From a candidate division WOR-3 bacterium (GTDB lineage: Bacteria > Hydrothermota > Tepidihabitantia > SM23-42): a DNA stretch of 64,000 nucleotides. The notes beneath the pieces are model-generated. The model ran no database searches. It was not told the origin of the DNA and saw only the letters and a program-made list of their open reading frames with translations. Location: assembly GCA_029858255.1 (NCBI GenBank), contig JAOUFJ010000011.1, positions 1 to 64,000 on the forward strand, read 5' to 3'. The first letter of the stretch is position 1. Each line of letters begins with the position of its first letter. A program made the position numbers and the translations under genes. Shown piece after piece: positions 1-64,000 of this stretch.

Positions 1-161
1 TAATATCCGCACTCGCCGAGGGCATGAGTGAACCTGGTTACTATACGGTCCATTGGAATGGTCTTGATGACCAGGGTCGTCAGGTGCCGGCGGGTGTTTA
101 CTTTGTGCGGTTGGAGACCCCCGACTCCCGCCAGGTCAAGAAGACCGTTTTACTTAAATAG
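1..161 (+). CDS. C-terminal end of a secreted protein with a type IX-type sorting domain (5' partial)
   Basis: The frame is open from the window edge to TAG at 159-161 and encodes about 52 residues. They read ...GYYTVHWNGLDDQG, then PAGVYFVRLET, then a basic KKTVLLK end. This is the FlgD-Ig/Por-type C-terminal sorting domain used in FCB-group bacteria to send proteins through the outer membrane. The same ending (GIYF.R...K.V.VR/K) recurs in the subtilase at 382-2744, in the protein at 7678-9360 and in the one at 63252-64000. The functional part of this protein lies upstream of the window, so its role cannot be told. An overlapping frame at 28-225 is a shadow. Confidence 0.85.
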   Translation, partial: ISALAEGMSEPGYYTVHWNGLDDQGRQVPAGVYFVRLETPDSRQVKKTVLLK

Positions 162-381
162 CCATGGTCTAAGGGTTTGGGTTAGGAGGCTGGATACTAT
201 ACCCTATCGATGTCCAGCATCCTAGCCCCAACCTAATAACAAAGTTATAGGTTGTTTGTTGTAGCTGCCTGTATTGTTATAGGGCTTGGTCTCTGGTTAC
301 AAACCATTAACCCAAAAACCAAGTACCATACCGGTAGCTAAACCTAATAACCAAAAACCATTTTTGACGAAAGGAGTTGCG
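162..381. other. Intergenic gap of 220 bp without a gene
   Basis: A-rich on the + strand, with imperfect direct repeats built on CCTAATAAC and CCAAAAACCA (about 228-240, 303-325 and 343-362). No convincing hairpin terminator or consensus promoter is visible. The ribosome binding site of the next gene (AAAGGAG at 371-377) closes the gap. Confidence 0.5.
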
Positions 382-2744
382 ATGCTCAAATTGCTGGTTC
401 TATTTCTAAGTATGATCGTGACGCTGAGTCCAGCGTACGAAGGTCTTTATGGAGTGGTTGCAGGTGGGACCATTCATGAGTACACACCCGCACCAAGTGG
501 TGATGCAAATGTGCTTTATTTATCTAATGGAATCTCTTTCGATATTCATACAGGCGAGCCAGAACTGCCGGCTGATCTCACGCGTGCGCATTCAGAATAC
601 TACATCGTGCACTGCAGTGGACCGGTACATCATCTGTACCGCTCACAGATCGAGGCGACAGGTGCGCGAGTGTACTCCTATATTCCCAACTATGCTTTTC
701 TGGTTAAGATGAACGACGCCGCGAAGAGTGAGGTTGAACGGTTAGGGTTTGTCGATTGGATAGGCATTTACCAGCCTGCATACAAGCTCTCCGGTCAGGA
801 AGAGTTTAACGAGTTGAGGGGCAGTCACGAAGTTACCCTGCTGGTCTATCCGGACGCGGAGTTGGGTGTAGTAATGGACGAGCTGGAATCTCTCGGGGAC
901 GGATCGTGGACGTGGCATCAAGCGATTTGTTCGGGATAATAAGATTTGATATTGACCTGTCTCTCGTTCCCAGGATTGCTAACATTGAGACAGTTAACTG
1001 GATCGAACCGTGGCACAAAATGGAACCGCACAACGCAAGTGTCCAGTGGGTTGTCCAGACGGCCACTTCCCAGAACCGGCGTATCTGGGATATGGGGATT
1101 ACCGGTGAGGGGCAACTTCTGAGCATATGTGACAGTGGTGTGCGCACTTCGCATTACGCCTTCCGCAGCACATCCTCGAGCTGGCTCACGACCTGGGGCG
1201 ATTATCCATCTGACCGCAAGATAGTCGCTTATAAACCAGCAAACTCTTATGGTGCGGGATATGCCGATTTTGGTGATGAACTGTGCAATTACTGCCACGG
1301 CAGTCATGTGTCGGGTACTGCTCTCGGAAATGATGATGTAATGGGAAGTCCGAGCACTTATGATGGTGTGGCCATAGACAGCCGGCTGTATTTCTGTGAC
1401 GGTGGTGGATCTCTAGGCTGCGTCTATATTCCATCCAATCTTTACGAGCTTTTCATCCTTCCATACACCGGTAACGCGGCCGGAAGCGTAAAGATCATGA
1501 CAAACTCCTGGGGCAATTCGGTTAACGGCCAGTATACATCAGAGGCCATGACCGTCGATTATTTCATGTATTTGTACAAAGATTTTCTGTTGTTCTTCTC
1601 AAACGGTAATGACGGACCGTCCGCGATGACTGTCGGCTCGCCGGCAACTGCCAAGAATTGTGTTTCGGTTGGTGGGACGAGAAACGGTGCACAGTGCAGC
1701 AGCATCTATTACTTCTCGAGCCGCGGACCGACCCAGGATGGACGGATCAAACCAACTATCCTTACACCCGGACAGACGGTCACGTCAGTCAATGGTGCGG
1801 GCGATGTGAATTATACGATAATGGATGGTACGAGCATGGCCTCGCCCAGCGCCGCTGGAAGCGCAGTCCTTGTGCGCCAGTACTTTGTCGATGGATGGTA
1901 TCCCTCAGGTTCTGTAAACCCCGCTGATTCGCTAATACCGTCTGCGGCACTGCTTAAGGCTATGCTTGTCAACAGCGCGGACCGGAATATGAGCGGTTAC
2001 ACTGTGCCGGACTACAATGTTGGCTGGGGCCGCGTTGACCTTGATAGTGTCCTTCATTTTGGCGGCGACACGAAGGACCTGGCGGTCGTGGACAACCAAA
2101 CTGGTTTATCGACCGGTCAGTACATCGAATATACATATAATGTAGTATCGAATACTGAACCGTTCCGTGTAGCATTGGTGTGGACCGATTATCCTGGCAG
2201 TGGAGGTGCAGGTATCAAGTTGGTCAATAACCTGAATCTGCTGGTTACGGATCCGGGTAATAATCAGTACAAAGGCAATGTATACTCGGGTGGACAGTCG
2301 ATCACCGGAGGTGATCATGACAGTCTGAATGTTGAGGAATGCGTGCGTGTTGACAACCCAACATCGGGTAATTGGACGATTCGGGTTTCAGCACCGAACT
2401 GCCCATATGGTCCACAACCGTTTGCCCTCGTCATCACCGGCGATCTGGTAGGCACGGGCGTGATGGAATCGTCTGTCATAAGCAGGACGAAGAGTATCAG
2501 TATCTATCCCTTCGTTTCTTATTCGCATCCATACAGGTTATCTTACTCGTTCGGGGAACAGACTCGGTTACGGGTTCAGATATACGACACGATGGGGCGC
2601 ATGGTCGACGACGAGGATTATGGGTTGCTGGACGGCTCTGGTGAATTGATGATCGACCTTGATAGATTTGCATCGGGCATCTATTTCATCAGGACGCAGA
2701 CAGGTGATCTTTCCGGAATGTCCAAGGTCGTCTGGGTGCGGTAA
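382..2744 (+). pseudogene. Secreted subtilisin-like serine protease (S8) with sorting tag, split by a frameshift near 895-900
   Basis: Two overlapping frames make one protease. Frame 1 starts at ATG 382 (AAAGGAG 5 bases upstream) with a signal peptide (MLKLLVLFLSMIVTLSPAYE) and a propeptide, and stops at 939. Frame 2, open from before 906 to 2744, carries the S8 triad: Asp in SICDSGV, His in GSHVSGT, Ser in GTSMASPS, plus the oxyanion Asn in TNSWG. After it come a jelly-roll-like region and a C-terminal sorting tag ending KVVWVR. The reading continues smoothly if one G is added to the GGGG run at 895-898 (LGGRIVDVASSDLFG). A homopolymer base-calling error is therefore the simplest explanation; a real inactivating mutation or programmed slippage is possible. 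An independent start at GTG 906 is unlikely because it would leave the protease without a signal peptide. Confidence 0.85.
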
Positions 2745-2760
2745 GAATACTGAAAGACTG

Positions 2761-2789
2761 GGGCGCGGCCATGCCGCGCCCTTCGTTTT
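2761..2789 (+). terminator. Rho-independent terminator after the subtilase
   Basis: A perfect 9-bp G+C stem (GGGCGCGGC / GCCGCGCCC) with a 3-base loop, followed by TTCGTTTT. It begins 16 bp after the protease stop codon. Confidence 0.8.
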
Positions 2790-2800
2790 AGAACGACAAC

Positions 2801-2890
2801 CGTTGATTTCGTTAGTCTCGTTATTCCTGTTAGTTTCGTTACTCTCGTTAATTTCGTTAGTATCGCTAATCTCGTTAATAGCGTTAATTT
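2801..2890 (+). repeat. 9-bp tandem repeat array A (10 units)
   Basis: Ten consecutive degenerate 9-mers of consensus CGTTARTTT (CGTTGATTT, CGTTAGTCT, CGTTATTCC and so on). A pyrimidine-rich tail, CTCATCTTCCTAACTTCTC, follows at about 2897-2915. The array lies between the convergent subtilase and murJ. Short open frames through it (tripeptide-like NEI/NET or SLI repeats) are by-products of the 9-bp period, not genes. Confidence 0.85.
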
Positions 2891-2941
2891 CGTCTCTCAT
2901 CTTCCTAACTTCTCTTATGTTTTCCCGCTATGCTCCATGCC

Positions 2942-3034
2942 CTATGCATCAGCGCAGCGTGTCTTCAGGAGCGAAGCGACATAACTTCAGCGTATGCATG
3001 TCTTCAGGCCGCACAGCGGAAGTGTCTTCTCGTT
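2942..3034. repeat. Dispersed ~16-nt repeat family (TGTCTTCAG type), copy 1
   Basis: Imperfect copies of RTGTCTTCAGCGAAGC: CAGCGTGTCTTCAGGAGCGA at about 2956, ACTTCAGCGTATGC at about 2984, ATGTCTTCAGGCC at about 2998, GTGTCTTCTCG at about 3020. The same unit recurs at 47950-48015 and 48205-48350. No coding role is evident. Confidence 0.6.
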
Positions 3035-4597
3035 TTATTTATGTCTGCGGAACAATCTTTTAATGTAGTCTTTTGCTTCGGTCACGCCCATCAGTATGCA
3101 GGTTAAGTAACATACAGCCATGGCTGCAGAGCCGCTCACTCCGAGGTTCAGGACCTGCGCCAGGAACGAGATACCGAAAATACCATTGAGTATTCTGTTC
3201 AACAGAATGCCTGCAAATCCTCCCACAATTGACGCGATGAGCAGCCGCATGAAGTAGTCTACGAGCGGGGAGAATTCATATTTACCTATTTTCGCGGGAA
3301 GCTTGTGCATTAATATCGCGAGATTTACAAATGAAGATATCGTCGTGGCCAGCGGGAATGCGCGGAAACCGATGATACGCATCAACCCCAGGCTGATTAT
3401 GACATGCAGACCGACTGAAATGAAGCTCGCGTACATCGGTGTTCTTGCGTCGTGGTATGCATAAAATACTGCGGCAACGTTTCTTATGCCGGCAATGAAG
3501 GGTACACCGATTATATAGAGAATGAGTGCCTGCGTTGTGGCTTGCGTGTCAAAAGGTGTGAACTGTCCTCTTTCATATATCAATCGTGTTATTGGATGGG
3601 CGAGTATTGCTATGATCACTGATGTTGTAACAGTAAGAAAGAAAACGAGCTGGAGAGAATCGAAAAGCGTCGACCGCGCTGCGTCGAATTTCTTCTCAGC
3701 CACGTGTTGTGATAAGGTCGGCAGTGCTACAGTGCCTACCGCAACACCGAAGAGACCGAGTGGAAGATGCATGATACGGAATGCATAGTTGAGCCACGTC
3801 ATGCTTCTTTCTTCGAGAAATGAAATGAGAAAAGTGTCGACGGCTACGTTGATGCGTGATGCAGCAAGCCCGAGCGCAACCGGGACGAAGAGCACGAGAA
3901 TTTTTCGCAGTGTCGGGTCACGAAAATTAATATATAGTTTGTAGTGAAAACCCTTGGCAAAGAGAACCGGCACCTGTATCAGAAACTGTATCAGCCCGCC
4001 GATCAAAATACCGTATGCCATCGCGTATATTGGGTCGGTACCTCGTGTGACAAAATAGGAAAAAGAAAGTAATGGTATGGCTATTGATATGATATTCAGA
4101 AACGCAGGTGCCACAGAAGGGGCAAAAAACTCTCGTTCGGTGTTGAGATAACCCATAGCCCAGGCGGCAAGCGCGACAAAGAGAAGAAAAGGAAACATGA
4201 TGACTGCCAGGCTGGTCGTAAGCGCCTGTTTGTCAGGTACATTCCCGAAGCCGAATGTAATGATCTTAACGAGGTACGGCGCGAAGATAATGCCAAGGAG
4301 AACGATGGCGCCTACCGTGATGAGTAGAATATTAAATATGTTGCTGGCAAGCAGGTTTTGCTGCTCTTTGCCCTTTTGTTTCTCGGCCGTTAGAACCGGC
4401 ACAAAAGCTGCTGAGAGTGCGGTTTCGGCAAAGAGATCCCGTAAGAGATTCGGGATACGGAACGCTGCGACAAAGGCGTCTGTTGACCGTCCAGCGCCGT
4501 AGAGATAGGCAAATACCGATTCCCTGATTAACCCAAATACCCGGCTGATAGCCGTGCCGATGGTAAATGCCCTCACACCTTTCGTGATATCGGCCAT
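3035..4597 (-). CDS. murJ: Lipid II flippase MurJ
   Basis: MurJ/MviN moves the undecaprenyl-linked peptidoglycan precursor lipid II across the inner membrane. The 520-residue product has the family's length and many hydrophobic helices. It shows the N-terminal MurJ pattern: the SRVFGLIRE motif near residue 19, then AYLYGAG.STDAFVAAFRIPNLLRDLFAE near residue 30. It stands alone, divergent from gap. The promoter on the minus strand (4604-4631) ends only 6 bases before the ATG, so the message is predicted to be leaderless. Its 3' end runs into the repeat zone at 2801-3034. Confidence 0.95.
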   Translation of the reverse strand: MADITKGVRAFTIGTAISRVFGLIRESVFAYLYGAGRSTDAFVAAFRIPNLLRDLFAETALSAAFVPVLTAEKQKGKEQQNLLASNIFNILLITVGAIVLLGIIFAPYLVKIITFGFGNVPDKQALTTSLAVIMFPFLLFVALAAWAMGYLNTEREFFAPSVAPAFLNIISIAIPLLSFSYFVTRGTDPIYAMAYGILIGGLIQFLIQVPVLFAKGFHYKLYINFRDPTLRKILVLFVPVALGLAASRINVAVDTFLISFLEERSMTWLNYAFRIMHLPLGLFGVAVGTVALPTLSQHVAEKKFDAARSTLFDSLQLVFFLTVTTSVIIAILAHPITRLIYERGQFTPFDTQATTQALILYIIGVPFIAGIRNVAAVFYAYHDARTPMYASFISVGLHVIISLGLMRIIGFRAFPLATTISSFVNLAILMHKLPAKIGKYEFSPLVDYFMRLLIASIVGGFAGILLNRILNGIFGISFLAQVLNLGVSGSAAMAVCYLTCILMGVTEAKDYIKRLFRRHK

Positions 4598-4603
4598 TTC
4601 TTC

Positions 4604-4631
4604 ATTATACAGAATCTGAATTCTATGTCAA
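4604..4631 (-). promoter_or_regulatory. Sigma-70-type promoter of murJ (leaderless)
   Basis: On the minus strand: TTGACA, 16 bp, TATAAT, then GAAGAA and the ATG. The start point expected about 7 bases after the -10 box coincides with the start codon. The -35 box faces that of gap, 26 bp away. Confidence 0.85.
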
Positions 4632-4657
4632 TGTCAGTATTATTCCTCTGTTTTTCA

Positions 4658-4685
4658 TTGACTTTCAAAGTTATGTGGCTATAAT
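4658..4685 (+). promoter_or_regulatory. Promoter of gap-pgk-tpiA
   Basis: TTGACT, 16 bp, TATAAT. An AGGAGG ribosome binding site and the gap ATG at 4703 follow within 18 bases, so the leader is about 11 nt. Confidence 0.85.
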
Positions 4686-4702
4686 ACCGGCAGGAGGCTA
4701 CT

Positions 4703-5710
4703 ATGAAAGCGAAAGTTGGGATCAATGGCTTTGGCCGTATTGGTCGGTTATTCTTCAGGATCGGGTACAAGAGTGATAAATTTGAGATCGCGGCAATAAA
4801 CGATATTACCGATGCAAAAACTCTTGCCTACTTACTGAAATACGACTCGGTTCACCGGACTTTTGATGCCGATGTGAAGGCTGGAGACAGTGCACTGGTC
4901 GTGAACGGAAAAGAATATAAGGTTTATGCTGAAAAAGACCCATCAAAATTGCCTTGGAAAGAGCTGGGTGTTGATTATGTGCTGGAAGCAACGGGGAAAT
5001 TCCGTGAATATGGCAAGGCAGAGTTGCATATCAAAGGTGGCGCCAAGCGCGTGATACTTTCAGCGCCAGGTAAAGGCGAGCCAAAGATTCCAGGTTTTGT
5101 AATGGGCGTTAATCATGGTTCATATGACCCGAAGAAGCATATGATATTCTCCAATGCTTCATGCACGACAAACTGCTTCGCTCCGATTGTCAAGGTCCTA
5201 CACGAGAATTTCAAAATCCGCAAGGGTTTGATGACAACGACCCATGCGTACACTAATGACCAGCGGATTCTTGATCTCCCGCATAAGGATCTGCGACGCG
5301 CAAGAGCAGCAGCAGTTTCTATGATTCCTACATCTACCGGCGCGGCGAAAGCTATTGTGGAGTTATTCCCTGACCTGAAGGGGAAACTCGATGCCGTCGC
5401 GATAAGGGTGCCGATACCGGATGTTTCGGTTGTCGATTTCGTCGCTGAATTAGAACGCGAGACGACCAAGGATGAAGTGAATGGTGCGTTCAAGAAAGCC
5501 GCTGATGGTAATTTGAAGGGCATTCTCATGTATTGTGATGAACCGCTCGTTTCGTCGGATTTCATTGGCAATCCATACTCTTCAATATTCGATTCCGAGT
5601 TGACACTTGTTATCGGCAACATTGTCAAGGTCTTTGGCTGGTATGATAATGAATACGGGTACTCGGCACGCACGGTTGATCTGTTCGAATATGTCATCGG
5701 GAGAGAGTGA
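4703..5710 (+). CDS. gap: Glyceraldehyde-3-phosphate dehydrogenase, type I
   Basis: Catalyses the phosphorylating oxidation of glyceraldehyde 3-phosphate in glycolysis/gluconeogenesis. The 335-aa product has the N-terminal Rossmann motif GINGFGRIGR, the catalytic Cys154 in SNASCTTNC, the phosphate-binding THAYT.DQ stretch and the C-terminal WYDNEYGYS. An Asp at position 34 (AINDIT) is typical of NAD-preferring enzymes. First gene of a three-gene glycolytic operon. Its TGA overlaps the pgk start (TGATG). The AGGAGG at 4692 fixes the start. Confidence 0.97.
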   Translation: MKAKVGINGFGRIGRLFFRIGYKSDKFEIAAINDITDAKTLAYLLKYDSVHRTFDADVKAGDSALVVNGKEYKVYAEKDPSKLPWKELGVDYVLEATGKFREYGKAELHIKGGAKRVILSAPGKGEPKIPGFVMGVNHGSYDPKKHMIFSNASCTTNCFAPIVKVLHENFKIRKGLMTTTHAYTNDQRILDLPHKDLRRARAAAVSMIPTSTGAAKAIVELFPDLKGKLDAVAIRVPIPDVSVVDFVAELERETTKDEVNGAFKKAADGNLKGILMYCDEPLVSSDFIGNPYSSIFDSELTLVIGNIVKVFGWYDNEYGYSARTVDLFEYVIGRE

Positions 5711-6891
5711 TGGCAAAATTGTCGGTAGAAGACCTGGAACTTGCTGGCAAGAGAGTCTTCGTGCGGGTGGACTTCAATGTCCCGCTCGACGAGAATTTGA
5801 ATATTGCAGATGATACAAGGATCAAGGCGGCCTTACCAACGATAAATTACATAATCGATAGGGGCGGTATGCCGATAATTGCCAGTCACTTGGGTCGTCC
5901 AAAAGGTAAGGTTGATGCGAAACTCAGTCTTGAGCCCGTAGCCCATCGTCTTGAGATGCTCTTGAACCGCGATGTCCGTTTTGTTAGGGATTGCATCGGC
6001 GACGAAGTCAAAAAGCTAGCGGCAGAAATGAGGCCCGGGGATGTTCTCCTGCTCGAGAATCTGAGATTTCACATCGAAGAGACCAAGAATGATGAAGGTT
6101 TTGCGTGCGAGCTTGCTTCAGTTGCCGATCTGTACGTAAATGACGCCTTTGGTGCTGCCCACCGCGCTCATGCTTCGGTTGACGGCATCACATATAACTT
6201 CAACGAACCGGCGGCAGGTTTGCTCATGGAGAAGGAACTCCAGTATCTCGATGGTGCGCTTCGGGAGCCCAAACGTCCGTTGCTCGCGATCATCGGCGGG
6301 GCAAAGGTATCGACAAAGATCGGGGTCATCAAGAATCTCTTGAATACGGTAGACAAACTTGTCATCGGCGGCGGTATGTGTTTTACTTTTTACAGGGCCA
6401 AGGGTTATGGTATTGGCAGATCCCTGTGTGAAGAGGAATTCCTGAAAGAGGCAGAAGCCGCATTGAACAACCCGAAGGTGTATTTGCCCGAAGATGTTCT
6501 GATTGTCAAGGAAGCCAAGGCAGGTAATCCAACACAGACCGTTGCAGCGAGCGCCATACCGGACGATTTCATGGGAGTCGATATCGGCGCGAAATCCGTT
6601 GCTCAGATAATCGATTTCATTAAGGAAGCAAAAACAATCGTCTGGAATGGTCCGATGGGTATCTTTGAGATCAGCGGTTTCGCAAAGGGTACAGAGTTTG
6701 TCGCCAAAGCAGTTGCGACCGCTACCAAAGCAGGAGCGGTTTCGATCGTGGGCGGCGGTGATACGATAGCGGCGCTTAAAAAATTCGACCTCGTAAAAGC
6801 CGTGAGCCACGCTTCGACCGGGGGTGGAGCCTCTCTGGAATTTCTGGAAGGTAAGAAGCTGCCCGGGATAGAAGCACTGAAGGAGAAATAA
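5710..6891 (+). CDS. pgk: Phosphoglycerate kinase
   Basis: Transfers phosphate between 1,3-bisphosphoglycerate and ADP. The product has 393 residues, the normal bacterial length. It shows RVDFNVPLD at the N-terminus, the substrate loop SHLGRPKG, the hinge GGAKVSTKIG, the nucleotide-binding VWNGPMGIFE and the C-terminal GGGDT...STGGGASLEFLEG. ATG 5710, one base into the gap stop codon, is preferred to GTG 5707 because it gives the usual MAKLSVEDL start. Co-transcribed with gap and tpiA; its stop overlaps the tpiA start (TAATG). Confidence 0.97.
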   Translation: MAKLSVEDLELAGKRVFVRVDFNVPLDENLNIADDTRIKAALPTINYIIDRGGMPIIASHLGRPKGKVDAKLSLEPVAHRLEMLLNRDVRFVRDCIGDEVKKLAAEMRPGDVLLLENLRFHIEETKNDEGFACELASVADLYVNDAFGAAHRAHASVDGITYNFNEPAAGLLMEKELQYLDGALREPKRPLLAIIGGAKVSTKIGVIKNLLNTVDKLVIGGGMCFTFYRAKGYGIGRSLCEEEFLKEAEAALNNPKVYLPEDVLIVKEAKAGNPTQTVAASAIPDDFMGVDIGAKSVAQIIDFIKEAKTIVWNGPMGIFEISGFAKGTEFVAKAVATATKAGAVSIVGGGDTIAALKKFDLVKAVSHASTGGGASLEFLEGKKLPGIEALKEK

Positions 6892-7613
6892 TGGAACCGA
6901 TAATTGCCGGTAACTGGAAGATGAACAAAGACCCGGCTGAATCAAGAACTCTTGTGCAGGAAGTGATGAAATCGGTCGGTGATATTAAGAACAGGATCGT
7001 CATTGTGATACCGCCTTTCACATCGCTGGCATCGGTTTGTGAGCTGATACGCAACACCAGATTCAAACTCGGCGCACAGAACATGCACTGGGAGCGCAGC
7101 GGTGCATACACTGGCGAGATTTCGGGTTTGTTCCTAAAGTCTTTGGGCTGCGAGTATGTCATTCTCGGTCATTCTGAACGTCGGCACATAATGGGTGAAT
7201 CCGACGAGATGATAAACAAAAAGCTCAAGGTTGCGCTCGAGATCGGCTTGATACCGATATTCTGCATGGGCGAGACGGAGCAGGAGAGGGAATCAGGTGC
7301 AACGGAGAACGTGATCCAGAGACAGATCAGTGAAGGCCTTAAGGGTATCGAGAATGAAGCACACAAGATCATATTCGCCTATGAACCGGTATGGGCGATC
7401 GGAACTGGGAAAACCGCAACACCCGAGCAGGCAGTCGAAGTTCATAAGTTCATTCGTGGCATGCTCAAAAAACCGAGCACAATTCTCTATGGTGGCAGTG
7501 TGAAACCGGATAACATCGACATTTTGATGAAAGAGGATGAGATACAGGGTGTCCTCGTAGGTGGTGCCAGTCTCAAGCCGGAGAGCTTCGCAAGAATCGT
7601 CAAATATCAATGA
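6891..7613 (+). CDS. tpiA: Triosephosphate isomerase
   Basis: Interconverts dihydroxyacetone phosphate and glyceraldehyde 3-phosphate. The 240-aa TIM barrel has AGNWKMNK at the start, the catalytic His in GHSERR, the catalytic Glu in AYEPVWAIGTG (loop 6 follows) and the phosphate-binding GGSVKPDN. Last gene of gap-pgk-tpiA, with its ATG sharing a base with the pgk stop. No strong terminator is visible in the 64 bp before the convergent gene at 7678. Confidence 0.97.
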   Translation: MEPIIAGNWKMNKDPAESRTLVQEVMKSVGDIKNRIVIVIPPFTSLASVCELIRNTRFKLGAQNMHWERSGAYTGEISGLFLKSLGCEYVILGHSERRHIMGESDEMINKKLKVALEIGLIPIFCMGETEQERESGATENVIQRQISEGLKGIENEAHKIIFAYEPVWAIGTGKTATPEQAVEVHKFIRGMLKKPSTILYGGSVKPDNIDILMKEDEIQGVLVGGASLKPESFARIVKYQ

Positions 7614-7677
7614 GCTGTGCTTGGATAATCCCAAAGGATCTACTATAAATCCTGACGGCTTTTGACAAAAAGATATT

Positions 7678-9360
7678 CTATCGCACCAGCACGAATTTTC
7701 GTGTAATTGTACCAGATTCATTGTGAAAGGATACAAAATAAATCCCGTTTGGCAGATCGTTATTGTTTAGATCGATAGAGTGATATCCCCCGGAAAAGTT
7801 ACCCTGGTGGATATTACTGAGTAGTCGGCCACGTATATCATACAGGTCGATTTCTACCCAACCAGGATTCGCCAAAATGAATTCAATGCGTGCCCTGTCT
7901 CTGGATATGCTCGGAGTTACACGTAAATGAGCATTCAGAATGCGGCCTTCGTTGTTTTCATTGACGGCAAGGGGCAAGAATGATTTCACTTTACCTCGCT
8001 CAGAATACAGCATTTCCTCAACGCCGTGCACCCATATTCCGTATGCCCAGACGTCACCAGTGATATTAACAAGCCGATACGCAACCTCGGTCGCATTCCA
8101 GTTTTGCCAGGGGATTTGTGTAGTATTGGTATCTGATAAGGGTTGGGTAATGGTCCAGTTGGTGCCGTTGTCGGAACTGTAAATGCCTCCGATGTGTGCT
8201 CCGTTATAATATGTAGTTCCTGCGGATTCTTTATAATAGAACGCTTTGTAGCTTGCCAGAATAGTGGTACTTATTGGATCATATGATAGGTTTGGATTTA
8301 GGCTCGGGTAGCAATAGAAGATTGTGTCGGCGATAGCCAGTGAGCAGGTTCCGAGTTGTACGGCATCCCATATTTCCCATGTCCAGTTCCCTGGATTGCC
8401 TGTTCCATGTATGATGTACGGTCTACCGCCTGGATACCCTAAATCGGTATAGATCAACCATGGTTCGTTGTTTATAACCAGACAATCGAACTCACCCCAC
8501 CAGAACTGCGAGCCGGTGTTCACTGGCACACCTGGGACAGGTGTCTCTGGACCCCAGGTGTAGCCACCATTCGTTGATTCCATGTAGTATGGATAGATCG
8601 TCGAATCGGTCGCTGTGAAAGCATAGTAATCAAGATAAGCGTATAAGACGTAATCGTCGACACCGCGTGACAGGCAACCACTTGATCCATCCTGAGTGAT
8701 AAAAGCCATAGGGATGGTGTCAGTCCATGTGTACCCGCCGTCATTCGAAATCCAACAGTAGGCCCATTGATTGCCAAGGAAGCTCCAGGCGGTTGCCGTA
8801 AGACTTGTGATATCATCCGGGGCCATCGAAATATCTGGATTCCATGGATACATAACTGGAGACTGACAATTAGGCAGCATTATGGGTATTGAGAATGATG
8901 GAGCCGAAGGAACGTTCTCTTCGAACATCGCATTGGCATAAACATTACTGTAGTTATACGTGCACTCGTTCCATATAAATACCAGTCCGCCGATTTGACA
9001 GAAATTCGCAGGACCATCCATAGCACCTTGCATCCGGTAGGTAGAACCAAAAGGGCCATATGTACTCCACGTGGTGCCTGATGTGAGTGAATAGGCGATC
9101 CTGGGCTCTATCATGTTGTACGGAAAACTTGTTGGTGCGCCATAGAAGACGGCAACTACATTGCCGTGCTCGCAGACGAGGATATTGCTCCCAGGGGCGC
9201 GTATTCTGAACATGGGACTTATCTCGTCGATTGGACTACCTTCACGGTAGAAATACATAGACCTTTTTGCTACACTTTCAACGTTCCAGTTTACGTTTTC
9301 CGATCCGGAATAAGCCGACGCTATTGTACACAACAGTGCCAGAACTACATATCTTATCAT
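7678..9360 (-). CDS. Secreted BNR/sialidase-like protein with C-terminal sorting tag
   Basis: A 560-aa extracellular protein of unknown role. The ATG at 9358-9360 has GGAGG upstream and gives a clean signal peptide (MIRYVVLALLCTIASAYSG); the longer frame to 9390 adds residues with no ribosome site. The body has repeated Trp/Tyr/Gly-rich blades with SNDGGYTWTDT, STNGGYTWGPE and SSDNGTNWTI. These are Asp-box (BNR) motifs of sialidase/exo-glycosidase-like beta propellers. The C-terminus (YDIRGRLLSN..., NGIYFVSF, TRKFVLVR) is a type IX-style sorting domain. No sialidase catalytic Arg triad or Tyr could be assigned, so it may bind rather than cleave glycans. Confidence 0.75.
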   Translation of the reverse strand: MIRYVVLALLCTIASAYSGSENVNWNVESVAKRSMYFYREGSPIDEISPMFRIRAPGSNILVCEHGNVVAVFYGAPTSFPYNMIEPRIAYSLTSGTTWSTYGPFGSTYRMQGAMDGPANFCQIGGLVFIWNECTYNYSNVYANAMFEENVPSAPSFSIPIMLPNCQSPVMYPWNPDISMAPDDITSLTATAWSFLGNQWAYCWISNDGGYTWTDTIPMAFITQDGSSGCLSRGVDDYVLYAYLDYYAFTATDSTIYPYYMESTNGGYTWGPETPVPGVPVNTGSQFWWGEFDCLVINNEPWLIYTDLGYPGGRPYIIHGTGNPGNWTWEIWDAVQLGTCSLAIADTIFYCYPSLNPNLSYDPISTTILASYKAFYYKESAGTTYYNGAHIGGIYSSDNGTNWTITQPLSDTNTTQIPWQNWNATEVAYRLVNITGDVWAYGIWVHGVEEMLYSERGKVKSFLPLAVNENNEGRILNAHLRVTPSISRDRARIEFILANPGWVEIDLYDIRGRLLSNIHQGNFSGGYHSIDLNNNDLPNGIYFVSFHNESGTITRKFVLVR

Positions 9361-9515
9361 ATTTTCCTCCCAAAGGCGTAACGAATGCACAGGAATAGAC
9401 CGTGCGCTTGCCTTTTAATATCTAAATGTTCTGCAGAAAAGGTGAAATAAGTGTGAAACTAGTTGGGTGCTTCTCTCTTAATGGTGTCAGTGGAGACGTC
9501 AAAAATATTGGATGA

Positions 9516-12500
9516 TTACTTCACAATGCTCTCATAATATGCGATGGTCTGGTGTTGTGGTGACGTTTTCAGATCTTTCTTGAGGATCCTCTTGAGTTCA
9601 TTAAAATCCTTCCTTATTTCATTGCATTTTCCTAGTTTTGCCAGAACTCCCCACAGTTTCTTATGATATGTCTCATCATAAGGATTATGGGCAACAAGCC
9701 GGTGGTACCATGTAGCAGATTCGCGATAATTCTTGCGTTGTAGCGCGATATCGGCCATCACCGCGAGACTCTCTTCATACTTTTTATCATAGTAGTTTCG
9801 CATTGTTTCGATCCAGTCATCGTACCAGCCTTTGGCATAGCCATTCTGATAAAGATTTATTGCCTTCGCTATATTTCGCTCATCTTCCTTATTGCGGACA
9901 TCCGATTTGTTCATCAAATCTTCGAATTGTTCGACATCAAGCCGTACGGAAAAATCCGGTGCGAGCTGGTATCGTTTGTTTCTGTATATGACTGGATTAT
10001 CTTTGTAGGCGATCACCGTGCCTAATGCTTGGCGTATGTGGTGCATTGCTTTGCGCAGATTCCTTGCCCCGCTGCTCGCAGAGGCGCTTTTCCACAGGGC
10101 ATCGATAAGTACTTCGCGCGATATCATTTTGTGATGGTGCGAACAAATATAGCAGAATAGTCTCAGCGCTTTCGAGGTCTTCCATGCGCAAAATTCGATT
10201 TCTTTACCGTCAATTGCTATTCGAGGCGCGCCGAACAGGTAAACTTCAACAAGATGATGGGAAATCTTCCAGCGCTTTAGGACCATTGAGGTGTAGGTCT
10301 TTGCCGTTGTCATGAATAAGACAATTGCCCACTGTTCTCCTTCCATAAATTTCGAGAGAGAGTAGTCATATGAATTGTCCTCGCTCAGCCTAACGGCTTG
10401 TCTGAGTGCTTTCAGTACTTCACTTTCACGGCCCTTAATATGCATCAGTCTTGCCCACTCCAGCAGGGCAAGAAAGAATTCATGTTTCAAAGCGTACTTT
10501 CTCGCAAGTTTGATGGCGCGTGCCAGCAGGTCTTCCGCGTCAAGTAGTTTATTCTGCGCAATACGTAACCTTGCTTCAATGATATGTATCGATACTGCAT
10601 CTGCGTCATCGCGTGATTTTTTCAACCTCCAGATCTCTGCGATGCTCTGCTCGGCTTCAGTCAGATATTCGAGGTTAGTATAGATACGGCATAGATCCTT
10701 GTTCGCAAGGATAAGCATTCTGCCAAGATGGAGGTTTTCAAAAACGTCAACCGCTTTTCGCAGGTACGTTATCGACATGTTCAAATCCCCCAGGTCTTCA
10801 TGGTATACTGCATAACCGCGCCAGATAATGGCGAGTGAAACCGTGTCATTATACCTTTCGGTTAATTCCGTGCCGAGTTTAAGAATCGCAGCGGATTTGA
10901 TTTTGTTGCCCAGATCGACACTCAAACGCACTGCATTATAGAATATCGATCCAAATTGGGGAGAGAAGTTAGCCTCTCTTTTTAGCAACTCTACAGCGGT
11001 AGCGATCTTCTGGTTAGCGCTATGCAAGTTACCCGATTTTCTTTCGGCCATTGCCCAGTTATTTATGATACTGGCTTCGAGTCCTTTGTTTTCGGGAAAT
11101 GTACGCACGATTCTTGAAGCTGTTTCAAAAAATTCTATCGCTTCCCGCAGTTTGCGGCCGCCTGCTTTGGAGTATATCAAACCCAGTGAATTGAGCATAG
11201 CAGCATTTGACAGGGTGCGTTTTGTCGATGATGTTTTCAATGCGTTGATGAGCCTGCGCTTCGCGGTCTCAAAACGGCCCAGGTTGAAATAGATAGACCC
11301 TAAGTCATAATATGCTTGAGCCAAGCTCTTTGAACGCTTGCGTTGTTTTTTCATTAAACGAATTGCCTTTGTTAGGTTGGCGATCGCCTCATTCGGATAT
11401 CCGTTAGACATTTGAGCATAGCTATAAACCATAAGCAATTCGGGATCGGTATTCAGAGTATTCTTTGGCAACATTTCGATATGCGATGCAACCGTGCTAC
11501 TTTTGCCGCTATTCGTCATTTCATAGCCAGCTTCACGGATCAATCGGGCGGCTTGGATATGCCTTCCAGCCTCGATGTAGTAGGGTATCGCAAGCCCTGT
11601 TTGTCCTTTATTACGGAAATAGTTTGCTGCTCTTAAAAGATTGTTTTTCTTCAACTCCACATCTTGCCATTTTGACAAAAGGAAATCTCGGAATAGATTA
11701 TGGAATCGGTAATGGCCGTTGGGCATACGTGAAACAAAAGCATTCCTTTTTTCTAAAAAACGCAAAATCTCTCCGGAATTTCGTCGATCGGTGATTTCAT
11801 TGCAGATATCGTTGTCCAACCATTCAAGGATCGAGACGCTGACCATGAAATCCCGTGCTCCTGGCGGTTCGTGCTCATAGATTTCCTGCGCGAAATAATT
11901 GAAGTAGTCTGACCACCATTCACTGGAGTCTTTGCGCTGAGATAATGGCAGGTGTGATTTTAGCCTTTCTCTGAGTTCTTTTCCAGCTGCCTGTATAATC
12001 AACTGGAGTGAGGTGATCCAGCCCTCTGAATGTTCTTCGAGTGCAAGCAGTTCTCCTTTTTCTAACGAGATACCATGAATTTTTTTGAATAACTGATCGA
12101 TTTCATTATGATTAAATGTGAGGTCATTATTTGTCAGTACGACGAGTTCATTGCGCGCCTTAAGATTTGTCAGGGGGAAATTGGGCTGCAGACGCGTAGC
12201 GATGATGAGGTGAAGATTCTTTGGAGCATGACGTAGGAGGTAATCCAGAGCCTTGTCGATCTGGTGCGAGGGGTCTATATTGTGGTAATCATCCAGGACG
12301 ACCAGCGTGTTGCCAGGTACGTGTTCATCAAATTCGTTGATGAATGTGCCGACGATCATATCAATGTGTTCACTGGATGGAGCGAGCGTTCTTAGAAGGG
12401 TCTCCATTCGGCGGCCAAAGCCGGAATGAAGTTGCTTGAGACCGGTAGTCAAATAGGAAAAGAAAAGCGCGAGTTCCGAATCGCTGGCTTCAAGGTGGTA

Positions 12501-12686
12501 GAATACGCAGGGCATATCTGTTTTTTTAATGAATTGAGAAAGTAGAGTTGTCTTGCCATAGCCGGCGCCAGCGTTAATGAGGATCAACTTCTTATCGATG
12601 TTGTTTTTTAGCAGTCTGGTAATGCGTTCCCGTTCAACAGTATTGCTCTTAACCTGGGGTGTTTGAAGCTTCGTTTTTAGTATCAT
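9516..12686 (-). CDS. MalT/SARP-like STAND ATPase transcriptional regulator
   Basis: A 1056-aa one-piece sensor-regulator. Residues 1-300 are a MalT-type NTPase: it begins ILKTKLQTP, with Walker A GAGYGKTTL at 40-48 and LVVLDDYHNI as Walker B. About residues 350-780 are TPR-like helical repeats (QAYYDLGSIYFNLGRFETAKRRL and similar), the usual inducer-binding platform. Residues about 810-900 form an OmpR/SARP winged helix (LFGAPRIAIDGKEIEF...SREVLIDALW). The end is a bacterial transcriptional activator (BTAD) TPR. MalT itself ends in a LuxR helix-turn-helix, so this is the SARP-tailed variant. The gene has its own promoter and diverges from secG. Its target is unknown; the secreted protein gene downstream (7678) is one candidate. 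Confidence 0.85.
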   Translation of the reverse strand: MILKTKLQTPQVKSNTVERERITRLLKNNIDKKLILINAGAGYGKTTLLSQFIKKTDMPCVFYHLEASDSELALFFSYLTTGLKQLHSGFGRRMETLLRTLAPSSEHIDMIVGTFINEFDEHVPGNTLVVLDDYHNIDPSHQIDKALDYLLRHAPKNLHLIIATRLQPNFPLTNLKARNELVVLTNNDLTFNHNEIDQLFKKIHGISLEKGELLALEEHSEGWITSLQLIIQAAGKELRERLKSHLPLSQRKDSSEWWSDYFNYFAQEIYEHEPPGARDFMVSVSILEWLDNDICNEITDRRNSGEILRFLEKRNAFVSRMPNGHYRFHNLFRDFLLSKWQDVELKKNNLLRAANYFRNKGQTGLAIPYYIEAGRHIQAARLIREAGYEMTNSGKSSTVASHIEMLPKNTLNTDPELLMVYSYAQMSNGYPNEAIANLTKAIRLMKKQRKRSKSLAQAYYDLGSIYFNLGRFETAKRRLINALKTSSTKRTLSNAAMLNSLGLIYSKAGGRKLREAIEFFETASRIVRTFPENKGLEASIINNWAMAERKSGNLHSANQKIATAVELLKREANFSPQFGSIFYNAVRLSVDLGNKIKSAAILKLGTELTERYNDTVSLAIIWRGYAVYHEDLGDLNMSITYLRKAVDVFENLHLGRMLILANKDLCRIYTNLEYLTEAEQSIAEIWRLKKSRDDADAVSIHIIEARLRIAQNKLLDAEDLLARAIKLARKYALKHEFFLALLEWARLMHIKGRESEVLKALRQAVRLSEDNSYDYSLSKFMEGEQWAIVLFMTTAKTYTSMVLKRWKISHHLVEVYLFGAPRIAIDGKEIEFCAWKTSKALRLFCYICSHHHKMISREVLIDALWKSASASSGARNLRKAMHHIRQALGTVIAYKDNPVIYRNKRYQLAPDFSVRLDVEQFEDLMNKSDVRNKEDERNIAKAINLYQNGYAKGWYDDWIETMRNYYDKKYEESLAVMADIALQRKNYRESATWYHRLVAHNPYDETYHKKLWGVLAKLGKCNEIRKDFNELKRILKKDLKTSPQHQTIAYYESIVK

Positions 12687-12711
12687 AGTATACTTGTTAT
12701 CCTGATGAAGT

Positions 12712-12740
12712 AATATATGCCAGTTACCAGATTATGTCAA
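12712..12740 (-). promoter_or_regulatory. Promoter of the MalT/SARP-like regulator
   Basis: Minus strand TTGACA, 17 bp, TATATT, about 25 bp before the ATG at 12686. It is the only recognised promoter in the window with a 17-bp spacer. Confidence 0.6.
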
Positions 12741-12849
12741 GTTGATTGAGCTTGCGTCGGGGTATTCAACGCTTTACTGTCCAACGACGCGGTTCCAGTC
12801 AATGATTTCCTGTCGATCCTGGACCGTGGAAACGCGGGAAGCAGGCTTC

Positions 12850-12877
12850 TTGACATGCGCGGTAAAATATATATAAT
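12850..12877 (+). promoter_or_regulatory. Promoter of secG-rplU-rpmA
   Basis: TTGACA, 16 bp, TATAAT, with a leader of about 40 nt to the secG ATG. Confidence 0.8.
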
Positions 12878-12923
12878 AGAATATGAGAATTATTCCGAAT
12901 TTTCGGGTGAATAAGGAGGCTTC

Positions 12924-13289
12924 ATGTACGGCATGATAATGTTTTTTCACGTGTTGATCTGCATTCTACTGATTGTCGTGGTGCTGATGCAGCAAACAAA
13001 AGGTGCTGGAATTTCGAGCGTATTTGGCGGAGGTGGAGGCACAGAATCCCTGTTCGGAGGAAAGGGTGCAACCCCGTTTTTTGTTCGTTTGACCTCAGGT
13101 CTGGCCATAGGCTTCTTTCTCACATCGTTGACCCTTGTGCTGCTTTCACGCCGGCCAAGACCAACCACTGCAGTCGAAAAGGGTATGCAAGAAATGCCAA
13201 TGCAGCCGGGCACGGGAGTTCCTGAAGAGCAACCGCTCGTTCCCGAAGAAGGCGCAGTATTTCCTCAAGAAGTGCCGGGAGGCGAGTAA
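12924..13289 (+). CDS. secG: Protein translocase subunit SecG
   Basis: Small inner-membrane partner of SecYE that helps protein export. The 121-aa product has the SecG layout. A first membrane helix (residues 3-22, FFHVLICILLIVVVLMQQ) is followed by KGAGISSVFGGGG...LFGGKGATPF, a second helix (about 52-72, GLAIGFFLTSLTLVLLS), and an acidic, Pro/Glu-rich tail. GGAGG lies 6-10 bases before the ATG. Its stop shares a base with the rplU start, so secretion and ribosome genes are translationally coupled here. Confidence 0.95.
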   Translation: MYGMIMFFHVLICILLIVVVLMQQTKGAGISSVFGGGGGTESLFGGKGATPFFVRLTSGLAIGFFLTSLTLVLLSRRPRPTTAVEKGMQEMPMQPGTGVPEEQPLVPEEGAVFPQEVPGGE

Positions 13290-13600
13290 TGTTTGCGGTA
13301 ATAAATACTAACGGAGTTCAGTTTGTTGTCACGCGCGGTGAGAGGATCAAGATCCAGGCAAACCTTGGCGAGAAGGGCAAAGAGGTCGAATTCGACAAGG
13401 TGATGATGATAAAAGACAACAGCGATACCGTTGTTGGCCGGCCTTTTGTTGAAGGTGCAAAAGTTAAGGGCGTGATTAGAGAATGCGGCCGTCTGCCAAA
13501 GATAGTAGTATTCAAATTCATACGAAAGGAAAAGTATCGGCGCAAGCGCGGTCATCATCAGGATTTTTGTGAAGTTGAAATAACGGATATCATTAAGTAG
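13289..13600 (+). CDS. rplU: 50S ribosomal protein L21
   Basis: The 103-aa product matches L21 along its length: MFAVINTNGVQFVVTRGERI start (usually MYAVI.TGGKQY), the FDKVMMI motif, and the basic KFIRKEKYRRKRGHHQ end that contacts 23S rRNA. The variant VNTNGVQF replaces the usual TGGKQY core. TAATG overlap with secG; rpmA follows after 20 bp, the usual rplU-rpmA pair. Confidence 0.96.
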   Translation: MFAVINTNGVQFVVTRGERIKIQANLGEKGKEVEFDKVMMIKDNSDTVVGRPFVEGAKVKGVIRECGRLPKIVVFKFIRKEKYRRKRGHHQDFCEVEITDIIK

Positions 13601-13620
13601 TATAATTCGAGGAGATTAGA

Positions 13621-13872
13621 ATGGCGCATAAGAAAGGTGTTGGTGCATCAAGAAACGGAAGGGATTCTGCTGGTAAGAGACTGGGCGCGAAGAAATTCGA
13701 TGGACAGATGGTAGAAACCGGAACCATGTTGGTGCGTCAGAGAGGAACCTCAATCCATGCTGGCGTCAATGTTGGCGTTGCCAGCGACTACACTTTGTTC
13801 GCCCTTTGTAGCGGTAGGGTCAAATACGGCTACAAAAAGGGTGGTCGCAGGGTTGTTTCGGTAATACCATAA
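13621..13872 (+). CDS. rpmA: 50S ribosomal protein L27
   Basis: 83 aa, starting [20 protein letters not shown], the flexible L27 N-terminus that reaches the peptidyl-transferase centre, then LGAKKFDGQ and the conserved IRQRGT-like [16 protein letters not shown]. No Firmicutes-type cleavable N-terminal extension is present. GAGGAGATTAG precedes the ATG. The GTPase gene obg, often next, is absent; a 400-bp repeat zone follows. Confidence 0.97.
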
Positions 13873-13879
13873 CATAGAA

Positions 13880-13923
13880 CGTTACTCCCGTTAATTTCGT
13901 TAGTTCGTTAATCCCGTTGATAC
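13880..13923 (+). repeat. 9-bp tandem repeat array B1 (5 units)
   Basis: CGTTACTCC, CGTTAATTT, CGTTAGTT (one base short), CGTTAATCC, CGTTGATAC. It starts just after the rpmA stop. A short TTTCGAAA-centred near-palindrome (about 13931-13951, with GCGAAATTT) separates it from array B2. A comparable block lies at 24943-24960. Confidence 0.75.
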
Positions 13924-13970
13924 GACATTGCGAATTTCGAAATGCGAAATTTAAATAAAGACGTCAGTCG

Positions 13971-14061
13971 CGTTAATATCGTTAGTATCGTTAATTTCGC
14001 TTGGTTCGTTATTTCCGTTAATTTCGTTATTTCCGTTATTATTGTTAGTTTCGTTTCGTTG
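13971..14061 (+). repeat. 9-bp tandem repeat array B2 (9-10 units)
   Basis: CGTTAATAT, CGTTAGTAT, CGTTAATTT, CGCTTGGTT, CGTTATTTC, CGTTAATTT, CGTTATTTC, CGTTATTAT, TGTTAGTTT, then a truncated end. Same unit and same + strand orientation as array A. Confidence 0.85.
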
Positions 14062-14200
14062 TTCATCTTCTTAACCTCCTACTCTTCTCAGCTTCTGCTT
14101 TATTAAGCCTCTCAATTTCTTAACCTCTATTTTTGACAGCATCTCATCTTCTTAACTTCTTATTTATTAATTTCTCAACCTCTTACGTTCTCAAGTTCGA
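14062..14200 (+). repeat. Pyrimidine-rich CTTCTTAAC repeats downstream of array B
   Basis: Repeated ATCTTCTTAACCTCC, CAATTTCTTAACCTC, ATCTTCTTAACTTCT, AATTTCTCAACCTC units. This tail follows the 9-bp arrays at 2890, 25012 and 48125 as well. The rest of the 409-bp gap between rpmA and rpoN holds only the rpoN promoter. Confidence 0.7.
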
Positions 14201-14216
14201 AACGTTCTGGTGCTCC

Positions 14217-14244
14217 TTGACAATTAACATCTGGCTATTATAAT
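14217..14244 (+). promoter_or_regulatory. Promoter of rpoN
   Basis: TTGACA, 16 bp, TATAAT; leader of about 30 nt before the ATG at 14282. Confidence 0.8.
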
Positions 14245-14281
14245 TAACATATGATTATGGATAACCGCAAAGGGATTTTTC

Positions 14282-15664
14282 ATGAACCGACGGAGTGAAC
14301 TCCAGTTCAGACCCGAACTGAGGCACTATATACTACCCACACTGAAGTATTATTTGAAATTGATAGAACTGCCCAGCCTGGAGATCGAAAACTATATCAG
14401 ACATGAACTGGAAGCGAACCCTCTGCTCGAAGAAATGTCTCCGGACGCGACGTCCGAATCAGAAGATGGTGAGGGTTCGGGCGATGAGGACAAACCCGAA
14501 GACCTGAAAGAAATCGAAGAACTCAATATTGTCGATTTGTTTGCCGATACGCCGAGTACGGTTTACGAAAGTAGTATCGAAGACTACGACCCAATGGATA
14601 ATGTCCCGTCACAGGGTGAGAAATTGAGTGACTACCTATTGCGGCAGGCGTTTACTGCATTTCAGGATCAGGATCTTGAGATCGCCCGTTCAGTTATCGC
14701 GAATATCGAAGATGATGGGTACTTGTCGGCATCATCCGAGGAAATAGCGGGCGAGGGAAATGAGTTGGAGGATGTGCGGCGGATCATAAAAAGAATACAG
14801 TGTTTCGATCCGGTCGGCTGTGCATGGCGGGACAAAAAAGAACCGTTGTTCGTACAGCTTCAGGTATTGGGTTGCGGGCCTGACTCCGTAGAATGTATAC
14901 TCGTACGTGATTACCTGAAAGACATGAGAAGCAATCGCTATGCTGAGATACTTAAGGCCTTGGGTATTAGCGAGGAACGTTTTCTCAAAGCGCGTGAAAT
15001 GGTTCTCAAACTCGATCCCAAACCTGGTTGGCGGTATTCAAATGTCGCTTCTGGGTACGTGTCCCCTGATTTCATGATACGCTGGCGTGATAACCGCCTC
15101 GTTGCTTCTCTCAATGATGATACAGTACCCCGTGTCAGACTGCGCCGCCAGTACGTTGAGGTGTTGAAGAACCCGAAGGGCGTGCCGCGCGAGCAACTTG
15201 AGTTCATCAGACAGCGGGCACGCGCTGCTCAGCACGTAATTGTGGCGATAGAGCAACGCAGAAAAACTATGCTCCGGATTCTCGATAACCTTTTGGAGTA
15301 CCAGCGCGATTTTTTTGAGAAGGGGTATAGTTATTTGAAACCGATAACGATGACCGAATTTGCGCGACAGCTGAGCGTTAATCCATCGACGATTTCACGG
15401 GCGCTGGCAAACAAGTATATTGAGTCGCCTCGGGGTATTCACAAGTTGAAATTCTTTTTCAACGCCCCCCTGGGGGATACGGATAAACGTATTATATTCC
15501 AGAAAATACAGGAAATAGTGGAAAACGAAGATAAGACGTCGCCGCTGTCAGATACGCAGATTTCCCAGAAGTTGGGGCGACAGGGTATTGTCATATCAAG
15601 GCGAACAGTTTCCAAATACCGTGACTTGATGGGTATTCCAACACACCAATACCGCGGCCGCTGA
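14282..15664 (+). CDS. rpoN: RNA polymerase sigma-54 factor
   Basis: Directs RNA polymerase to -24/-12 promoters that need an enhancer-binding ATPase. The 460-aa product has the Gln/Leu-rich region I (start, with LKLIELPSLEIENYIRHELEANPLLEE), an acidic region II, the core-binding domain, the helix-turn-helix MTEFARQLSVNPSTISRALA and a C-terminal RpoN box read as ISRRTVSKYRDLMGIP (normally ARRTVAKYREML). It is a single-gene unit with its own sigma-70 promoter. No sigma-54 activator gene and no convincing GG-N10-GC promoter was seen in the window. Confidence 0.96.
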   Translation: MNRRSELQFRPELRHYILPTLKYYLKLIELPSLEIENYIRHELEANPLLEEMSPDATSESEDGEGSGDEDKPEDLKEIEELNIVDLFADTPSTVYESSIEDYDPMDNVPSQGEKLSDYLLRQAFTAFQDQDLEIARSVIANIEDDGYLSASSEEIAGEGNELEDVRRIIKRIQCFDPVGCAWRDKKEPLFVQLQVLGCGPDSVECILVRDYLKDMRSNRYAEILKALGISEERFLKAREMVLKLDPKPGWRYSNVASGYVSPDFMIRWRDNRLVASLNDDTVPRVRLRRQYVEVLKNPKGVPREQLEFIRQRARAAQHVIVAIEQRRKTMLRILDNLLEYQRDFFEKGYSYLKPITMTEFARQLSVNPSTISRALANKYIESPRGIHKLKFFFNAPLGDTDKRIIFQKIQEIVENEDKTSPLSDTQISQKLGRQGIVISRRTVSKYRDLMGIPTHQYRGR

Positions 15665-15724
15665 AGCGAAAAACCACAGATTTACAGCCACCAAAAAAAA
15701 ACCTGCTTACATACTACCATCTAC

Positions 15725-15752
15725 TTGAAATAACGTGAGCCTCACTTATAAT
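15725..15752 (+). promoter_or_regulatory. Leaderless promoter of the peptidase/propeller/barrel gene
   Basis: TTGAAA, 16 bp, TATAAT, then TGATC and the ATG at 15758. The expected transcription start is at the start codon, and no ribosome binding site is present. Confidence 0.8.
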
Positions 15753-15757
15753 TGATC

Positions 15758-18364
15758 ATGACAACGATAGTGTTGCTGTTTCTTTGCGGATGGTTCGACT
15801 GGAAGACCCTAAAAACTGATGATTTTACCGTAATCTATAAGGATGACCACTACTGGGAAGCATTGCACACCCTGCAGAATCTTCATTACTATGGTGGTGA
15901 TGTTCAGGCACTCATCGGCGATGGTCTGAGAAACGTCCCGGTCGTGATCGAAGATGTGGGAGCGGTGAGCAACGGTTTCGCAAATCCGATCTTTCATAAC
16001 ATTCATATTTTCACACACCCCCAAGGTTTTGCATACCGTCCCGAGGGAGTTGAGAGCTGGTATCGTACTGTCGCGGTGCACGAGTATGCTCATATGCTTC
16101 ATCTTTCAAGAGCGAGGGGTCTTGCAGGTCTGCTGACAAGTATTTTTGGAACGCTCTTTGCTCCTGATCTATATTCTCCTGGTTGGATAACAGAAGGCAT
16201 TACGGTTTATTGCGAATCTCAGAGCACGCGCTACGAGGGACGGTTGAACGATGGTTTCTTTGATTCCTATATCGGCACTCGGGTTCGTGCTGGAGCTATG
16301 CCATCGATCATCGAGGCAACGAATACGCCGCTCGATTTTCCTGGCGGTGTTTACTACCTGTACGGCGGTGAGCTCTTCGATTTCATTGCGCTAAAGTACG
16401 GTGAGGATAAGTTCTCCGAATTCTTTGACCTGTACGGGTCGTATTTCTGGGCGCCATTGTCCGGCATCTTTCCGTTCACGGGACTGGATCTGGCCGCCCG
16501 TAAGTCATTTGGGAAATCATGGCCTCAGCTTTTCGCTGAATGGCAGCGGTACGAGCAACACCGCTTCCTCCATTGGGAACAGGCAGGCGTACCCGTAACT
16601 AACCAGGGCTGGTATGTCTATTCACTTGTGGCGAGAGACAGCATGTTCTACTATGTCAGATACAGACCGGCGAAGGTGGACGGTTTCGAAGCGAGAAACA
16701 TTATTCAATTGGTTGAATTCAATTGCCGTAACCGCGTTGAGAAGATCGTCACTTCATTGAGGAATACCATTACTACTCCGCTGAAATTATATGGTAATAA
16801 ATTGTACTACACAACACCGCAATTCATGAGTGGATACGCGAACGTTTACTATCTTGGCTACGGTGTTGTGGCAAACCTGCATGAGTACGACTTGAATACC
16901 GGCGAGGACCGTATTCTTCTTACCGACGATATTAGAAGTTTCTGTGTTCTTCGGGGTGGTCGTATCCTGTACAGCCGTGACCGGGTTCACGGTTTCGGAT
17001 CTGAGATCCGCGTGTATGACGGGAATGAGAACTCATGTTTGCTCGAAACCGATATGCTCGTCGGCGAGATGGATGCGACTCGTGCACACACCGCTGTGGT
17101 GGCGCGTCATGACTATGAAAACTGGAACATCTATCTGCTTGACTTCGAAGCCGGCGATTTTGTACCGGTGGTTACCACCCCCTGGATAGAAGGTAGTATC
17201 ACCTTGATTGGCGATTCGTTGTTGTTTACTGCGAACTATGACGAGAGTCACGGAATATACATGTGCGATCTGACGGATGGTATTCTGTACCGACTCACGA
17301 ATGGCGGATATGCTGATCACGGTGTGCTCATCGATAAGGGTCTGTATTTCCTTGGCTTGTCCGAACAAGGCTTTGATATCTACACATCCGGCTTTGAGCC
17401 GGTGAAATATGAACGGGTTGAAGACGAGCCTTCGCCGAAACCGGATTTTGATGATACTCCATTGTTGATCAGGCCTGGCGGTTATGGCGATGTCGCGAAG
17501 ACCCTCATACCTTCAGTTCGCATACCCTTTATTCTTCCGACGGAGGATGATCTCAGCGAGTGGGCATACGGTTTGCTATTTCTCGGCGGAGATGCTACCG
17601 ACGAAAATATCTATGGCGGTTTCATTGCGCTGGACCCCGGAGAACAGGATATGTTCTTCAATTTTCTGTGGCAGTCAAGATTTTTTTCTCCGTTGGATGT
17701 TTTTCTATTCTATGATTACAGAAATGCTTTGGAGTACACTGTCGCTTACCCGGCATACCTGGATCTCGAATACGGAATTTCGAGCCTGAATTTATTTATC
17801 GACGGCCGTGTCTTTGACGGCGCTACACGCCTGGAATTCGCACCGGGATTTGCAGCAACGATGCATTACCCGTACACATCGCTGTCGGTTCGTATGTCCT
17901 TTCCTTTTGAGAGACAGGCATGGGGTTCGGAGATCAACCGCGGGGGTCAGCGTCTGCAGGTGGGCTTGCGACAGTTCATGTTTGGCGGTGAGTTGAGGTT
18001 TCATTCAGATGCTTATGTGGATCGACATAATCCCGACATCGCCGCATTCTACTTACGTGGCTATGATCAGATCGAAAGCCCGCGGGCGTTGGTAATGACT
18101 ATGGAATATGGGCACCGGCTGCTCAAGTTGCGAGGCGGTCTTTGGAATCCGAACATTTACTTTGAAGACCTGTTCTGGGCGGTTTTCACGGATTTTGCCT
18201 GGACCGATAATGGCACAACATACTATTCAGCCGGGACAGAGCTAAGGCTCGAGACAAAAACCGGTTTCGGTTTTCTGCAGGTCGTACCGAGATTTGGCAT
18301 CGCGATGACCAAGGCCGAGGAATTCAAGGTATTCTTCGCAATATCCCCAAAATTGCCGTTTTAA
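15758..18364 (+). CDS. Secreted zinc metallopeptidase (MA-like) with beta-propeller and predicted outer-membrane barrel
   Basis: An 868-aa envelope protein. A short signal-like start (MTTIVLLFLCGW) is followed by a gluzincin-type peptidase domain: HEYAH at about residues 108-112 supplies two zinc ligands, and the Glu of GWITEGITVY near 146 the third. Residues about 270-560 contain repeated blades (LLTDDIRSFCVLRGGRILYSRD and similar) as in TolB/WD40-like propellers. The remaining about 300 residues alternate polar and aromatic strands and end in Phe (SPKLPF), as outer-membrane barrels do. ATG 15758 is chosen over TTG 15752, which lies in the -10 box. The family resembles 'TolB-like peptidase MA' proteins of the FCB group; the substrate is unknown. 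Confidence 0.75.
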   Translation: MTTIVLLFLCGWFDWKTLKTDDFTVIYKDDHYWEALHTLQNLHYYGGDVQALIGDGLRNVPVVIEDVGAVSNGFANPIFHNIHIFTHPQGFAYRPEGVESWYRTVAVHEYAHMLHLSRARGLAGLLTSIFGTLFAPDLYSPGWITEGITVYCESQSTRYEGRLNDGFFDSYIGTRVRAGAMPSIIEATNTPLDFPGGVYYLYGGELFDFIALKYGEDKFSEFFDLYGSYFWAPLSGIFPFTGLDLAARKSFGKSWPQLFAEWQRYEQHRFLHWEQAGVPVTNQGWYVYSLVARDSMFYYVRYRPAKVDGFEARNIIQLVEFNCRNRVEKIVTSLRNTITTPLKLYGNKLYYTTPQFMSGYANVYYLGYGVVANLHEYDLNTGEDRILLTDDIRSFCVLRGGRILYSRDRVHGFGSEIRVYDGNENSCLLETDMLVGEMDATRAHTAVVARHDYENWNIYLLDFEAGDFVPVVTTPWIEGSITLIGDSLLFTANYDESHGIYMCDLTDGILYRLTNGGYADHGVLIDKGLYFLGLSEQGFDIYTSGFEPVKYERVEDEPSPKPDFDDTPLLIRPGGYGDVAKTLIPSVRIPFILPTEDDLSEWAYGLLFLGGDATDENIYGGFIALDPGEQDMFFNFLWQSRFFSPLDVFLFYDYRNALEYTVAYPAYLDLEYGISSLNLFIDGRVFDGATRLEFAPGFAATMHYPYTSLSVRMSFPFERQAWGSEINRGGQRLQVGLRQFMFGGELRFHSDAYVDRHNPDIAAFYLRGYDQIESPRALVMTMEYGHRLLKLRGGLWNPNIYFEDLFWAVFTDFAWTDNGTTYYSAGTELRLETKTGFGFLQVVPRFGIAMTKAEEFKVFFAISPKLPF

Positions 18365-18379
18365 CGGGGCAAATCCGCC

Positions 18380-18407
18380 TTGACTTTTGCGCGTGTGCGT
18401 ATATAAT
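18380..18407 (+). promoter_or_regulatory. Promoter of recF-DUF721-gyrB
   Basis: TTGACT, 16 bp, TATAAT, 15 bp before the recF ATG, giving a leader of about 8 nt without a clear ribosome binding site. Confidence 0.75.
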
Positions 18408-18422
18408 TAAGTGTAGAAATAC

Positions 18423-19464
18423 ATGATACTCAAACGGGTAAGATACCAGGGGTTTCGCAACTTGGTTGATGCGGAGATTGATTTCTCTGATGACTTCAAC
18501 TACATAATCGGTGACAATGGCGCGGGCAAGACGAACCTGCTTGAAGCCATTTACTATGCATGTAATGCATCATCATTCAGGGAAAAAGAGGACCGCAGCC
18601 TGATACGTTTTGGTGCGGAATTCCTGAGGGTTGAGGCTGATGCCGGCAACGGTCGTAGGGCTGCAGTCTATCTTGACGCTGCAAGAAAGAAGATCGTGCT
18701 GGACGGCAATAATGTGCCGAGGATCAGCGATTTCATCGGTTGGCTCGGAGTCACGATCATGTCGATCGATGATATATGGATTGTACGCGGTGCACCGGCG
18801 AGACGGCGCTATTTCTTGGATTGGACGATTGCGAAAATATCTCCGGCCTACGTTGCTGCCCTCGTTGAATATCGTAAGATCGTGCGACAGAGAAATCGAT
18901 TTCTCCAATCGCTCAGCGAGAATGGCAGCAGGAAGCTTTTTGAAGTTTTTGATGAACAGCTGATCAACAGTGGAAACGAAATATACCGGCGGCGTGCGGC
19001 AAAGCTGCCTGAACTGCGGCAGATATTCGCCGACTTCGGCTCGAATTTCAATTTGCGGAAGCTAGAGATGGACTATCAGACTGAATGTTCTGACATGGAA
19101 TTGAACGAACAAGTACTGAAGCGCGTGCGTCCAATGGAGATTGCCCGTGGGCAAACTGTGGTTGGACCGCACCGTGATGATCTGTTGTTTTCACTGAACG
19201 GTCATTCGATGCAGCACTACGCATCAGAAGGTGAGGAGCGCGCGGCGTCTATTTCGCTCAAGTTGGCCGAGGCAGAGATGTTGTACCGTGCACGGGGCGA
19301 GAGGCCTATTCTTCTGCTGGATGAGGTTAGCGCCGAACTCGATGCCATGAAGCGCGATATTCTGTTGGGGTTGTTGCAGGGGCAGGTCCTTTATGCCAGT
19401 ACGCGGGCGCCTGAACCCGATCCTGTCTCCGGACGGCAGTGTCGAATGTTCCGTATCGAGAGAG

Positions 19465-19484
<20 letters not shown>
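18423..19484 (+). CDS. recF: DNA replication and repair protein RecF
   Basis: SMC-like ATPase that loads RecA at gaps through RecOR. The 353-aa product begins with the RecF hallmark ILKRVRYQGFRNLVDAEIDF, then Walker A GDNGAGKTN (30-38). The ABC signature region reads YASEGEERAASISLKLAEAE (SQGQQR in E. coli RecF), and Walker B is PILLLDEVSAELD near the C-terminus. It opens a recF-DUF721-gyrB cluster, a classic near-origin order, though dnaA and dnaN are not in the window. Confidence 0.95.
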
Positions 19485-21724
<2,240 letters not shown>

Positions 21725-21733
21725 GGAGGACAG

Positions 21734-22801
21734 ATGGATCGCATTAAACTGCTCAAAGAATTGAGTGAAGCATTTGGCATTTCGGGTTATGAAGATGATG
21801 TTGTCGATATTCTTAAGAAACTTTTTGGCGGGCGTGTTTCGATCAGCCGTGACCGTATCGGCAGTGTCATTGCACGGAAGGATGGAACAAGCGAGCGACC
21901 GAAGATCATGTTCTCGGCCCACATGGACGAGATTGGCTTCATGGTCAAAGATATCACCAAAGAAGGTTTCCTAAAATTCCTTCCGATAGGTGGATGGTGG
22001 GCTGGTAACATACCGGGACTCAAGGTGCATATCAGAACGAGAAAAGGAAAACTGGTACCAGGTGTTGTGGGGCTTAAGCCAATTCATGAACTGACCGAAG
22101 AGGAAAGGAAGAAACTGCCGGAAATCAAGGATATGTATATAGATGTCGGGGCGACGAAGGATTTTGATGCCAAGGTGAAATTAGGGATCCGTCCTGGCGA
22201 TCCAATCGTGCCCGCTGGTGGCTTTGTGCAAATGGCAAACAAGGATCTGCTTCTCGGCAAGGCATGGGATGACCGAGTTGGATGTGCGTTGTTGGTGAGT
22301 CTGCTCGACAATCTACAGGCCAAGAAGCACCCTAATACGGTCTACCTGGTGGGTTCGGTTCAAGAGGAGGTCGGTCTGCGTGGTGCGCGGACTTCGGCTT
22401 TTGCGATTGAACCGGATATCGGCTTTGCACTCGATGTGAGTATATGCCGGGATACGCCCGGGAACGATAGTGATGTTACCGAGAGATTGGGAGGTGGTGT
22501 CGGTATCTTGATATATGATTCGACCATGATACCGCATGTAAGATTACGTGATTATGTATGTGATCTTGCTGAAGCCAACAAGATACCTTATCATCTTGCT
22601 TCCATCAGGGGCGGTTATGACACAGGCACGATTCATCTAACAAAACACGGTGTGCCATGTTTGGCTTTGGGGGTTCCTACGCGTTACGTTCATTCGGATG
22701 CGAGTGTAATATCCCTCGAAGATTATGAAAATATTTTGAAGTTGATAACATTGATTGTAGAGAATTTCAATGAGGATGTACTACAGAAAATCATTGAATA
22801 A
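21734..22801 (+). CDS. M42 family aminopeptidase (glutamyl aminopeptidase/endoglucanase-M family)
   Basis: A cytoplasmic dinuclear-metal aminopeptidase of 355 aa, usually a tetrahedral dodecamer that trims peptides. Visible motifs: metal His in SAHMDEIGFMV, bridging Asp in KAWDDRVGCALL, catalytic Glu pair in GSVQEEVGLRGA, later Asp in ALDVS and the C-terminal metal His in RYVHSDASV. TAAGGAGG overlaps the gyrB stop, so it is translated from the same transcript; the RAYT-like gene follows 9 bp after its stop. Confidence 0.93.
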   Translation: MDRIKLLKELSEAFGISGYEDDVVDILKKLFGGRVSISRDRIGSVIARKDGTSERPKIMFSAHMDEIGFMVKDITKEGFLKFLPIGGWWAGNIPGLKVHIRTRKGKLVPGVVGLKPIHELTEEERKKLPEIKDMYIDVGATKDFDAKVKLGIRPGDPIVPAGGFVQMANKDLLLGKAWDDRVGCALLVSLLDNLQAKKHPNTVYLVGSVQEEVGLRGARTSAFAIEPDIGFALDVSICRDTPGNDSDVTERLGGGVGILIYDSTMIPHVRLRDYVCDLAEANKIPYHLASIRGGYDTGTIHLTKHGVPCLALGVPTRYVHSDASVISLEDYENILKLITLIVENFNEDVLQKIIE

Positions 22802-22810
22802 GGGGGCGGA

Positions 22811-23302
22811 ATGACTAAGAGAATAATCAAACCTGGGGCAATCTACGATATTTGGACAACAACAAAAGATTGCCTCGAGATCCTCGCTGATCCCCACTGG
22901 GCAAGATTTCTCTTGCTCTCAATTGGCTATCACCGCTATATGTTGAATTACCGCATCTATTCTTACTTGATATTGCCGGACTCCTTTTATCTGATAATAC
23001 AACCGAGTAAGATGTTTTCGATGTCGAAGATTATGAAATTGATAAAGGGTAATTTCGCGCGTAAGTACAATGAATACAAGAAGCGCGAGGGAACTGTATG
23101 GAGTCAGAGTTTTGACGCGGAGATAGTCGAAAGTGTGGAGGACTTGAAAGAACGTTTAGAACACATTCACTCTTTACCTGTCATCAGAGGCTTGGTCAAG
23201 GAACCTGGGTATTACGAATTCTCGAGCTACAACAATTATCATAAGGCGCGTAGAACGAACGTACAGCTTGTTATCGATCAGTTGCCTGAAGGGTCTGGTT
23301 AA
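22811..23302 (+). CDS. RAYT/IS200-like transposase fold protein lacking its catalytic residues
   Basis: 163 aa with the overall pattern of REP-associated tyrosine transposases (Y1_Tnp): YRIYSYLILP, then KGNFARKYNEYKKREGTVWSQSF, then LEHIHSLPVIRGLVKEPGYYEFSSYNNY, which matches the typical 'EYIHNNPVRAGLV..P.DY.WSSY' end. The HUH metal motif, usually PNHVHLLI, here reads PDSFYLII (Ser58 and Tyr60 replace both His). The region that normally holds the nucleophilic Tyr (GFYDHVIR-like) reads SFDAEIV. It is probably catalytically dead and may be a domesticated DNA- or RNA-hairpin-binding protein. Intact frame and operon position after the M42 gene argue against random decay. Confidence 0.75.
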   Translation: MTKRIIKPGAIYDIWTTTKDCLEILADPHWARFLLLSIGYHRYMLNYRIYSYLILPDSFYLIIQPSKMFSMSKIMKLIKGNFARKYNEYKKREGTVWSQSFDAEIVESVEDLKERLEHIHSLPVIRGLVKEPGYYEFSSYNNYHKARRTNVQLVIDQLPEGSG

Positions 23303-23304
23303 GG

Positions 23305-24069
23305 ATAAAAAACAGCAGTAGTACTACACAGGTCTGGGATAGATTCTGGTCTGGTAAACACCCGGACACTATATACCCACCCGTTACAAATATCGTCGAA
23401 GAATTAGAGGCAGTATCACACATAAGAGACAAAAGGATTCTTGAGGTTGGCGCCGGCACTGGCCGTGATGGTCTCAGGATGCGGGAACTGGGAGCGGATG
23501 TATATTTACTGGATTATTCGAAGGAGAGTCTGCGCATCATTCGTCTCCTGTCAACGAATGACCCGGTGAAGATGATTCTTGGTGATGCCAGAAATTGTCC
23601 TTTCGAGGATGGAACTTTCGATGTCGTATTCCATCAAGGTCTGCTGGAGCATTTTCCTTCACCCTGGCATTTGTTGAATGAGAATGCCAGGATATTGAAG
23701 AGAGGCGGATTATTGATCATCGACGTGCCCCAGACATTTCATTTCTATACCTTGATGAAACATTTGCTAATGATTCTGGGATTGTGGTTTGGCGGTTGGG
23801 AACGGCAGTTCACTCCAGGCTCCCTGGCCGGAATGCTCAAAAGACTTGGATTTGCACCGGTTCATGTTTATGGTGATTGGTCAAGACCCGGCGTCGTATA
23901 CAAGATCATAAGACAGTTGTTCATGAAAGTCGGGATTGCGTTGCCGATGTACCCAAAGTTCTTTGGTGCGATCACAACATGGTGGAACGAGCTCCAGTCC
24001 AAATTGAGGAGAAAACGGCTATTCCTCTACACTGTTCTCTCAATTGGTGTTATCGCCCGGAAGATATAG
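23305..24069 (+). CDS. SAM-dependent methyltransferase (class I), start codon uncertain
   Basis: Predicted to methylate an unknown small molecule or lipid. Motif I, LEVGAGTGRDGL, is encoded at about 23438-23475, followed by YLLDYSKES, GDARNCPFEDGTFDVVFHQGLLEHF and LKRGGLLIIDVPQ. The first ATG in frame (23479) lies after motif I, so it cannot be the real start. The frame is open from 23290 and gives a normal start region (VWDRFWSGKHPD), but it contains no ATG, GTG or TTG. ATA 23305 is the best of the rare choices; a lost start or an indel is the alternative. About 254 aa from 23305. Convergent with the transglycosylase gene, 2 bp away. Confidence 0.7.
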   Translation: MKNSSSTTQVWDRFWSGKHPDTIYPPVTNIVEELEAVSHIRDKRILEVGAGTGRDGLRMRELGADVYLLDYSKESLRIIRLLSTNDPVKMILGDARNCPFEDGTFDVVFHQGLLEHFPSPWHLLNENARILKRGGLLIIDVPQTFHFYTLMKHLLMILGLWFGGWERQFTPGSLAGMLKRLGFAPVHVYGDWSRPGVVYKIIRQLFMKVGIALPMYPKFFGAITTWWNELQSKLRRKRLFLYTVLSIGVIARKI

Positions 24070-24071
24070 AT

Positions 24072-24635
24072 CTACTTAGGCAAATTCGTGAAGTGCGGTG
24101 TGCCGTCTTCAGTTATAGAGAAGTAGACTGGGTTTTTCTTGCATCCGCGCCCGTACCTGGAGAGTATATAGTCGACATACTCTAGGGTAGCGGGAATTTG
24201 TGGCACCCTCTTGAGTCTGCGCACCAGCCCAGGTCCAGCGTGGTATGCAGCGAGGGCCAGTTCAAGATCTTCCCCGAAAAGACCGAGCAGATGGCTGAGA
24301 TATTTAACTCCGCCTTTTATGTTCTCACGGGGATTGTAGGGATCTTTGACTCCCAGTCCGCGGGCCGTTTCCGGCATCAGTTGCATTAGGCCGATTGCGC
24401 CACTGCGCGAAACCGCACGTGGATTGAATTCGGATTCTTTGCGGATCACTATCTTTATCAATTCTGGGTCTACATCATACAGCTGACAGTAGTGTTTGAT
24501 AATATGATCATACTCCTCGCAGACAAACTCTCGGTGTGGTACACTTCCCTGATCGACGGAAGGGATGTTCGTAAACAGAACATTTCCAGTTCTTGTCGTT
24601 GAGATTATCTGTCCGAGCAAAAGTAGTATTATCAT
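24072..24635 (-). CDS. Lytic transglycosylase (Slt-type, GH23)
   Basis: Cleaves the MurNAc-GlcNAc bond of peptidoglycan with 1,6-anhydro formation. 187 aa: signal-like helix MIILLLLGQIIST, then the SLT domain from about residue 45 with the catalytic Glu in IVIRKESEFNPRAVS, SGAIGLMQLMPETARGLG, and the AAYHAGPGLV motif. The C-terminus has a short tail (VYFSITEDGTPHFTN). The ATG at 24633-24635 lies 6 bases after the -10 box; the TTG at 24641 would fall next to that box and is rejected. Confidence 0.93.
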   Translation of the reverse strand: MIILLLLGQIISTTRTGNVLFTNIPSVDQGSVPHREFVCEEYDHIIKHYCQLYDVDPELIKIVIRKESEFNPRAVSRSGAIGLMQLMPETARGLGVKDPYNPRENIKGGVKYLSHLLGLFGEDLELALAAYHAGPGLVRRLKRVPQIPATLEYVDYILSRYGRGCKKNPVYFSITEDGTPHFTNLPK

Positions 24636-24641
24636 TGGCAA

Positions 24642-24669
24642 ATATTACACAAGATTCATATTTTGTCAA
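24642..24669 (-). promoter_or_regulatory. Leaderless promoter of the lytic transglycosylase
   Basis: Minus strand TTGACA, 16 bp, TAATAT, then 6 bases to the ATG. Confidence 0.8.
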
Positions 24670-24701
24670 GAGTTTTTTGACGCTACACGCTACAAAAGGA
24701 A

Positions 24702-24755
24702 CGTTACTACCGTTGGTTTCGTTATTCCCGTTAATACCGCTATTCCCGTTCATAA
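24702..24755 (+). repeat. 9-bp tandem repeat array C1 (6 units)
   Basis: CGTTACTAC, CGTTGGTTT, CGTTATTCC, CGTTAATAC, CGCTATTCC, CGTTCATAA. It lies on the + strand although both neighbouring genes are on the minus strand. Confidence 0.8.
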
Positions 24756-24769
24756 CGATAACGAAAGAT

Positions 24770-24900
24770 TACCGTTCGAGTGAAGTCGAGAACCGTAACG
24801 AACCCGTATCGTCTGGCGTCAAACGGTTGCGAAAAGCGATACGTTTTCGAAAGACGGTTTCTGTTTTGTGCCGTAAGACGTAGCGGCTTAACGAAACGGG
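24770..24900. repeat. Dispersed repeat with CGGTTGCGAAAAGCGA and CGAAAGACGGTTTC blocks
   Basis: The block CGGTTGCGAAAAGCGATACG (about 24825-24844), followed by TTTTCGAAAGACGGTTTCTG, has a counterpart at 49388-49425. That copy reads CGGTTGCAAAAAGCGAATCGG with TTTCGTCTTTCGAAC. No coding frame is supported. Confidence 0.5.
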
Positions 24901-24968
24901 CATCGTAATCCTTGAAAGTAACCGAGTAATTTGTTATTGATATTTCGCAATTCGCAATTTACACAGGA

Positions 24969-25011
24969 CGTTAGGTCCGTTAGTCTCGTTACTCCCGTTA
25001 CTATCGTTCCC
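24969..25011 (+). repeat. 9-bp tandem repeat array C2 (4-5 units)
   Basis: CGTTAGGTC, CGTTAGTCT, CGTTACTCC, CGTTACTAT and a partial CGTTCCC. It is preceded by the near-palindrome TTTCGCAATTCGCAATTT (24943-24960). The pair 'palindrome then array' repeats the design of 13931-14061. Confidence 0.75.
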
Positions 25012-25200
25012 TTTCTCATCTTCATAAGGTCTCATGTTCTGTTGTGCAGAGTTCTCATCTTCTTACCCTCTTAACTTCTGATCTTCTGGTTTAGTTTGTC
25101 TCTTGTCTTTTCAATTTCTGGCGCGTCAAGCCTTATCAGTTCTATCCTTCTCCGCTTCTCAACGTCTAATCTTCTGAACTTCTTATTGCCTTAATTTCTG
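25012..25200 (+). repeat. Pyrimidine-rich CTTCTTAAC repeats downstream of array C
   Basis: CTCATCTTCATAAGG, CTCATCTTCTTACCCTCTTAACTTCTGATCTTC and later AATCTTCTGAACTTC units run up to the cyclase stop codon. With arrays C1 and C2 they account for almost all of the 560-bp gap; no gene is seen in it. Confidence 0.65.
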
Positions 25201-25205
25201 ATGTA

Positions 25206-26864
25206 TTATGTTTTCAGTCCCGTGACCTCAAATATTTCTACGGGGCGGCTGATGTTCTTGAGTTCAACAGGCGGGAGTTGCTTTGCTTCAATGAATTCTT
25301 TTGTACAAGCATATGTCGACCGGCTGATGATTATCTGGCCCTTCTTTGCCACGTTTTCCAGGCGGGATGCAAGGTTTACTGCAGTGCCGACGACCGTATA
25401 CTCCATGCGCTTGATACTGCCGATATTGCCTGCGATAACCTCGCCGGTATGGATGCCGATACCGATCTCGAATACTTCCAGCATCGATGCGTCGATTTTG
25501 TTACGCCATCGCTCTCTGAGTTGCTGGACGCGTTTCTTCATGCCCAGGGCTGCTTTTATGGCGCGCAGGGCATCGTCCGGATGCGCGACAGGCGCGCCAA
25601 AAATGGCCATCACGCAGTCGCCTATGTACTTGTCCAGCGTGCCTTCGTGGGTAAAGACTTCTTCAGACATGCTGCTGAGAAAGTCATTTAGGATTTCCAC
25701 AGAGGTGATGGTGGGAATTCTCTCGGTCAGCGAGGTGAATCCCCGGATATCGCTGAAGAGAATCGTCGCAGTGCGGTTCTCACCACCCAGAGATACTGCT
25801 CTCTTGTCTGACATGATCTCGCTGACGACGCCGGGCGAAAAGAAACGCTGAAGACGCTCGCGTATCCTTTCTTCCTCCTTAACCTTTTCGTACAACTGGG
25901 CGTTTTCTATCGCAATTGCCGCCTGATTGGCAAAAGAGGACATGAAATCGATGTCATCACGGTCGAATTTCTTATGGGCAACCGGGTTGTCGAGGTAGAT
26001 TATGCCGATCCTTTCGTTTTCTTTTGAGATCAATGGCACGCAGACGACCGAGCCGATCGCGTAGCTAATGACACTATCCTGAGTCATGAACCTTTCATCC
26101 TTTGTTGCATCCTCGGTGTTGATCGGTTTGCCTGTCTTGAATGCTTGCCATGCAATGCTCTGGCTGATCTCGTGCGTTTTGTCCGGGTCGAGAACACCGC
26201 CCATGTTTCTTGCTACCTTAACCTTCAGTATATTGGAAGGTTTGTCATGGAGCATGATGAAACCCCGTCGCGCCTGCAATATTTTGATGGCGAGATCCAT
26301 GAGTAGGTTGAGTAGTACGTTGAGATCGAAAACAAAATTTATTATTTTACCGACTTCGCAGAGAGTCGAGGCTATTTCCTTGATCTTCTCTACCTCGGTC
26401 AGATTTTCCTCGTATTGCCTGAAATGGCTTTCTATCTCGCTGAGCGATTTGAGAATTGTATCTGTGCTTGCCCCCTCACGAATTGCGTTTCTTATTGAAT
26501 CGATCTTTGCTGGAATGTCGATCTTGGCGCCGATGAGGCGTGCTGGTTTTCTGGGACTCGGTATCTGGTCTAATTTATTCTCGTCGACAAAGGTAACGAC
26601 CGTGTTACCAAGTTGGATTTCATCACCATAATCCAATCTTGTCTCGGTTACACGAGCACCATTTACAAATGTTCCGTACCGGCTGTGCTCGTCACGTATG
26701 TAGTAGAATATCCCTCTTCTTTCAACGGCGGCATGTGTACGCGACACGTAAATATCGTCGAGTACAATGTCGTTATCCGCGCGGCGTCCGAGGGTGATGC
26801 GCGGTTTCTCGAGTTTGACTACTCTTGTATCATCTTCTGCTTTATGGACAAAGAATGTCGCCAT
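25206..26864 (-). CDS. FHA-GAF-class III adenylate cyclase
   Basis: 552 aa. FHA domain at 1-95 with the phospho-Thr pocket LGRRADNDIVLDD (Arg27), VSRTH (Ser41, His44) and GTFVNG. GAF sensor about 165-325, then a short coiled linker. Cyclase domain about 360-552: metal Asp372 in FSDIRGFT and Asp416 in DKYIGD; substrate pair Lys412 and Thr490 (EYTVVG), which is the class IIIb ATP-specific combination; transition-state Asn497 and Arg501 in VNLASR. All catalytic residues are present, so cAMP synthesis is likely. It is the last gene of an operon led by a Ser/Thr kinase, so the FHA domain may dock the phosphorylated kinase or its target. The role of the GAF ligand is unknown. Confidence 0.93.
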   Translation of the reverse strand: MATFFVHKAEDDTRVVKLEKPRITLGRRADNDIVLDDIYVSRTHAAVERRGIFYYIRDEHSRYGTFVNGARVTETRLDYGDEIQLGNTVVTFVDENKLDQIPSPRKPARLIGAKIDIPAKIDSIRNAIREGASTDTILKSLSEIESHFRQYEENLTEVEKIKEIASTLCEVGKIINFVFDLNVLLNLLMDLAIKILQARRGFIMLHDKPSNILKVKVARNMGGVLDPDKTHEISQSIAWQAFKTGKPINTEDATKDERFMTQDSVISYAIGSVVCVPLISKENERIGIIYLDNPVAHKKFDRDDIDFMSSFANQAAIAIENAQLYEKVKEEERIRERLQRFFSPGVVSEIMSDKRAVSLGGENRTATILFSDIRGFTSLTERIPTITSVEILNDFLSSMSEEVFTHEGTLDKYIGDCVMAIFGAPVAHPDDALRAIKAALGMKKRVQQLRERWRNKIDASMLEVFEIGIGIHTGEVIAGNIGSIKRMEYTVVGTAVNLASRLENVAKKGQIIISRSTYACTKEFIEAKQLPPVELKNISRPVEIFEVTGLKT

Positions 26865-26893
26865 ACGCTACATACTACTTGTCAGCAGAAGAA

Positions 26894-27826
26894 TCATGGT
26901 GTGACATATACGTCGTCGAAGTTAGCCTTGGCTTCTTCGGCGGGGTCGTCGGACTTCAGCCAAAGTCCGGAAATTCCGTCAAGCAAAGGAGAGGATGCGT
27001 CATCTAAATTGAACAGTTCAGCATAATCCAGATATACTTCAATATTGTTACCGTGTAGGTGAGCAGCGACAAAATACCAGGTATCCGCCGCAAAATTCAT
27101 GGTATCGGCGATCGCCATCGGGAGGGGGCTGCCGTCGCGGATTTTCACAACGGATATCGAACTGGTGGTGAACTGCACCAGGTAGTAGTTGTTCGCATCC
27201 TGGTACCTTAATACAAGGCCGACCCTCCATGCCCAGCCCGACGAGCCCAGTATCTTGATGTTGGCACCAAACCAGAAATCATCGAGTGTATCCCTGACGG
27301 CAGCAAAGGAATACGCGCTGGTTGTAGTGTTATTCGTGGCAGTGTATACCATGGGCGCTGAATGCTGGACAGGTTCGCCATAGTCTTCCTGAATTTGCCA
27401 GGTGCCGATCAGTTGGCGGAAACCAAATGGTTCCCCGGTACCGGATTGTTCATTCTCAAAATTGAAGTAAAGTTCCTGGAAATACAAGTCGAACGAATCC
27501 ATGTGTGTATATGACTTTATCTCCACATCTTCGAAATAAAGTGTGCTGTAAAATTGCGCTTCGGCAACCAGTGTGTAAAGACCCGGATCGACCTCGGCAA
27601 ACTCGTAGTTACCCTCGAAATCGGTTTGTGTGCTGTACTTGTCTTCATCCCCAATCTTCAACTTAACAGTTGCACCTTCAAGGAAAGCCCCGGTGTGGTC
27701 GTAAGCCGTGCCAGCCAGGTAACCCTTGTCCGGGTTGTTCGGGTCATAGGGATTATCCCGCGGCGGCTCCAGACACGCCAGCGTTACCAGAAGCGTTAAG
27801 CATACCGTCACTAAAAGTCGTCTCAT
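26894..27826 (-). CDS. Lipoprotein with carboxypeptidase-regulatory-like domain and LamG-like fold
   Basis: 310 aa. Signal peptide with lipobox LVTLAC (Cys18), then PPRDNPYDPNNPD. Residues about 33-105 are a CarboxypepD_reg-like beta sandwich (GYLAGTAYDHTGAFLEGATVKL ... GNYEFAEVDPGLYTLVAEA). The second half (about 140-310) looks like a concanavalin/LamG-type jelly roll (WRVGLVLRYQDANNYYLVQF, GISGLWLKSDDPAEEAKANFDDVYV), often carbohydrate-binding. The protein is predicted to sit on the periplasmic or outer side of a membrane. It is the third gene of the kinase operon (11 bp after the DUF5683 gene, 29 bp before the cyclase gene), so it could be the envelope sensor of that circuit. Confidence 0.75.
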   Translation of the reverse strand: MRRLLVTVCLTLLVTLACLEPPRDNPYDPNNPDKGYLAGTAYDHTGAFLEGATVKLKIGDEDKYSTQTDFEGNYEFAEVDPGLYTLVAEAQFYSTLYFEDVEIKSYTHMDSFDLYFQELYFNFENEQSGTGEPFGFRQLIGTWQIQEDYGEPVQHSAPMVYTATNNTTTSAYSFAAVRDTLDDFWFGANIKILGSSGWAWRVGLVLRYQDANNYYLVQFTTSSISVVKIRDGSPLPMAIADTMNFAADTWYFVAAHLHGNNIEVYLDYAELFNLDDASSPLLDGISGLWLKSDDPAEEAKANFDDVYVTP

Positions 27827-27837
27827 TTTTCCCTCCG

Positions 27838-28665
27838 CTAGAATTTAAGGTTGTAGCCGATGCGCACTTGTTCTTCATCGAATGAGCAGATGAAGCCGCG
27901 GTCTGATTCGAGCAGCGATGTTCTGACCGATGGCTTGTGGAAGATGATATCATAAAGATTGTAAGCATGCACACCGAGGAATAACAACGCGTTGATCAAA
28001 GTAATGTTATGCCATAACTTGTATTCTTCATAGGCATCGTCAAATGCGGTCGAGGGCTGGGTCCAGTAAAGGTCCATGTACTTGTCGTGTTTGTTTTCTC
28101 TTATTATCGACGAGCCGAGGGTGCTGACGAGGGTAACGCCGTAGGCGATCATCAATTTTGTGCCCTTGCTCTTTTCGCCGCGGTATATTTGACCCCAGCC
28201 GGCAACACAGCACGAACGGATCGTCGCGTCAAAGCCACTGATTTCTCCTTTCCCGGGTGGTGCGGCGGGTTCGGTCGGTTCCACCACTGGCGCAGCGGAA
28301 ATCTCTGCTTTCGCTTCTTCGAATACCTTTATTATTTTGGGCGAAACCGTGGCGGCGTCCAATTCCATTTCTGGATCAAGCGCCAGTGCTTTCTTGAATT
28401 GGGTTTTCGCTGTAGTATGGTCCCCGAATGCAACATAGCTGAAAGCCAGGTACTTGTATGCTTCTACCTGGTCGGCATGCTTTAGCTGTTTCAGGTATCG
28501 CAGGGCATTCTCCAGCTCCCTTATTGCAGACTCATATTCACCCGTGTAATAATAATCCTTTGCCTTGTTGAGCATGGTCTCGAGCGAATCCTCCGTAACC
28601 GACTGCGAGAACCCGATCTGTATCATCAGGCAACTGAACAGTACTATCCTGACTATCCTTATCAT
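27838..28665 (-). CDS. TPR and DUF5683 domain envelope protein
   Basis: 275 aa. Signal peptide (MIRIVRIVLFSCLMIQIGFS), then about three TPR-like repeats (AKDYYYTGEYESAIRELENAL, YKYLAFSYVAFGDHTTAKTQFKKALALDPE), then a Pro/Ala-rich linker. The C-terminal DUF5683-like part reads SCCVAGWGQIYRGEKSKGTKLMIAYGVTLV, with two hydrophobic helices. DUF5683 proteins are common in the FCB group and unassigned. It is the second gene of the kinase operon, 9 bp from the kinase stop. Confidence 0.75.
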   Translation of the reverse strand: MIRIVRIVLFSCLMIQIGFSQSVTEDSLETMLNKAKDYYYTGEYESAIRELENALRYLKQLKHADQVEAYKYLAFSYVAFGDHTTAKTQFKKALALDPEMELDAATVSPKIIKVFEEAKAEISAAPVVEPTEPAAPPGKGEISGFDATIRSCCVAGWGQIYRGEKSKGTKLMIAYGVTLVSTLGSSIIRENKHDKYMDLYWTQPSTAFDDAYEEYKLWHNITLINALLFLGVHAYNLYDIIFHKPSVRTSLLESDRGFICSFDEEQVRIGYNLKF

Positions 28666-28674
28666 GTCACCTCC

Positions 28675-30768
28675 TCATTTGCGCGCCAACTCAATAGATC
28701 TTCTTAATATCTTGTTTGCTTCGATGACAAATACTTCTTCGTGGGGAACGAAAGAAGGATTAATTAACTTCAAAGTATGCCTTCCAGCAGATAACTGGAT
28801 AGGCTTGGCGATCGGTGTTGTTTCATAGAACTTCCCGTCTATATATACATCAGCCCACGGTTTCACGCTGATCTTGAGGCTGCCCGCAAACGGTTCGAGT
28901 TTGACATCAAGCGAAACGGTTTGCCCGGGTTTGAAATTTACGTTTTTTTGCCAGTCCTGGAAATTCGGATTCTCGAGCTTTATTCTATGGTTACCGGATG
29001 TGACCTCGATCGACTTGGCGAGGGGTGTTGTTTCGATGTATTTACCATCTATGTATATCTTTGCCCAGGGGTCAACGTTTACTTTAAAATACGATTTCTG
29101 CACGGTGCGCCTCGGTTCTCTTTGTTGTGTTCTCGTCAGATTCACCGAAGCCCTGGCTGTTTGCCCCGACTGTATGACCGGCTTGAACTCGTAGGTTTGA
29201 TAACCGCTTTTCGTTATTTGGACAGTGTGTTGACCGGTAGTGATCTCGTTTATCGTGCATGGAGTCTGTGACCCCGTGTTCTTACCATCGATTGCTACTG
29301 CTGCGCCGCTCGGTTGAGAAGTGATGGTGAGGCTGCCAGTGGATACACGGTCGATGTCCTGTATGAGCTGTGCATCCAACGAAAGGGTGTCGCCTCCCTT
29401 GACCGTAACATCCCGTTTATACGGTCGGTAACCAGGCTTTCTTACCTCGATTGTATGTTGACCAGCGGCCACGCTGTCGAGTCGCGACGGAGTGTTCATT
29501 TTCAGGTCACTGTCGTCAAGATAGATCGAGCCTGGGGCTGGCCTTGAATCTATGAAAATCGAACCGTACATCAATCCTTGCTTGTCGGTTCCGTAGTTCC
29601 TGAAAAAGATAACGGCGAATACGATGACTACGAGCACTGCGGCTGTGATTACAGTGAGCCCGACGGGTAATTTCTTTTGCTGCCCCGGCAATTCTTTGCC
29701 TGCGGTCCGGGGGACGGTTTTTCTCTTGCGCCTCAGTTCAGAGAGGTGTGTTCTCACATTCGTGTCCTCAGGATCGAGGTACTGGACCTTCTCGAACTCT
29801 TTTATCGCATCTTCGATGTTGCCCTTGCCAAGTGTCATGTAGTGATGTCCGCGTTTTAGATATCTATCTTTAGCTTCCTGTATTTTCTGTTTTGAAATGC
29901 GATCCGGCTCGGTGATGAATTCACTGATTTTCTTCGACGGTACTTCAATATTGTGTTTCCTGAAGAAGGCATACACGTCATCGCTCACACTGCTTATATT
30001 CTGATACCTCTTGTCGGCATCCTTCTGGAGCATTTTCTCGATGATCATGCTGATAGTATCCTCAACAATGGGATTTGCCTCAATCGGTCTGGGTGCCGGG
30101 ATCGTAAGAATAGCGTGAATGACCGATGAGTAACTTTCACCTTGAAATGGCTTGGTGCCCGTAGCCATCTCGTAGATCACGACGCCGAGCGAGAAAATGT
30201 CGGAACGAGTATCGATCCTCTTGCCGACTGCCTGTTCCGGAGACATGTAGGCCGGAGTGCCGACAATGGCACCGGTTACGGTGATGGATGTAAGATCCTG
30301 GGCCTGCGCGAGGCCGAAATCCGTGATCTTCACCCTTCCCTCTTTGTTGACCAGAATGTTTGCAGGCTTCAAATCGCGGTGCACTACGCCCTTCTGATGG
30401 GCGTGCTCTATCCCCTGGCAGATCTCGTAGACGATCGCCAGCGCGATATCATGGGGGATGAATTTGACTGCATTGATGAGGTCTTTGAGGCTCTTGCCGT
30501 CAACATATTCCATCGCGATGTAATAGACCCCTGCCGCCTCGCCGTAGCCCAGGATATCGATGATATTCTGGTGCTTCAGGCTCGCCGCTGCTTGTGCCTC
30601 CCTTTCGAAGCGCGTGATAAAGTCCTTATCCTGGGCAAGGTGGCCGTGTAGTATCTTGATCGCGACCGTGTTCCCAGTCCGCATGTCAATGGCCCGGTAG
30701 ATTGCAGCCATTCCTCCGGTGGCGATAAGTTCTTTTATTTCGTAGTCTTTTATGGTTCGGTTGACCAT
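28675..30768 (-). CDS. Membrane Ser/Thr protein kinase with four extracellular PEGA domains
   Basis: 697 aa. Kinase domain 8-270: Gly loop ATGGMAAIY (Gly-poor form), catalytic Lys38 in [14 protein letters not shown] (Asp132), DFG (150-152), activation loop [17 protein letters not shown] with several Thr. A TPR-like stretch follows at 303-345, a membrane helix at about 368-389, then four PEGA repeats (about 401-466, 472-540, 555-625, 630-697), each with an 'I.I.GK...TP' pattern and a 'SG.H.(I/L)...P' turn. PEGA domains often bind surface components, so this is a one-pass receptor kinase with cytoplasmic catalysis. First gene of a four-gene operon with the FHA-cyclase. Confidence 0.93.
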
Positions 30769-30779
30769 TTTCTAATGCA

Positions 30780-30807
30780 ATTATACAAATATTCATAATC
30801 ACGTCAA
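30780..30807 (-). promoter_or_regulatory. Promoter of the kinase-cyclase operon
   Basis: Minus strand TTGACG, 16 bp, TATAAT, 11 bases before the kinase ATG, so the leader is about 5 nt. It is back-to-back with the lemA promoter, 26 bp between -35 boxes, the same distance as in the murJ/gap pair. Confidence 0.8.
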
Positions 30808-30833
30808 GCTTTGAACGTATTAACATGCTTAAC

Positions 30834-30861
30834 TTGACAAATATATTTATTTGTGTAAGAT
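30834..30861 (+). promoter_or_regulatory. Promoter of the lemA operon
   Basis: TTGACA, 16 bp, TAAGAT; GGAGG and the lemA ATG follow. Confidence 0.75.
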
Positions 30862-30878
30862 TTAACAGTGGAGGTAAA

Positions 30879-31421
30879 ATGATATTGTTGATTATAATCA
30901 TTGCGGCTATTGTGCTGGCGTTCATTCTTATATACAACAGCCTCGTTGTAAAGAGAACGAGGGTCGATAATGGATGGGCGCAGATCGATGTGCAGCTGAA
31001 GCGACGCTACGATTTGATCCCTAATCTTGTTGAGACCGTGAAAGGTTATGCTGCGCACGAAAAAAAGGTGCTCGAGAAGGTTACTGAATTACGTTCACGG
31101 GCAATGGGCGCAAGCAGCCCCAAGGAGGCGGCGGAAGCAAATAACATGCTGACGGCGACCCTGAAGAGTCTATTTGCGGTGGCCGAGAATTACCCGCAAT
31201 TGAAGGCAAATGAGAATTTCATGAAATTACAGGAGGAATTGACCGCGACCGAGAATAAGATAGCTTTCGCCCGTCAATTCTATAACGATGTCGTGATGGA
31301 TTATAATGCGACTATACAGAAGGTCCCGCAGATGATAATCGCATCGATGTTCAACTTCACTGCCCGTGAGTTCTTCGAAGCGCCTGCCGAGGAGAAAGAA
31401 GCGGTGCGGGTCAAGTTTTGA
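30879..31421 (+). CDS. lemA: LemA family protein
   Basis: 180 aa. One N-terminal membrane helix ([20 protein letters not shown]) and the LemA signature [31 protein letters not shown]. The rest is a long helical bundle ending in [15 protein letters not shown]. The start at 30879 is set by GGAGG 5 bases upstream; an upstream ATG at 30825 lies in the -35 region. It overlaps the htpX start (TGATG). LemA is often paired with HtpX-type proteases; the molecular role is not known. Confidence 0.93.
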
Positions 31422-32326
31422 TGCGTGAGACATTATACGATCTAATAGCGGCCAACAAGCGCAAGACATTCCTGTTCATAGTCATAACCAGCCTTTTTCT
31501 GGGTGTCCTCGGCTATGTCATCGTTCAGGTGCTGGATTGGGGCATTGGTGGCTATGCTTTCTTTGCGCTTTTCATTATTGTCTATAACGTTGTTCTCTAT
31601 TACAATTCTGACAAAATAGCGCTCAAGGCAACCGGTTCGGTCCCGGCCGACCCCGATGAATTCAGGATGCTCCACAATATCGTTGAGGAAGTGTCTATTG
31701 CCGCGGGTACACCCAAGCCGAAGGTCTATATTATGCCAAGTCCGGCTCCCAATGCATTCGCGACCGGCCGCAACCCGCAGAACGCGTCAATCGCCGTCAC
31801 GACCGGTCTTCTCGAGATAATGAACCGCCAGGAGTTACAGGGTGTTATCGCCCATGAGATGTCACACATCAGGAACTATGACATGCTGCTCATGACCGTG
31901 GTCGCCGCGATCGGTGGACTGATAGTGCTCTTGCGTGATTTCTTCCTGCGTTCGATGTTTCTTGGCGGACGCAGGCGGGACCGGCGTAGCGGAAGCCGGG
32001 CCGGTTTGATCTTGCTGGTTTTGGGGTTGGTTCTAGCGATCATCGCACCTATTTTTGTTGCTTTGATCCGTTCTGCCATTTCGAGGCAGCGCGAATACCT
32101 GGCCGATGCGTCAGGCGCCTATATCACACGTTATCCCCAGGGACTCGCACAGGCGTTGGCAAAACTTCGTGATGCCGGGCAAAAAATGAAACGTGCCTCG
32201 GATGCTAATGCGCACTTATTCATCGCAAGTCCGTTCGGCAAAGACAGGTTCGATGTAGCAAGTATGTTCGCAACGCATCCGCCGATAGACAAACGTATAG
32301 AAAGATTGAACAACCTAGTCATATGA
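31421..32326 (+). CDS. htpX: HtpX-like M48 membrane metalloprotease
   Basis: 301 aa inner-membrane zinc protease for quality control of membrane proteins. Two N-terminal helices (about 17-60), the conserved PSPAPNAFATG stretch, HEMSH zinc motif in QGVIAHEMSHIRNYD, two more helices around 165-215, then REYLADASGAYITR with the third-ligand Glu. The C-terminus is FATHPPIDKRIERL. ATG 31421 overlaps the lemA stop; its own stop overlaps the next start (ATGA). Confidence 0.95.
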   Translation: MRETLYDLIAANKRKTFLFIVITSLFLGVLGYVIVQVLDWGIGGYAFFALFIIVYNVVLYYNSDKIALKATGSVPADPDEFRMLHNIVEEVSIAAGTPKPKVYIMPSPAPNAFATGRNPQNASIAVTTGLLEIMNRQELQGVIAHEMSHIRNYDMLLMTVVAAIGGLIVLLRDFFLRSMFLGGRRRDRRSGSRAGLILLVLGLVLAIIAPIFVALIRSAISRQREYLADASGAYITRYPQGLAQALAKLRDAGQKMKRASDANAHLFIASPFGKDRFDVASMFATHPPIDKRIERLNNLVI

Positions 32327-32997
32327 TCATCATTGTGCTGCTCGTTGGTTTCGGCATCGGGGAGAGGCTCCACTACGACGCGAAGTTTTCGTTTCTTAAT
32401 CTCGGGACCATGACGCTCGAGGTCAGGGATACATTAACTTATGAAGATGTACATTGTTATGATATTTCTTCGGTATTGACGTCGGCGCGGGGTCTGCGGT
32501 TTCTATTCAGTATCAACGATACGATAGAAGTCTACACGAGTTCGGACAGTCTATTTCCCTACATGTTCCGCGAGAGAATAAATGAAAGTGGATATCACCG
32601 CGCGAGCAATCTTTTTTTCGACCGTGATTCCAATTACGTTAACTATGATGATTCGCTTGTCATCAATACTACTGCAGAAACAAGGGATATCTTGAGCTTC
32701 TGGTATTACCTTCGCGGAATCCCTCTTGAGTTGGGGGATACGATCTTGATTGACGTGCATAACGCGCGCGAAAATCACCGTGTAAGATGCGTTGTACAAA
32801 AAAGGGAACTGGTTAAGACCAAAGCCGGCGATTATGAAACGATCCTTGTTGAACCACAGACAGAGGGGAAAGGTATATTCGGCGCGAAGGGCGGCATGCA
32901 GATATGGTATTCAGAGAAGGATCGGGTACCGGTGCAGATACGTGCGAGCATGAAATTCGGTACTGTGCTGTTCAAGTTGAAGGAGGTTATTGATTAA
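32323..32997 (+). CDS. DUF3108 periplasmic protein
   Basis: 224 aa beginning with a short signal-like helix (MIIIVLLVGFGIG). It matches the DUF3108 pattern: a start of LHYDAKFSFLNLGTMTLEV, a middle 'SFWYYLRGIPLELGD', and an end 'GGMQIWYSEKDRVPVQIRASMKFGTVLFKL'. DUF3108 proteins are secreted beta-rich proteins of unknown function, often near cell-envelope genes. Coupled to htpX by an ATGA overlap and overlapping the next gene by 8 bases. Confidence 0.8.
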   Translation: MIIIVLLVGFGIGERLHYDAKFSFLNLGTMTLEVRDTLTYEDVHCYDISSVLTSARGLRFLFSINDTIEVYTSSDSLFPYMFRERINESGYHRASNLFFDRDSNYVNYDDSLVINTTAETRDILSFWYYLRGIPLELGDTILIDVHNARENHRVRCVVQKRELVKTKAGDYETILVEPQTEGKGIFGAKGGMQIWYSEKDRVPVQIRASMKFGTVLFKLKEVID

Positions 32998-34000
32998 GAA
33001 ATTTGCTGTGATACTTGCCGGCGGCAGGGGTGAGCGTTTCTGGCCACTGAGTCAACCCGGTTTTCCAAAACAATTCCTTACGATCTTCGATAACAAACCA
33101 CTTTTGATCCAGACCCTGCAGCGTATCCAGGGGCATTTTAAGAGAAACGAACGGTTGTTGATAATACCAAAGGAATTGAAAACGGTCACCAGGAAATATA
33201 CCGGTAGAGAAAATATCGTAGTTGAACCGGTCAGGCGCAATACTGCACCGGCGATTTGTCTTGCCGGGCTTGTCTTGCGGAAAAAATTCGGCAGCGGGGT
33301 CATGCATGTTATGCCGGCTGACCATTTGATCAACCCGAGGAACGCTTTTATCAACGCCTTGAAATACGGGCAGAGACTTGCTGAAGACGGGTATCTTGTG
33401 ACCTACGGCATCCGGCCCGATCGACCCGAGACTGGCTACGGTTATATTAAGCTTGGCCGTAAGATGGGTATTCAGGGCAGGAATAAATCCTACGCAGGCG
33501 CTGGATTCACCGAGAAGCCCGACACTAAACGAGCCAGACAGTATGTCCGGAGCCGTCGTCATCTTTGGAACAGCGGGATATTCACGTTCAGCATAGACAC
33601 GATACTCGGTGAAATAAAGAGTTATGTTCCCGATGTATATCACGGTGTCGAAAAATTCATCGTGCAGCGTAAGGTCCGTCATTTCGAGCGGGTGCCCGAC
33701 ATCTCAATTGACTATGGTGTGATGGAGAAAAGCCGGCGGCTATGTGTTGTCGAAGGTACCTTTGGCTGGGATGACGTTGGTTCATGGTTGGCTCTGGAAA
33801 GGTATTTCAAAAAAGATGGTAAGAAAAACGTGCTGGTCGGAGATGCACGCGGTGTTCAGATAGAAGATTCGATTTTGTTCAGCAAGGATCTGCCCTTGCG
33901 CGCCTATGATGTCAAAGGTTTGATCGTAATTGTGAGCCCTTATGGTGTTCTGGTCTGCAAGAAGGACCGTGCTCAGGATTTGAAGGAGTTATTTAAGTGA
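32990..34000 (+). CDS. manC: Mannose-1-phosphate guanylyltransferase
   Basis: Makes GDP-mannose from mannose-1-phosphate and GTP for glycans. The 336-aa product has the nucleotidyltransferase signature ILAGGRGERFWPLS...FPKQF, the VEPVRRNTAPAI motif, MPADHLI, the sugar-binding FTEKPD, LWNSGIFTF and GWDDVGSW. It is the short form, without the C-terminal phosphomannose-isomerase cupin found in bifunctional ManC/AlgA. The start is TTG 32990, 3 bases after AAGGAGG; no ATG is available. It lies inside the lemA operon. Confidence 0.9.
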   Translation: MIKKFAVILAGGRGERFWPLSQPGFPKQFLTIFDNKPLLIQTLQRIQGHFKRNERLLIIPKELKTVTRKYTGRENIVVEPVRRNTAPAICLAGLVLRKKFGSGVMHVMPADHLINPRNAFINALKYGQRLAEDGYLVTYGIRPDRPETGYGYIKLGRKMGIQGRNKSYAGAGFTEKPDTKRARQYVRSRRHLWNSGIFTFSIDTILGEIKSYVPDVYHGVEKFIVQRKVRHFERVPDISIDYGVMEKSRRLCVVEGTFGWDDVGSWLALERYFKKDGKKNVLVGDARGVQIEDSILFSKDLPLRAYDVKGLIVIVSPYGVLVCKKDRAQDLKELFK

Positions 34001-34022
34001 CGAATATGAAAAGGAGGAAAAA

Positions 34023-34583
34023 ATGAAGAAGTTGTTATTGCTCGGGTGCATTTTGCTTTTCGTGGTCTGTGCACCGAAGAAAACCACGGTCGAGACTGAA
34101 GGCTTGGAGGAGGTCGTCGTCTTTGGAGAAGAAGAACCAGCAACGATGAGCACCGAACCGGTTCTTCCAGCTGAAGAACCACTTCTCCCGCCGCCTCCGG
34201 TCGAAGAAGAGCCAATGACACCGGCCGAGGAAGAACTCGTCTTGATCCCGCCTCCTGTCGCTGAGGAGCCGATTCTTCCTGAACGCCCGGTTGCCCAACC
34301 CTATGTGCCCACGCAGCCGGTTGCACAAGCTCCCGCTCCACGGAGTATTCTGGGTTTCCGTGTCCAGATATTTGCCTCGAACACTGAAGAAAACGCCTCG
34401 CGGGTCGCGACCGATGCACGCGCGGTGTTCACCGATCCCGTATATATCGAGTACGTTGCGCCGTATTACAAAGTCCGTGTGGGTGATTATTTGACCCGTG
34501 AAGAGATCGAGCCTCTGAAGAACAAGGCTTTGAGTTTCGGCTACCGCGGTGCGTTCATCGTCGAGACGATGGTGACGCCATAA
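34023..34583 (+). CDS. SPOR-domain lipoprotein
   Basis: 186 aa. Lipobox LLFVVC (Cys16), then a long Pro/Glu-rich spacer (about 20-105) and a C-terminal SPOR domain (FRVQIFASNTEENASRVATDA ... YKVRVGDYLTREEIEPLKNKA). SPOR domains bind denuded peptidoglycan at division sites, and the spacer would let the lipoprotein reach the wall from a membrane. GGAGG lies 6 bases upstream of the ATG. Confidence 0.9.
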   Translation: MKKLLLLGCILLFVVCAPKKTTVETEGLEEVVVFGEEEPATMSTEPVLPAEEPLLPPPPVEEEPMTPAEEELVLIPPPVAEEPILPERPVAQPYVPTQPVAQAPAPRSILGFRVQIFASNTEENASRVATDARAVFTDPVYIEYVAPYYKVRVGDYLTREEIEPLKNKALSFGYRGAFIVETMVTP

Positions 34584-34608
34584 GCGTAGTGTTTCTGCAA
34601 GGGAGTCA

Positions 34609-35199
34609 TTGAGAGAAGAAACTACGCGACCGCGTATTATACTTGCAACCCGGAACCAGTATAAGGTCGCCGAGATCGAGAAGATCATCGGCGATCTGGT
34701 TGCGGTGCAACAGTTGAACGATTTACTCAAAATCGATATTCCAGAATGCGGCAGAACCCTTCTGGAGAACAGTCTTGCCAAGGCGGTATTCGTCTACCGG
34801 TTACGTGGTCAACCGACACTTGCCGATGATTCCGGGCTTTTCGTGGATGCTCTGGACGGCGAGCCTGGGATATTCTCGGCACGGTATGGCAAAGACGATG
34901 AAAGTCGCATAGCGAGATTGTTAAAAAATCTCGCCGACAAAAAGAACCGCAAGGCGGCATTCCGGGCGGTCTTTGTTTACTATTTCGGACATGGTAAGTA
35001 CGAATCATTTGAGGGCGAGTGCGTAGGTGAGATCTCCCGTGTACATAAAGGCAAACACGGTTTTGGTTACGATCCTGTTTTCATACCTAAGGGATACAAG
35101 AAGACTTTTGCCGAATTGGGTCCGGCAACGAAAAACCGCATCAGCCATCGGGCACGTGCGCTGCGGAAGTTCCGAAAATACCTCGAGCAGCAGAAATAG
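34609..35199 (+). CDS. rdgB: dITP/XTP pyrophosphatase (Ham1/RdgB)
   Basis: House-cleaning enzyme that hydrolyses non-canonical purine NTPs. 196 aa with ILATRNQYKVAEI (substrate loop), TLADDSGLFVDAL (catalytic Asp), GIFSARYG, GFGYDPVF and the C-terminal SHRARAL. The start is TTG 34609, after GGGAG. Last gene of the lemA operon, convergent with DUF167. Confidence 0.95.
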   Translation: MREETTRPRIILATRNQYKVAEIEKIIGDLVAVQQLNDLLKIDIPECGRTLLENSLAKAVFVYRLRGQPTLADDSGLFVDALDGEPGIFSARYGKDDESRIARLLKNLADKKNRKAAFRAVFVYYFGHGKYESFEGECVGEISRVHKGKHGFGYDPVFIPKGYKKTFAELGPATKNRISHRARALRKFRKYLEQQK

Positions 35200-35221
35200 T
35201 TGAGTGTAAAAGCTCTCTCTG

Positions 35222-35446
35222 CTAAGAGTCTTCTATCTCTACTACTTTATCCCTTGATGTTGTACCTTTTATTATGGTAATTGAAGATTTTTTCTTTTTG
35301 TAGTATCGGGCAAGTGATTCTATCAGTTCTTTGTTTGCCCTGCCATCCGCGGGCGGGGATATTACCTTAACTTTCAACTGGCTGTTTCCCAGGTCGATAA
35401 CTTCGTTTTTCTTCGAACGAGGTATGACGCGGATCTGCAAAAACAT
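35222..35446 (-). CDS. DUF167 (YggU-like) protein
   Basis: 74 aa small conserved alpha/beta protein of unknown function, showing the family core: IRVIPRSKKNEVI ... VKVISPPADGRANKELIESLARYY and IIKGTTSRDKVVEI. The ATG shares a base with the stop of the anti-sigma gene, so it rides on the sigma/anti-sigma transcript. Confidence 0.9.
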   Translation of the reverse strand: MFLQIRVIPRSKKNEVIDLGNSQLKVKVISPPADGRANKELIESLARYYKKKKSSITIIKGTTSRDKVVEIEDS

Positions 35447-36225
35447 TACTGCTCTGCCTCGTCTTTTTCTTCTGTGGGCGCCAGTTCAAAATATACCTGT
35501 TTTTTCTTGCCTTCGATGGTGGGTGGGGCTAATTGCTGCCCGGCAAGTTCTTTTTCAAGAACCGTATCCTTCTCCGGGATTAATGTGTTACCTGTGGCTA
35601 CCTTGATGATGGTCCCCGTGGTGTCCATTATCGCACGCACCACCTGCGCCCGCGCCGGAGCCAACATTATCGCCTCATCGGTATCTGTCATTTTATCACG
35701 GGTCTCTGCTCTACCGATGGCGGCCGGAGCCTCTTCGAGCTTTTCGGACACCGTCCTTTCCTCAACTGCTTTTGCCATGCGTTTTGCTGTGAACGTTGCG
35801 GGTGCCTGGCTTAATTCGGGCTCCGGTATAGATACATTTACTTGCTGCCGCGCCGCGATTTTCTTATAAGCAATACGGTCGGTCACACCGACGATTCTCT
35901 TTGAAGGACTTACATCGATGAGAACGACGAGTATGAGTATCGCCACCGCCACCGGCGCGAAAATAGGTGCGAATCTGAACAGACTACGCCGCGGTGCTGG
36001 TTTGATCTTGTCCATGACCCGCCGGTTAAGCCCGAAGATGAATTCCCGAGATGGTTCTTCATAGACACCATCCCGGACGCTTTCTTCAATTTTCTGCAGG
36101 GCCGATAGTTGTTCCCGGCAAGCCACACAATCCTTCAGGTGCGCTTCCACCCTGGCTTTTTCTCCCTCACTGAGTTCGCCATCAAGATAAGCGCTCAACA
36201 ACTCAATGGGCAGATCACATTTCAT
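35446..36225 (-). CDS. Zinc-finger transmembrane anti-sigma factor
   Basis: 259 aa. The N-terminal zf-HC2 domain starts LPIELLSAYLDGELSEGEKARVEAHLKDCVAC, with the His-X3-Cys-X2-Cys ligands. A membrane helix follows at about 102-123 (FAPVAVAILILVVLIDV), then a Pro/Ala/Glu-rich extracytoplasmic tail. It is predicted to hold the ECF sigma encoded upstream (11-base overlap), releasing it on an envelope signal. The tail has no recognised sensor fold. Confidence 0.9.
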   Translation of the reverse strand: MKCDLPIELLSAYLDGELSEGEKARVEAHLKDCVACREQLSALQKIEESVRDGVYEEPSREFIFGLNRRVMDKIKPAPRRSLFRFAPIFAPVAVAILILVVLIDVSPSKRIVGVTDRIAYKKIAARQQVNVSIPEPELSQAPATFTAKRMAKAVEERTVSEKLEEAPAAIGRAETRDKMTDTDEAIMLAPARAQVVRAIMDTTGTIIKVATGNTLIPEKDTVLEKELAGQQLAPPTIEGKKKQVYFELAPTEEKDEAEQ

Positions 36226-36787
36226 TCTCTAGTACCTCCGTATCTTCGAATATTTGTTTCAATTTAATGCGAGCGCGGGCAAGTCGCGACATCACGGTTC
36301 CCTTCGGGATCTTGAGCAGTTTGCCGATCTCGTCGTATGACAGGTCTTCTTCGACCTTGAGTAAAAGGATGACACGTGCGTCCGCCGGCAACCGGGCAAG
36401 CGCTCCGTTCAATCGTTCGTGGAGCATCTTCTCCCGGGTCATCTGGACCGGGTCATTACGACCGTTGGACAGAGTTTTCTCTACGTATTCCAGCGGTTCG
36501 ATATTGCTCCTTCGTTCACGCTTCAGGAAATTTATCGCATTATTCACCCCGATCCTCCTCAACCAGCTGTAAAAAGGTCTGCCGGTCTGGAACTTCTTTA
36601 TCGAACGATATGCCTTGATGAACGCTTCTTCGACCAGATCCTCGGCATCATCACGGTTAAGCACCATACGGTACATCACCTTGTAGAGAGCCATTTTATA
36701 ACGCTCAACAATCGGACCAAAGGCATCGCAATCGCCCTTCTTTACCGCTTCGATCAGTGCCTCGTCGCTCTCTATATTACTATACAC
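36215..36787 (-). CDS. ECF RNA polymerase sigma factor (RpoE-like)
   Basis: 190 aa. Region 2: DAFGPIVERYKMALYKVMYRMVLNRDDAEDLVEEAFIKAYRSI. Region 4: LPADARVILLLKVEEDLSYDEIGKLLKIPKGTVMSRLARARIKLKQ. The start is GTG 36787. It overlaps the anti-sigma gene by 11 bases, the usual ECF pair; the regulon is unknown, and the autoregulated promoter could not be told by eye. Confidence 0.93.
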   Translation of the reverse strand: MYSNIESDEALIEAVKKGDCDAFGPIVERYKMALYKVMYRMVLNRDDAEDLVEEAFIKAYRSIKKFQTGRPFYSWLRRIGVNNAINFLKRERRSNIEPLEYVEKTLSNGRNDPVQMTREKMLHERLNGALARLPADARVILLLKVEEDLSYDEIGKLLKIPKGTVMSRLARARIKLKQIFEDTEVLENEM

Positions 36788-36899
36788 CGGGAATGGCTAA
36801 ATATTCCTTGTTGCAGGCAACAATTGATGCACACAGATCGATGCTGATTCAAACAGATGATAGAATCCGTTTGCATCCGCTGTAATCCGTTTATATCTA

Positions 36900-37643
36900 C
36901 TATTCCTTTAGGGAATAACCGGCTGGTATCTCAAAGACCTTGTCGTTTATTGGTGTCGTCTCGATCTTGGTGACTTCGCTACGGGTAGTCATGGTGAATG
37001 ACATGACCCCTCCGCCCATGATCATTTCCATGACGATCTCGAGCGGGAAGCCGTCGATCTCACTGATCTTTTCCTGGAAATCCTCGTAGTTTTTCTTGTT
37101 TGCGCCCATCATTCTCGACGAACCGAGTCCTGATTCTGACATGTGTTTCTGGAAATCCTGGATTTCCTTGTACCCCGGAACGTCTTTTGTAACCCACATC
37201 GTCTGCTTGAAGGTCGCCGAACCTTCATCGCCGGCTGTTTCCATGGTTACGATGACCTCTTCGCAATCTTTATTGAGAATTTTCTTTGTATTACCGGTTC
37301 TGACCACTTTGACATCGGGCATCTCCATTTCCGGTTCTTCGGATTCTTGGGGTTCACCGGTCATTTCTTCCATGCTGTATTGGGTATATTCTTTGTTTTC
37401 ATGGTCTATCGACCATATGATACCTTTATCGAGCCGGATTATTTTCACATCCGACATGCTGCCCGCCATCGCGTCTTCACCGGTCATTTCCGTCAAAGAC
37501 CGGTCACCCTTCACGAAAACACGCATCTGGGTTTCGCCTTTCATCCCCATCATGCCCTCAGTATTTGATGTCATTTCATACATAACATCGGCGTACAGTG
37601 TAGATGCCAAACAAGATAACAGCGCGAGACAGAATATTTTCAT
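36900..37643 (-). CDS. Secreted DUF4412 protein
   Basis: 247 aa with a signal peptide (MKIFCLALLSCLASTLYA). The body is beta-rich and shows the DUF4412 pattern: an early MKGETQMRVFVKGDRSLTEM, IIRLDKGIIWSIDHENKEYTQYSMEEM, and the end VFEIPAGYSLKE. Met-rich stretches are present (EGMMGMKGE, MEMIMGGG). Function unknown; possibly lipid- or polymer-binding. ATG 37643 has CAAAGGAGG upstream; the frame to 37673 has none. Confidence 0.8.
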   Translation of the reverse strand: MKIFCLALLSCLASTLYADVMYEMTSNTEGMMGMKGETQMRVFVKGDRSLTEMTGEDAMAGSMSDVKIIRLDKGIIWSIDHENKEYTQYSMEEMTGEPQESEEPEMEMPDVKVVRTGNTKKILNKDCEEVIVTMETAGDEGSATFKQTMWVTKDVPGYKEIQDFQKHMSESGLGSSRMMGANKKNYEDFQEKISEIDGFPLEIVMEMIMGGGVMSFTMTTRSEVTKIETTPINDKVFEIPAGYSLKE

Positions 37644-37661
37644 CAAAAGCCTCCTTTGGAG

Positions 37662-37689
37662 ATTATACAACAAACGGATGAGATGTCAA
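37662..37689 (-). promoter_or_regulatory. Promoter of the DUF4412 gene
   Basis: Minus strand TTGACA, 16 bp, TATAAT, about 18 bp before the ATG, with a ribosome binding site between. Confidence 0.8.
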
Positions 37690-37769
37690 TTATTGGTAGA
37701 AGGCTGCGCCATCTATGCTCGAAGAAAGGATCGTGTTGGTCCCTGGTGTTGGGTCAAAGTGATACGCGA

Positions 37770-38930
37770 TTAGCGCTGCAACAGCAATCTTTTTATCAAT
37801 ATTGTAGCATAAGTTCCCGGTGGCAGGATACACTTCACCACGCATTTGGATTTGTCAGAGTAGATCTCATCGGGTTCGGGCTTTGAGACCGTAAAGTCGG
37901 CGGGGAAGACTATCGCATCGCGGAGAAAATACTTGAACCGCACGCCGCGCAGGCGCATCTTTTGAAGAGCCATCTGCTTCAGGGTGATGCCTTCTTTTGC
38001 CAGGACTTTTTCGATGTATTTACCAACCATGCCGGCCAGTTTTGTCTTGTCATTGATCATGGGAATTTGCTTGTCCGCGGCCGTCAGCGGTGCACGCAGT
38101 TTTCGGTGGAATATGAATTCGCCCATAGAATATTTTACACTAACATTTTTCTCACTATGTTGTTTCACCAGCCGCGCTAACACTTCGTTGAATATACTGG
38201 ACTGGTATGCGAGCAGGTAGAGGTTCAAGAACTCACGGTCGATCTTCTTGAGCGCGTTCTTATAGTCGTTAGGGTAGGCAGACAGATATCTCAGTATGGG
38301 GCGGTAAAACGGTGGTGCCATTTTCAGACAACCCGGCCAGTCTCGCCAGTGACCCAGGCAGTATTCCTTGAACTTCTTTTCCTGCGTGCTGTCTTCCTTG
38401 TACGCGTGGCACATCAGCAGTTTCAGAGCGCCTTGATAATGTTCGAGGATCATTTTCTTGGCGATGAAACCCTGACCGTGGCGTGCCGAACCAAAGCGCT
38501 GTTCGTCAAAATAGTTCGGGAAACCGTGCTCGTGGATCTCGTCAGCATTGCGGCGAAGTGTTTCCGTTTCCTTTCCGGTCACGCTTCGGAGCGTGATACA
38601 AAAACTATTTCCGCGCATCATTCCAGGATTTACCGCGGTGTTGCTCCTCCCGACGGGTTTGAGGGCGAAATTGTCTTCTTTTATTGTGTGTTTGAAATAG
38701 CCCTTGAATGAAAGATACTGTGTGGATTGTGAATAACGATCTTTGAGGCCTGCGCGCGCGAAAAGATTTTTCGACACGTTCGTTTTACGGACGACGAAAT
38801 CGATGACGTCCAGTGTGTTCCAATACCGCTTTTCGAGTTTCAGTATGGTGTAGGTGCCTTTATCCGAGAAGGGGATGTCGATTAGTTCCTCGACTATGAA
38901 GTCCTCTGGCCTTACTTTTATCTTAGTCAT
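37770..38930 (-). CDS. truD: tRNA pseudouridine(13) synthase TruD
   Basis: 386 aa. It isomerises U13 of certain tRNAs. It begins with the TruD N-terminus KIKVRPEDFIVEEL and has catalytic Asp64 in AGLKDRYSQSTQYLS, the NYFDEQRFG motif (fold signature), and the long insertion domain typical of TruD. The C-terminus ends in LPPGTYATILIKRLLL. Own promoter with a leader of about 90 nt. Confidence 0.93.
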   Translation of the reverse strand: MTKIKVRPEDFIVEELIDIPFSDKGTYTILKLEKRYWNTLDVIDFVVRKTNVSKNLFARAGLKDRYSQSTQYLSFKGYFKHTIKEDNFALKPVGRSNTAVNPGMMRGNSFCITLRSVTGKETETLRRNADEIHEHGFPNYFDEQRFGSARHGQGFIAKKMILEHYQGALKLLMCHAYKEDSTQEKKFKEYCLGHWRDWPGCLKMAPPFYRPILRYLSAYPNDYKNALKKIDREFLNLYLLAYQSSIFNEVLARLVKQHSEKNVSVKYSMGEFIFHRKLRAPLTAADKQIPMINDKTKLAGMVGKYIEKVLAKEGITLKQMALQKMRLRGVRFKYFLRDAIVFPADFTVSKPEPDEIYSDKSKCVVKCILPPGTYATILIKRLLLQR

Positions 38931-39028
38931 TAAGATTGCGGGGATGGCAACCGGAAGGATCTGCTTCGTACTTTCTTCGTCTTTTTTTCTTCTGCGGACG
39001 GTGCGGCAATGGTTATTTTCACGAAAAA

Positions 39029-39056
39029 ATTATACTGAATGCGCTGTCGAAGTCAA
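39029..39056 (-). promoter_or_regulatory. Promoter of truD
   Basis: Minus strand TTGACT, 16 bp, TATAAT, just after the stop codon of the M16 gene; leader about 92 nt. Confidence 0.7.
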
Positions 39057-39057
39057 T

Positions 39058-40356
39058 TCAACCGTTTATGTCATCCAGTATTTTTCTTACTTCATTTTCG
39101 TTGATCGGTCCCACGGCGGTTACCGTGTATTGCTTTGTGTCAAAAAATTCTTTGGTTATACTGTTTATTTGATTTTCATCTACTGCGTTGATACGTGCGA
39201 CGACATCATCGACACTGGCAATTTCCTGTGAGTATACCGCTTCTCTCGCGAGTCGTAACATACGGCTGGTCGAACTTTCCAGGCTGAGCAGCAGGTTACC
39301 AGATAGATATGTTTTTGCCAGGTCGATCTCTTCTTTACTGAAGCCTTGCTGGTCAATCTCCTTGAAAATTGCCTTGAGGCGCCGAACGACCTTGGGGATA
39401 TTTTTCTTGTCGCATATGAAGTAGAATCCTGACACTCCACAGTCGCAATAGAAATCAATGAATGACTGCACGTGATAGACCAGACCGTCCTTTTCGCGCA
39501 AACCCTGGAAGAGTCGCGAAGACATGCCACCACCCAGTGCCGTGTTCATTATTGATAATTGGTAGTGCTGGGGCGCCGCGTACTCTACCCCGCGTGTCCC
39601 AAACACACAATGAACCTGCGAGACTTCTTTGCGGGATTGCGCCGCGATCTTGCCCAGTTGGTAATCCGGCTGGGTACGTTTCGTCTTGAGCACCTGTTTG
39701 GTTTGGAACCTCTGTTTGGCCAGGTTGACGATCTTATCGTAATCATAGTTGCCGCTGAGGGCGATGACCGTTTCCCGGTTCACGAGCTGCTTGTAGCGTT
39801 TCTTGGCGTGCGCCGCGTCCATCTGTTTTACCGACTCGATCGTACCGGCAATGGGCCGGCCGAGGGCATGGTCTGGTAGAAGTGTTCTAAAAAAAAGTTC
39901 AAATACTGAATCACCCGGGTCGTCACTGCTTGATTTTATTTCCTCGAGAACCACTGATTTCTCTTTTTCCAGATCCCCGCTGTCGATCTTTGATTCCAGA
40001 AGTATTTCCGCGATTAGTTCGAATACAAGACCGATGTGTTCTGAAAGGAATTTGGTTATGATTATCAGATTTTCTTTAGTTGTGTATGCGTCGAACGCGC
40101 CACCCAGACTTTCCATCATCTTAACGATCTCCAGCGCCGATTTACGGGAGGTACCTTTGAAAAGCATGTGTTCGATGAGATGTGTGATGCCGCTTTCTTT
40201 CAAATCCTCGTCCCTGGAGCCGGTGTTAATGAAGAAACCCATAGAGAACGAGTAGAACTTGGGGATTTTTTCGGCGATTATTCTAACGGCTGGGTTAAGT
40301 GTGGTAAGAGCGATCTTATTCTTTTCGGATAAGATTAATCCTCCCCTGGTCGTCAA
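39058..40356 (-). CDS. M16 family zinc peptidase
   Basis: 432 aa. Processing-peptidase type: inverted zinc motif HxxEH in ITHLIEHMLFKGT (His59, Glu62, His63) and distal Glu in LEKEKSVVLEEIKSS; the second half has the Arg/Tyr substrate region (GGGMSSRLFQGLREKDGLVYHV). The only canonical start is TTG 40356, 41 bases inside pnp; GGGGAGG sits further in, so a start nearer NKIALTTL at an unusual codon cannot be excluded. It follows rpsO-pnp, as in many bacteria where such a peptidase (YmxG/PqqL type) is next to pnp. Confidence 0.92.
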   Translation of the reverse strand: MTTRGGLILSEKNKIALTTLNPAVRIIAEKIPKFYSFSMGFFINTGSRDEDLKESGITHLIEHMLFKGTSRKSALEIVKMMESLGGAFDAYTTKENLIIITKFLSEHIGLVFELIAEILLESKIDSGDLEKEKSVVLEEIKSSSDDPGDSVFELFFRTLLPDHALGRPIAGTIESVKQMDAAHAKKRYKQLVNRETVIALSGNYDYDKIVNLAKQRFQTKQVLKTKRTQPDYQLGKIAAQSRKEVSQVHCVFGTRGVEYAAPQHYQLSIMNTALGGGMSSRLFQGLREKDGLVYHVQSFIDFYCDCGVSGFYFICDKKNIPKVVRRLKAIFKEIDQQGFSKEEIDLAKTYLSGNLLLSLESSTSRMLRLAREAVYSQEIASVDDVVARINAVDENQINSITKEFFDTKQYTVTAVGPINENEVRKILDDING

Positions 40357-42379
40357 TATTTGCCACTTTTACAACAATTTCGTCGCCAACCTTGACGACA
40401 TCTTCCACTTTCTTCACGCGCTGTCTGGAGAGCTTCGAAATATGTACAAGCCCTTCTTTGCCGGGCAGGATCTCGACGAACGCACCGAAGGTCATTATGC
40501 GTGTAACCTTGCCGACATACGTCTTTCCGACCTCGGCCTCCTGTACGATAGTCTGGACTGTTTCCTGAGCTCTTTCCACATTCTGGCGGTCCTCGCCGGC
40601 GATCGTTACCTTACCGTCGTCATCGATATCTATCTCAACTTCGTTGTCTGCGATGATCTTGCGTATTACCTTTCCGCCCGGGCCGATCACTTCGCCGATT
40701 TTTGCCTTGGGAACGTAGAATACTACGATCTTCGGCGCGTACTTGGAGAGCTCGCTTCGCGGCGTGCTGATCGTGCTGTTCATGACATTCAATATTTCCA
40801 GACGCGCATCGCGCGCAAGCTTCATTGCCTCGGCGAGAACGTCGACCGGCAGCCCTTGTATCTTGAGGTCGAGCTGTATCGCAGTTACGCCGTCTTTGGT
40901 CCCGGCGACTTTGAAATCCATATCACCGTGGTGGTCTTCATCACCCAGAATATCGGTAAGGAGAACATATTGTGCGTTCTCCTTGATCAAACCCATGGAA
41001 ATACCTGACACCGCGGTCCTGATCGGCACGCCTGCGTCCATCAGGGCAAGCGATGAACCGCACACGGTTGCCATGGATGAGGAACCGTTCGATTCAAGGA
41101 TGTTCGAGACCAGTCTTATAGTGTATGGGAATTCAGTTTCTTTGGGTAAGACCGGTATGATCGCCCGCTCGGCAAGCGCGCCGTGTCCGATCTCGCGCCT
41201 TCCCGGACCCCGCATTGGTCTGACATCGCCGGTTGAAAACGGAGGAAAATTGTAGTGAAGCATGAATGACTTCGATTCTTCATCAAATATATTATCAATT
41301 CTTTGTTCGTCGCTTGCCGTGCCCAGTGTCGTTACGGCGAGACTCTGGGTCTGCCCGCGTGTGAACAGAGCTGAACCGTGGGTTCTCGGCAGAAGTCCTA
41401 TCTCGCAGGAAACCGGGCGGACATCGGTCAGACCCCGGCCGTCCAATCGCTTTTTTTCCTTAAGCACAGTGTCGCGCATCTTGGCGCGCAGCATTTCTTC
41501 AACGACATGTTTTATCTTTGATTCTATCGCCTCATCTTTTTCCTGTAATTTCTCAGAAAGCGTTTTGATTAATTCGTAGGTCGAGTCTTCACGCGTCTCT
41601 TTATCTTTGAATTGTAGTATTTGGTCGACGCTATCACCGATCGCATCCTGGATCTCATTGCGGAGCGACTCCTCCATCACCGGACTGACCAGGCTCACCT
41701 TTTCCCTGCCTGCATTCTTCACGATTTCTTCTTGGATATCTATGATACGGGCAATCTCCGGCTGGGCTAATTTTATGGCCTCGGTGATTTCTTCTTCGGT
41801 GGTTTCTTTTGCGCCACCTTCGATCATGACGACCGAATCTCTCGTACCGGCGACAATGATATTGAGTTTGCTGTCTGCCTGTTGTGCTAGCGTCGGATTG
41901 ATGACGTACTTCCCGTCGATCAACCCGACTTTCACCGCGGCGATCGGTATTGTATAGGGTATTTCGGACATCAACAGAGCAGTGGCTGCGCCGATTATGC
42001 CAAATGCGTCAGGTTCATGCTCAACATCTGACGAAAGGAGATTGGCAATGATCTGTACTTCATTCCTGAATCCTTCGGGGAAAAGCGGACGCAGGGGTCG
42101 GTCGATCAAGCGTGATATGAGTATCTCGGCTTCTGACGGTCTGGTTTCCCGTTTTATGAATCCGCCCGGTATCTTGCCCGCGGCAAAAGAAAGCTCTCGG
42201 TAATCTACGGTAAGGGGTAGGAAGCCCACGTTTTCTGACGCATCTTGCTTGTATGAAACGGCGACGAGGAGAATCGTGTCCCCATAGCTGACCGTACATG
42301 CGGCGGCGGCTTGTTTCGCCACCCGACCGGTCTCAAGACTTAACTTTTTTTCCCCAACCTGGAGTGATACGGAGTACAA
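40316..42379 (-). CDS. pnp: Polyribonucleotide nucleotidyltransferase (PNPase)
   Basis: 687 aa, 3'-5' phosphorolytic RNase and degradosome component. Two RNase PH-like domains (first with GGFIKRETRPSEAEILISRLIDRPLRPLFP; second with HGSALFTRGQTQSLAVTTLG and TSDGDMDFKVAGT-like HHGDMDFKVAGTKDGVTA), then a KH domain with IGPGGKVIRKI and a C-terminal S1 domain (VGKTYVGKVTRIMTFGAFVEIL). Follows rpsO by one base on the same transcript, the classic rpsO-pnp pair. Confidence 0.97.
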   Translation of the reverse strand: MYSVSLQVGEKKLSLETGRVAKQAAAACTVSYGDTILLVAVSYKQDASENVGFLPLTVDYRELSFAAGKIPGGFIKRETRPSEAEILISRLIDRPLRPLFPEGFRNEVQIIANLLSSDVEHEPDAFGIIGAATALLMSEIPYTIPIAAVKVGLIDGKYVINPTLAQQADSKLNIIVAGTRDSVVMIEGGAKETTEEEITEAIKLAQPEIARIIDIQEEIVKNAGREKVSLVSPVMEESLRNEIQDAIGDSVDQILQFKDKETREDSTYELIKTLSEKLQEKDEAIESKIKHVVEEMLRAKMRDTVLKEKKRLDGRGLTDVRPVSCEIGLLPRTHGSALFTRGQTQSLAVTTLGTASDEQRIDNIFDEESKSFMLHYNFPPFSTGDVRPMRGPGRREIGHGALAERAIIPVLPKETEFPYTIRLVSNILESNGSSSMATVCGSSLALMDAGVPIRTAVSGISMGLIKENAQYVLLTDILGDEDHHGDMDFKVAGTKDGVTAIQLDLKIQGLPVDVLAEAMKLARDARLEILNVMNSTISTPRSELSKYAPKIVVFYVPKAKIGEVIGPGGKVIRKIIADNEVEIDIDDDGKVTIAGEDRQNVERAQETVQTIVQEAEVGKTYVGKVTRIMTFGAFVEILPGKEGLVHISKLSRQRVKKVEDVVKVGDEIVVKVANIDDQGRINLIRKE

Positions 42380-42380
42380 A

Positions 42381-42650
42381 CTAACCTCTTAAATCCAGTG
42401 TTTTGACAATTTCAAGGTACTTGCTGCGGTCCTTTTTCATCAAATAATTGAGGTGACGGCGCCGATCATTGACCATCTTTATCAGGCCGCGCCTCGAATG
42501 TCGATCCTTGGGAAACTGTTTGAGATGGTCAGAGAGGTTCTTTATTCGCTCGGTCAATATCGCTATCTGCACTTCCGGCGATCCGGTATCCTTGCCGTGT
42601 CGCTTGTAATTCTGGATTACTTCACTCTTCTTGTTCCTGTCTAACGTCAT
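42381..42650 (-). CDS. rpsO: 30S ribosomal protein S15
   Basis: 89 aa four-helix protein binding the central domain of 16S rRNA. It shows the S15 core: [45 protein letters not shown] and the end [19 protein letters not shown] lies upstream of the ATG. First gene of rpsO-pnp-M16. Confidence 0.97.
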
Positions 42651-42670
42651 AATTGAATCTCCTTTAACTA

Positions 42671-42698
42671 ATTATCCACATATTTGGGAAAAAGTCAA
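42671..42698 (-). promoter_or_regulatory. Promoter of rpsO-pnp-M16
   Basis: Minus strand TTGACT, 16 bp, GATAAT. Divergent from the promoter at 42727-42754, 28 bp between -35 boxes. Confidence 0.75.
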
Positions 42699-42726
42699 GT
42701 AGAATGCGGAACATCAACGGGTGCAA

Positions 42727-42754
42727 TTGACACTATGGCGTATTTCTGTATAAT
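42727..42754 (+). promoter_or_regulatory. Promoter of the saccharopine dehydrogenase-like gene
   Basis: TTGACA, 16 bp, TATAAT; a leader of about 100 nt runs to the ATG at 42861. Confidence 0.8.
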
Positions 42755-42860
42755 TATTGTCCGATGCACAGAAATCATGCGAATTGGGGATGGCAGGCAG
42801 CACAAATGCCTGGGTGCGAATTTCCATGATATTGGTGAACGATAGAAAAAGGAGGATAAT

Positions 42861-44090
42861 ATGAAGATTTTGGTCTTTGGTGGTTCTGGCAAGATCGGCT
42901 CAGCAGTCGCCTGGGATCTTGCTCCTGATAATGAAGTTGAAACGATCGGTATTGTGGGCCGGCACATGGAGACGCTACAGCAGGTGAAGGAATGGGTTGG
43001 CAGCGACAAGATTATTCCCCATATTCTCGATATCAACGACAGAGAAGCGGCCATTGCTTTGATGAAGCAGTATGATGTTGGAGTTTTGACCTTACCCAAC
43101 CGTCAGACGAGTTACAAGGTGGTGCATCTGGCGATTGAAGCGGGACTGAATATCGTGGATACCATCGAAGAGTTTCATCGCACGCCTGATGAGTATGAGA
43201 CCGAAGGGTTAGAAGTACCTGAGGGCATGAAGCTGGCAGATTATGGTGAATGGTTGCACAAAAGAGCGTGTGAAAATAACGTGACTTTCGTTGACGGAAT
43301 GGGTTTCGCTCCAGGACTGAGCAACATAACCCTGGGCGACGGGATCAGGAAGATTGATGTTGCGGAAAAAGCAGTGGCTCGGGTCGGCGGTATTCCATCG
43401 AAAGATGCCGCGGCAAAACATCCTCTTCGTTACATGATCACCTGGGCCTTCGAACATGTGTTGAGAGAGTATATGATAAAGCTCAATGTCATAAGAGGCG
43501 GCAGGATCGTTGAGGTTAATGCGGCTACCGATCTCGAGAGTTTCCGGTTCAATAAGTTTGGAAAAGACGAGGAGTTACAGTGCGCTGTCACTCCTGGCAT
43601 GCCGAGTTTTCTGTTCACGCGGAAACAGCTGAAGGAATTCGCCGAGAAAACGGTACGGTGGCCCGGGCATTGGCAGGGTGTCCACACACTAAAGGACTGC
43701 GGCATGCTCGACGTCGAGCCGGTGGATTTTAAGGGAGCGAAGATAGTGCCAAGGGAATTTCTGCTTTCGATCATCACACCGAGGTTGATCCCGAATGAGG
43801 GTGAAGGCGATGTCTGTGTAATGTACAATACGCTTGAAGGCAAGAAAGATGGCAAGGATGTGAAGATCGAGTATTTCATGTGGGATGAGCCTGACACGAA
43901 GCACAACATATCATCGATGATGCGGGTTACTGGTTATCCAATGGCAATAACCGCGCGGATGATCGGAAAGGGTGAGATCAAGGCAAAGGGAATAGTTGCT
44001 CCGGAAGATGCCGTGACCCCTGAGCTCTACAAGAAGTTCATCGAAGAATTGAAGAAACGCAATATCGAGATACTCGAGGTTGCGGGATAA
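42861..44090 (+). CDS. Saccharopine dehydrogenase family oxidoreductase
   Basis: 409 aa NAD(P)-dependent enzyme. N-terminal Rossmann motif VFGGSGKIGSAVAWDLA, then DINDREAAIALMKQYDVGVLTLPNRQT and the family's GFAPGLSNITLGDGI (with VDGMGFAPG). The C-terminal half resembles LYS9/carboxynorspermidine synthase-like proteins (VTGYPMAITARMIGKGEIKAKGIVAPEDAV). The reaction is not assigned: saccharopine, carboxyspermidine or another imino-acid substrate are all possible. AAAAAGGAGG upstream sets the start. A VOC gene follows 35 bp downstream. Confidence 0.88.
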   Translation: MKILVFGGSGKIGSAVAWDLAPDNEVETIGIVGRHMETLQQVKEWVGSDKIIPHILDINDREAAIALMKQYDVGVLTLPNRQTSYKVVHLAIEAGLNIVDTIEEFHRTPDEYETEGLEVPEGMKLADYGEWLHKRACENNVTFVDGMGFAPGLSNITLGDGIRKIDVAEKAVARVGGIPSKDAAAKHPLRYMITWAFEHVLREYMIKLNVIRGGRIVEVNAATDLESFRFNKFGKDEELQCAVTPGMPSFLFTRKQLKEFAEKTVRWPGHWQGVHTLKDCGMLDVEPVDFKGAKIVPREFLLSIITPRLIPNEGEGDVCVMYNTLEGKKDGKDVKIEYFMWDEPDTKHNISSMMRVTGYPMAITARMIGKGEIKAKGIVAPEDAVTPELYKKFIEELKKRNIEILEVAG

Positions 44091-44125
44091 TCCGCGCTAC
44101 AGGAAATTCCGGATAGAACAGCGGT

Positions 44126-44473
44126 ATGTCAGGCATCGTATTCTTTAGGACAAAGAATATAAGCGATCTCTCAAGATTCTACACGGAGCAGATCGGCATG
44201 GCGATATGGCTGCGGCAGGAAGACTGCATAATTCTCCGTCATGGTAACATGCTATTGGGATTCTGCACGCGGGAGGAGGTAGAGCGTGCAGGCATGATTA
44301 CATTCGTCTACGAGACCCGAAGAGAAGTTGATGAGATGTATGAAAAACTCATTGATATTGCTACAACACAACCAAGGGAGAATGAAAAATACAATATCTA
44401 TCAATTCTTTGCACAGGATCCTGAGGGTCGAGCTCTTGAATTCCAGCATTTCCTCCATCCGGTCGCGCTCTGA
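44126..44473 (+). CDS. VOC (glyoxalase/bleomycin-resistance fold) protein
   Basis: 115 aa, one VOC unit (two beta-alpha-beta-beta-beta halves): IVFFRTKNISDLSRFYTEQIGMAIWLR ... FFAQDPEGRALEFQHF, with the C-terminal metal Glu in ALEFQ. The first-half His/Gln ligand is not obvious. The substrate is unknown. No strong ribosome binding site; probably co-transcribed with 42861. Confidence 0.8.
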   Translation: MSGIVFFRTKNISDLSRFYTEQIGMAIWLRQEDCIILRHGNMLLGFCTREEVERAGMITFVYETRREVDEMYEKLIDIATTQPRENEKYNIYQFFAQDPEGRALEFQHFLHPVAL

Positions 44474-44534
44474 ACCTTGAAGTAATTTTGAGTCGGCTAA
44501 TGGCAGACGGCAGTATCTCCGGAACCCCCGCTTA

Positions 44535-46265
44535 ATGCATAATACGAAGCTATCGGTTATTCTCAATTGCGCCTTCGGCACAGCATTTGGATTTTTGCTT
44601 TTCAGGTTGACACTCGGTCCTGCATTTCAATATCCCGCGCTTTACATGCGGTACGTATGGTATCTATTATATCCCGTGCAATACATGAGAAACTTCACCG
44701 ATCAAAGCATCTACATCTTGTTCTACGTCCTCCTGTGTTCGTATATACTGATCACAAATGTCCTCGTATACGAAACTCCTTTGGGAAAAACCGTGCTTAA
44801 GATGTTGTTCTGGATGGGCGTTCTTGCTCTGCCTTTTCTTCCTTTTGGCATTGAGTACATGTCACTGTCGCGTTACACAACCAGAATAACCAGTTACACA
44901 TTACGCTTGATACCATTCATTGGTTTGTTGGCGTGGTTTTTCCTGGTTAATCGTTTCTATTTCAGACAGAACTACTTAGTTGCCGGCGCCTGGGCTTTTG
45001 TGAACTTTCTTCTTATCATTGTTGTCATTACCCTGGCCGACTTGTTGCCCATGTTGAAAACGAGGATGTTCTTCAGCGCGCTGGGTTATCGTGCTTCACT
45101 CGCTAACACGTTCCTGAGCACGATGCCCGTGATCGCCTTACTTGTGGCAATAGCGCTCGCGGTGTTTTACGTTTTTGTGTTCGATCGTCAGTTCCTCCGT
45201 GTCCCGCGTGCGCAAAACAAAAGATCGAATGTTTTGACTCCGGTATTTCTTTCGATCGCCTTCTTTCTGGTGCTCATGATCATACGCGATGATTTTCGAA
45301 GATACAGGTATTTCAATTATCAAGGTGGTATTGCAACGGTGTACTTTGCCGCCTACGATGACCGGCAGATGCTTTCATTCGACCAGAATAAGTTCACTCT
45401 CTCCAGTGGCCGCCAGAGTGTATTCTATCCGTTCGGTAGGTTCAATGTTCGGGACACGTTGCGTAAACATTCGGAGGAAATTTTACGTATGAAGATTATC
45501 GAAGGGTTGGATTATTACCGACTTGCTAGAATCATCGCGATAATCGCATACGGTCCGCGTGACACAGTAGTATACAAACGACTGAGGCCGGTGATCGCTG
45601 GCAGGCGATACCGGATTCCCGAGGAATTCTCGGTTTGGGCGGGGTATTTAGATAAGAGATATTCATCGTCTGATAATGACATGGTCGTCACGGGATGGGT
45701 TCACGTCAACGGCAGGCCTCTGGGTGGAATCGAATTCATCGTGAACAGGGTGTCACGTGAAGAGAAAAGAGCTGTAGTGCCGGTTTGGCATGACCACACA
45801 GACTCGAATGGAAGATTCGAATTTTCATGCTACAAGGATGCTGGGTTAGATAAAGCATACTATCAGGTGAATTTCTCCCTACCGGATACTATGATCGGCA
45901 AAGATATCCACTTGCTAAAGGTGACCCACGCCATACCGGTATTCTCCGGACCTGGAGAATACACGCTCGACACGCTCAGTGTTGAGTTCACGCGGCACGA
46001 ACGTACATCATTTCGTAAAGGGCTGACGGTGCAGGCTTCTTCCGAACTTGATTCTTTTCTGCTTTCCTTGCCGGACTTGGGGATGGGGTTCCAGGCCAAG
46101 CTGGTCAGTGCGGTTTTGGAGTCGGGGGAGCTAAAGGATATTAAGCTTGAATACGTGCTTCCAGAAATGGATTCGAGCACGCAATTTTTGCTCGTTGAAC
46201 AGATGAAGGCATCGAGACTTTACCTGAAGGAAGCGGATGGCGAAGCGGCGATAATCATATACTGA
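44535..46265 (+). CDS. Unrecognised polytopic membrane protein with a periplasmic beta-rich tail
   Basis: 576 aa. The N-terminal half has about seven hydrophobic helices (roughly 8-28, 58-78, 86-105, 125-142, 150-172, 192-214, 236-252). The C-terminal half (260-576) is soluble. It includes a stretch resembling a carboxypeptidase-regulatory or transthyretin-like domain (VVTGWVHVNGRPLGGIEFIV ... DSNGRFEFSCYKDAG, about 390-450) and a final helix-strand region ending EADGEAAIIIY. No family is recognised. The layout suggests an inner-membrane anchor presenting a sensing or assembly domain. Confidence 0.65.
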   Translation: MHNTKLSVILNCAFGTAFGFLLFRLTLGPAFQYPALYMRYVWYLLYPVQYMRNFTDQSIYILFYVLLCSYILITNVLVYETPLGKTVLKMLFWMGVLALPFLPFGIEYMSLSRYTTRITSYTLRLIPFIGLLAWFFLVNRFYFRQNYLVAGAWAFVNFLLIIVVITLADLLPMLKTRMFFSALGYRASLANTFLSTMPVIALLVAIALAVFYVFVFDRQFLRVPRAQNKRSNVLTPVFLSIAFFLVLMIIRDDFRRYRYFNYQGGIATVYFAAYDDRQMLSFDQNKFTLSSGRQSVFYPFGRFNVRDTLRKHSEEILRMKIIEGLDYYRLARIIAIIAYGPRDTVVYKRLRPVIAGRRYRIPEEFSVWAGYLDKRYSSSDNDMVVTGWVHVNGRPLGGIEFIVNRVSREEKRAVVPVWHDHTDSNGRFEFSCYKDAGLDKAYYQVNFSLPDTMIGKDIHLLKVTHAIPVFSGPGEYTLDTLSVEFTRHERTSFRKGLTVQASSELDSFLLSLPDLGMGFQAKLVSAVLESGELKDIKLEYVLPEMDSSTQFLLVEQMKASRLYLKEADGEAAIIIY

Positions 46266-46309
46266 CACCATCGCTTGAGTTCGAACCTGTATTATACCCA
46301 GAAGATCTG

Positions 46310-46861
46310 CTATCTTTTAAGGAATTTCGCCAGATAGTCGTATTCTATATTGACCTTTGTGCCAATTCGCAGACTGCCGAGGGCAGTGTGTTTGAGCGTA
46401 TAGGGTATCAGGGAAACCGACAGTATGTTCTTGCCGATGGATGAGACGGTAAGGCTGGCGCCGTCGATACCGATCGAACCTTTGGGTACTACGTAGACAG
46501 CATACTTCGGGTCAATCTCGAAAGAGTATTCATTTGATTTGATTCTGACCAATCTTCCGACGTCGTCGACGTGACCGAGCATTATGTGTCCCCCCAGACG
46601 GTCACCGATTCGCATGGCGCGTTCGAGGTTGATGTGATCACCGGCGTGCCAGTTTCTCAACGTGGTCACGCCGAGCGTCTGCTGCATCGCATCGACGGTG
46701 AATCCGTTTTTGATGACATCGGTTACGGTGAGGCAGATACCCTGAATCGCGATGCTGTCACCATTTTCGACCTGCAGTCTAGACATGATCTTTATCTTCT
46801 GGACTCTGGATCTGGTGATTGAAATGATCTTTCCTTTTTCTTCAATTATTCCGGTAAACAT
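46310..46861 (-). CDS. ribE: Riboflavin synthase alpha subunit
   Basis: Dismutates two 6,7-dimethyl-8-ribityllumazine to riboflavin. The product starts MFTGIIEEKGKI, the family's invariant start, and has LGGHIMLGHVDDVGRL and GSIGIDGASLTVSSIG. At 183 residues it is a little short (about 200 is usual), with a trimmed first barrel. The start at 46861 lies 20 bases inside ribD; the frame running to 46933 only adds ribD-overlapping sequence. No ribBA or ribH is in the window. Confidence 0.92.
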   Translation of the reverse strand: MFTGIIEEKGKIISITRSRVQKIKIMSRLQVENGDSIAIQGICLTVTDVIKNGFTVDAMQQTLGVTTLRNWHAGDHINLERAMRIGDRLGGHIMLGHVDDVGRLVRIKSNEYSFEIDPKYAVYVVPKGSIGIDGASLTVSSIGKNILSVSLIPYTLKHTALGSLRIGTKVNIEYDYLAKFLKR

Positions 46862-47900
46862 GATATAGTTGATCCTCCCCAATGAGTTCTGACTTCTTTT
46901 TCTCGATGATCTTGCCGGCGAGCGGGACCTCAATGCCCTTGCTCACCGTGACTGGCGCGACAAATACATACAAATCATCGTATGTTTTCTCTTGAAGGAA
47001 ATTAGTGAAGGTTTCGCCGCCGCCTTCAACAAGCATCGAGCCTATCTTGAGCATGCCGATCTTTCGGAGCAGGTCTGCGGTCGGATGTTTGTTCCCATCG
47101 AGATGGACCATTTCAATACCCAGTTTCTGTAATTCGCCGGCTTTCGTGCGGTCTGTATCTACTTTCGCGAAGACGATACGGCGGGCATTGGGCGCGAGCA
47201 CGTTCGCGTTCAGCGGGATCTTCAGATCCGGGTCCAGGATAATCCGTGCTGGATTGTGTCTTCCTACCAGACGGTCGGTCAGGAATGGATTGTCAGTGAG
47301 CACGGTGTTGATCCCCACCAGCACCGCGCCAACCCGGTTCCGCAATGCATGGACATAGCGGCGCGATGGTTCAGAGGTCACGTACTTGCCGTTGAAACCA
47401 GATATTCTGAAGTTCTTTGTATATGCTATTTTCAGGGTCACATACGGGGTCCGTGTTTTGATGTATTTCCTATACCAGAGATTCAAATCCAGGGAGTGGG
47501 CGGATGGGGCCAAACATGCTACAGGTATATTCTTGCTGCGCAGAATCTCAACACTCTTACCGTCAACCGCCGGATTTGGGTCTGTCTCGGCGATGAAAAC
47601 ACGTTTTATACCTGCCTTTATTATGGCATCGACGCACGGCGGAGTATAGCCTTGCGTACAGCAAGGTTCCAGGTTTACGTAGAGGTCTGCGCCTCTTGTG
47701 TTTGCCCCGGCTTCGGTGATTGCCACAACCTCGGCGTGGGCTTCGCCAATTCTGCGGTGGAATCCTCTTCCCACGATGTTGCCGTCCTTCACCACGAGCG
47801 CCCCAACCAAAGGATTGATGCCGGTTTGCCCCCAACCCTTTGAAGCAAGTGTCATGGCATGCTGCATGTACATTCGGTCATAATCGCAGGAAATGTCCAT
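46842..47900 (-). CDS. ribD: Bifunctional diaminohydroxyphosphoribosylaminopyrimidine deaminase / reductase
   Basis: 352 aa. Deaminase half (1-145) with zinc ligands His55 and Glu57 in GEAHAEVVA and Cys80/Cys89 in EPCCTQGYTPPC; the usual reading is PCSHxGxTPPC, so the conserved Ser-His pair is Cys-Thr here. Reductase half (about 150-352): SGFNGKYVTSEPSRRYVHALRNRVGAVLVGINTVLTDNPFLT and LVEGGGETFTNFL. ATG 47900 is chosen because its promoter ends 10 bases upstream; a leader this short leaves no room for an FMN riboswitch. Confidence 0.93.
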   Translation of the reverse strand: MDISCDYDRMYMQHAMTLASKGWGQTGINPLVGALVVKDGNIVGRGFHRRIGEAHAEVVAITEAGANTRGADLYVNLEPCCTQGYTPPCVDAIIKAGIKRVFIAETDPNPAVDGKSVEILRSKNIPVACLAPSAHSLDLNLWYRKYIKTRTPYVTLKIAYTKNFRISGFNGKYVTSEPSRRYVHALRNRVGAVLVGINTVLTDNPFLTDRLVGRHNPARIILDPDLKIPLNANVLAPNARRIVFAKVDTDRTKAGELQKLGIEMVHLDGNKHPTADLLRKIGMLKIGSMLVEGGGETFTNFLQEKTYDDLYVFVAPVTVSKGIEVPLAGKIIEKKKSELIGEDQLYHVYRNN

Positions 47901-47910
47901 ATTTTTCGCA

Positions 47911-47938
47911 ATTATAACCGCATGTATGTTGAAGTCAA
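47911..47938 (-). promoter_or_regulatory. Promoter of ribD-ribE
   Basis: Minus strand TTGACT, 16 bp, TATAAT, then 10 bases to the ATG: leader of about 4 nt, no ribosome binding site. Confidence 0.8.
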
Positions 47939-47949
47939 GAACACAGCAT

Positions 47950-48015
47950 TTCGTTACTTCAGCGTAGCACGTCATCAGTATAGGTATGTCTGCAGCGAAG
48001 CATGTCTACAGCATC
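47950..48015. repeat. Dispersed ~16-nt repeat family, copy 2
   Basis: CTTCAGCGTAGCACGTCATC, TATGTCTGCAGCGAAGC and ATGTCTACAGC are imperfect copies of the RTGTCTTCAGCGAAGC unit seen at 2942-3034. Confidence 0.55.
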
Positions 48016-48074
48016 AAACCACGCGAAACGCATCACGCCATACGCTTGATGCTGGATACGGAAGATTTTGATTT

Positions 48075-48129
48075 CGTTAGGTTCGTTAATCTCGTTATTA
48101 TCGTTAGTTCCGTTATTTTTGTTCCGTTG
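48075..48129 (+). repeat. 9-bp tandem repeat array D (5-6 units)
   Basis: CGTTAGGTT, CGTTAATCT, CGTTATTAT, CGTTAGTTC, CGTTATTTT and a truncated end, then the CTCATCTTCCTAACCTCTTATCTTC tail (48130-48155). On the + strand, between two minus-strand genes. Confidence 0.8.
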
Positions 48130-48204
48130 CTCATCTTCCTAACCTCTTATCTTCGCAGCTTCTGCCTTTCTAGTTTCACTGATGCTCCGTGGCGCCGAGC
48201 CCAG

Positions 48205-48350
48205 CATTAGTATGTCTTCAGCCGAAGGCATGACTTCAGTGAAAACGTGGCTTCAGTCCGATGTGAGGATGTGTCTTCAGCGAAGCGTGTCTTCAGGGTA
48301 TTCTGTATTTCTGTGCTTCAGTGTATTTTATGTTCTGTGTTTCAGTGTTC
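48205..48350. repeat. Dispersed ~16-nt repeat family, copy 3
   Basis: TATGTCTTCAGCCGAAGGC, ATGACTTCAGTGAAAACG, TGGCTTCAGTCC, GTGTCTTCAGCGAAGC, GTGTCTTCAGGG, then drifting TGCTTCAGTG/TGTTTCAGTG. It reaches the hypE stop codon. With copy 2 and array D it fills the 448-bp gap between ribD and hypE; no gene is seen. Confidence 0.6.
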
Positions 48351-49350
48351 AGCAGATCCGTGGGAGACCCTCAGCTTCCATCTGGATCAGCGGGTGAGTG
48401 CCGCCAATTGCCGTACGCAACCACACGCCCTGCGGTTCGTTGACTACTTCACCGATGATCGCAGCGTGCTTGCCCAGCGGGTGGACGCGCATGATGTTCA
48501 GAATTCGTTCAGACCTTCTCCTGTCGACGAAAGCGACCAGCTTACCTTCATTGGCGATGTACAGGGGATCAAGGCCGAGTATTTCACTCGCGCCCCTGAC
48601 CTGTTTTCTTATTGGCAACGCGGTTTCTTGGATGACGATGCCTTTACGGGTACCTTCCAATGTTTCATTAAGAACCGACACGACTCCCCCGCGCGTCGGG
48701 TCCCGCATGAAGTGCACGGCTGGTCCTGCCTTGAGAATTTCACGGACGAGACCGTGTAGCGCAGCTACATCACTCTTAACACTGAATTTGAGCCCCAGGT
48801 TCAAGCGTTCATTCATGATCGCGATGCCGTGATCACCGATGGTGCCGCTGAGCATGACATGGTCACCGACACGTATTCTATTCTTACTGATGCTTTGTTT
48901 AATGATCCCGACGCCTGACGTTGTGATGAATAGCTTGTCGGCTTTGCCTTTTTCAACCACCTTTGTATCACCGCATACCACGTTCACGCCAGCGGCACGC
49001 GCCGTCCGCGCGGCCGATTTCAGGATTCTTTCGAGATCGGAGAACTTGAAGCCTTCCTCGATTATCAGAGCTAGTGACAGCGATTTGGGTATTGCGCCTT
49101 TGACGGCGAGGTCGTTTATCGTTCCGCAAATCGCCAGTTTTCCGATATCGCCTCCCGGAAAGAATATCGGATCGACAACGTACGAATCAGTAGTGAACGC
49201 AATTTTTTGTCTCGCTGCCGGTAATTCCGCGGCGTCCTCGAGACGTTTTAGGATCTCGCTGTCGAAATATTTGAGAATTACATCACGGATTAATTTTGAA
49301 GTGAGCAACCCGCCCGAACCGTGACCCAGACGGACTTTATCTTCTGTCAT
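48349..49350 (-). CDS. hypE: Hydrogenase expression/formation protein HypE
   Basis: 333 aa PurM-like ATPase that dehydrates the carbamoyl group on its C-terminal Cys to make the CN ligand of [NiFe] hydrogenases. Visible: DKVRLGHGSGG start, FTTDSYVVDPIFFPGGDIGKLAICGTINDL (Mg-ATP site), VVCGDTKVVEKGK, MRDPTRGGVVSVLNE, and the intact C-terminal PRIC with the acceptor Cys. ATG 49350 gives the normal N-terminus; the frame extends to 49395. It stands alone: no hypA-D, hypF or hydrogenase structural gene is in the window. Confidence 0.95.
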   Translation of the reverse strand: MTEDKVRLGHGSGGLLTSKLIRDVILKYFDSEILKRLEDAAELPAARQKIAFTTDSYVVDPIFFPGGDIGKLAICGTINDLAVKGAIPKSLSLALIIEEGFKFSDLERILKSAARTARAAGVNVVCGDTKVVEKGKADKLFITTSGVGIIKQSISKNRIRVGDHVMLSGTIGDHGIAIMNERLNLGLKFSVKSDVAALHGLVREILKAGPAVHFMRDPTRGGVVSVLNETLEGTRKGIVIQETALPIRKQVRGASEILGLDPLYIANEGKLVAFVDRRRSERILNIMRVHPLGKHAAIIGEVVNEPQGVWLRTAIGGTHPLIQMEAEGLPRIC

Positions 49351-49379
49351 TTTGGTTTTCAACGGCGGTCTTCGTTTTT

Positions 49380-49470
49380 CGTCTTTCGGTTGCAAAAAGC
49401 GAATCGGATAACGGTTTCGTCTTTCGAACCCGCACTTCGATAAACATATCGCTCCTCGAAACGGTCCAAC
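49380..49470. repeat. Second copy of the CGGTTGCRAAAAGCGA repeat
   Basis: CGGTTGCAAAAAGCGAATCGG followed by GGTTTCGTCTTTCGAACCCG matches blocks of 24825-24870, partly rearranged. It lies just upstream of hypE. Confidence 0.45.
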
Positions 49471-49502
49471 ATAAAACGAGTATTATCGTGCATCCAAACT
49501 CA

Positions 49503-50453
49503 TTAGCCGTTAACTAGTAGTTGATATGTATCGCGCAAGAATCCGCGGGCAGCGAAGTTTTCTTTGAACCGCCCCAGGCCCCAGTTAGGCGTCATGTTAA
49601 GTGTGAAGGTCCCCAGATCAAGGTACTTGTATCCCTGATCGCGCCCCCACTTGATGACTTCGTAGAAAAGCAGGTTCACCGGACGGTAGTTTTGATACTT
49701 CTCATCGTGACTTATGTAAAAGGCGAGTATTACTCTGGGGTTGGTGACGAACAAAACCATTCCACCAACCATTCTTTCCTTTACGAAAGCGCCAAAGAGC
49801 ATGATATCCTTCGGAAACATCTTCTTGAGTTTATTCAATTCGTCGAGCGAATGGGTAGGCGTCACATTATGGCGCATTCCCAGATTATGTTTCAGGATGT
49901 CATAGAAACCAGCATAGTCATCAGTGAACATCACCCTTACCCCTTCCCGGATGGCTTTTTTGGTAGATCGCCGAGCGTCGCCGTGGAATGTCGCCAGTGG
50001 TTCGGCCATGTCAAGAGGTATCACTGCGGTCACGTCTCTTTTTAAGTAGCTGAAATTGTTTTTCATCAATGCAAAATCGATATACTGATTAGGGTTACGG
50101 TAATAAATGAGCGGCGGTTGAGTGAGGATGATTTTCTCACATCGTTGCGCTTTGAAATACTCAACAACATGCTCAACCATCAGGTATATCGTATGAATGC
50201 CGAGGTCATCCTTGAGTACGAAACCTCCGTAGGATGCTCCCTGATGAGAAATTATCATAGTATCTTTTTCAACGGCAGGGAACACGGCGATGATATTGCC
50301 GCGTTCAGTTATTATCAGGTGATGGTTCTTGAAACGACCTGCCGGATGATAGTCAAGGAAGTCGTGGCTGTGGAAGATTGTCCCGTTGTTTGATTGCGCT
50401 ACGAAATCCTCCCAGTGCTTGCGGTCTCTTTCGCTGAACTTGTTTATTTCCAT
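49503..50453 (-). CDS. FemAB-like/GNAT acyltransferase
   Basis: 316 aa with the double-GNAT outline of FemAB and Acetyltransf_6 proteins: HWEDFVAQSNNGTIFHSHDFLDYH start, ...DARRSTKKAIREGVRV, then GGMVLFVTNPRVILAFYISHDEKYQNYRPVNLLFYEVIKWGRDQGYKYLDLGT near the C-terminus. Relatives transfer amino acids to peptidoglycan precursors or acyl groups to sugar/lipid acceptors (exosortase-type loci use similar proteins). Substrate unknown. Own promoter. Confidence 0.82.
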   Translation of the reverse strand: MEINKFSERDRKHWEDFVAQSNNGTIFHSHDFLDYHPAGRFKNHHLIITERGNIIAVFPAVEKDTMIISHQGASYGGFVLKDDLGIHTIYLMVEHVVEYFKAQRCEKIILTQPPLIYYRNPNQYIDFALMKNNFSYLKRDVTAVIPLDMAEPLATFHGDARRSTKKAIREGVRVMFTDDYAGFYDILKHNLGMRHNVTPTHSLDELNKLKKMFPKDIMLFGAFVKERMVGGMVLFVTNPRVILAFYISHDEKYQNYRPVNLLFYEVIKWGRDQGYKYLDLGTFTLNMTPNWGLGRFKENFAARGFLRDTYQLLVNG

Positions 50454-50462
50454 GTAATCTTG

Positions 50463-50490
50463 AGTATAGCTATACGAGTAAAAATGTCAA
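50463..50490 (-). promoter_or_regulatory. Promoter of the FemAB-like gene
   Basis: Minus strand TTGACA, 16 bp, TATACT, then 9 bases to the ATG; leader about 2-3 nt. Confidence 0.78.
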
Positions 50491-50530
50491 TGATGGCACA
50501 ATGCGTAGGCATTTCGGATAATTGTTAGAC

Positions 50531-50558
50531 TTGATTTTCGCGTGTTGTTCAATATAAT
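50531..50558 (+). promoter_or_regulatory. Promoter of the membrane acyltransferase gene
   Basis: TTGATT, 16 bp, TATAAT; leader about 83 nt. Confidence 0.65.
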
Positions 50559-50647
50559 CTGGACAAAAATCCGGCATATATGCTTAAGAAGACTTCACTT
50601 ATCATCGCAATTCTTTATCTCATAAGAGGTAAGACAAAGGATCTCCT

Positions 50648-51730
50648 TTGAAAAAGCGCTATCTCTTCCTCGATATGCTCAGGGCTCTGGCAGTTGCCGA
50701 GATGATTCACGGCCATAGCCTTGAAGGTCTTTTAGACACTGCCCTGCGGAGTACCCCGTTCTTCGTTAACTGGACGCACGTGCGTGGTTATACCGCGCCT
50801 GTTTTTCTGTTTGCTGCGGGTTTTGCTTTTGCCCTTGCCACGCTGCCCAGGGTCGATGAGTACTCGAAGTTCTCCAAAACTCTGCTGACGAGATTGCGGC
50901 GGCTCTTTTTTGTAGTCTTGCTTGGTTATTTGATGTATTTACCCTATTTCTCACTGCGCCAGACGATTCTTTCAATTGGGACATCCGGGTGGGACAATCT
51001 CCTGAGGGTCGATATTCTGCGGTGTATCGGAGTTTCGGCTCTTTTCCTGCAGTTGTGGTTTCTGCTGAAGCCTAAGCGTATTGCTACATGGATAGTCGTC
51101 GGAGCGATCACAATTGCGTTGCCGATTTTGACGCCGGTTGTGCGACAGAGCGATTTTGTTCTGAATCTCCCGGCTTTCATCAGATACTATTTTGTCGACT
51201 CGCGGTTTCCACTCTTTTACTATGCTTCGTTCCTCTTCCTCGGGTTCATGCTGGGATCTTTGTTTACTAACCGCCAGGGTTCCTGGCTGAAATATTCAGT
51301 GATAGCTGCAGTACTGCTCATTCTTTTCGGACAGGTCTTGAACTGGTCAGGGGCGTTATACGCGCTGCGCGGTTTCATTACCAGGGGCGGTGTGATAATA
51401 CTACTTACGGTGCTGCTTGAGAGGGGGGAGAGACTATGGGAACGCATGCCCCGGGCAGTCAAATATTTTGGCAAAGAATCGCTCGTGGTTTATGTAGTGC
51501 ACCTCATGATCATTTATGGTTCAGTGCTCAACAGAGGTCTGGTATCTTACTGGGGGCGGACGTTGTCCTATTCTGAGGTCTACCTGTTCGTTGTGTGGTT
51601 GTTTGCTGCGATGGTGATCCTTGCCTATTTCTGGCATAAGCTGAAACTTGAACACATGCCGGTCGCGCATTGGGTGAAAAATACCATATACTGGTCATTT
51701 CTGGCTCTCTTCTTGTTGAAGCCGCATTAG
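50648..51730 (+). CDS. Membrane acyltransferase (DUF1624/heparan-alpha-glucosaminide acetyltransferase-like)
   Basis: 360 aa with about ten membrane helices. It starts RYLFLDMLRALAVAEMIHGHSLEGLL, the 'R..(F/L)D..RG.A...M..(H/F)' opening of the DUF1624/YeiB-type acyltransferases, with the catalytic His in MIHGHS. A second motif is HVRGYTAPVFLFAAGFAFALA. It probably moves an acyl group across the membrane to a periplasmic sugar or lipid. The start is TTG 50648 with AAGGATC upstream; no ATG is available. Not overlapping the marR operon, which has its own promoter. Confidence 0.82.
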   Translation: MKKRYLFLDMLRALAVAEMIHGHSLEGLLDTALRSTPFFVNWTHVRGYTAPVFLFAAGFAFALATLPRVDEYSKFSKTLLTRLRRLFFVVLLGYLMYLPYFSLRQTILSIGTSGWDNLLRVDILRCIGVSALFLQLWFLLKPKRIATWIVVGAITIALPILTPVVRQSDFVLNLPAFIRYYFVDSRFPLFYYASFLFLGFMLGSLFTNRQGSWLKYSVIAAVLLILFGQVLNWSGALYALRGFITRGGVIILLTVLLERGERLWERMPRAVKYFGKESLVVYVVHLMIIYGSVLNRGLVSYWGRTLSYSEVYLFVVWLFAAMVILAYFWHKLKLEHMPVAHWVKNTIYWSFLALFLLKPH

Positions 51731-51801
51731 CTAAAACGCTTGAAATTACGGCATTTTCTCGCTGGCTTGACCGAATTCATTGACCGATTGTCTGTTCACC
51801 C

Positions 51802-51829
51802 TTGACAAAGAGGATTTTTTTGTTATAAT
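51802..51829 (+). promoter_or_regulatory. Consensus promoter of the marR-hdr-flx operon
   Basis: Perfect TTGACA, 16 bp, perfect TATAAT. The start point expected near 51836 lies inside the inverted repeat 51834-51862, so a protein bound there would block the polymerase. Confidence 0.88.
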
Positions 51830-51833
51830 ATAG

Positions 51834-51862
51834 TTGCTAATAGCAATTGTTGTTATTAGCAA
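51834..51862. promoter_or_regulatory. Probable MarR operator (perfect 9-bp inverted repeat)
   Basis: TTGCTAATA (51834-51842), 11-bp spacer, TATTAGCAA (51854-51862). Perfect dyad, 20-bp centre to centre (two helical turns), placed at +1 of the promoter and just before marR: the usual autoregulation layout of MarR dimers. Confidence 0.85.
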
Positions 51863-51878
51863 TAAAGGTGAATCAGAT

Positions 51879-52289
51879 ATGAGCAAAAAGCTATTTGAAC
51901 TTATTATTATGCTGATGAAAAAATGCCAGCTGACCGAAACTAAGATCAGAAATGAATTTGGTCTTTCGGCAGCAGAATACAACGCGCTCCTGACGATCAG
52001 ACGCGACGAGAAAATGTTGTGTAACGCGTTTTCGGAGAAGATGGGTCTTTCTGCATCCAGGGGCAGCCGGATCATCGACCGCCTCAAGAAGAAAGGATTC
52101 GTCAAGGGCGAGGCAGTACCTGATGACCGTAGGATTCTCAAAATTTCAATGACCGATAAGGGTATAGAGTTGAAGAACCTTATCGGCAAGAGAATGGATG
52201 AATGCGAAAACAATATATTGGGTAAGTTATCGACACAGCAGCGTGAGGATGTACGCAACGCACTCGAGATGCTGTCGGAGATAATGTAG
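51879..52289 (+). CDS. MarR family transcriptional regulator
   Basis: 136 aa. Winged helix: LSAAEYNALLTIRRDEKMLCNAFSEKMGLSASRGSRIIDRLKKKGFVKGEAVPDDRRILKISMTDKG, including the wing DDRR and the recognition helix ASRGSRIIDRL. Dimer helices flank it. Cys residues at about 13 and 49 could sense redox state, but this is only inference. ATG 51879 follows AAAGGTG; the frame from 51834 would start inside the operator. First gene of the nine-gene operon; likely repressor of it. Confidence 0.92.
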   Translation: MSKKLFELIIMLMKKCQLTETKIRNEFGLSAAEYNALLTIRRDEKMLCNAFSEKMGLSASRGSRIIDRLKKKGFVKGEAVPDDRRILKISMTDKGIELKNLIGKRMDECENNILGKLSTQQREDVRNALEMLSEIM

Positions 52290-52303
52290 TCGAAAGGACG
52301 TTT

Positions 52304-52783
52304 ATGAAGGGAAGAGAAATCGCCGAAGCAACTGTGGTCAATTATGCACAGATGTTTGACCTCTCACTCACTAAGGACAAAATGATGGACATGATGCCCG
52401 GGCTCCTGCTCTTTCTCGCCCGGCGACCCGAGATGATTACACAGGTATTGGAGAGAATGCTTCCGATGATGGAGCAAATGAATATCGAAGTCAGTCACGA
52501 TCTATTGATAGAGATGATGCCGTCTGTAGTCAAGGCTGTGAATATGGAACCGGGATTGGGAGGCGATGTCTTCAAGAGAATGGTCCCGATGATGGATGCG
52601 TTCAAACTCAAGATGAACTTCTATGTTATGAAAAATGTCATGGGTATGATGATGTTGATGATGATGCGCCATCCGACGGCAATTCCCGGTATGATGAAAG
52701 TGATGCCCAAGATGATGGATTTCAGTTTCTACACAAATTTTACGAGTAAGATAAAAGGAGTATTCCATGCACGAAACAAATAG
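52304..52783 (+). CDS. Unrecognised methionine-rich protein (31 Met in 159 residues)
   Basis: 159 aa, no family recognised. Almost one residue in five is Met, often as MM pairs or runs (KDKMMDMMPG, ERMLPMMEQMN, KRMVPMMDAF, MGMMMLMMMRHP, GMMKVMPKMMD). A loose repeat 'M(L/V)PMM...(L/M)(N/K)' occurs about every 45 residues at 50-60, 95-105 and 128-140. It is predicted to be mostly helical and amphipathic, has no signal peptide and no Cys. It lies between marR and hdrC and overlaps hdrC by 17 bases. It could bind a soft metal (Cu(I), Hg), cushion hydrophobic partners or help assemble the Hdr complex; none is shown. AAAGGAC precedes the ATG. Confidence 0.8.
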   Translation: MKGREIAEATVVNYAQMFDLSLTKDKMMDMMPGLLLFLARRPEMITQVLERMLPMMEQMNIEVSHDLLIEMMPSVVKAVNMEPGLGGDVFKRMVPMMDAFKLKMNFYVMKNVMGMMMLMMMRHPTAIPGMMKVMPKMMDFSFYTNFTSKIKGVFHARNK

Positions 52784-53465
52784 GGATTGGCTGCCTGGTT
52801 TCGATAAGAAATTTGCCGAACTCACCCATCAGATGGTAAAAGATCTGGAAAAATGCCTGCAGTGCGGTAAGTGCACCGGACAGTGCCCGGCAGCGAAGTT
52901 ATCTTCATACAACCCGAGAGAGATCATACGCGATCTGCGCATGGGCAACGTGGAAAAAGTGATCAGCAGCCACGAATTATGGTTGTGTTTTTTCTGCAGC
53001 GGCTGTTACGCAGTGTGCCCGCGGGACATAAATTTCCCGTTCGCGATTTCCATGTTGCGCTATGCTGCGCTCGCGCAGGGATACGGCTGGGAAGAAGTGA
53101 AGAAGATTAAGGACCCGTATGCTCAGGATTATTACAATACAGGTCTCTCGGTGAATATCAACGAGAGGAATATCGGCGTTAAAAGAGAGATCGCGAAGAA
53201 TTCAGGAACCGATGGTCGGATCGAAACGGTACGCAAAAAGATGGGTTTGCCGCCCAAGAGACAGGTGTCGGAACGCGCGATGAGCGAGATCAAGTTCATC
53301 GCCGATGCGACGGGAATGACCGATCTGTTCAAAGAAATAGACAAGAAACAGGCGAAAGAGAAGAAATGGAACTACGGCAGTGCGGCTGACATGGTTAAGG
53401 TTAAGAAGGGGCCGAATCAGAAATTCATCGACGTTGAGGAAGAAGATAAGGAAAAGATATGTTGA
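52767..53465 (+). CDS. hdrC: Heterodisulfide reductase-like subunit C
   Basis: 232 aa iron-sulfur electron carrier between HdrA and HdrB. Two 4Fe-4S motifs: CLQCGKCTGQCP (Cys30, 33, 36, 40) and CFFCSGCYAVCPRDINFP (Cys74, 77, 80, 84). The later part is charged and helical, ending EDKEKIC. AAAGGAG precedes ATG 52767, inside the previous gene. The order hdrC-hdrB-hdrA is standard. Confidence 0.93.
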   Translation: MHETNRDWLPGFDKKFAELTHQMVKDLEKCLQCGKCTGQCPAAKLSSYNPREIIRDLRMGNVEKVISSHELWLCFFCSGCYAVCPRDINFPFAISMLRYAALAQGYGWEEVKKIKDPYAQDYYNTGLSVNINERNIGVKREIAKNSGTDGRIETVRKKMGLPPKRQVSERAMSEIKFIADATGMTDLFKEIDKKQAKEKKWNYGSAADMVKVKKGPNQKFIDVEEEDKEKIC

Positions 53466-53478
53466 GGAGGATTTAAGC

Positions 53479-54432
53479 ATGCCACGCCAGGAAATATTAG
53501 AGAAAACAAAATTGTCAGACAGGATGTTTCTGTTCCAACCATGCGTCGGGAGTAACAAATACCCCGGCTTGATCACCGCATCGATCGAATTCTTCCGCAA
53601 GCTCGGGATCGAACTCGTGACCAGTGATGATCAAACATGCTGTGGAGGTTTCCTGACCTTCACCAATGTTGCCCAGCCGACGAGCACAATGCCCGCAGTG
53701 GCGCGTAATATCGCGGTGGCCGAGGAAATGGGTTTGGATATTCTTACGCTGTGCAATGGATGTCATACATTCCTGACTGAATTTTCACATTTTATGAATG
53801 ACCGTCCACCCGTGAAAAACGTGGTCAATGTGATATTATCCATGATCGGCCGCGAGTACAAGGGTAATCAGGACATATACCATTCGCTGGAGATAATCTA
53901 CAAGCTGAAGGAGCGTATCCGGGCAAACGTGACCCGGCCGCTCAATGGTATGAAATTCGCCACTCATTACGGATGCCACTACTTGAACGGCTTCAAGAAA
54001 ACCGCTTTAGATGATCCTCACATGCCGACGATCATGGAAGAACTTATCGAGGCTATGGGCGGTGAGATCGCGGAGTACGGCGAGAACAGGACTTGCTGCG
54101 GCACGGGTTTGACACAGATCATCATCAACAAGGAGGAATTGTCGCTGCCGCATACGAAGATGAAACTGGACAATCTGAACGCGGCTGAGCCGGACGCAGT
54201 AGTTGTCGTCTGTCCGTACTGTCTTGCCCAGATCGACAGGATGCAGCAGAAATTGAACTACCGCCGATCGGGCAAGTACCGGGTACCGGTCATTCATCTG
54301 GTTCAACTCATCGGACTGGCACTCGGAGTCGATATCGTGAAACTTGGTTTTGATGCGCACGCGATCAGCTTCAAAGATTTCTTGAAGAAATTCGATTCGA
54401 TCCACGCGAAAGCAGAGGTGCATAATGGCTAA
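53479..54432 (+). CDS. hdrB: Heterodisulfide reductase-like subunit B
   Basis: 317 aa, the subunit that reduces a disulfide in Hdr. Both CCG cluster motifs are complete: Cys22 / Cys54-Cys55 / Cys92-X2-Cys95, and Cys166 / Cys206-Cys207 / Cys245-X2-Cys248 (FQPCVGSN, DQTCCGGF, CNGCHTFL, HYGCHYLN, NRTCCGTGL, CPYC). Two non-cubane 4Fe-4S clusters are therefore expected. GAGGAGG places the start at 53479; upstream frame to 53380 lies in hdrC. The natural substrate in this organism is unknown: methanogen coenzymes are not expected. It overlaps hdrA by 8 bases. Confidence 0.94.
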   Translation: MPRQEILEKTKLSDRMFLFQPCVGSNKYPGLITASIEFFRKLGIELVTSDDQTCCGGFLTFTNVAQPTSTMPAVARNIAVAEEMGLDILTLCNGCHTFLTEFSHFMNDRPPVKNVVNVILSMIGREYKGNQDIYHSLEIIYKLKERIRANVTRPLNGMKFATHYGCHYLNGFKKTALDDPHMPTIMEELIEAMGGEIAEYGENRTCCGTGLTQIIINKEELSLPHTKMKLDNLNAAEPDAVVVVCPYCLAQIDRMQQKLNYRRSGKYRVPVIHLVQLIGLALGVDIVKLGFDAHAISFKDFLKKFDSIHAKAEVHNG

Positions 54433-56383
54433 GGTTGGTGTATTCGTATGTCATTGCGGGGTAAACATCGCGGCCAAGGTGGATGTGAAGAAGGTCGTCG
54501 ACACGCTGAAAGATATGCCTGAGGTCGGCTTCGCTCAAGAATACAAATTCATGTGCTCTTCACCCGGGCAAGAACTTATCAGAAAAGCGATCAAGGATAA
54601 CAACATTAACCGTGTAGTCGTTGCTGCCTGTTCACCGCGCATGCATCTACCAACTTTCCAGAAAGCACTGGCGAGCGAAGGATTGAACCCGTATCTCGTC
54701 TCCATGGCGAATATCCGCGAACAGTGCAGCTGGGTGACCGATGATCCGGCTGAGGCTACGCAGAAAGCGATCGACCTTGTAGCACGGCAGATAAAGCGGG
54801 TTGTGCACCAGGACCCCCTGGATGAGATTTACGTGCCCATGACCAAGACCGCTCTGGTCATCGGCGGGGGTATTGCCGGCATCCAGGCGGCGCTCGATAT
54901 CGCGGACGGTAATCGCAAGGTAATTCTCGTGGAGAAGAGCCCGAGCATTGGCGGCCGCATGGCACAGCTTGACGAGACTTTTCCGACACTGGACTGCAGT
55001 CAGTGTATTCTGACCCCGAAGATGGTCGAGGCAGCACAGCATCCGAACATCGAGATCCGGGTCAATTCAGAAGTGAAAAAAGTTGATGGTTACGTAGGCA
55101 ACTTTGAAGTTACCATTGAGAAAAAAGCGACGTATGTCGACGCGCAAAAGTGTATTGGTTGCGGAATTTGCCAGGAGAAGTGTCCGGTCAAGACAGTGCC
55201 GGATGACTTCAATGCCGGGCTGAACACGCGCGCCGCCATCGCCATTCCTTTCCCTCAGGCAGTACCTGCGATCCCAGTTATTGAAGCAGATTACTGCAAG
55301 AAACTGATTGAGAACAAGTGCGGTGTGTGTGCGAAAATATGCCCGGCCGAAGCAGTAGTTTATGATGACACTCCCAAACAGGAGACGGTGAATGTTGGTG
55401 CCATTGTTGTCGCCACCGGATACAGGGAAATGGACCCGGCAGTATACACAGAATACGGGGGCATGAAGTATCCCGACGTCATTACTGGCATGCAGTTCGA
55501 ACGTCTCATTTCGTCGACCGGTCCGACCGGTGGCGAGTTGAAACGACCGAGCGACGGTAAGATACCCAAGACCGTGGTTTTCGTTCAGTGCGTGGGCAGC
55601 CGTGATGAATCAAAAGCACATGCTTATTGCAGTGGTATATGTTGTATGTATACGGCCAAGCACACGATGCTATACAAACACCACGTACCTGACGGCCAGG
55701 CGTACGTGAGTTACATCGACGTGCGGGCGCCGGGAAAGACCTACGAAGAGTTCGTCAGAAGGGCGATCGAAGAGGAAGATGTGAGATATCTACGTGGTCG
55801 TGTGGCGAAGATCCGTCGTCTGCAGAACGGGCAGTATCGTGTCTACACCGAAGATACGCTGGTCGGAAGAGCCGTGCATATCGACGCGGACATGGTCGTT
55901 CTTGCGAGCGCGGTAGAACCTCAGAAAGACGCGGTGGGATTGGCTCAGATCCTTGGTATCGCCTGCGATGCGGATGGTTTCTACACCGAAGCACATCCAA
56001 AATTGAAGCCCATCGAAACTGCGAGTGCTGGTGTTTTCCTTGCTGGCGCATGTCAGGGTCCGAAGGACATACCGGCGAGCGTCCAGCAGGGCAGCGCGGC
56101 AGCCAGCAAAGTTCTCGCTTTATTTGCCAAGGACACAATGGTCAAGTCGCCCCAGATCGCTGCCGTTGACCCGACTGCCTGTACCGGTTGCCTTACCTGC
56201 TCGTATGTCTGCCACTACTCGGCGATCGAGGAAAAAGAGTTTGGCAAACGGCGCGTTGCCGAGATCATTCCCGGCAAGTGTCAGGGGTGCGGTGCATGCG
56301 TGGCAACGTGCAAAGGAAAGGCGATTACGCTAGCCGGATTCAGCGACGATGAGATCTACGAGGAGATCGTATCATGCAGATAG
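54425..56383 (+). CDS. hdrA: Heterodisulfide reductase-like subunit A (FAD, bifurcating)
   Basis: 652 aa flavoprotein. N-terminal domain with VGVFVCHCGVNIA and CSPRMHLPTFQKAL; Rossmann FAD site ALVIGGGIAGIQAALDIAD near 143-161; CSQCILTPKM near 191. The inserted ferredoxin domain at 240-310 has CIGCGICQEKCP then CGVCAKICPAEA, and a C-terminal ferredoxin pair (about 588-640) has CTGCLTCSYVC and CQGCGACVATC. No selenocysteine is needed (VCHCG keeps Cys). HdrA splits electrons from the donor flavoprotein between HdrB and ferredoxin. It overlaps flxD by 10 bases. Confidence 0.95.
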   Translation: MAKVGVFVCHCGVNIAAKVDVKKVVDTLKDMPEVGFAQEYKFMCSSPGQELIRKAIKDNNINRVVVAACSPRMHLPTFQKALASEGLNPYLVSMANIREQCSWVTDDPAEATQKAIDLVARQIKRVVHQDPLDEIYVPMTKTALVIGGGIAGIQAALDIADGNRKVILVEKSPSIGGRMAQLDETFPTLDCSQCILTPKMVEAAQHPNIEIRVNSEVKKVDGYVGNFEVTIEKKATYVDAQKCIGCGICQEKCPVKTVPDDFNAGLNTRAAIAIPFPQAVPAIPVIEADYCKKLIENKCGVCAKICPAEAVVYDDTPKQETVNVGAIVVATGYREMDPAVYTEYGGMKYPDVITGMQFERLISSTGPTGGELKRPSDGKIPKTVVFVQCVGSRDESKAHAYCSGICCMYTAKHTMLYKHHVPDGQAYVSYIDVRAPGKTYEEFVRRAIEEEDVRYLRGRVAKIRRLQNGQYRVYTEDTLVGRAVHIDADMVVLASAVEPQKDAVGLAQILGIACDADGFYTEAHPKLKPIETASAGVFLAGACQGPKDIPASVQQGSAAASKVLALFAKDTMVKSPQIAAVDPTACTGCLTCSYVCHYSAIEEKEFGKRRVAEIIPGKCQGCGACVATCKGKAITLAGFSDDEIYEEIVSCR

Positions 56384-56808
56384 AAAAAGAACCAAAAATC
56401 CTGGCAATCTTGTGCAAATGGTGCAGCTACGCAGGAGCCGATCTGGCAGGCACGAGCCGTTTCGCCTACCCGGCAAATGTCAGGATCGTCCAGGTTCCGT
56501 GTTCGGGCAGGGTCGATCCGATAATGATATTCAAGGCATTTGTTGAAGGCTACGATGGCGTTATGGTGAGTGGTTGCCATCCGGGCGATTGCCACTACAC
56601 TACGGGGAATTATCACGCGCGTCGCAGGATAGCGGTTGCCCGTCGGTTGCTTGAGTTTGTGGGCGTGCATCCTGACCGCATGCATTTTACCTGGATCTCC
56701 GCGGCCGAAGGCAAGAAATTCGCCGAGGTTTGTTCCCGTTTCACGGATAAACTAAAGAACCTGTCCGGAACCGAAAAGACACTCGCGCGGAAGGAGCTCG
56801 CGACATGA
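56374..56808 (+). CDS. flxD: MvhD/FlxD-type hydrogenase iron-sulfur subunit
   Basis: 144 aa 2Fe-2S protein that links HdrA to its electron donor. Family pattern: LCKWCSYAGADLAG (Cys14, Cys17), RIVQVPCSGRVDP (Cys43), VSGCHPGDCHY (Cys68, Cys73) and LLEFVGVHPDRMHFTWISAAEG. In methanogens its partner is a [NiFe] hydrogenase (MvhAG); here no hydrogenase follows, but three Flx-like genes do. ATGA overlap with the next gene. Confidence 0.93.
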   Translation: MQIEKEPKILAILCKWCSYAGADLAGTSRFAYPANVRIVQVPCSGRVDPIMIFKAFVEGYDGVMVSGCHPGDCHYTTGNYHARRRIAVARRLLEFVGVHPDRMHFTWISAAEGKKFAEVCSRFTDKLKNLSGTEKTLARKELAT

Positions 56809-57650
56809 ACGAGATGAGAAACAAGATCGAGGAACTTTTCAAGAACGGAGAGATCGATGCAGTGCTCGGTTATCGCGAGGATCCAGCAACCGGTGAAGTT
56901 AAGGCGGCTGTCTTCAAGAAGGATGAAGCACTCGATGATATGGTCTTCGACGGAAGATGTGTGCAGAATTTGGTTAATTACTTGCCCACCCTTGTAGCAC
57001 GATACAGGAAAGTCGGTATCGTATTGAAAGGGTGTGACGGGCGTTCACTGGTAACCCAACTGGTTGAGCACCGTATAAACAAAAACCAGATAGTCGCGCT
57101 TGGCGTTGGGTGCGAAGGCGTGAAGTTAGATGGTAAAGAAGCGGACAAGTGTGATGATTGCGCTACCAGCATGTCGCCGATCGCCGATTATGAATTCGGC
57201 GAGAAAAAGCACAAGAAAGAACCGGCGTTTTCGAAGGTTGAAGAAATAGAGAAGATGTCGCCGGCTGAACGCTGGAAATTCTTCGCTGATTATTTCGCAA
57301 GATGCGAACGTTGTTACGCGTGCCGGCAGATCTGTCCTTCCTGCTATTGTGAGATCTGCGTTGCAGACCAGCAGGAACCAAAGTGGATTGAACCCTCGGC
57401 AAAACTCTCGGCCAATACCATGTGGCATCTGATCAGAGCATATCATCTGGCCGGACGCTGTGCGGATTGCGGAGAGTGTGAGCGTGTATGCCCGCAGGAG
57501 ATCCCGATGAGACTTCTGAATAACGCACTGGAAAAAGCCGTCCATGAATTATTCGACGTCCGTCCCGGGACGGTGCCCGATGAGATTCCACCACTTGTCG
57601 TGTTGAGCAAGGAAGACCCGGATACGATTCTGGAGGGCAAAAATGAATAA
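56805..57650 (+). CDS. flxC: 4Fe-4S electron-transfer protein of the Flx module (FlxC-like)
   Basis: 281 aa. The N-terminal 140 residues resemble the FrhB/sulfhydrogenase-beta type fold (VLKGCDGRSLVTQLVEHR, VGCEGVKLDG). Two 4Fe-4S motifs follow: CERCYACRQICPSCYC (Cys167, 170, 173, 177) and CADCGECERVCP (Cys219, 222, 225, 229). An added Cys cluster in KCDDC (116, 119) could hold a further site. It resembles FlxB/FlxC of Desulfovibrio Flx-Hdr complexes; which of the two letters it deserves is uncertain. Overlaps flxD by 4 bases and flxB by 8. Confidence 0.82.
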   Translation: MNEMRNKIEELFKNGEIDAVLGYREDPATGEVKAAVFKKDEALDDMVFDGRCVQNLVNYLPTLVARYRKVGIVLKGCDGRSLVTQLVEHRINKNQIVALGVGCEGVKLDGKEADKCDDCATSMSPIADYEFGEKKHKKEPAFSKVEEIEKMSPAERWKFFADYFARCERCYACRQICPSCYCEICVADQQEPKWIEPSAKLSANTMWHLIRAYHLAGRCADCGECERVCPQEIPMRLLNNALEKAVHELFDVRPGTVPDEIPPLVVLSKEDPDTILEGKNE

Positions 57651-58686
57651 GTGGCATAAGATGAAGCGAACCGATCTGCAGAAATTCGTCTCCCGGCTTG
57701 CGGAAAAGTGGGAGGTATGGGTGCCTTACCGCGCAGACGGCAAGTGGGAATTCGGCATTTACGATGCCATGAAGGATCTGGATTTTCCGGAGAGTATAAT
57801 ACACGTTTCGCTGAAGAGCCTGTTCTTCCCCAAGCGGCGTCCCGTAGCCAAATACGAAGAGGATAGCAAGTGGTCTCTGCAGGCTGTCGTTCCGGAAGAC
57901 AGACCGCGTATCGTCATTGGTCTGCATCCTTGTGATGTTGCCGGCATCGAATACATGGACAAGGTTTTCTTGAAATCCGAACATAAGGATGCGATGTACG
58001 AAGCGGAACGAGAACGTACTATGTTGATCGGTATGATCTGCAGCGAGATGGAAGATAATTGCCATTGTACGGACCGGGGACTGGCCCCGGATTCTACGCG
58101 TGGTATGGATGTCGCTTTCGTAGAGGCAGATGACCACTATCTATTCAAAAGCATGACCGACAGGGGAAAACAGGTTATGCAATCCGAATATCTGAAGGAA
58201 GTTGATGAGAAGCCGGAGAAAAAAGAGTGGCCGGCCGGCAAATACGCAATTGCATCTCCTGAAGAATTCATGGAGATGTACGATGACAAGATCTGGCATG
58301 AACTGTCGGATATATGTTTGACTTGCGGTATTTGCACCTACGCATGTCCGACCTGTGTCTGCTTTCTGGTGACCGATGAAAAGTTTAAAGGTAAGGGTGA
58401 GCGCGTAACGGTCTGGGACAGCTGTCAACTGCAATCTTATTCGAGAATGGCGGGCGGACATAATACGAGGAAAACACCTGCGAGCCGGGTGCGTAACCGG
58501 ACCCTTGATAAGTTCGCCTACAGTCATCTAAGGTACGGTCAGATCTCGTGTACTGGCTGCGGTCGGTGTGTAATGGTCTGTCCATTGAAGAGAAGTTTTC
58601 CCCAGCTCGGCGCCCGTCTTTCAGAAAGAATAGAGGAAAAGAAAAAGGGTAAAGCCAAAGCCGGTACGCGGTCAAAGGAGGCTTGA
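57643..58686 (+). CDS. flxB: 4Fe-4S dicluster protein, HydB/AsrA-like (FlxB-like)
   Basis: 347 aa. Same family as sulfhydrogenase beta (HydB) and anaerobic sulfite reductase A. N-terminal RTDLQKFVSRLAEKWEVWVPY; then VIGLHPCDVAGIEYMDKVF, NCHCTD, and two 4Fe-4S motifs CLTCGICTYACPTCVC (Cys225, 228, 231, 235) and CTGCGRCVMVCP (Cys303, 306, 309, 313), with DSCQLQSYSRMAGGHNTR between. Predicted to pass electrons from FlxA to FlxC/D. Only one base separates its stop from flxA. Confidence 0.85.
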   Translation: MNKWHKMKRTDLQKFVSRLAEKWEVWVPYRADGKWEFGIYDAMKDLDFPESIIHVSLKSLFFPKRRPVAKYEEDSKWSLQAVVPEDRPRIVIGLHPCDVAGIEYMDKVFLKSEHKDAMYEAERERTMLIGMICSEMEDNCHCTDRGLAPDSTRGMDVAFVEADDHYLFKSMTDRGKQVMQSEYLKEVDEKPEKKEWPAGKYAIASPEEFMEMYDDKIWHELSDICLTCGICTYACPTCVCFLVTDEKFKGKGERVTVWDSCQLQSYSRMAGGHNTRKTPASRVRNRTLDKFAYSHLRYGQISCTGCGRCVMVCPLKRSFPQLGARLSERIEEKKKGKAKAGTRSKEA

Positions 58687-58687
58687 T

Positions 58688-59503
58688 ATGACGACGATCG
58701 AACTCGTGCCAAAACCAGCAACGATCAAGAAGGTAATTGAAGAATCTAGAGACGTTAAGAGCTATGTCTTACAGATGAACAGAGCCCAGAAAATGGCGGC
58801 CCGCCCCGGGCAGTTTGTTGAAGTCTCTGTTCAAGGCTTCGGTGAAGCAACCTTCGCGGTCACCCGGACCGCCAAGGACAAAACCGACTTCACGATCTCT
58901 GTCAAGCGAATGGGGCATCTAACAAAAATGCTGCATCGTGCAGCACCGGGTGACGTAGTCGGCGTCCGAGGACCGTATGGAAACAGTTTTCCGGTCGATG
59001 CCTGGAAGGGGAACGGTATAGTCGTGATCGGCGGCGGTATTGGGTTGGCGCCGCTACGTCCGGTCATAGACCATATCCTGCAGCACCGGACGAATTTCGG
59101 TAAGCTGGAGATCATTTTTGGTGCGCGTACACCCGATGACATTCTTTACAAAGAAGATCTCAGGATATGGGAAAATGATAAGAGCATTGCATTACATACA
59201 ACGATAGATGTACCGTTTGAAGGCTGGAGCGGTCGGGTCGGGGTGGTGCCGGTCGTTGTCAAGGATCTGGCACCGAGACCGGACAACAAAATAGCGATCG
59301 TTTGCGGACCCCCCATAATGATAAAATTCACCGCTGCTGCACTGAGGGAATTGAAATGGCCGGGTAATAGAGTTTACACGACACTCGAGATGAAAATGCA
59401 GTGTGGTATCGGTCAGTGCGGTCGGTGTAACATAGGTGAGAAATTTATCTGTAAGGATGGTCCCGTATTCAGTTTGGACCAGATCCCAGAACACGCGCTA
59501 TAG
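58688..59503 (+). CDS. flxA: FAD/NAD(P)-binding reductase of the Flx module, HydG/AsrB-like (FlxA)
   Basis: 271 aa of the ferredoxin-NADP reductase superfamily: FAD-binding barrel (RPGQFVEVSVQGFGEATFAVT), NAD(P) domain with VVIGGGIGLAPLRPVID and IIFGARTPDDILYKEDL, CGPPIMIKFT, and a C-terminal 2Fe-2S motif CGIGQCGRCNIGEKFICKDG. It would take electrons from NAD(P)H (or return them) for the Hdr-Flx complex. Last gene of the operon; a weak hairpin follows at 59548. Confidence 0.88.
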   Translation: MTTIELVPKPATIKKVIEESRDVKSYVLQMNRAQKMAARPGQFVEVSVQGFGEATFAVTRTAKDKTDFTISVKRMGHLTKMLHRAAPGDVVGVRGPYGNSFPVDAWKGNGIVVIGGGIGLAPLRPVIDHILQHRTNFGKLEIIFGARTPDDILYKEDLRIWENDKSIALHTTIDVPFEGWSGRVGVVPVVVKDLAPRPDNKIAIVCGPPIMIKFTAAALRELKWPGNRVYTTLEMKMQCGIGQCGRCNIGEKFICKDGPVFSLDQIPEHAL

Positions 59504-59547
59504 TTAATGACCCATTACATCTAACCAGTTCACTTCCACCTCCAAAT

Positions 59548-59570
59548 GCCCCGCCATTAAGGTGAGGGGC
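59548..59570 (+). terminator. Possible terminator after the hdr-flx operon
   Basis: GCCCCGCC and GGTGAGGGGC pair imperfectly around ATTAA, followed by GTTTCATTTG. The stem is interrupted and the T tract poor, so it is only probable. Confidence 0.45.
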
Positions 59571-59694
59571 GTTTCATTTGTAGAATCATTGACCGTTTAA
59601 TCTTCAGTTTTGTGAAACTTTTTGCCCCTTGGCTGCGTATATTATAGTGATGGCTAACAAGAAAAGAGCGTTCACAAGAAAAGAAGGAGGAATA

Positions 59695-59985
59695 ATGAGA
59701 ATTTACCTGGCTATTTTGCTCTTATTGAGCGTGTCGGTCGGGCAAGCATTGTCTGATAAGGATGAATATGACGGCTTGATGCCTGCGGTTGAGGTTGTTG
59801 CCAGCAGATGCAATTTTGAAGGGCCTGCGTACGTCGGGTCATTACCTGCTGTTGATGTTACGGCTCCACGATACGAATTTGAAGACGACGCATGGAGCGG
59901 TTTGATGCCGGAGACTATAGTCACAGCAGTACGCACCGCACCCGTGGATATTGCCTATCTTGGCAGCGCGGGGTTCGCTCGATAA
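59695..59985 (+). CDS. Small secreted protein with three TonB-box-like repeats
   Basis: 96 aa: signal peptide MRIYLAILLLLSVSVGQALS, then three copies of a 21-residue unit: YDGLMPAVEVVASR (25-38), YVGSLPAVDVTAPR (46-59), WSGLMPETIVTAVR (67-80). The unit resembles the 'MPEVVVTATR' opening of TonB-dependent receptors (TonB box plus plug start), here without a receptor. GGAGGAATA precedes the ATG; the frame to 59629 lacks one. Eleven bases before the peptidase lipoprotein. The function is unknown. Confidence 0.8.
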   Translation: MRIYLAILLLLSVSVGQALSDKDEYDGLMPAVEVVASRCNFEGPAYVGSLPAVDVTAPRYEFEDDAWSGLMPETIVTAVRTAPVDIAYLGSAGFAR

Positions 59986-59996
59986 CCAGTGACATC

Positions 59997-61538
59997 ATGA
60001 AACGGCGAATGTTGTATGCTTCAATATTTCTCCTGGTGGTCGGTCTGACCGGATGCTCTCACTATGCCGCCCGGGAGATGAGCAGTGAGCGTTACCTCAG
60101 GCGGTATCTTGATGAAAATGAGAACATATATGAAGATATTTGTGTGCAAATGGGTTCGGCATACTGGAATTATTATGCTCAGGAGGCCGAAGCCGATCTT
60201 GCCACGCCGCGCGAGCGTTTCAGGGAATTACTGACGAGTGATACACTTAACAGGGTTGTCGAATCCTGGTATTCCAACAGGATGGCGATCAAAGATCAGG
60301 TACTGAGAAGCAGGGTGATAGTCTGGCATAATGTACTCACCGCGGCAAAGGTTGAGATGGATCCGGAAATATTCGACCTCAGGAATAGATTGGAAATGTG
60401 GCTCGCTGAGACCGACGACGTTTCTTCTATTCCCTCCAGAGAGGAGATGGACAGTGTTATGCTGAGGCTGATGGAATTACGCAATACCAGATCACAGAGT
60501 CTTGGGTTTGAAAATTTCGCTGAACTGGTTTTGGAGGTAAACGGTATCGGTGCCGAATGGTTCTATGAATTAGTTAAGAAAATAGATGCCGCCACCGCAG
60601 AACCGTATGCAGAATTATTGGAGGAACTCAAACAGGAACTGGGCAAGTCTGAGATCGATGCCAATGATATTGGCAAATTGTTCGGTCTGTACTACGTAAC
60701 AAATCAAGGCGCTCCAATCCCGGCAGAAAAGATGGATTCTCTGATTATGGAGACGATCGAAGGCATCGGTATTGAATTCGAAGATTTGAACGTCGATATC
60801 GTTGAACAGGACTTGCCCGGTGGGGTAGGTGGTCAGTCACTTGCCATTCGCATACCTGAGGATTTCAAGGTTGTCGTGATGGATGACCTTTCATTCTATG
60901 ACCGGGTGCATGAGATCGGACATGGCGCCCAGTATACGTTTACCGCGATCGGTTATCCGATATTAGAGGGCTATGAATGGTGTTTGGGAAGCGACTGCGG
61001 CGCATATTCTGAAGGTATTGCCGAGACCCTCGCCAAGTTCGTTCGCAGTGATGAATGGCAGAGAAGAAATGGGGAAATGGGTGACGAAGATATCATGGCT
61101 CAAAAAGAGTTGCTCAGAAAGTATATGCCGCTGTACCTTCGCACTCTACTAGTTAACTCTATGTATGAAACTGCACTATACGATGATCTGGCACGAGACC
61201 ATCTGGAAATATGGCAGATGCTCCATAAGAAGTATCTTTCATTAGAAAAATCGACGTTCAGACCGATCCCATTTGCCAATATCATTCACGTATCTTATCC
61301 CATATATGTACAGAATTATTTGATCTCCGATGTAATTGCCTGGCAGATACACGAAACTCTCCAAGACAAATTCGGTACCGCCTACGCGTTTGACACGCGT
61401 GTCGGACCTTTCTTGAAGGAATACTTCTACAATGATGGCGGATTGATTCCATGGCAGATGCGGTTGAAAAACGCGACCGGCAGAGCACTCGATATTGATG
61501 GTTACCTGAGTGCTGGTGGTTTAGAGGGAAAAGAATAA
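59997..61538 (+). CDS. Lipoprotein zinc metallopeptidase (M2/M3-like gluzincin)
   Basis: 513 aa. Lipobox VGLTGC (Cys20), then a long helical body. The zinc motif is HEIGHGAQY in YDRVHEIGHGAQYTFT, with the third ligand Glu in YSEGIAETLAKF about 40 residues later, the M2/M3 (ACE/thimet oligopeptidase-like) spacing. The helical N-terminal part (EDICVQMGSAYWNYYAQEAEADL, ARFRELL) is also like M3. It probably degrades peptides in the periplasm or at the outer membrane. Start at ATG 59997; the frame from 59892 overlaps the small repeat protein. Confidence 0.85.
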   Translation: MKRRMLYASIFLLVVGLTGCSHYAAREMSSERYLRRYLDENENIYEDICVQMGSAYWNYYAQEAEADLATPRERFRELLTSDTLNRVVESWYSNRMAIKDQVLRSRVIVWHNVLTAAKVEMDPEIFDLRNRLEMWLAETDDVSSIPSREEMDSVMLRLMELRNTRSQSLGFENFAELVLEVNGIGAEWFYELVKKIDAATAEPYAELLEELKQELGKSEIDANDIGKLFGLYYVTNQGAPIPAEKMDSLIMETIEGIGIEFEDLNVDIVEQDLPGGVGGQSLAIRIPEDFKVVVMDDLSFYDRVHEIGHGAQYTFTAIGYPILEGYEWCLGSDCGAYSEGIAETLAKFVRSDEWQRRNGEMGDEDIMAQKELLRKYMPLYLRTLLVNSMYETALYDDLARDHLEIWQMLHKKYLSLEKSTFRPIPFANIIHVSYPIYVQNYLISDVIAWQIHETLQDKFGTAYAFDTRVGPFLKEYFYNDGGLIPWQMRLKNATGRALDIDGYLSAGGLEGKE

Positions 61539-61560
61539 ATATTTAGTCATAAAGCACCCC

Positions 61561-61600
61561 GCGGCTCCGCCCTCACGCGCAAGGGCGGAGCCGCTTCTTT
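61561..61600 (+). terminator. Strong Rho-independent terminator
   Basis: A perfect 13-bp stem (GCGGCTCCGCCCT / AGGGCGGAGCCGC) with an 8-base loop and TTCTTT after it, 23 bp downstream of the peptidase stop. Confidence 0.9.
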
Positions 61601-61623
61601 GTGACCAAAATACTAGCACTGAT

Positions 61624-61668
61624 CGTTGTGTCCGTTATTTCCGTTAGATTCGTTAATATCGCTGGCAA
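61624..61668 (+). repeat. 9-bp tandem repeat array E, forward half
   Basis: CGTTGTGTC, CGTTATTTC, CGTTAGATT, CGTTAATAT, CGCTGGCAA. Together with 61687-61772 it forms an inverted array. Confidence 0.8.
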
Positions 61669-61686
61669 CATATTTGTAATCTTGTT

Positions 61687-61772
61687 ACAACGGGATTAAC
61701 GATAATAACGAGTTAACGGGCTAAACGATACCTACAGTAATAGCGGGAATAGCGAGCAAAACGAAACTAACG
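61687..61772 (-). repeat. 9-bp tandem repeat array E, reverse half
   Basis: The complement of the same unit: AACGGGATT, AACGATAAT, AACGAGTT, AACGGGCTA, AACGATACC, then looser AGCGGGAAT, AGCGAGC, AACG-AACTAACG. The two halves can fold into a long imperfect hairpin around about 61670-61686. It is the only site in the window where the unit runs in both directions. Confidence 0.75.
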
Positions 61773-61817
61773 TTTTCTGTATCGAGCATGAGACCAGAGG
61801 TATGCCTCTGGTCTGCG

Positions 61818-61845
61818 TTGACAAATCGCCAATATATGTTATAAT
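61818..61845 (+). promoter_or_regulatory. Leaderless promoter of the glmM-like gene
   Basis: Perfect TTGACA, 16 bp, perfect TATAAT, then AAACGA and ATG 61852. No ribosome binding site is present. Confidence 0.88.
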
Positions 61846-61851
61846 AAACGA

Positions 61852-63174
61852 ATGGCTCTAAAATTCAGCATATCTGGATTGCGTGGTGTGGTTGACAGAG
61901 ACTTAAATCCTGATGTGGTATTCAAATACGCAAGATCCTATGGAGGATTTGTTGACTCAGGGCATGTCATTATCGGGCGGGATACTCGCGAATCCGGTAA
62001 TCCCTATCGTAAGGCAGTCATACAGGGTCTACGGTCTGTAGGATGTCGGGTTACTGATCTTGGAATCGTCCCCACGCCGACCGTACTATTTATGGTAAGA
62101 AAAATGAGGGCGAAGGGCGGTATTGTGATCACGGCAAGCCATAATCCAATGCAGTGGAATGCTCTGAAATTTGTATCATCACAAGGCCTTTTCCTGAATG
62201 AAAGGCAGTTCAAAAGGTTTGCTGATAGCATTATGGAGAGCGGCGAGCCGGTACGCCACAAAAAACAGAAGGTGGAGTTATTTAAATCGGGTCTTCAGGA
62301 ACACATACGAAAAATAGTATCAAAAGTCAAACCCCTGCAAAGCCCATTCCGCGTCGCTGTTGACGCGGTAAACGGAGCTGGTTCGGTCGGATTGCCTCGG
62401 GTGCTGGAAGAAATGGGCTGCAAGGTATTCCGGCTGAATTGCCGTTTTTCACCTGTCTTTCCACGCCGGCCAGAACCGACCCGGGAAAACATTGGTGCCC
62501 TGAGCCGTTTCGTCAAGAGATGCAAATTGGACATCGGGTTCGCGTGCGACCCGGACTGTGACCGTATCGCGGTTGTCGATGAGAAAGGACGGGCGATCGG
62601 TGAGGAGAATTCCCTCGTGCTTGCTACGGACTATATTCTGAGCCGCAAAAAGGGTGGCGTGGTGACCAATCTTTCCACCACCGCGCTGATGGATTTCGTT
62701 GCCCGTAAACATAATGCCCGTTTGTATCGCACGAGAGTGGGCGAGGCGAATGTAGTGTCAAAGATGAAATCGGCGGCGGCAGTCATTGGCGGAGAAGGTA
62801 ATGGTGGTATCATCTATCCTGCACTTAACTTCACACGCGACGCTATGGTCGGCGCTGCTCTGATCATGAAATTTGTGGAAAAATCCGGGGTTTCTATATC
62901 AGAAATAATGGCCGGTTATCCTCAATATTTTATCATCAAGAAAAAATTGATCTTGAGCAAAGAGCGGTTCGAAGAAAAAAAGCAGACTATCGTCGATGCA
63001 TTTCGCGGCAAACTGGATTATACTGATGGGCTGAAGATAATCAGCGATGAATATTGGATCCACATAAGGCCGTCCCAGACCGAACATGTCGTAAGGATCA
63101 TCGGGGAATCAAGAGATAGAACACAGATCGAAAACTACATGACTAGAGTAAAGAACATACTCTACCGGGGATAG
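61852..63174 (+). CDS. glmM: Phosphohexomutase, phosphoglucosamine mutase-like
   Basis: 440 aa of the alpha-D-phosphohexomutase family. Domain 1: FSISGLRGVVDRDLNPD and active-site Ser in ITASHNPMQWNALK; metal loop DPDCDRIAVVDEKG in domain 2; sugar loop GEGNGGIIYP in domain 3; the phosphate-binding domain 4 is RPSQTEHVVRIIGES. The pattern (GEGNGG, GLRG) suits GlmM (glucosamine-6-P to glucosamine-1-P, for UDP-GlcNAc), but phosphomannomutase activity is possible and would feed manC at 32990. Confidence 0.88.
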   Translation: MALKFSISGLRGVVDRDLNPDVVFKYARSYGGFVDSGHVIIGRDTRESGNPYRKAVIQGLRSVGCRVTDLGIVPTPTVLFMVRKMRAKGGIVITASHNPMQWNALKFVSSQGLFLNERQFKRFADSIMESGEPVRHKKQKVELFKSGLQEHIRKIVSKVKPLQSPFRVAVDAVNGAGSVGLPRVLEEMGCKVFRLNCRFSPVFPRRPEPTRENIGALSRFVKRCKLDIGFACDPDCDRIAVVDEKGRAIGEENSLVLATDYILSRKKGGVVTNLSTTALMDFVARKHNARLYRTRVGEANVVSKMKSAAAVIGGEGNGGIIYPALNFTRDAMVGAALIMKFVEKSGVSISEIMAGYPQYFIIKKKLILSKERFEEKKQTIVDAFRGKLDYTDGLKIISDEYWIHIRPSQTEHVVRIIGESRDRTQIENYMTRVKNILYRG

Positions 63175-63202
63175 TTCTTTTTACAGCAGGAAAGAGATAA
63201 AG

Positions 63203-63230
63203 AAAAGGGGCAGATTTCTCTGCCCCTTTT
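63203..63230. terminator. Bidirectional terminator between glmM and the convergent tagged protein
   Basis: A perfect 11-bp stem, AAAAGGGGCAG / CTGCCCCTTTT, with a 6-base loop (ATTTCT); works in both directions thanks to the A and T runs at the base. Confidence 0.88.
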
Positions 63231-63251
63231 CAGTTTTATCGTAGTATCCGT

Positions 63252-64000
63252 TTAGCGTACGACGATCAGTTTCTTTGTTACTCTCTGATCTTCACCCTGT
63301 AGTTGGTAGAAGTAGACGCCACTAGCAACCTGTTTTCCAGTATTGTCACGGCTGTCCCAGACAACACTATGTGTGCCTGCTTCGACGCGCTGGTCAACCA
63401 GTGTCCTAATCAGTTTCCCTGATACGTCGTAAACCGTGAGCGATACATTCTGTGCGTTCGGTAACTGGTATGAGATAATGCCGGCTGTCTTCATCGGGCT
63501 CGGCACAATCTGAGCAAGGTTGAAAGTAGACAGTGCTTTGCTGCTGTTCTCGTCGATACCAGGTTCGTCGAGCGGAATGACCTTCAGGCGCATCATGAAA
63601 TCACCAGAAGCCTCTGGTGTCCAGAGGCTACCCTGGTAGTTCCACATCTGCCCGACGTAATCAACTGCTACATCACGAAGCAGGCCCACCGAGTCTCCCG
63701 GTCCAATGATATATCCGACAAATATCCCGTAGGGATTGGCCGTGCTGATGTTGAGGTCAGTCAGGTCGATGGTCGACCATTGATACCCTGGTGATTCAAA
63801 CCCAGCGATCGAGTCGATGAACGGGCCTGGAGCCGCAGCGCCAACTGCCTGGTAGACACGGATGTCAACGGTGCCGGGACCCTCGAACAAGAACTTGACC
63901 TGGTGCAGCAGACCGCTATCAATGCCAACATCTGTAAATTCGAATCGTGTAAAGCAGCCATCTCCTGGTGTCACCACCAACGGAGCATAGTTAGGCTGAC
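63252..64000 (-). CDS. Secreted protein with C-terminal sorting tag (N-terminus beyond the window)
   Basis: The frame is open through the right edge (reading QPNYAPLVVTPGDG upstream of the first possible start), so the beginning is missing; about 248 residues remain. The visible part is a beta-rich domain (VKFLFEGPGTVDIRVYQAVG, NPYGIFVGYIIGPGDS), then a Pro/Ser linker and a full type IX-style domain: YQLPNAQNVSLTVYDVSGKLIRTLVDQRVEAGTHSVVWDSRDNTGKQVASGVYFYQLQ and a KKLIVVR end. It is the clearest FlgD-like tag in the window. Confidence 0.85.
   Translation of the reverse strand, partial: QPNYAPLVVTPGDGCFTRFEFTDVGIDSGLLHQVKFLFEGPGTVDIRVYQAVGAAAPGPFIDSIAGFESPGYQWSTIDLTDLNISTANPYGIFVGYIIGPGDSVGLLRDVAVDYVGQMWNYQGSLWTPEASGDFMMRLKVIPLDEPGIDENSSKALSTFNLAQIVPSPMKTAGIISYQLPNAQNVSLTVYDVSGKLIRTLVDQRVEAGTHSVVWDSRDNTGKQVASGVYFYQLQGEDQRVTKKLIVVR

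Follow-up and report, generated by a model that had tools for sequence, protein, structure and literature searches.

A Methionine-Rich Companion of One HdrC/HdrB Lineage in a Probable MarR-Repressed Hdr-Flx Operon of Candidate Phylum WOR-3

Nine adjacent genes from an uncultured bacterium of the candidate phylum WOR-3 probably form a single operon that is repressed by MarR and encodes a soluble, NAD(P)H-oxidising Hdr-Flx complex with a methionine-rich partner protein. This methionine-rich (Met-rich) protein is a genuine conserved companion of a single HdrC/HdrB lineage. This companion, together with a separate HdrC/HdrB lineage and a MarR of its own, sets the operon apart from known ones, and the Met-rich family carries no annotation. 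The operon is located on contig C11 of a 2.72-Mb genome (G000), within the stretch of 64,000 nucleotides that was analysed (the window). Positions 51802-59503 hold a promoter, an operator and then nine tightly spaced genes on the same strand (marR, the Met-rich gene, hdrCBA and flxDCBA):

51802..51829, + strand: sigma-70-type promoter, TTGACA-16-TATAAT with an extended TG before the -10; 12/12 consensus match
51834..51846, no strand: first operator palindrome TTGCTAATAGCAA, 13 bp, immediately 3' of the -10
51850..51862, no strand: second operator palindrome TTGTTATTAGCAA, 13 bp, 16 bp from the first
51879..52289, + strand: marR, MarR-family regulator, 136 aa; PF12802 E=7e-10, 39.4 bits vs a cut-off of 27
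52304..52783, + strand: Met-rich gene, 159 aa; no family match; conserved; overlaps hdrC by 17 bp
52767..53465, + strand: hdrC, two CX2CX2CX3C motifs; nearest solved structure 8rvv, E 4e-18
53479..54432, + strand: hdrB, two CCG cysteine sets; PF02754 E=8e-28; TIGR03288 E=2.4e-72; nearest solved structure 9sfi, 5e-60
54425..56383, + strand: hdrA, FAD domain and four ferredoxin-type sites; 5odc_A E=1.3e-200
56374..56808, + strand: flxD, FlpD/MvhD family; PF02662 E=1e-52; MvhD 9sw2_D E=1.5e-45
56805..57650, + strand: flxC, Fer4 protein, two CX2CX2CX3C motifs; 7bkb_E E=5.9e-22
57643..58686, + strand: flxB, sulfhydrogenase beta/AsrA/HydB-like Fe-S subunit; 9nez_B E=7.9e-43
58688..59503, + strand: flxA, FAD/NAD(P)-binding and 2Fe-2S, AsrB/HydG-like; 9nez_C E=1.6e-49; PF00175, PF10418

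Intergenic gaps measure 14 bp (marR/Met-rich gene), 13 bp (hdrC/hdrB) and 1 bp (flxB/flxA), and beyond the Met-rich/hdrC junction overlaps of 8 bp (hdrB/hdrA), 10 bp (hdrA/flxD), 4 bp (flxD/flxC) and 8 bp (flxC/flxB) are present. These coordinates agree with the nine-gene layout and spacing given in the first-pass annotation, and its consensus promoter likewise stands, with all 12 positions and the extended TG in place. A 10-kb scan yielded 17 promoter-like sites, the best of them being the operon promoter, whose -35 and -10 are conserved in five other genomes. Terminator-like sites within the operon are not above chance (7 found vs 8.7 expected), and an Rfam search of the region returned no match. 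Since the promoter, operator and gene order are kept in related genomes, the arrangement is not due to chance. The operon of one genome (G012) has a break in hdrA that corresponds to a stretch of Ns in the assembled sequence, where hdrA is joined to another gene; the end of flxC, flxB and flxA are found elsewhere on the scaffold.

The two palindromes (TTGYTAnTAGCAA) begin 5 bp past the -10 and overlap the transcription start. By chance 0.43 operator-like 13-mers (at most one mismatch) are expected in the window, as compared with four strand-matches at the two palindromes. Of the perfect dyad originally described, the operator-like symmetry was retained as two 13-bp palindromes and the perfection was not, the arms of the outer dyad being 92% complementary. 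Six genomes from two genera share the promoter and the palindrome pair, even though MarR identity falls as low as 47% among them. A scan allowing up to three mismatches located the tandem operator once per genome in six genomes, always before marR, and found none in G116 or in three genomes of the same genus that lack the operon. Because the tandem site is unique in each genome and lies only at this promoter, MarR is predicted to regulate this operon alone, itself included. The idea that MarR regulates only itself was checked and failed, as the sole such operator of the genome precedes all nine genes. The dN/dS of marR is 0.06-0.08, and Cys16, Cys48 and Cys109 are invariant in an alignment of six MarR sequences, which is compatible with thiol-based sensing. 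Judged from these sequence features, MarR control of the operon is credible.

MarR control of the module, as initially claimed, is supported for the present operon, with its sole operator at the promoter, and is not a general trait of the module. In a WOR-3 relative from another family (locus L017 of G116, with a base composition matching that of G116 genus mates) neither marR nor the operator stands ahead of the operon, and the Met-rich gene leads it with its own promoter (TTGACA-16-TATCAT). L017 lacks marR, so MarR is no integral part of the module. The presence of the Met-rich gene before hdrC in the same locus, without marR or operator, indicates that the tie between these two genes predates MarR control or is stronger.

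Profile searches identified the Met-rich protein in 7 of 147 WOR-3 genomes, and a scan of GTDB contigs with two conserved Met-rich peptides recovered the same lineage alone and no further phylum. The 390-genome set used for the profile search spans many other phyla and gave only weak, unrelated matches beyond the carriers; the matches outside WOR-3 at L032-L034 (E 0.025-0.07) were rejected as chance because their surroundings hold no Hdr or Flx genes. In all seven carriers the Met-rich gene lies immediately 5' of hdrC, a linkage that covers three genera and two families of one phylum. Those seven genomes, and no others, carry HdrC of this lineage, and the same holds for its HdrB, the members of which are 69-96% identical (the lowest value being that of G116); across the 390 genomes the next best HdrB is 39% identical and there are no intermediates. 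A check for relatives in which the Met-rich gene is absent from beside hdr found that it adjoins hdrC in every relative that has it, and the gene order in seven genomes supports the earlier suggestion of an extra lineage-specific protein linked to hdr. The dN/dS of the Met-rich gene within the genus is 0.04-0.06, indicating strong purifying selection. Linkage, matching distribution and purifying selection together identify the Met-rich protein as a real companion of one HdrC/HdrB lineage.

Hdr-Flx-type clusters are more widely distributed than this companion. The FlxC family occurs in 74 of 390 genomes at E<=1e-20 (WOR-3 and other bacteria), and 18 further regions around FlxC homologues comprise one that holds the separated flx genes of G012 and 17 other Hdr-Flx-type clusters. 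None of these 17, some of which are cut by contig ends and one of which is a second cluster in G000 itself (L103), contains a Met-rich gene of this kind. The Met-rich protein is therefore dispensable for the module in general, as would be expected if the gene were an unrelated passenger in the operon leader and the Hdr-Flx part alone mattered. We consider a passenger highly improbable, given that the gene has remained beside hdrC across seven genomes and two families although marR was lost or gained, that purifying selection on it is strong and that it matches one HdrB/HdrC lineage exactly.

Analysis of the Met-rich protein itself revealed 31 methionines (19.5% of residues), zero cysteines, a net charge of +5 and three 41-residue repeats (residues 24-64, 65-105 and 106-145). 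The self-score at the 41-residue period is 82 vs a shuffle mean of 28.8 and was matched by 0 of 2000 shuffles; with Met-Met matches zeroed it is 43 and was matched by 1 of 2000. Because the repeat survives this zeroing, it is more than an effect of composition. An AF2 model contains eight helices, with one pair per repeat (24-40/42-58, 65-81/83-99 and 106-122/124-137), and the repeats are thus modelled as helical hairpins; the best model has a mean pLDDT of 77.9, and the five models scatter between 46 and 78 with a shallow alignment of 7 similar sequences. Searches of Pfam, NCBIfam and PHROGs placed it in no family at E<=0.001, Pfam giving only faint hits to unrelated families, the PDB held no sequence match, and a fold comparison of the model against PDB and viral structures gave none at E<=0.001. 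The L017 homologue was considered as a broken gene and this was rejected, since its internal TGA is the natural end of a 145-aa protein and the C-terminal tail is variable. A role as the thiol substrate of HdrB was also ruled out, because a protein with no cysteine cannot itself be the disulfide.

Most Met positions are invariant among the homologues. This conservation, the three invariant cysteines of MarR and the abundance of oxygen-labile clusters in the complex would suit a protective protein whose methionines quench oxidants or coordinate a soft metal such as Cu(I), with MarR as an oxidant or metal sensor. Such protection appears quite unlikely to us: the methionines hold set positions in a repeat that also has invariant Pro, Asp, Glu and Lys residues, as a folded scaffold would, the operon contains no metal or oxidative-stress gene, and one operator per genome speaks against a broader stress regulon of this type.

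Position-by-position analysis of the enzyme subunits confirmed the report of intact motifs in HdrB, HdrA and FlxA. The HdrB cysteine sets are Cys22/54/55/92/95 and 166/206/207/245/248, HdrA Cys389/402/406/407 are conserved with 5odc, and the FlxA 2Fe-2S ligands are Cys239/244/247/255. Only one motif deviates: an HdrA ferredoxin site carries five extra residues (CX7CX2CX3C, 291-306), an insertion that L017 shares. The C-terminal part of FlxC resembles FdhB of Hdr-formate dehydrogenase complexes. With clustered genes for HdrA, HdrB, HdrC and FlxA-D, two HdrB CCG sets, the HdrA flavin and Fe-S ligands and the FlxA FAD/NAD(P) and 2Fe-2S sites, the core is by sequence a further member of the known FlxABCD-HdrABC type. 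The proposal of an Hdr-Flx module with NAD(P)H as the likely donor is upheld, in that FlxA and FlxB match sulfhydrogenase gamma and beta and the operon has no hydrogenase subunit.

DsrC is the disulfide partner proposed for Desulfovibrio, though a system can belong to the FlxABCD-HdrABC type without it. DsrC (PF04358) was detected in 4 of 147 WOR-3 genomes, 3 of them above cut-off, and in none of the seven carriers; MqnA/MqnD and MenD, the markers of both menaquinone pathways, are absent from all seven carriers, these absence calls resting on MAGs of up to 97% completeness and being consistent over several genomes. The Desulfovibrio-type disulfide first suggested as the acceptor therefore lacks support, and the HdrB branch is left without its Desulfovibrio partner or an evident menaquinone pool. 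A WOR-3 bacterium would not be expected to have a methanogenic heterodisulfide. HdrB does not use DsrC as its terminal acceptor, and menaquinone is unlikely to fill this role. UbiA-family prenyltransferases are present and do not identify a quinone.

As DsrC is absent and another acceptor is needed, the Met-rich protein might be a membrane or quinone adaptor that passes electrons of the Hdr branch to the membrane, like the DUF1641 protein ForE of the menaquinone-linked formate dehydrogenase of Bacillus. The Met-rich protein is small, all-helical, hydrophobic and cofactor-free and adjoins a redox complex, ForE is a comparable partner required for menaquinone binding (PMC8808070), and an HdrCBA-MvhD complex is partly membrane-bound in Sporomusa (PMC9430772). 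We nevertheless regard an adaptor as improbable. The top 19-residue hydropathy of the Met-rich protein is only 0.96, every carrier genome lacks the menaquinone markers, and kinship with DUF1641, an idea based on the 40-residue helical unit and the redox context, was rejected (hhalign probability 0.5%, no PF07849 match at E<=10).

For the favoured operon of a soluble complex with a Met-rich partner, we propose that FlxA would accept hydride from NAD(P)H and that FlxB, FlxC and FlxD would relay the electrons to the flavin of HdrA. By homology, this flavin would bifurcate them between ferredoxin and the HdrC-HdrB branch. MarR would occupy the two palindromes at the transcription start and repress the operon, and its release, triggered by a small-molecule ligand or by thiol reactions of the conserved cysteines, would switch on marR itself and the eight genes downstream. 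From gene linkage, co-inheritance, the hdrC overlap and selection, we infer that the Met-rich protein touches HdrC or HdrB. It is most likely a dedicated small all-helical partner that docks on HdrC/HdrB, either as a stoichiometric accessory subunit or as an assembly factor, and it could instead act elsewhere and share only its transcript with the complex. A more speculative extension, which we rate as doubtful, is that the Met-rich protein represents a novel family of Hdr partners and gives the divergent HdrC/HdrB a new terminal acceptor or docking site and so permits NAD(P)H-driven bifurcation without DsrC or menaquinone. The operon bears on the question of which oxidant is reduced by the HdrB branch when a bacterium has neither DsrC nor methanogenic thiols, and it names a lineage in which this branch has a dedicated HdrC/HdrB pair and a dedicated, invariant partner protein, a concrete target for pull-down. 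If MarR is a simple repressor, its ligand should report the substrate.

A recent survey of WOR-3 mentions Hdr together with Mvh and does not mention Flx (PMC12542636). The FlxABCD-HdrABC of Desulfovibrio vulgaris is credited to Ramos et al. 2015 in PMC5296606, and the Bilophila wadsworthia operon is written in the order hdrCBA-flxDCBA (PMC12125255), so this gene order, which was initially singled out, is not special to the present operon. All seven Hdr and Flx subunits and NADH as the proposed donor are common to the WOR-3 system and those of D. vulgaris and Bilophila; unlike these, the WOR-3 operon is led by marR and the Met-rich gene, its HdrC/HdrB form a separate lineage, its genome lacks DsrC and the operon lacks an alcohol dehydrogenase. 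The methanogen HdrABC-MvhD complexes (5odc, 8rvu, 7bkb) likewise have homologues of HdrA, HdrB, HdrC and MvhD with cluster ligands, and FlxC resembles the FdhB C-terminal part, whereas NAD(P)H-type FlxA/FlxB replace the hydrogenase or formate dehydrogenase. FlxB and FlxA match the beta and gamma subunits of Pyrococcus furiosus sulfhydrogenase I (9nez) over nearly their full length, but the hydrogenase alpha and delta subunits have no counterpart in the operon. ForE/DUF1641 of ForCE formate dehydrogenase (PMC8808070), a small helical partner of a redox enzyme, offers an analogy only, with no detectable sequence relationship. A dedicated repressor for an Hdr-type cluster is also found in Hyphomicrobium, where PMC12423496 describes sHdrR as an ArsR-type sulfane-sulfur repressor of sHdr genes; compared with that account of an ArsR-family protein in a different Hdr system, the WOR-3 regulator belongs to the MarR family and has a different operator.

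The most distant homologue of the methionine-rich protein, together with two further features that bear on the operon and its genome, was located as follows.

L017:5051-5488, most distant Met-rich homologue (locus of genome G116)
window 59629-61538, small ORF and zinc-peptidase-like protein, 3' of flxA
contig C26, about 15300-28560 (L103:1300-14561), second Hdr-Flx-type cluster of G000, the genome carrying the window

Because the L017 homologue, which has one cysteine, lacks about 20 C-terminal residues, the C-terminal tail of the Met-rich protein lies outside the conserved core. At the other end of the operon, the small ORF and the zinc-peptidase-like protein also follow in four relatives, and no strong terminator was found between flxA and the small ORF in the window.

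The second G000 cluster is larger than the window operon and contains several HdrA-like segments, two FlxD and an HdrC-like protein, followed by flxC, flxB and flxA; neither marR nor the Met-rich gene is present in it. In the published MAG 'chromosome' of G012 (contig C1), hdrA is fused to an unrelated gene via a run of N (L011:6977-7080), and the remaining end of the operon lies about 350 kb away (locus L104). This junction is probably a scaffolding error.

DUF1641 proteins of about 160-195 aa were observed in 11 WOR-3 genomes of other WOR-3 families (loci L039-L049). A flavoprotein resembling sulfide:quinone oxidoreductase adjoins the DUF1641 gene in most of these loci, and genome G085 encodes an additional DUF1641 protein adjoining DsrC. 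It is possible that the WOR-3 DUF1641 proteins serve as a quinone-linking partner, as in the menaquinone-linked formate dehydrogenase ForCE of Bacillus.
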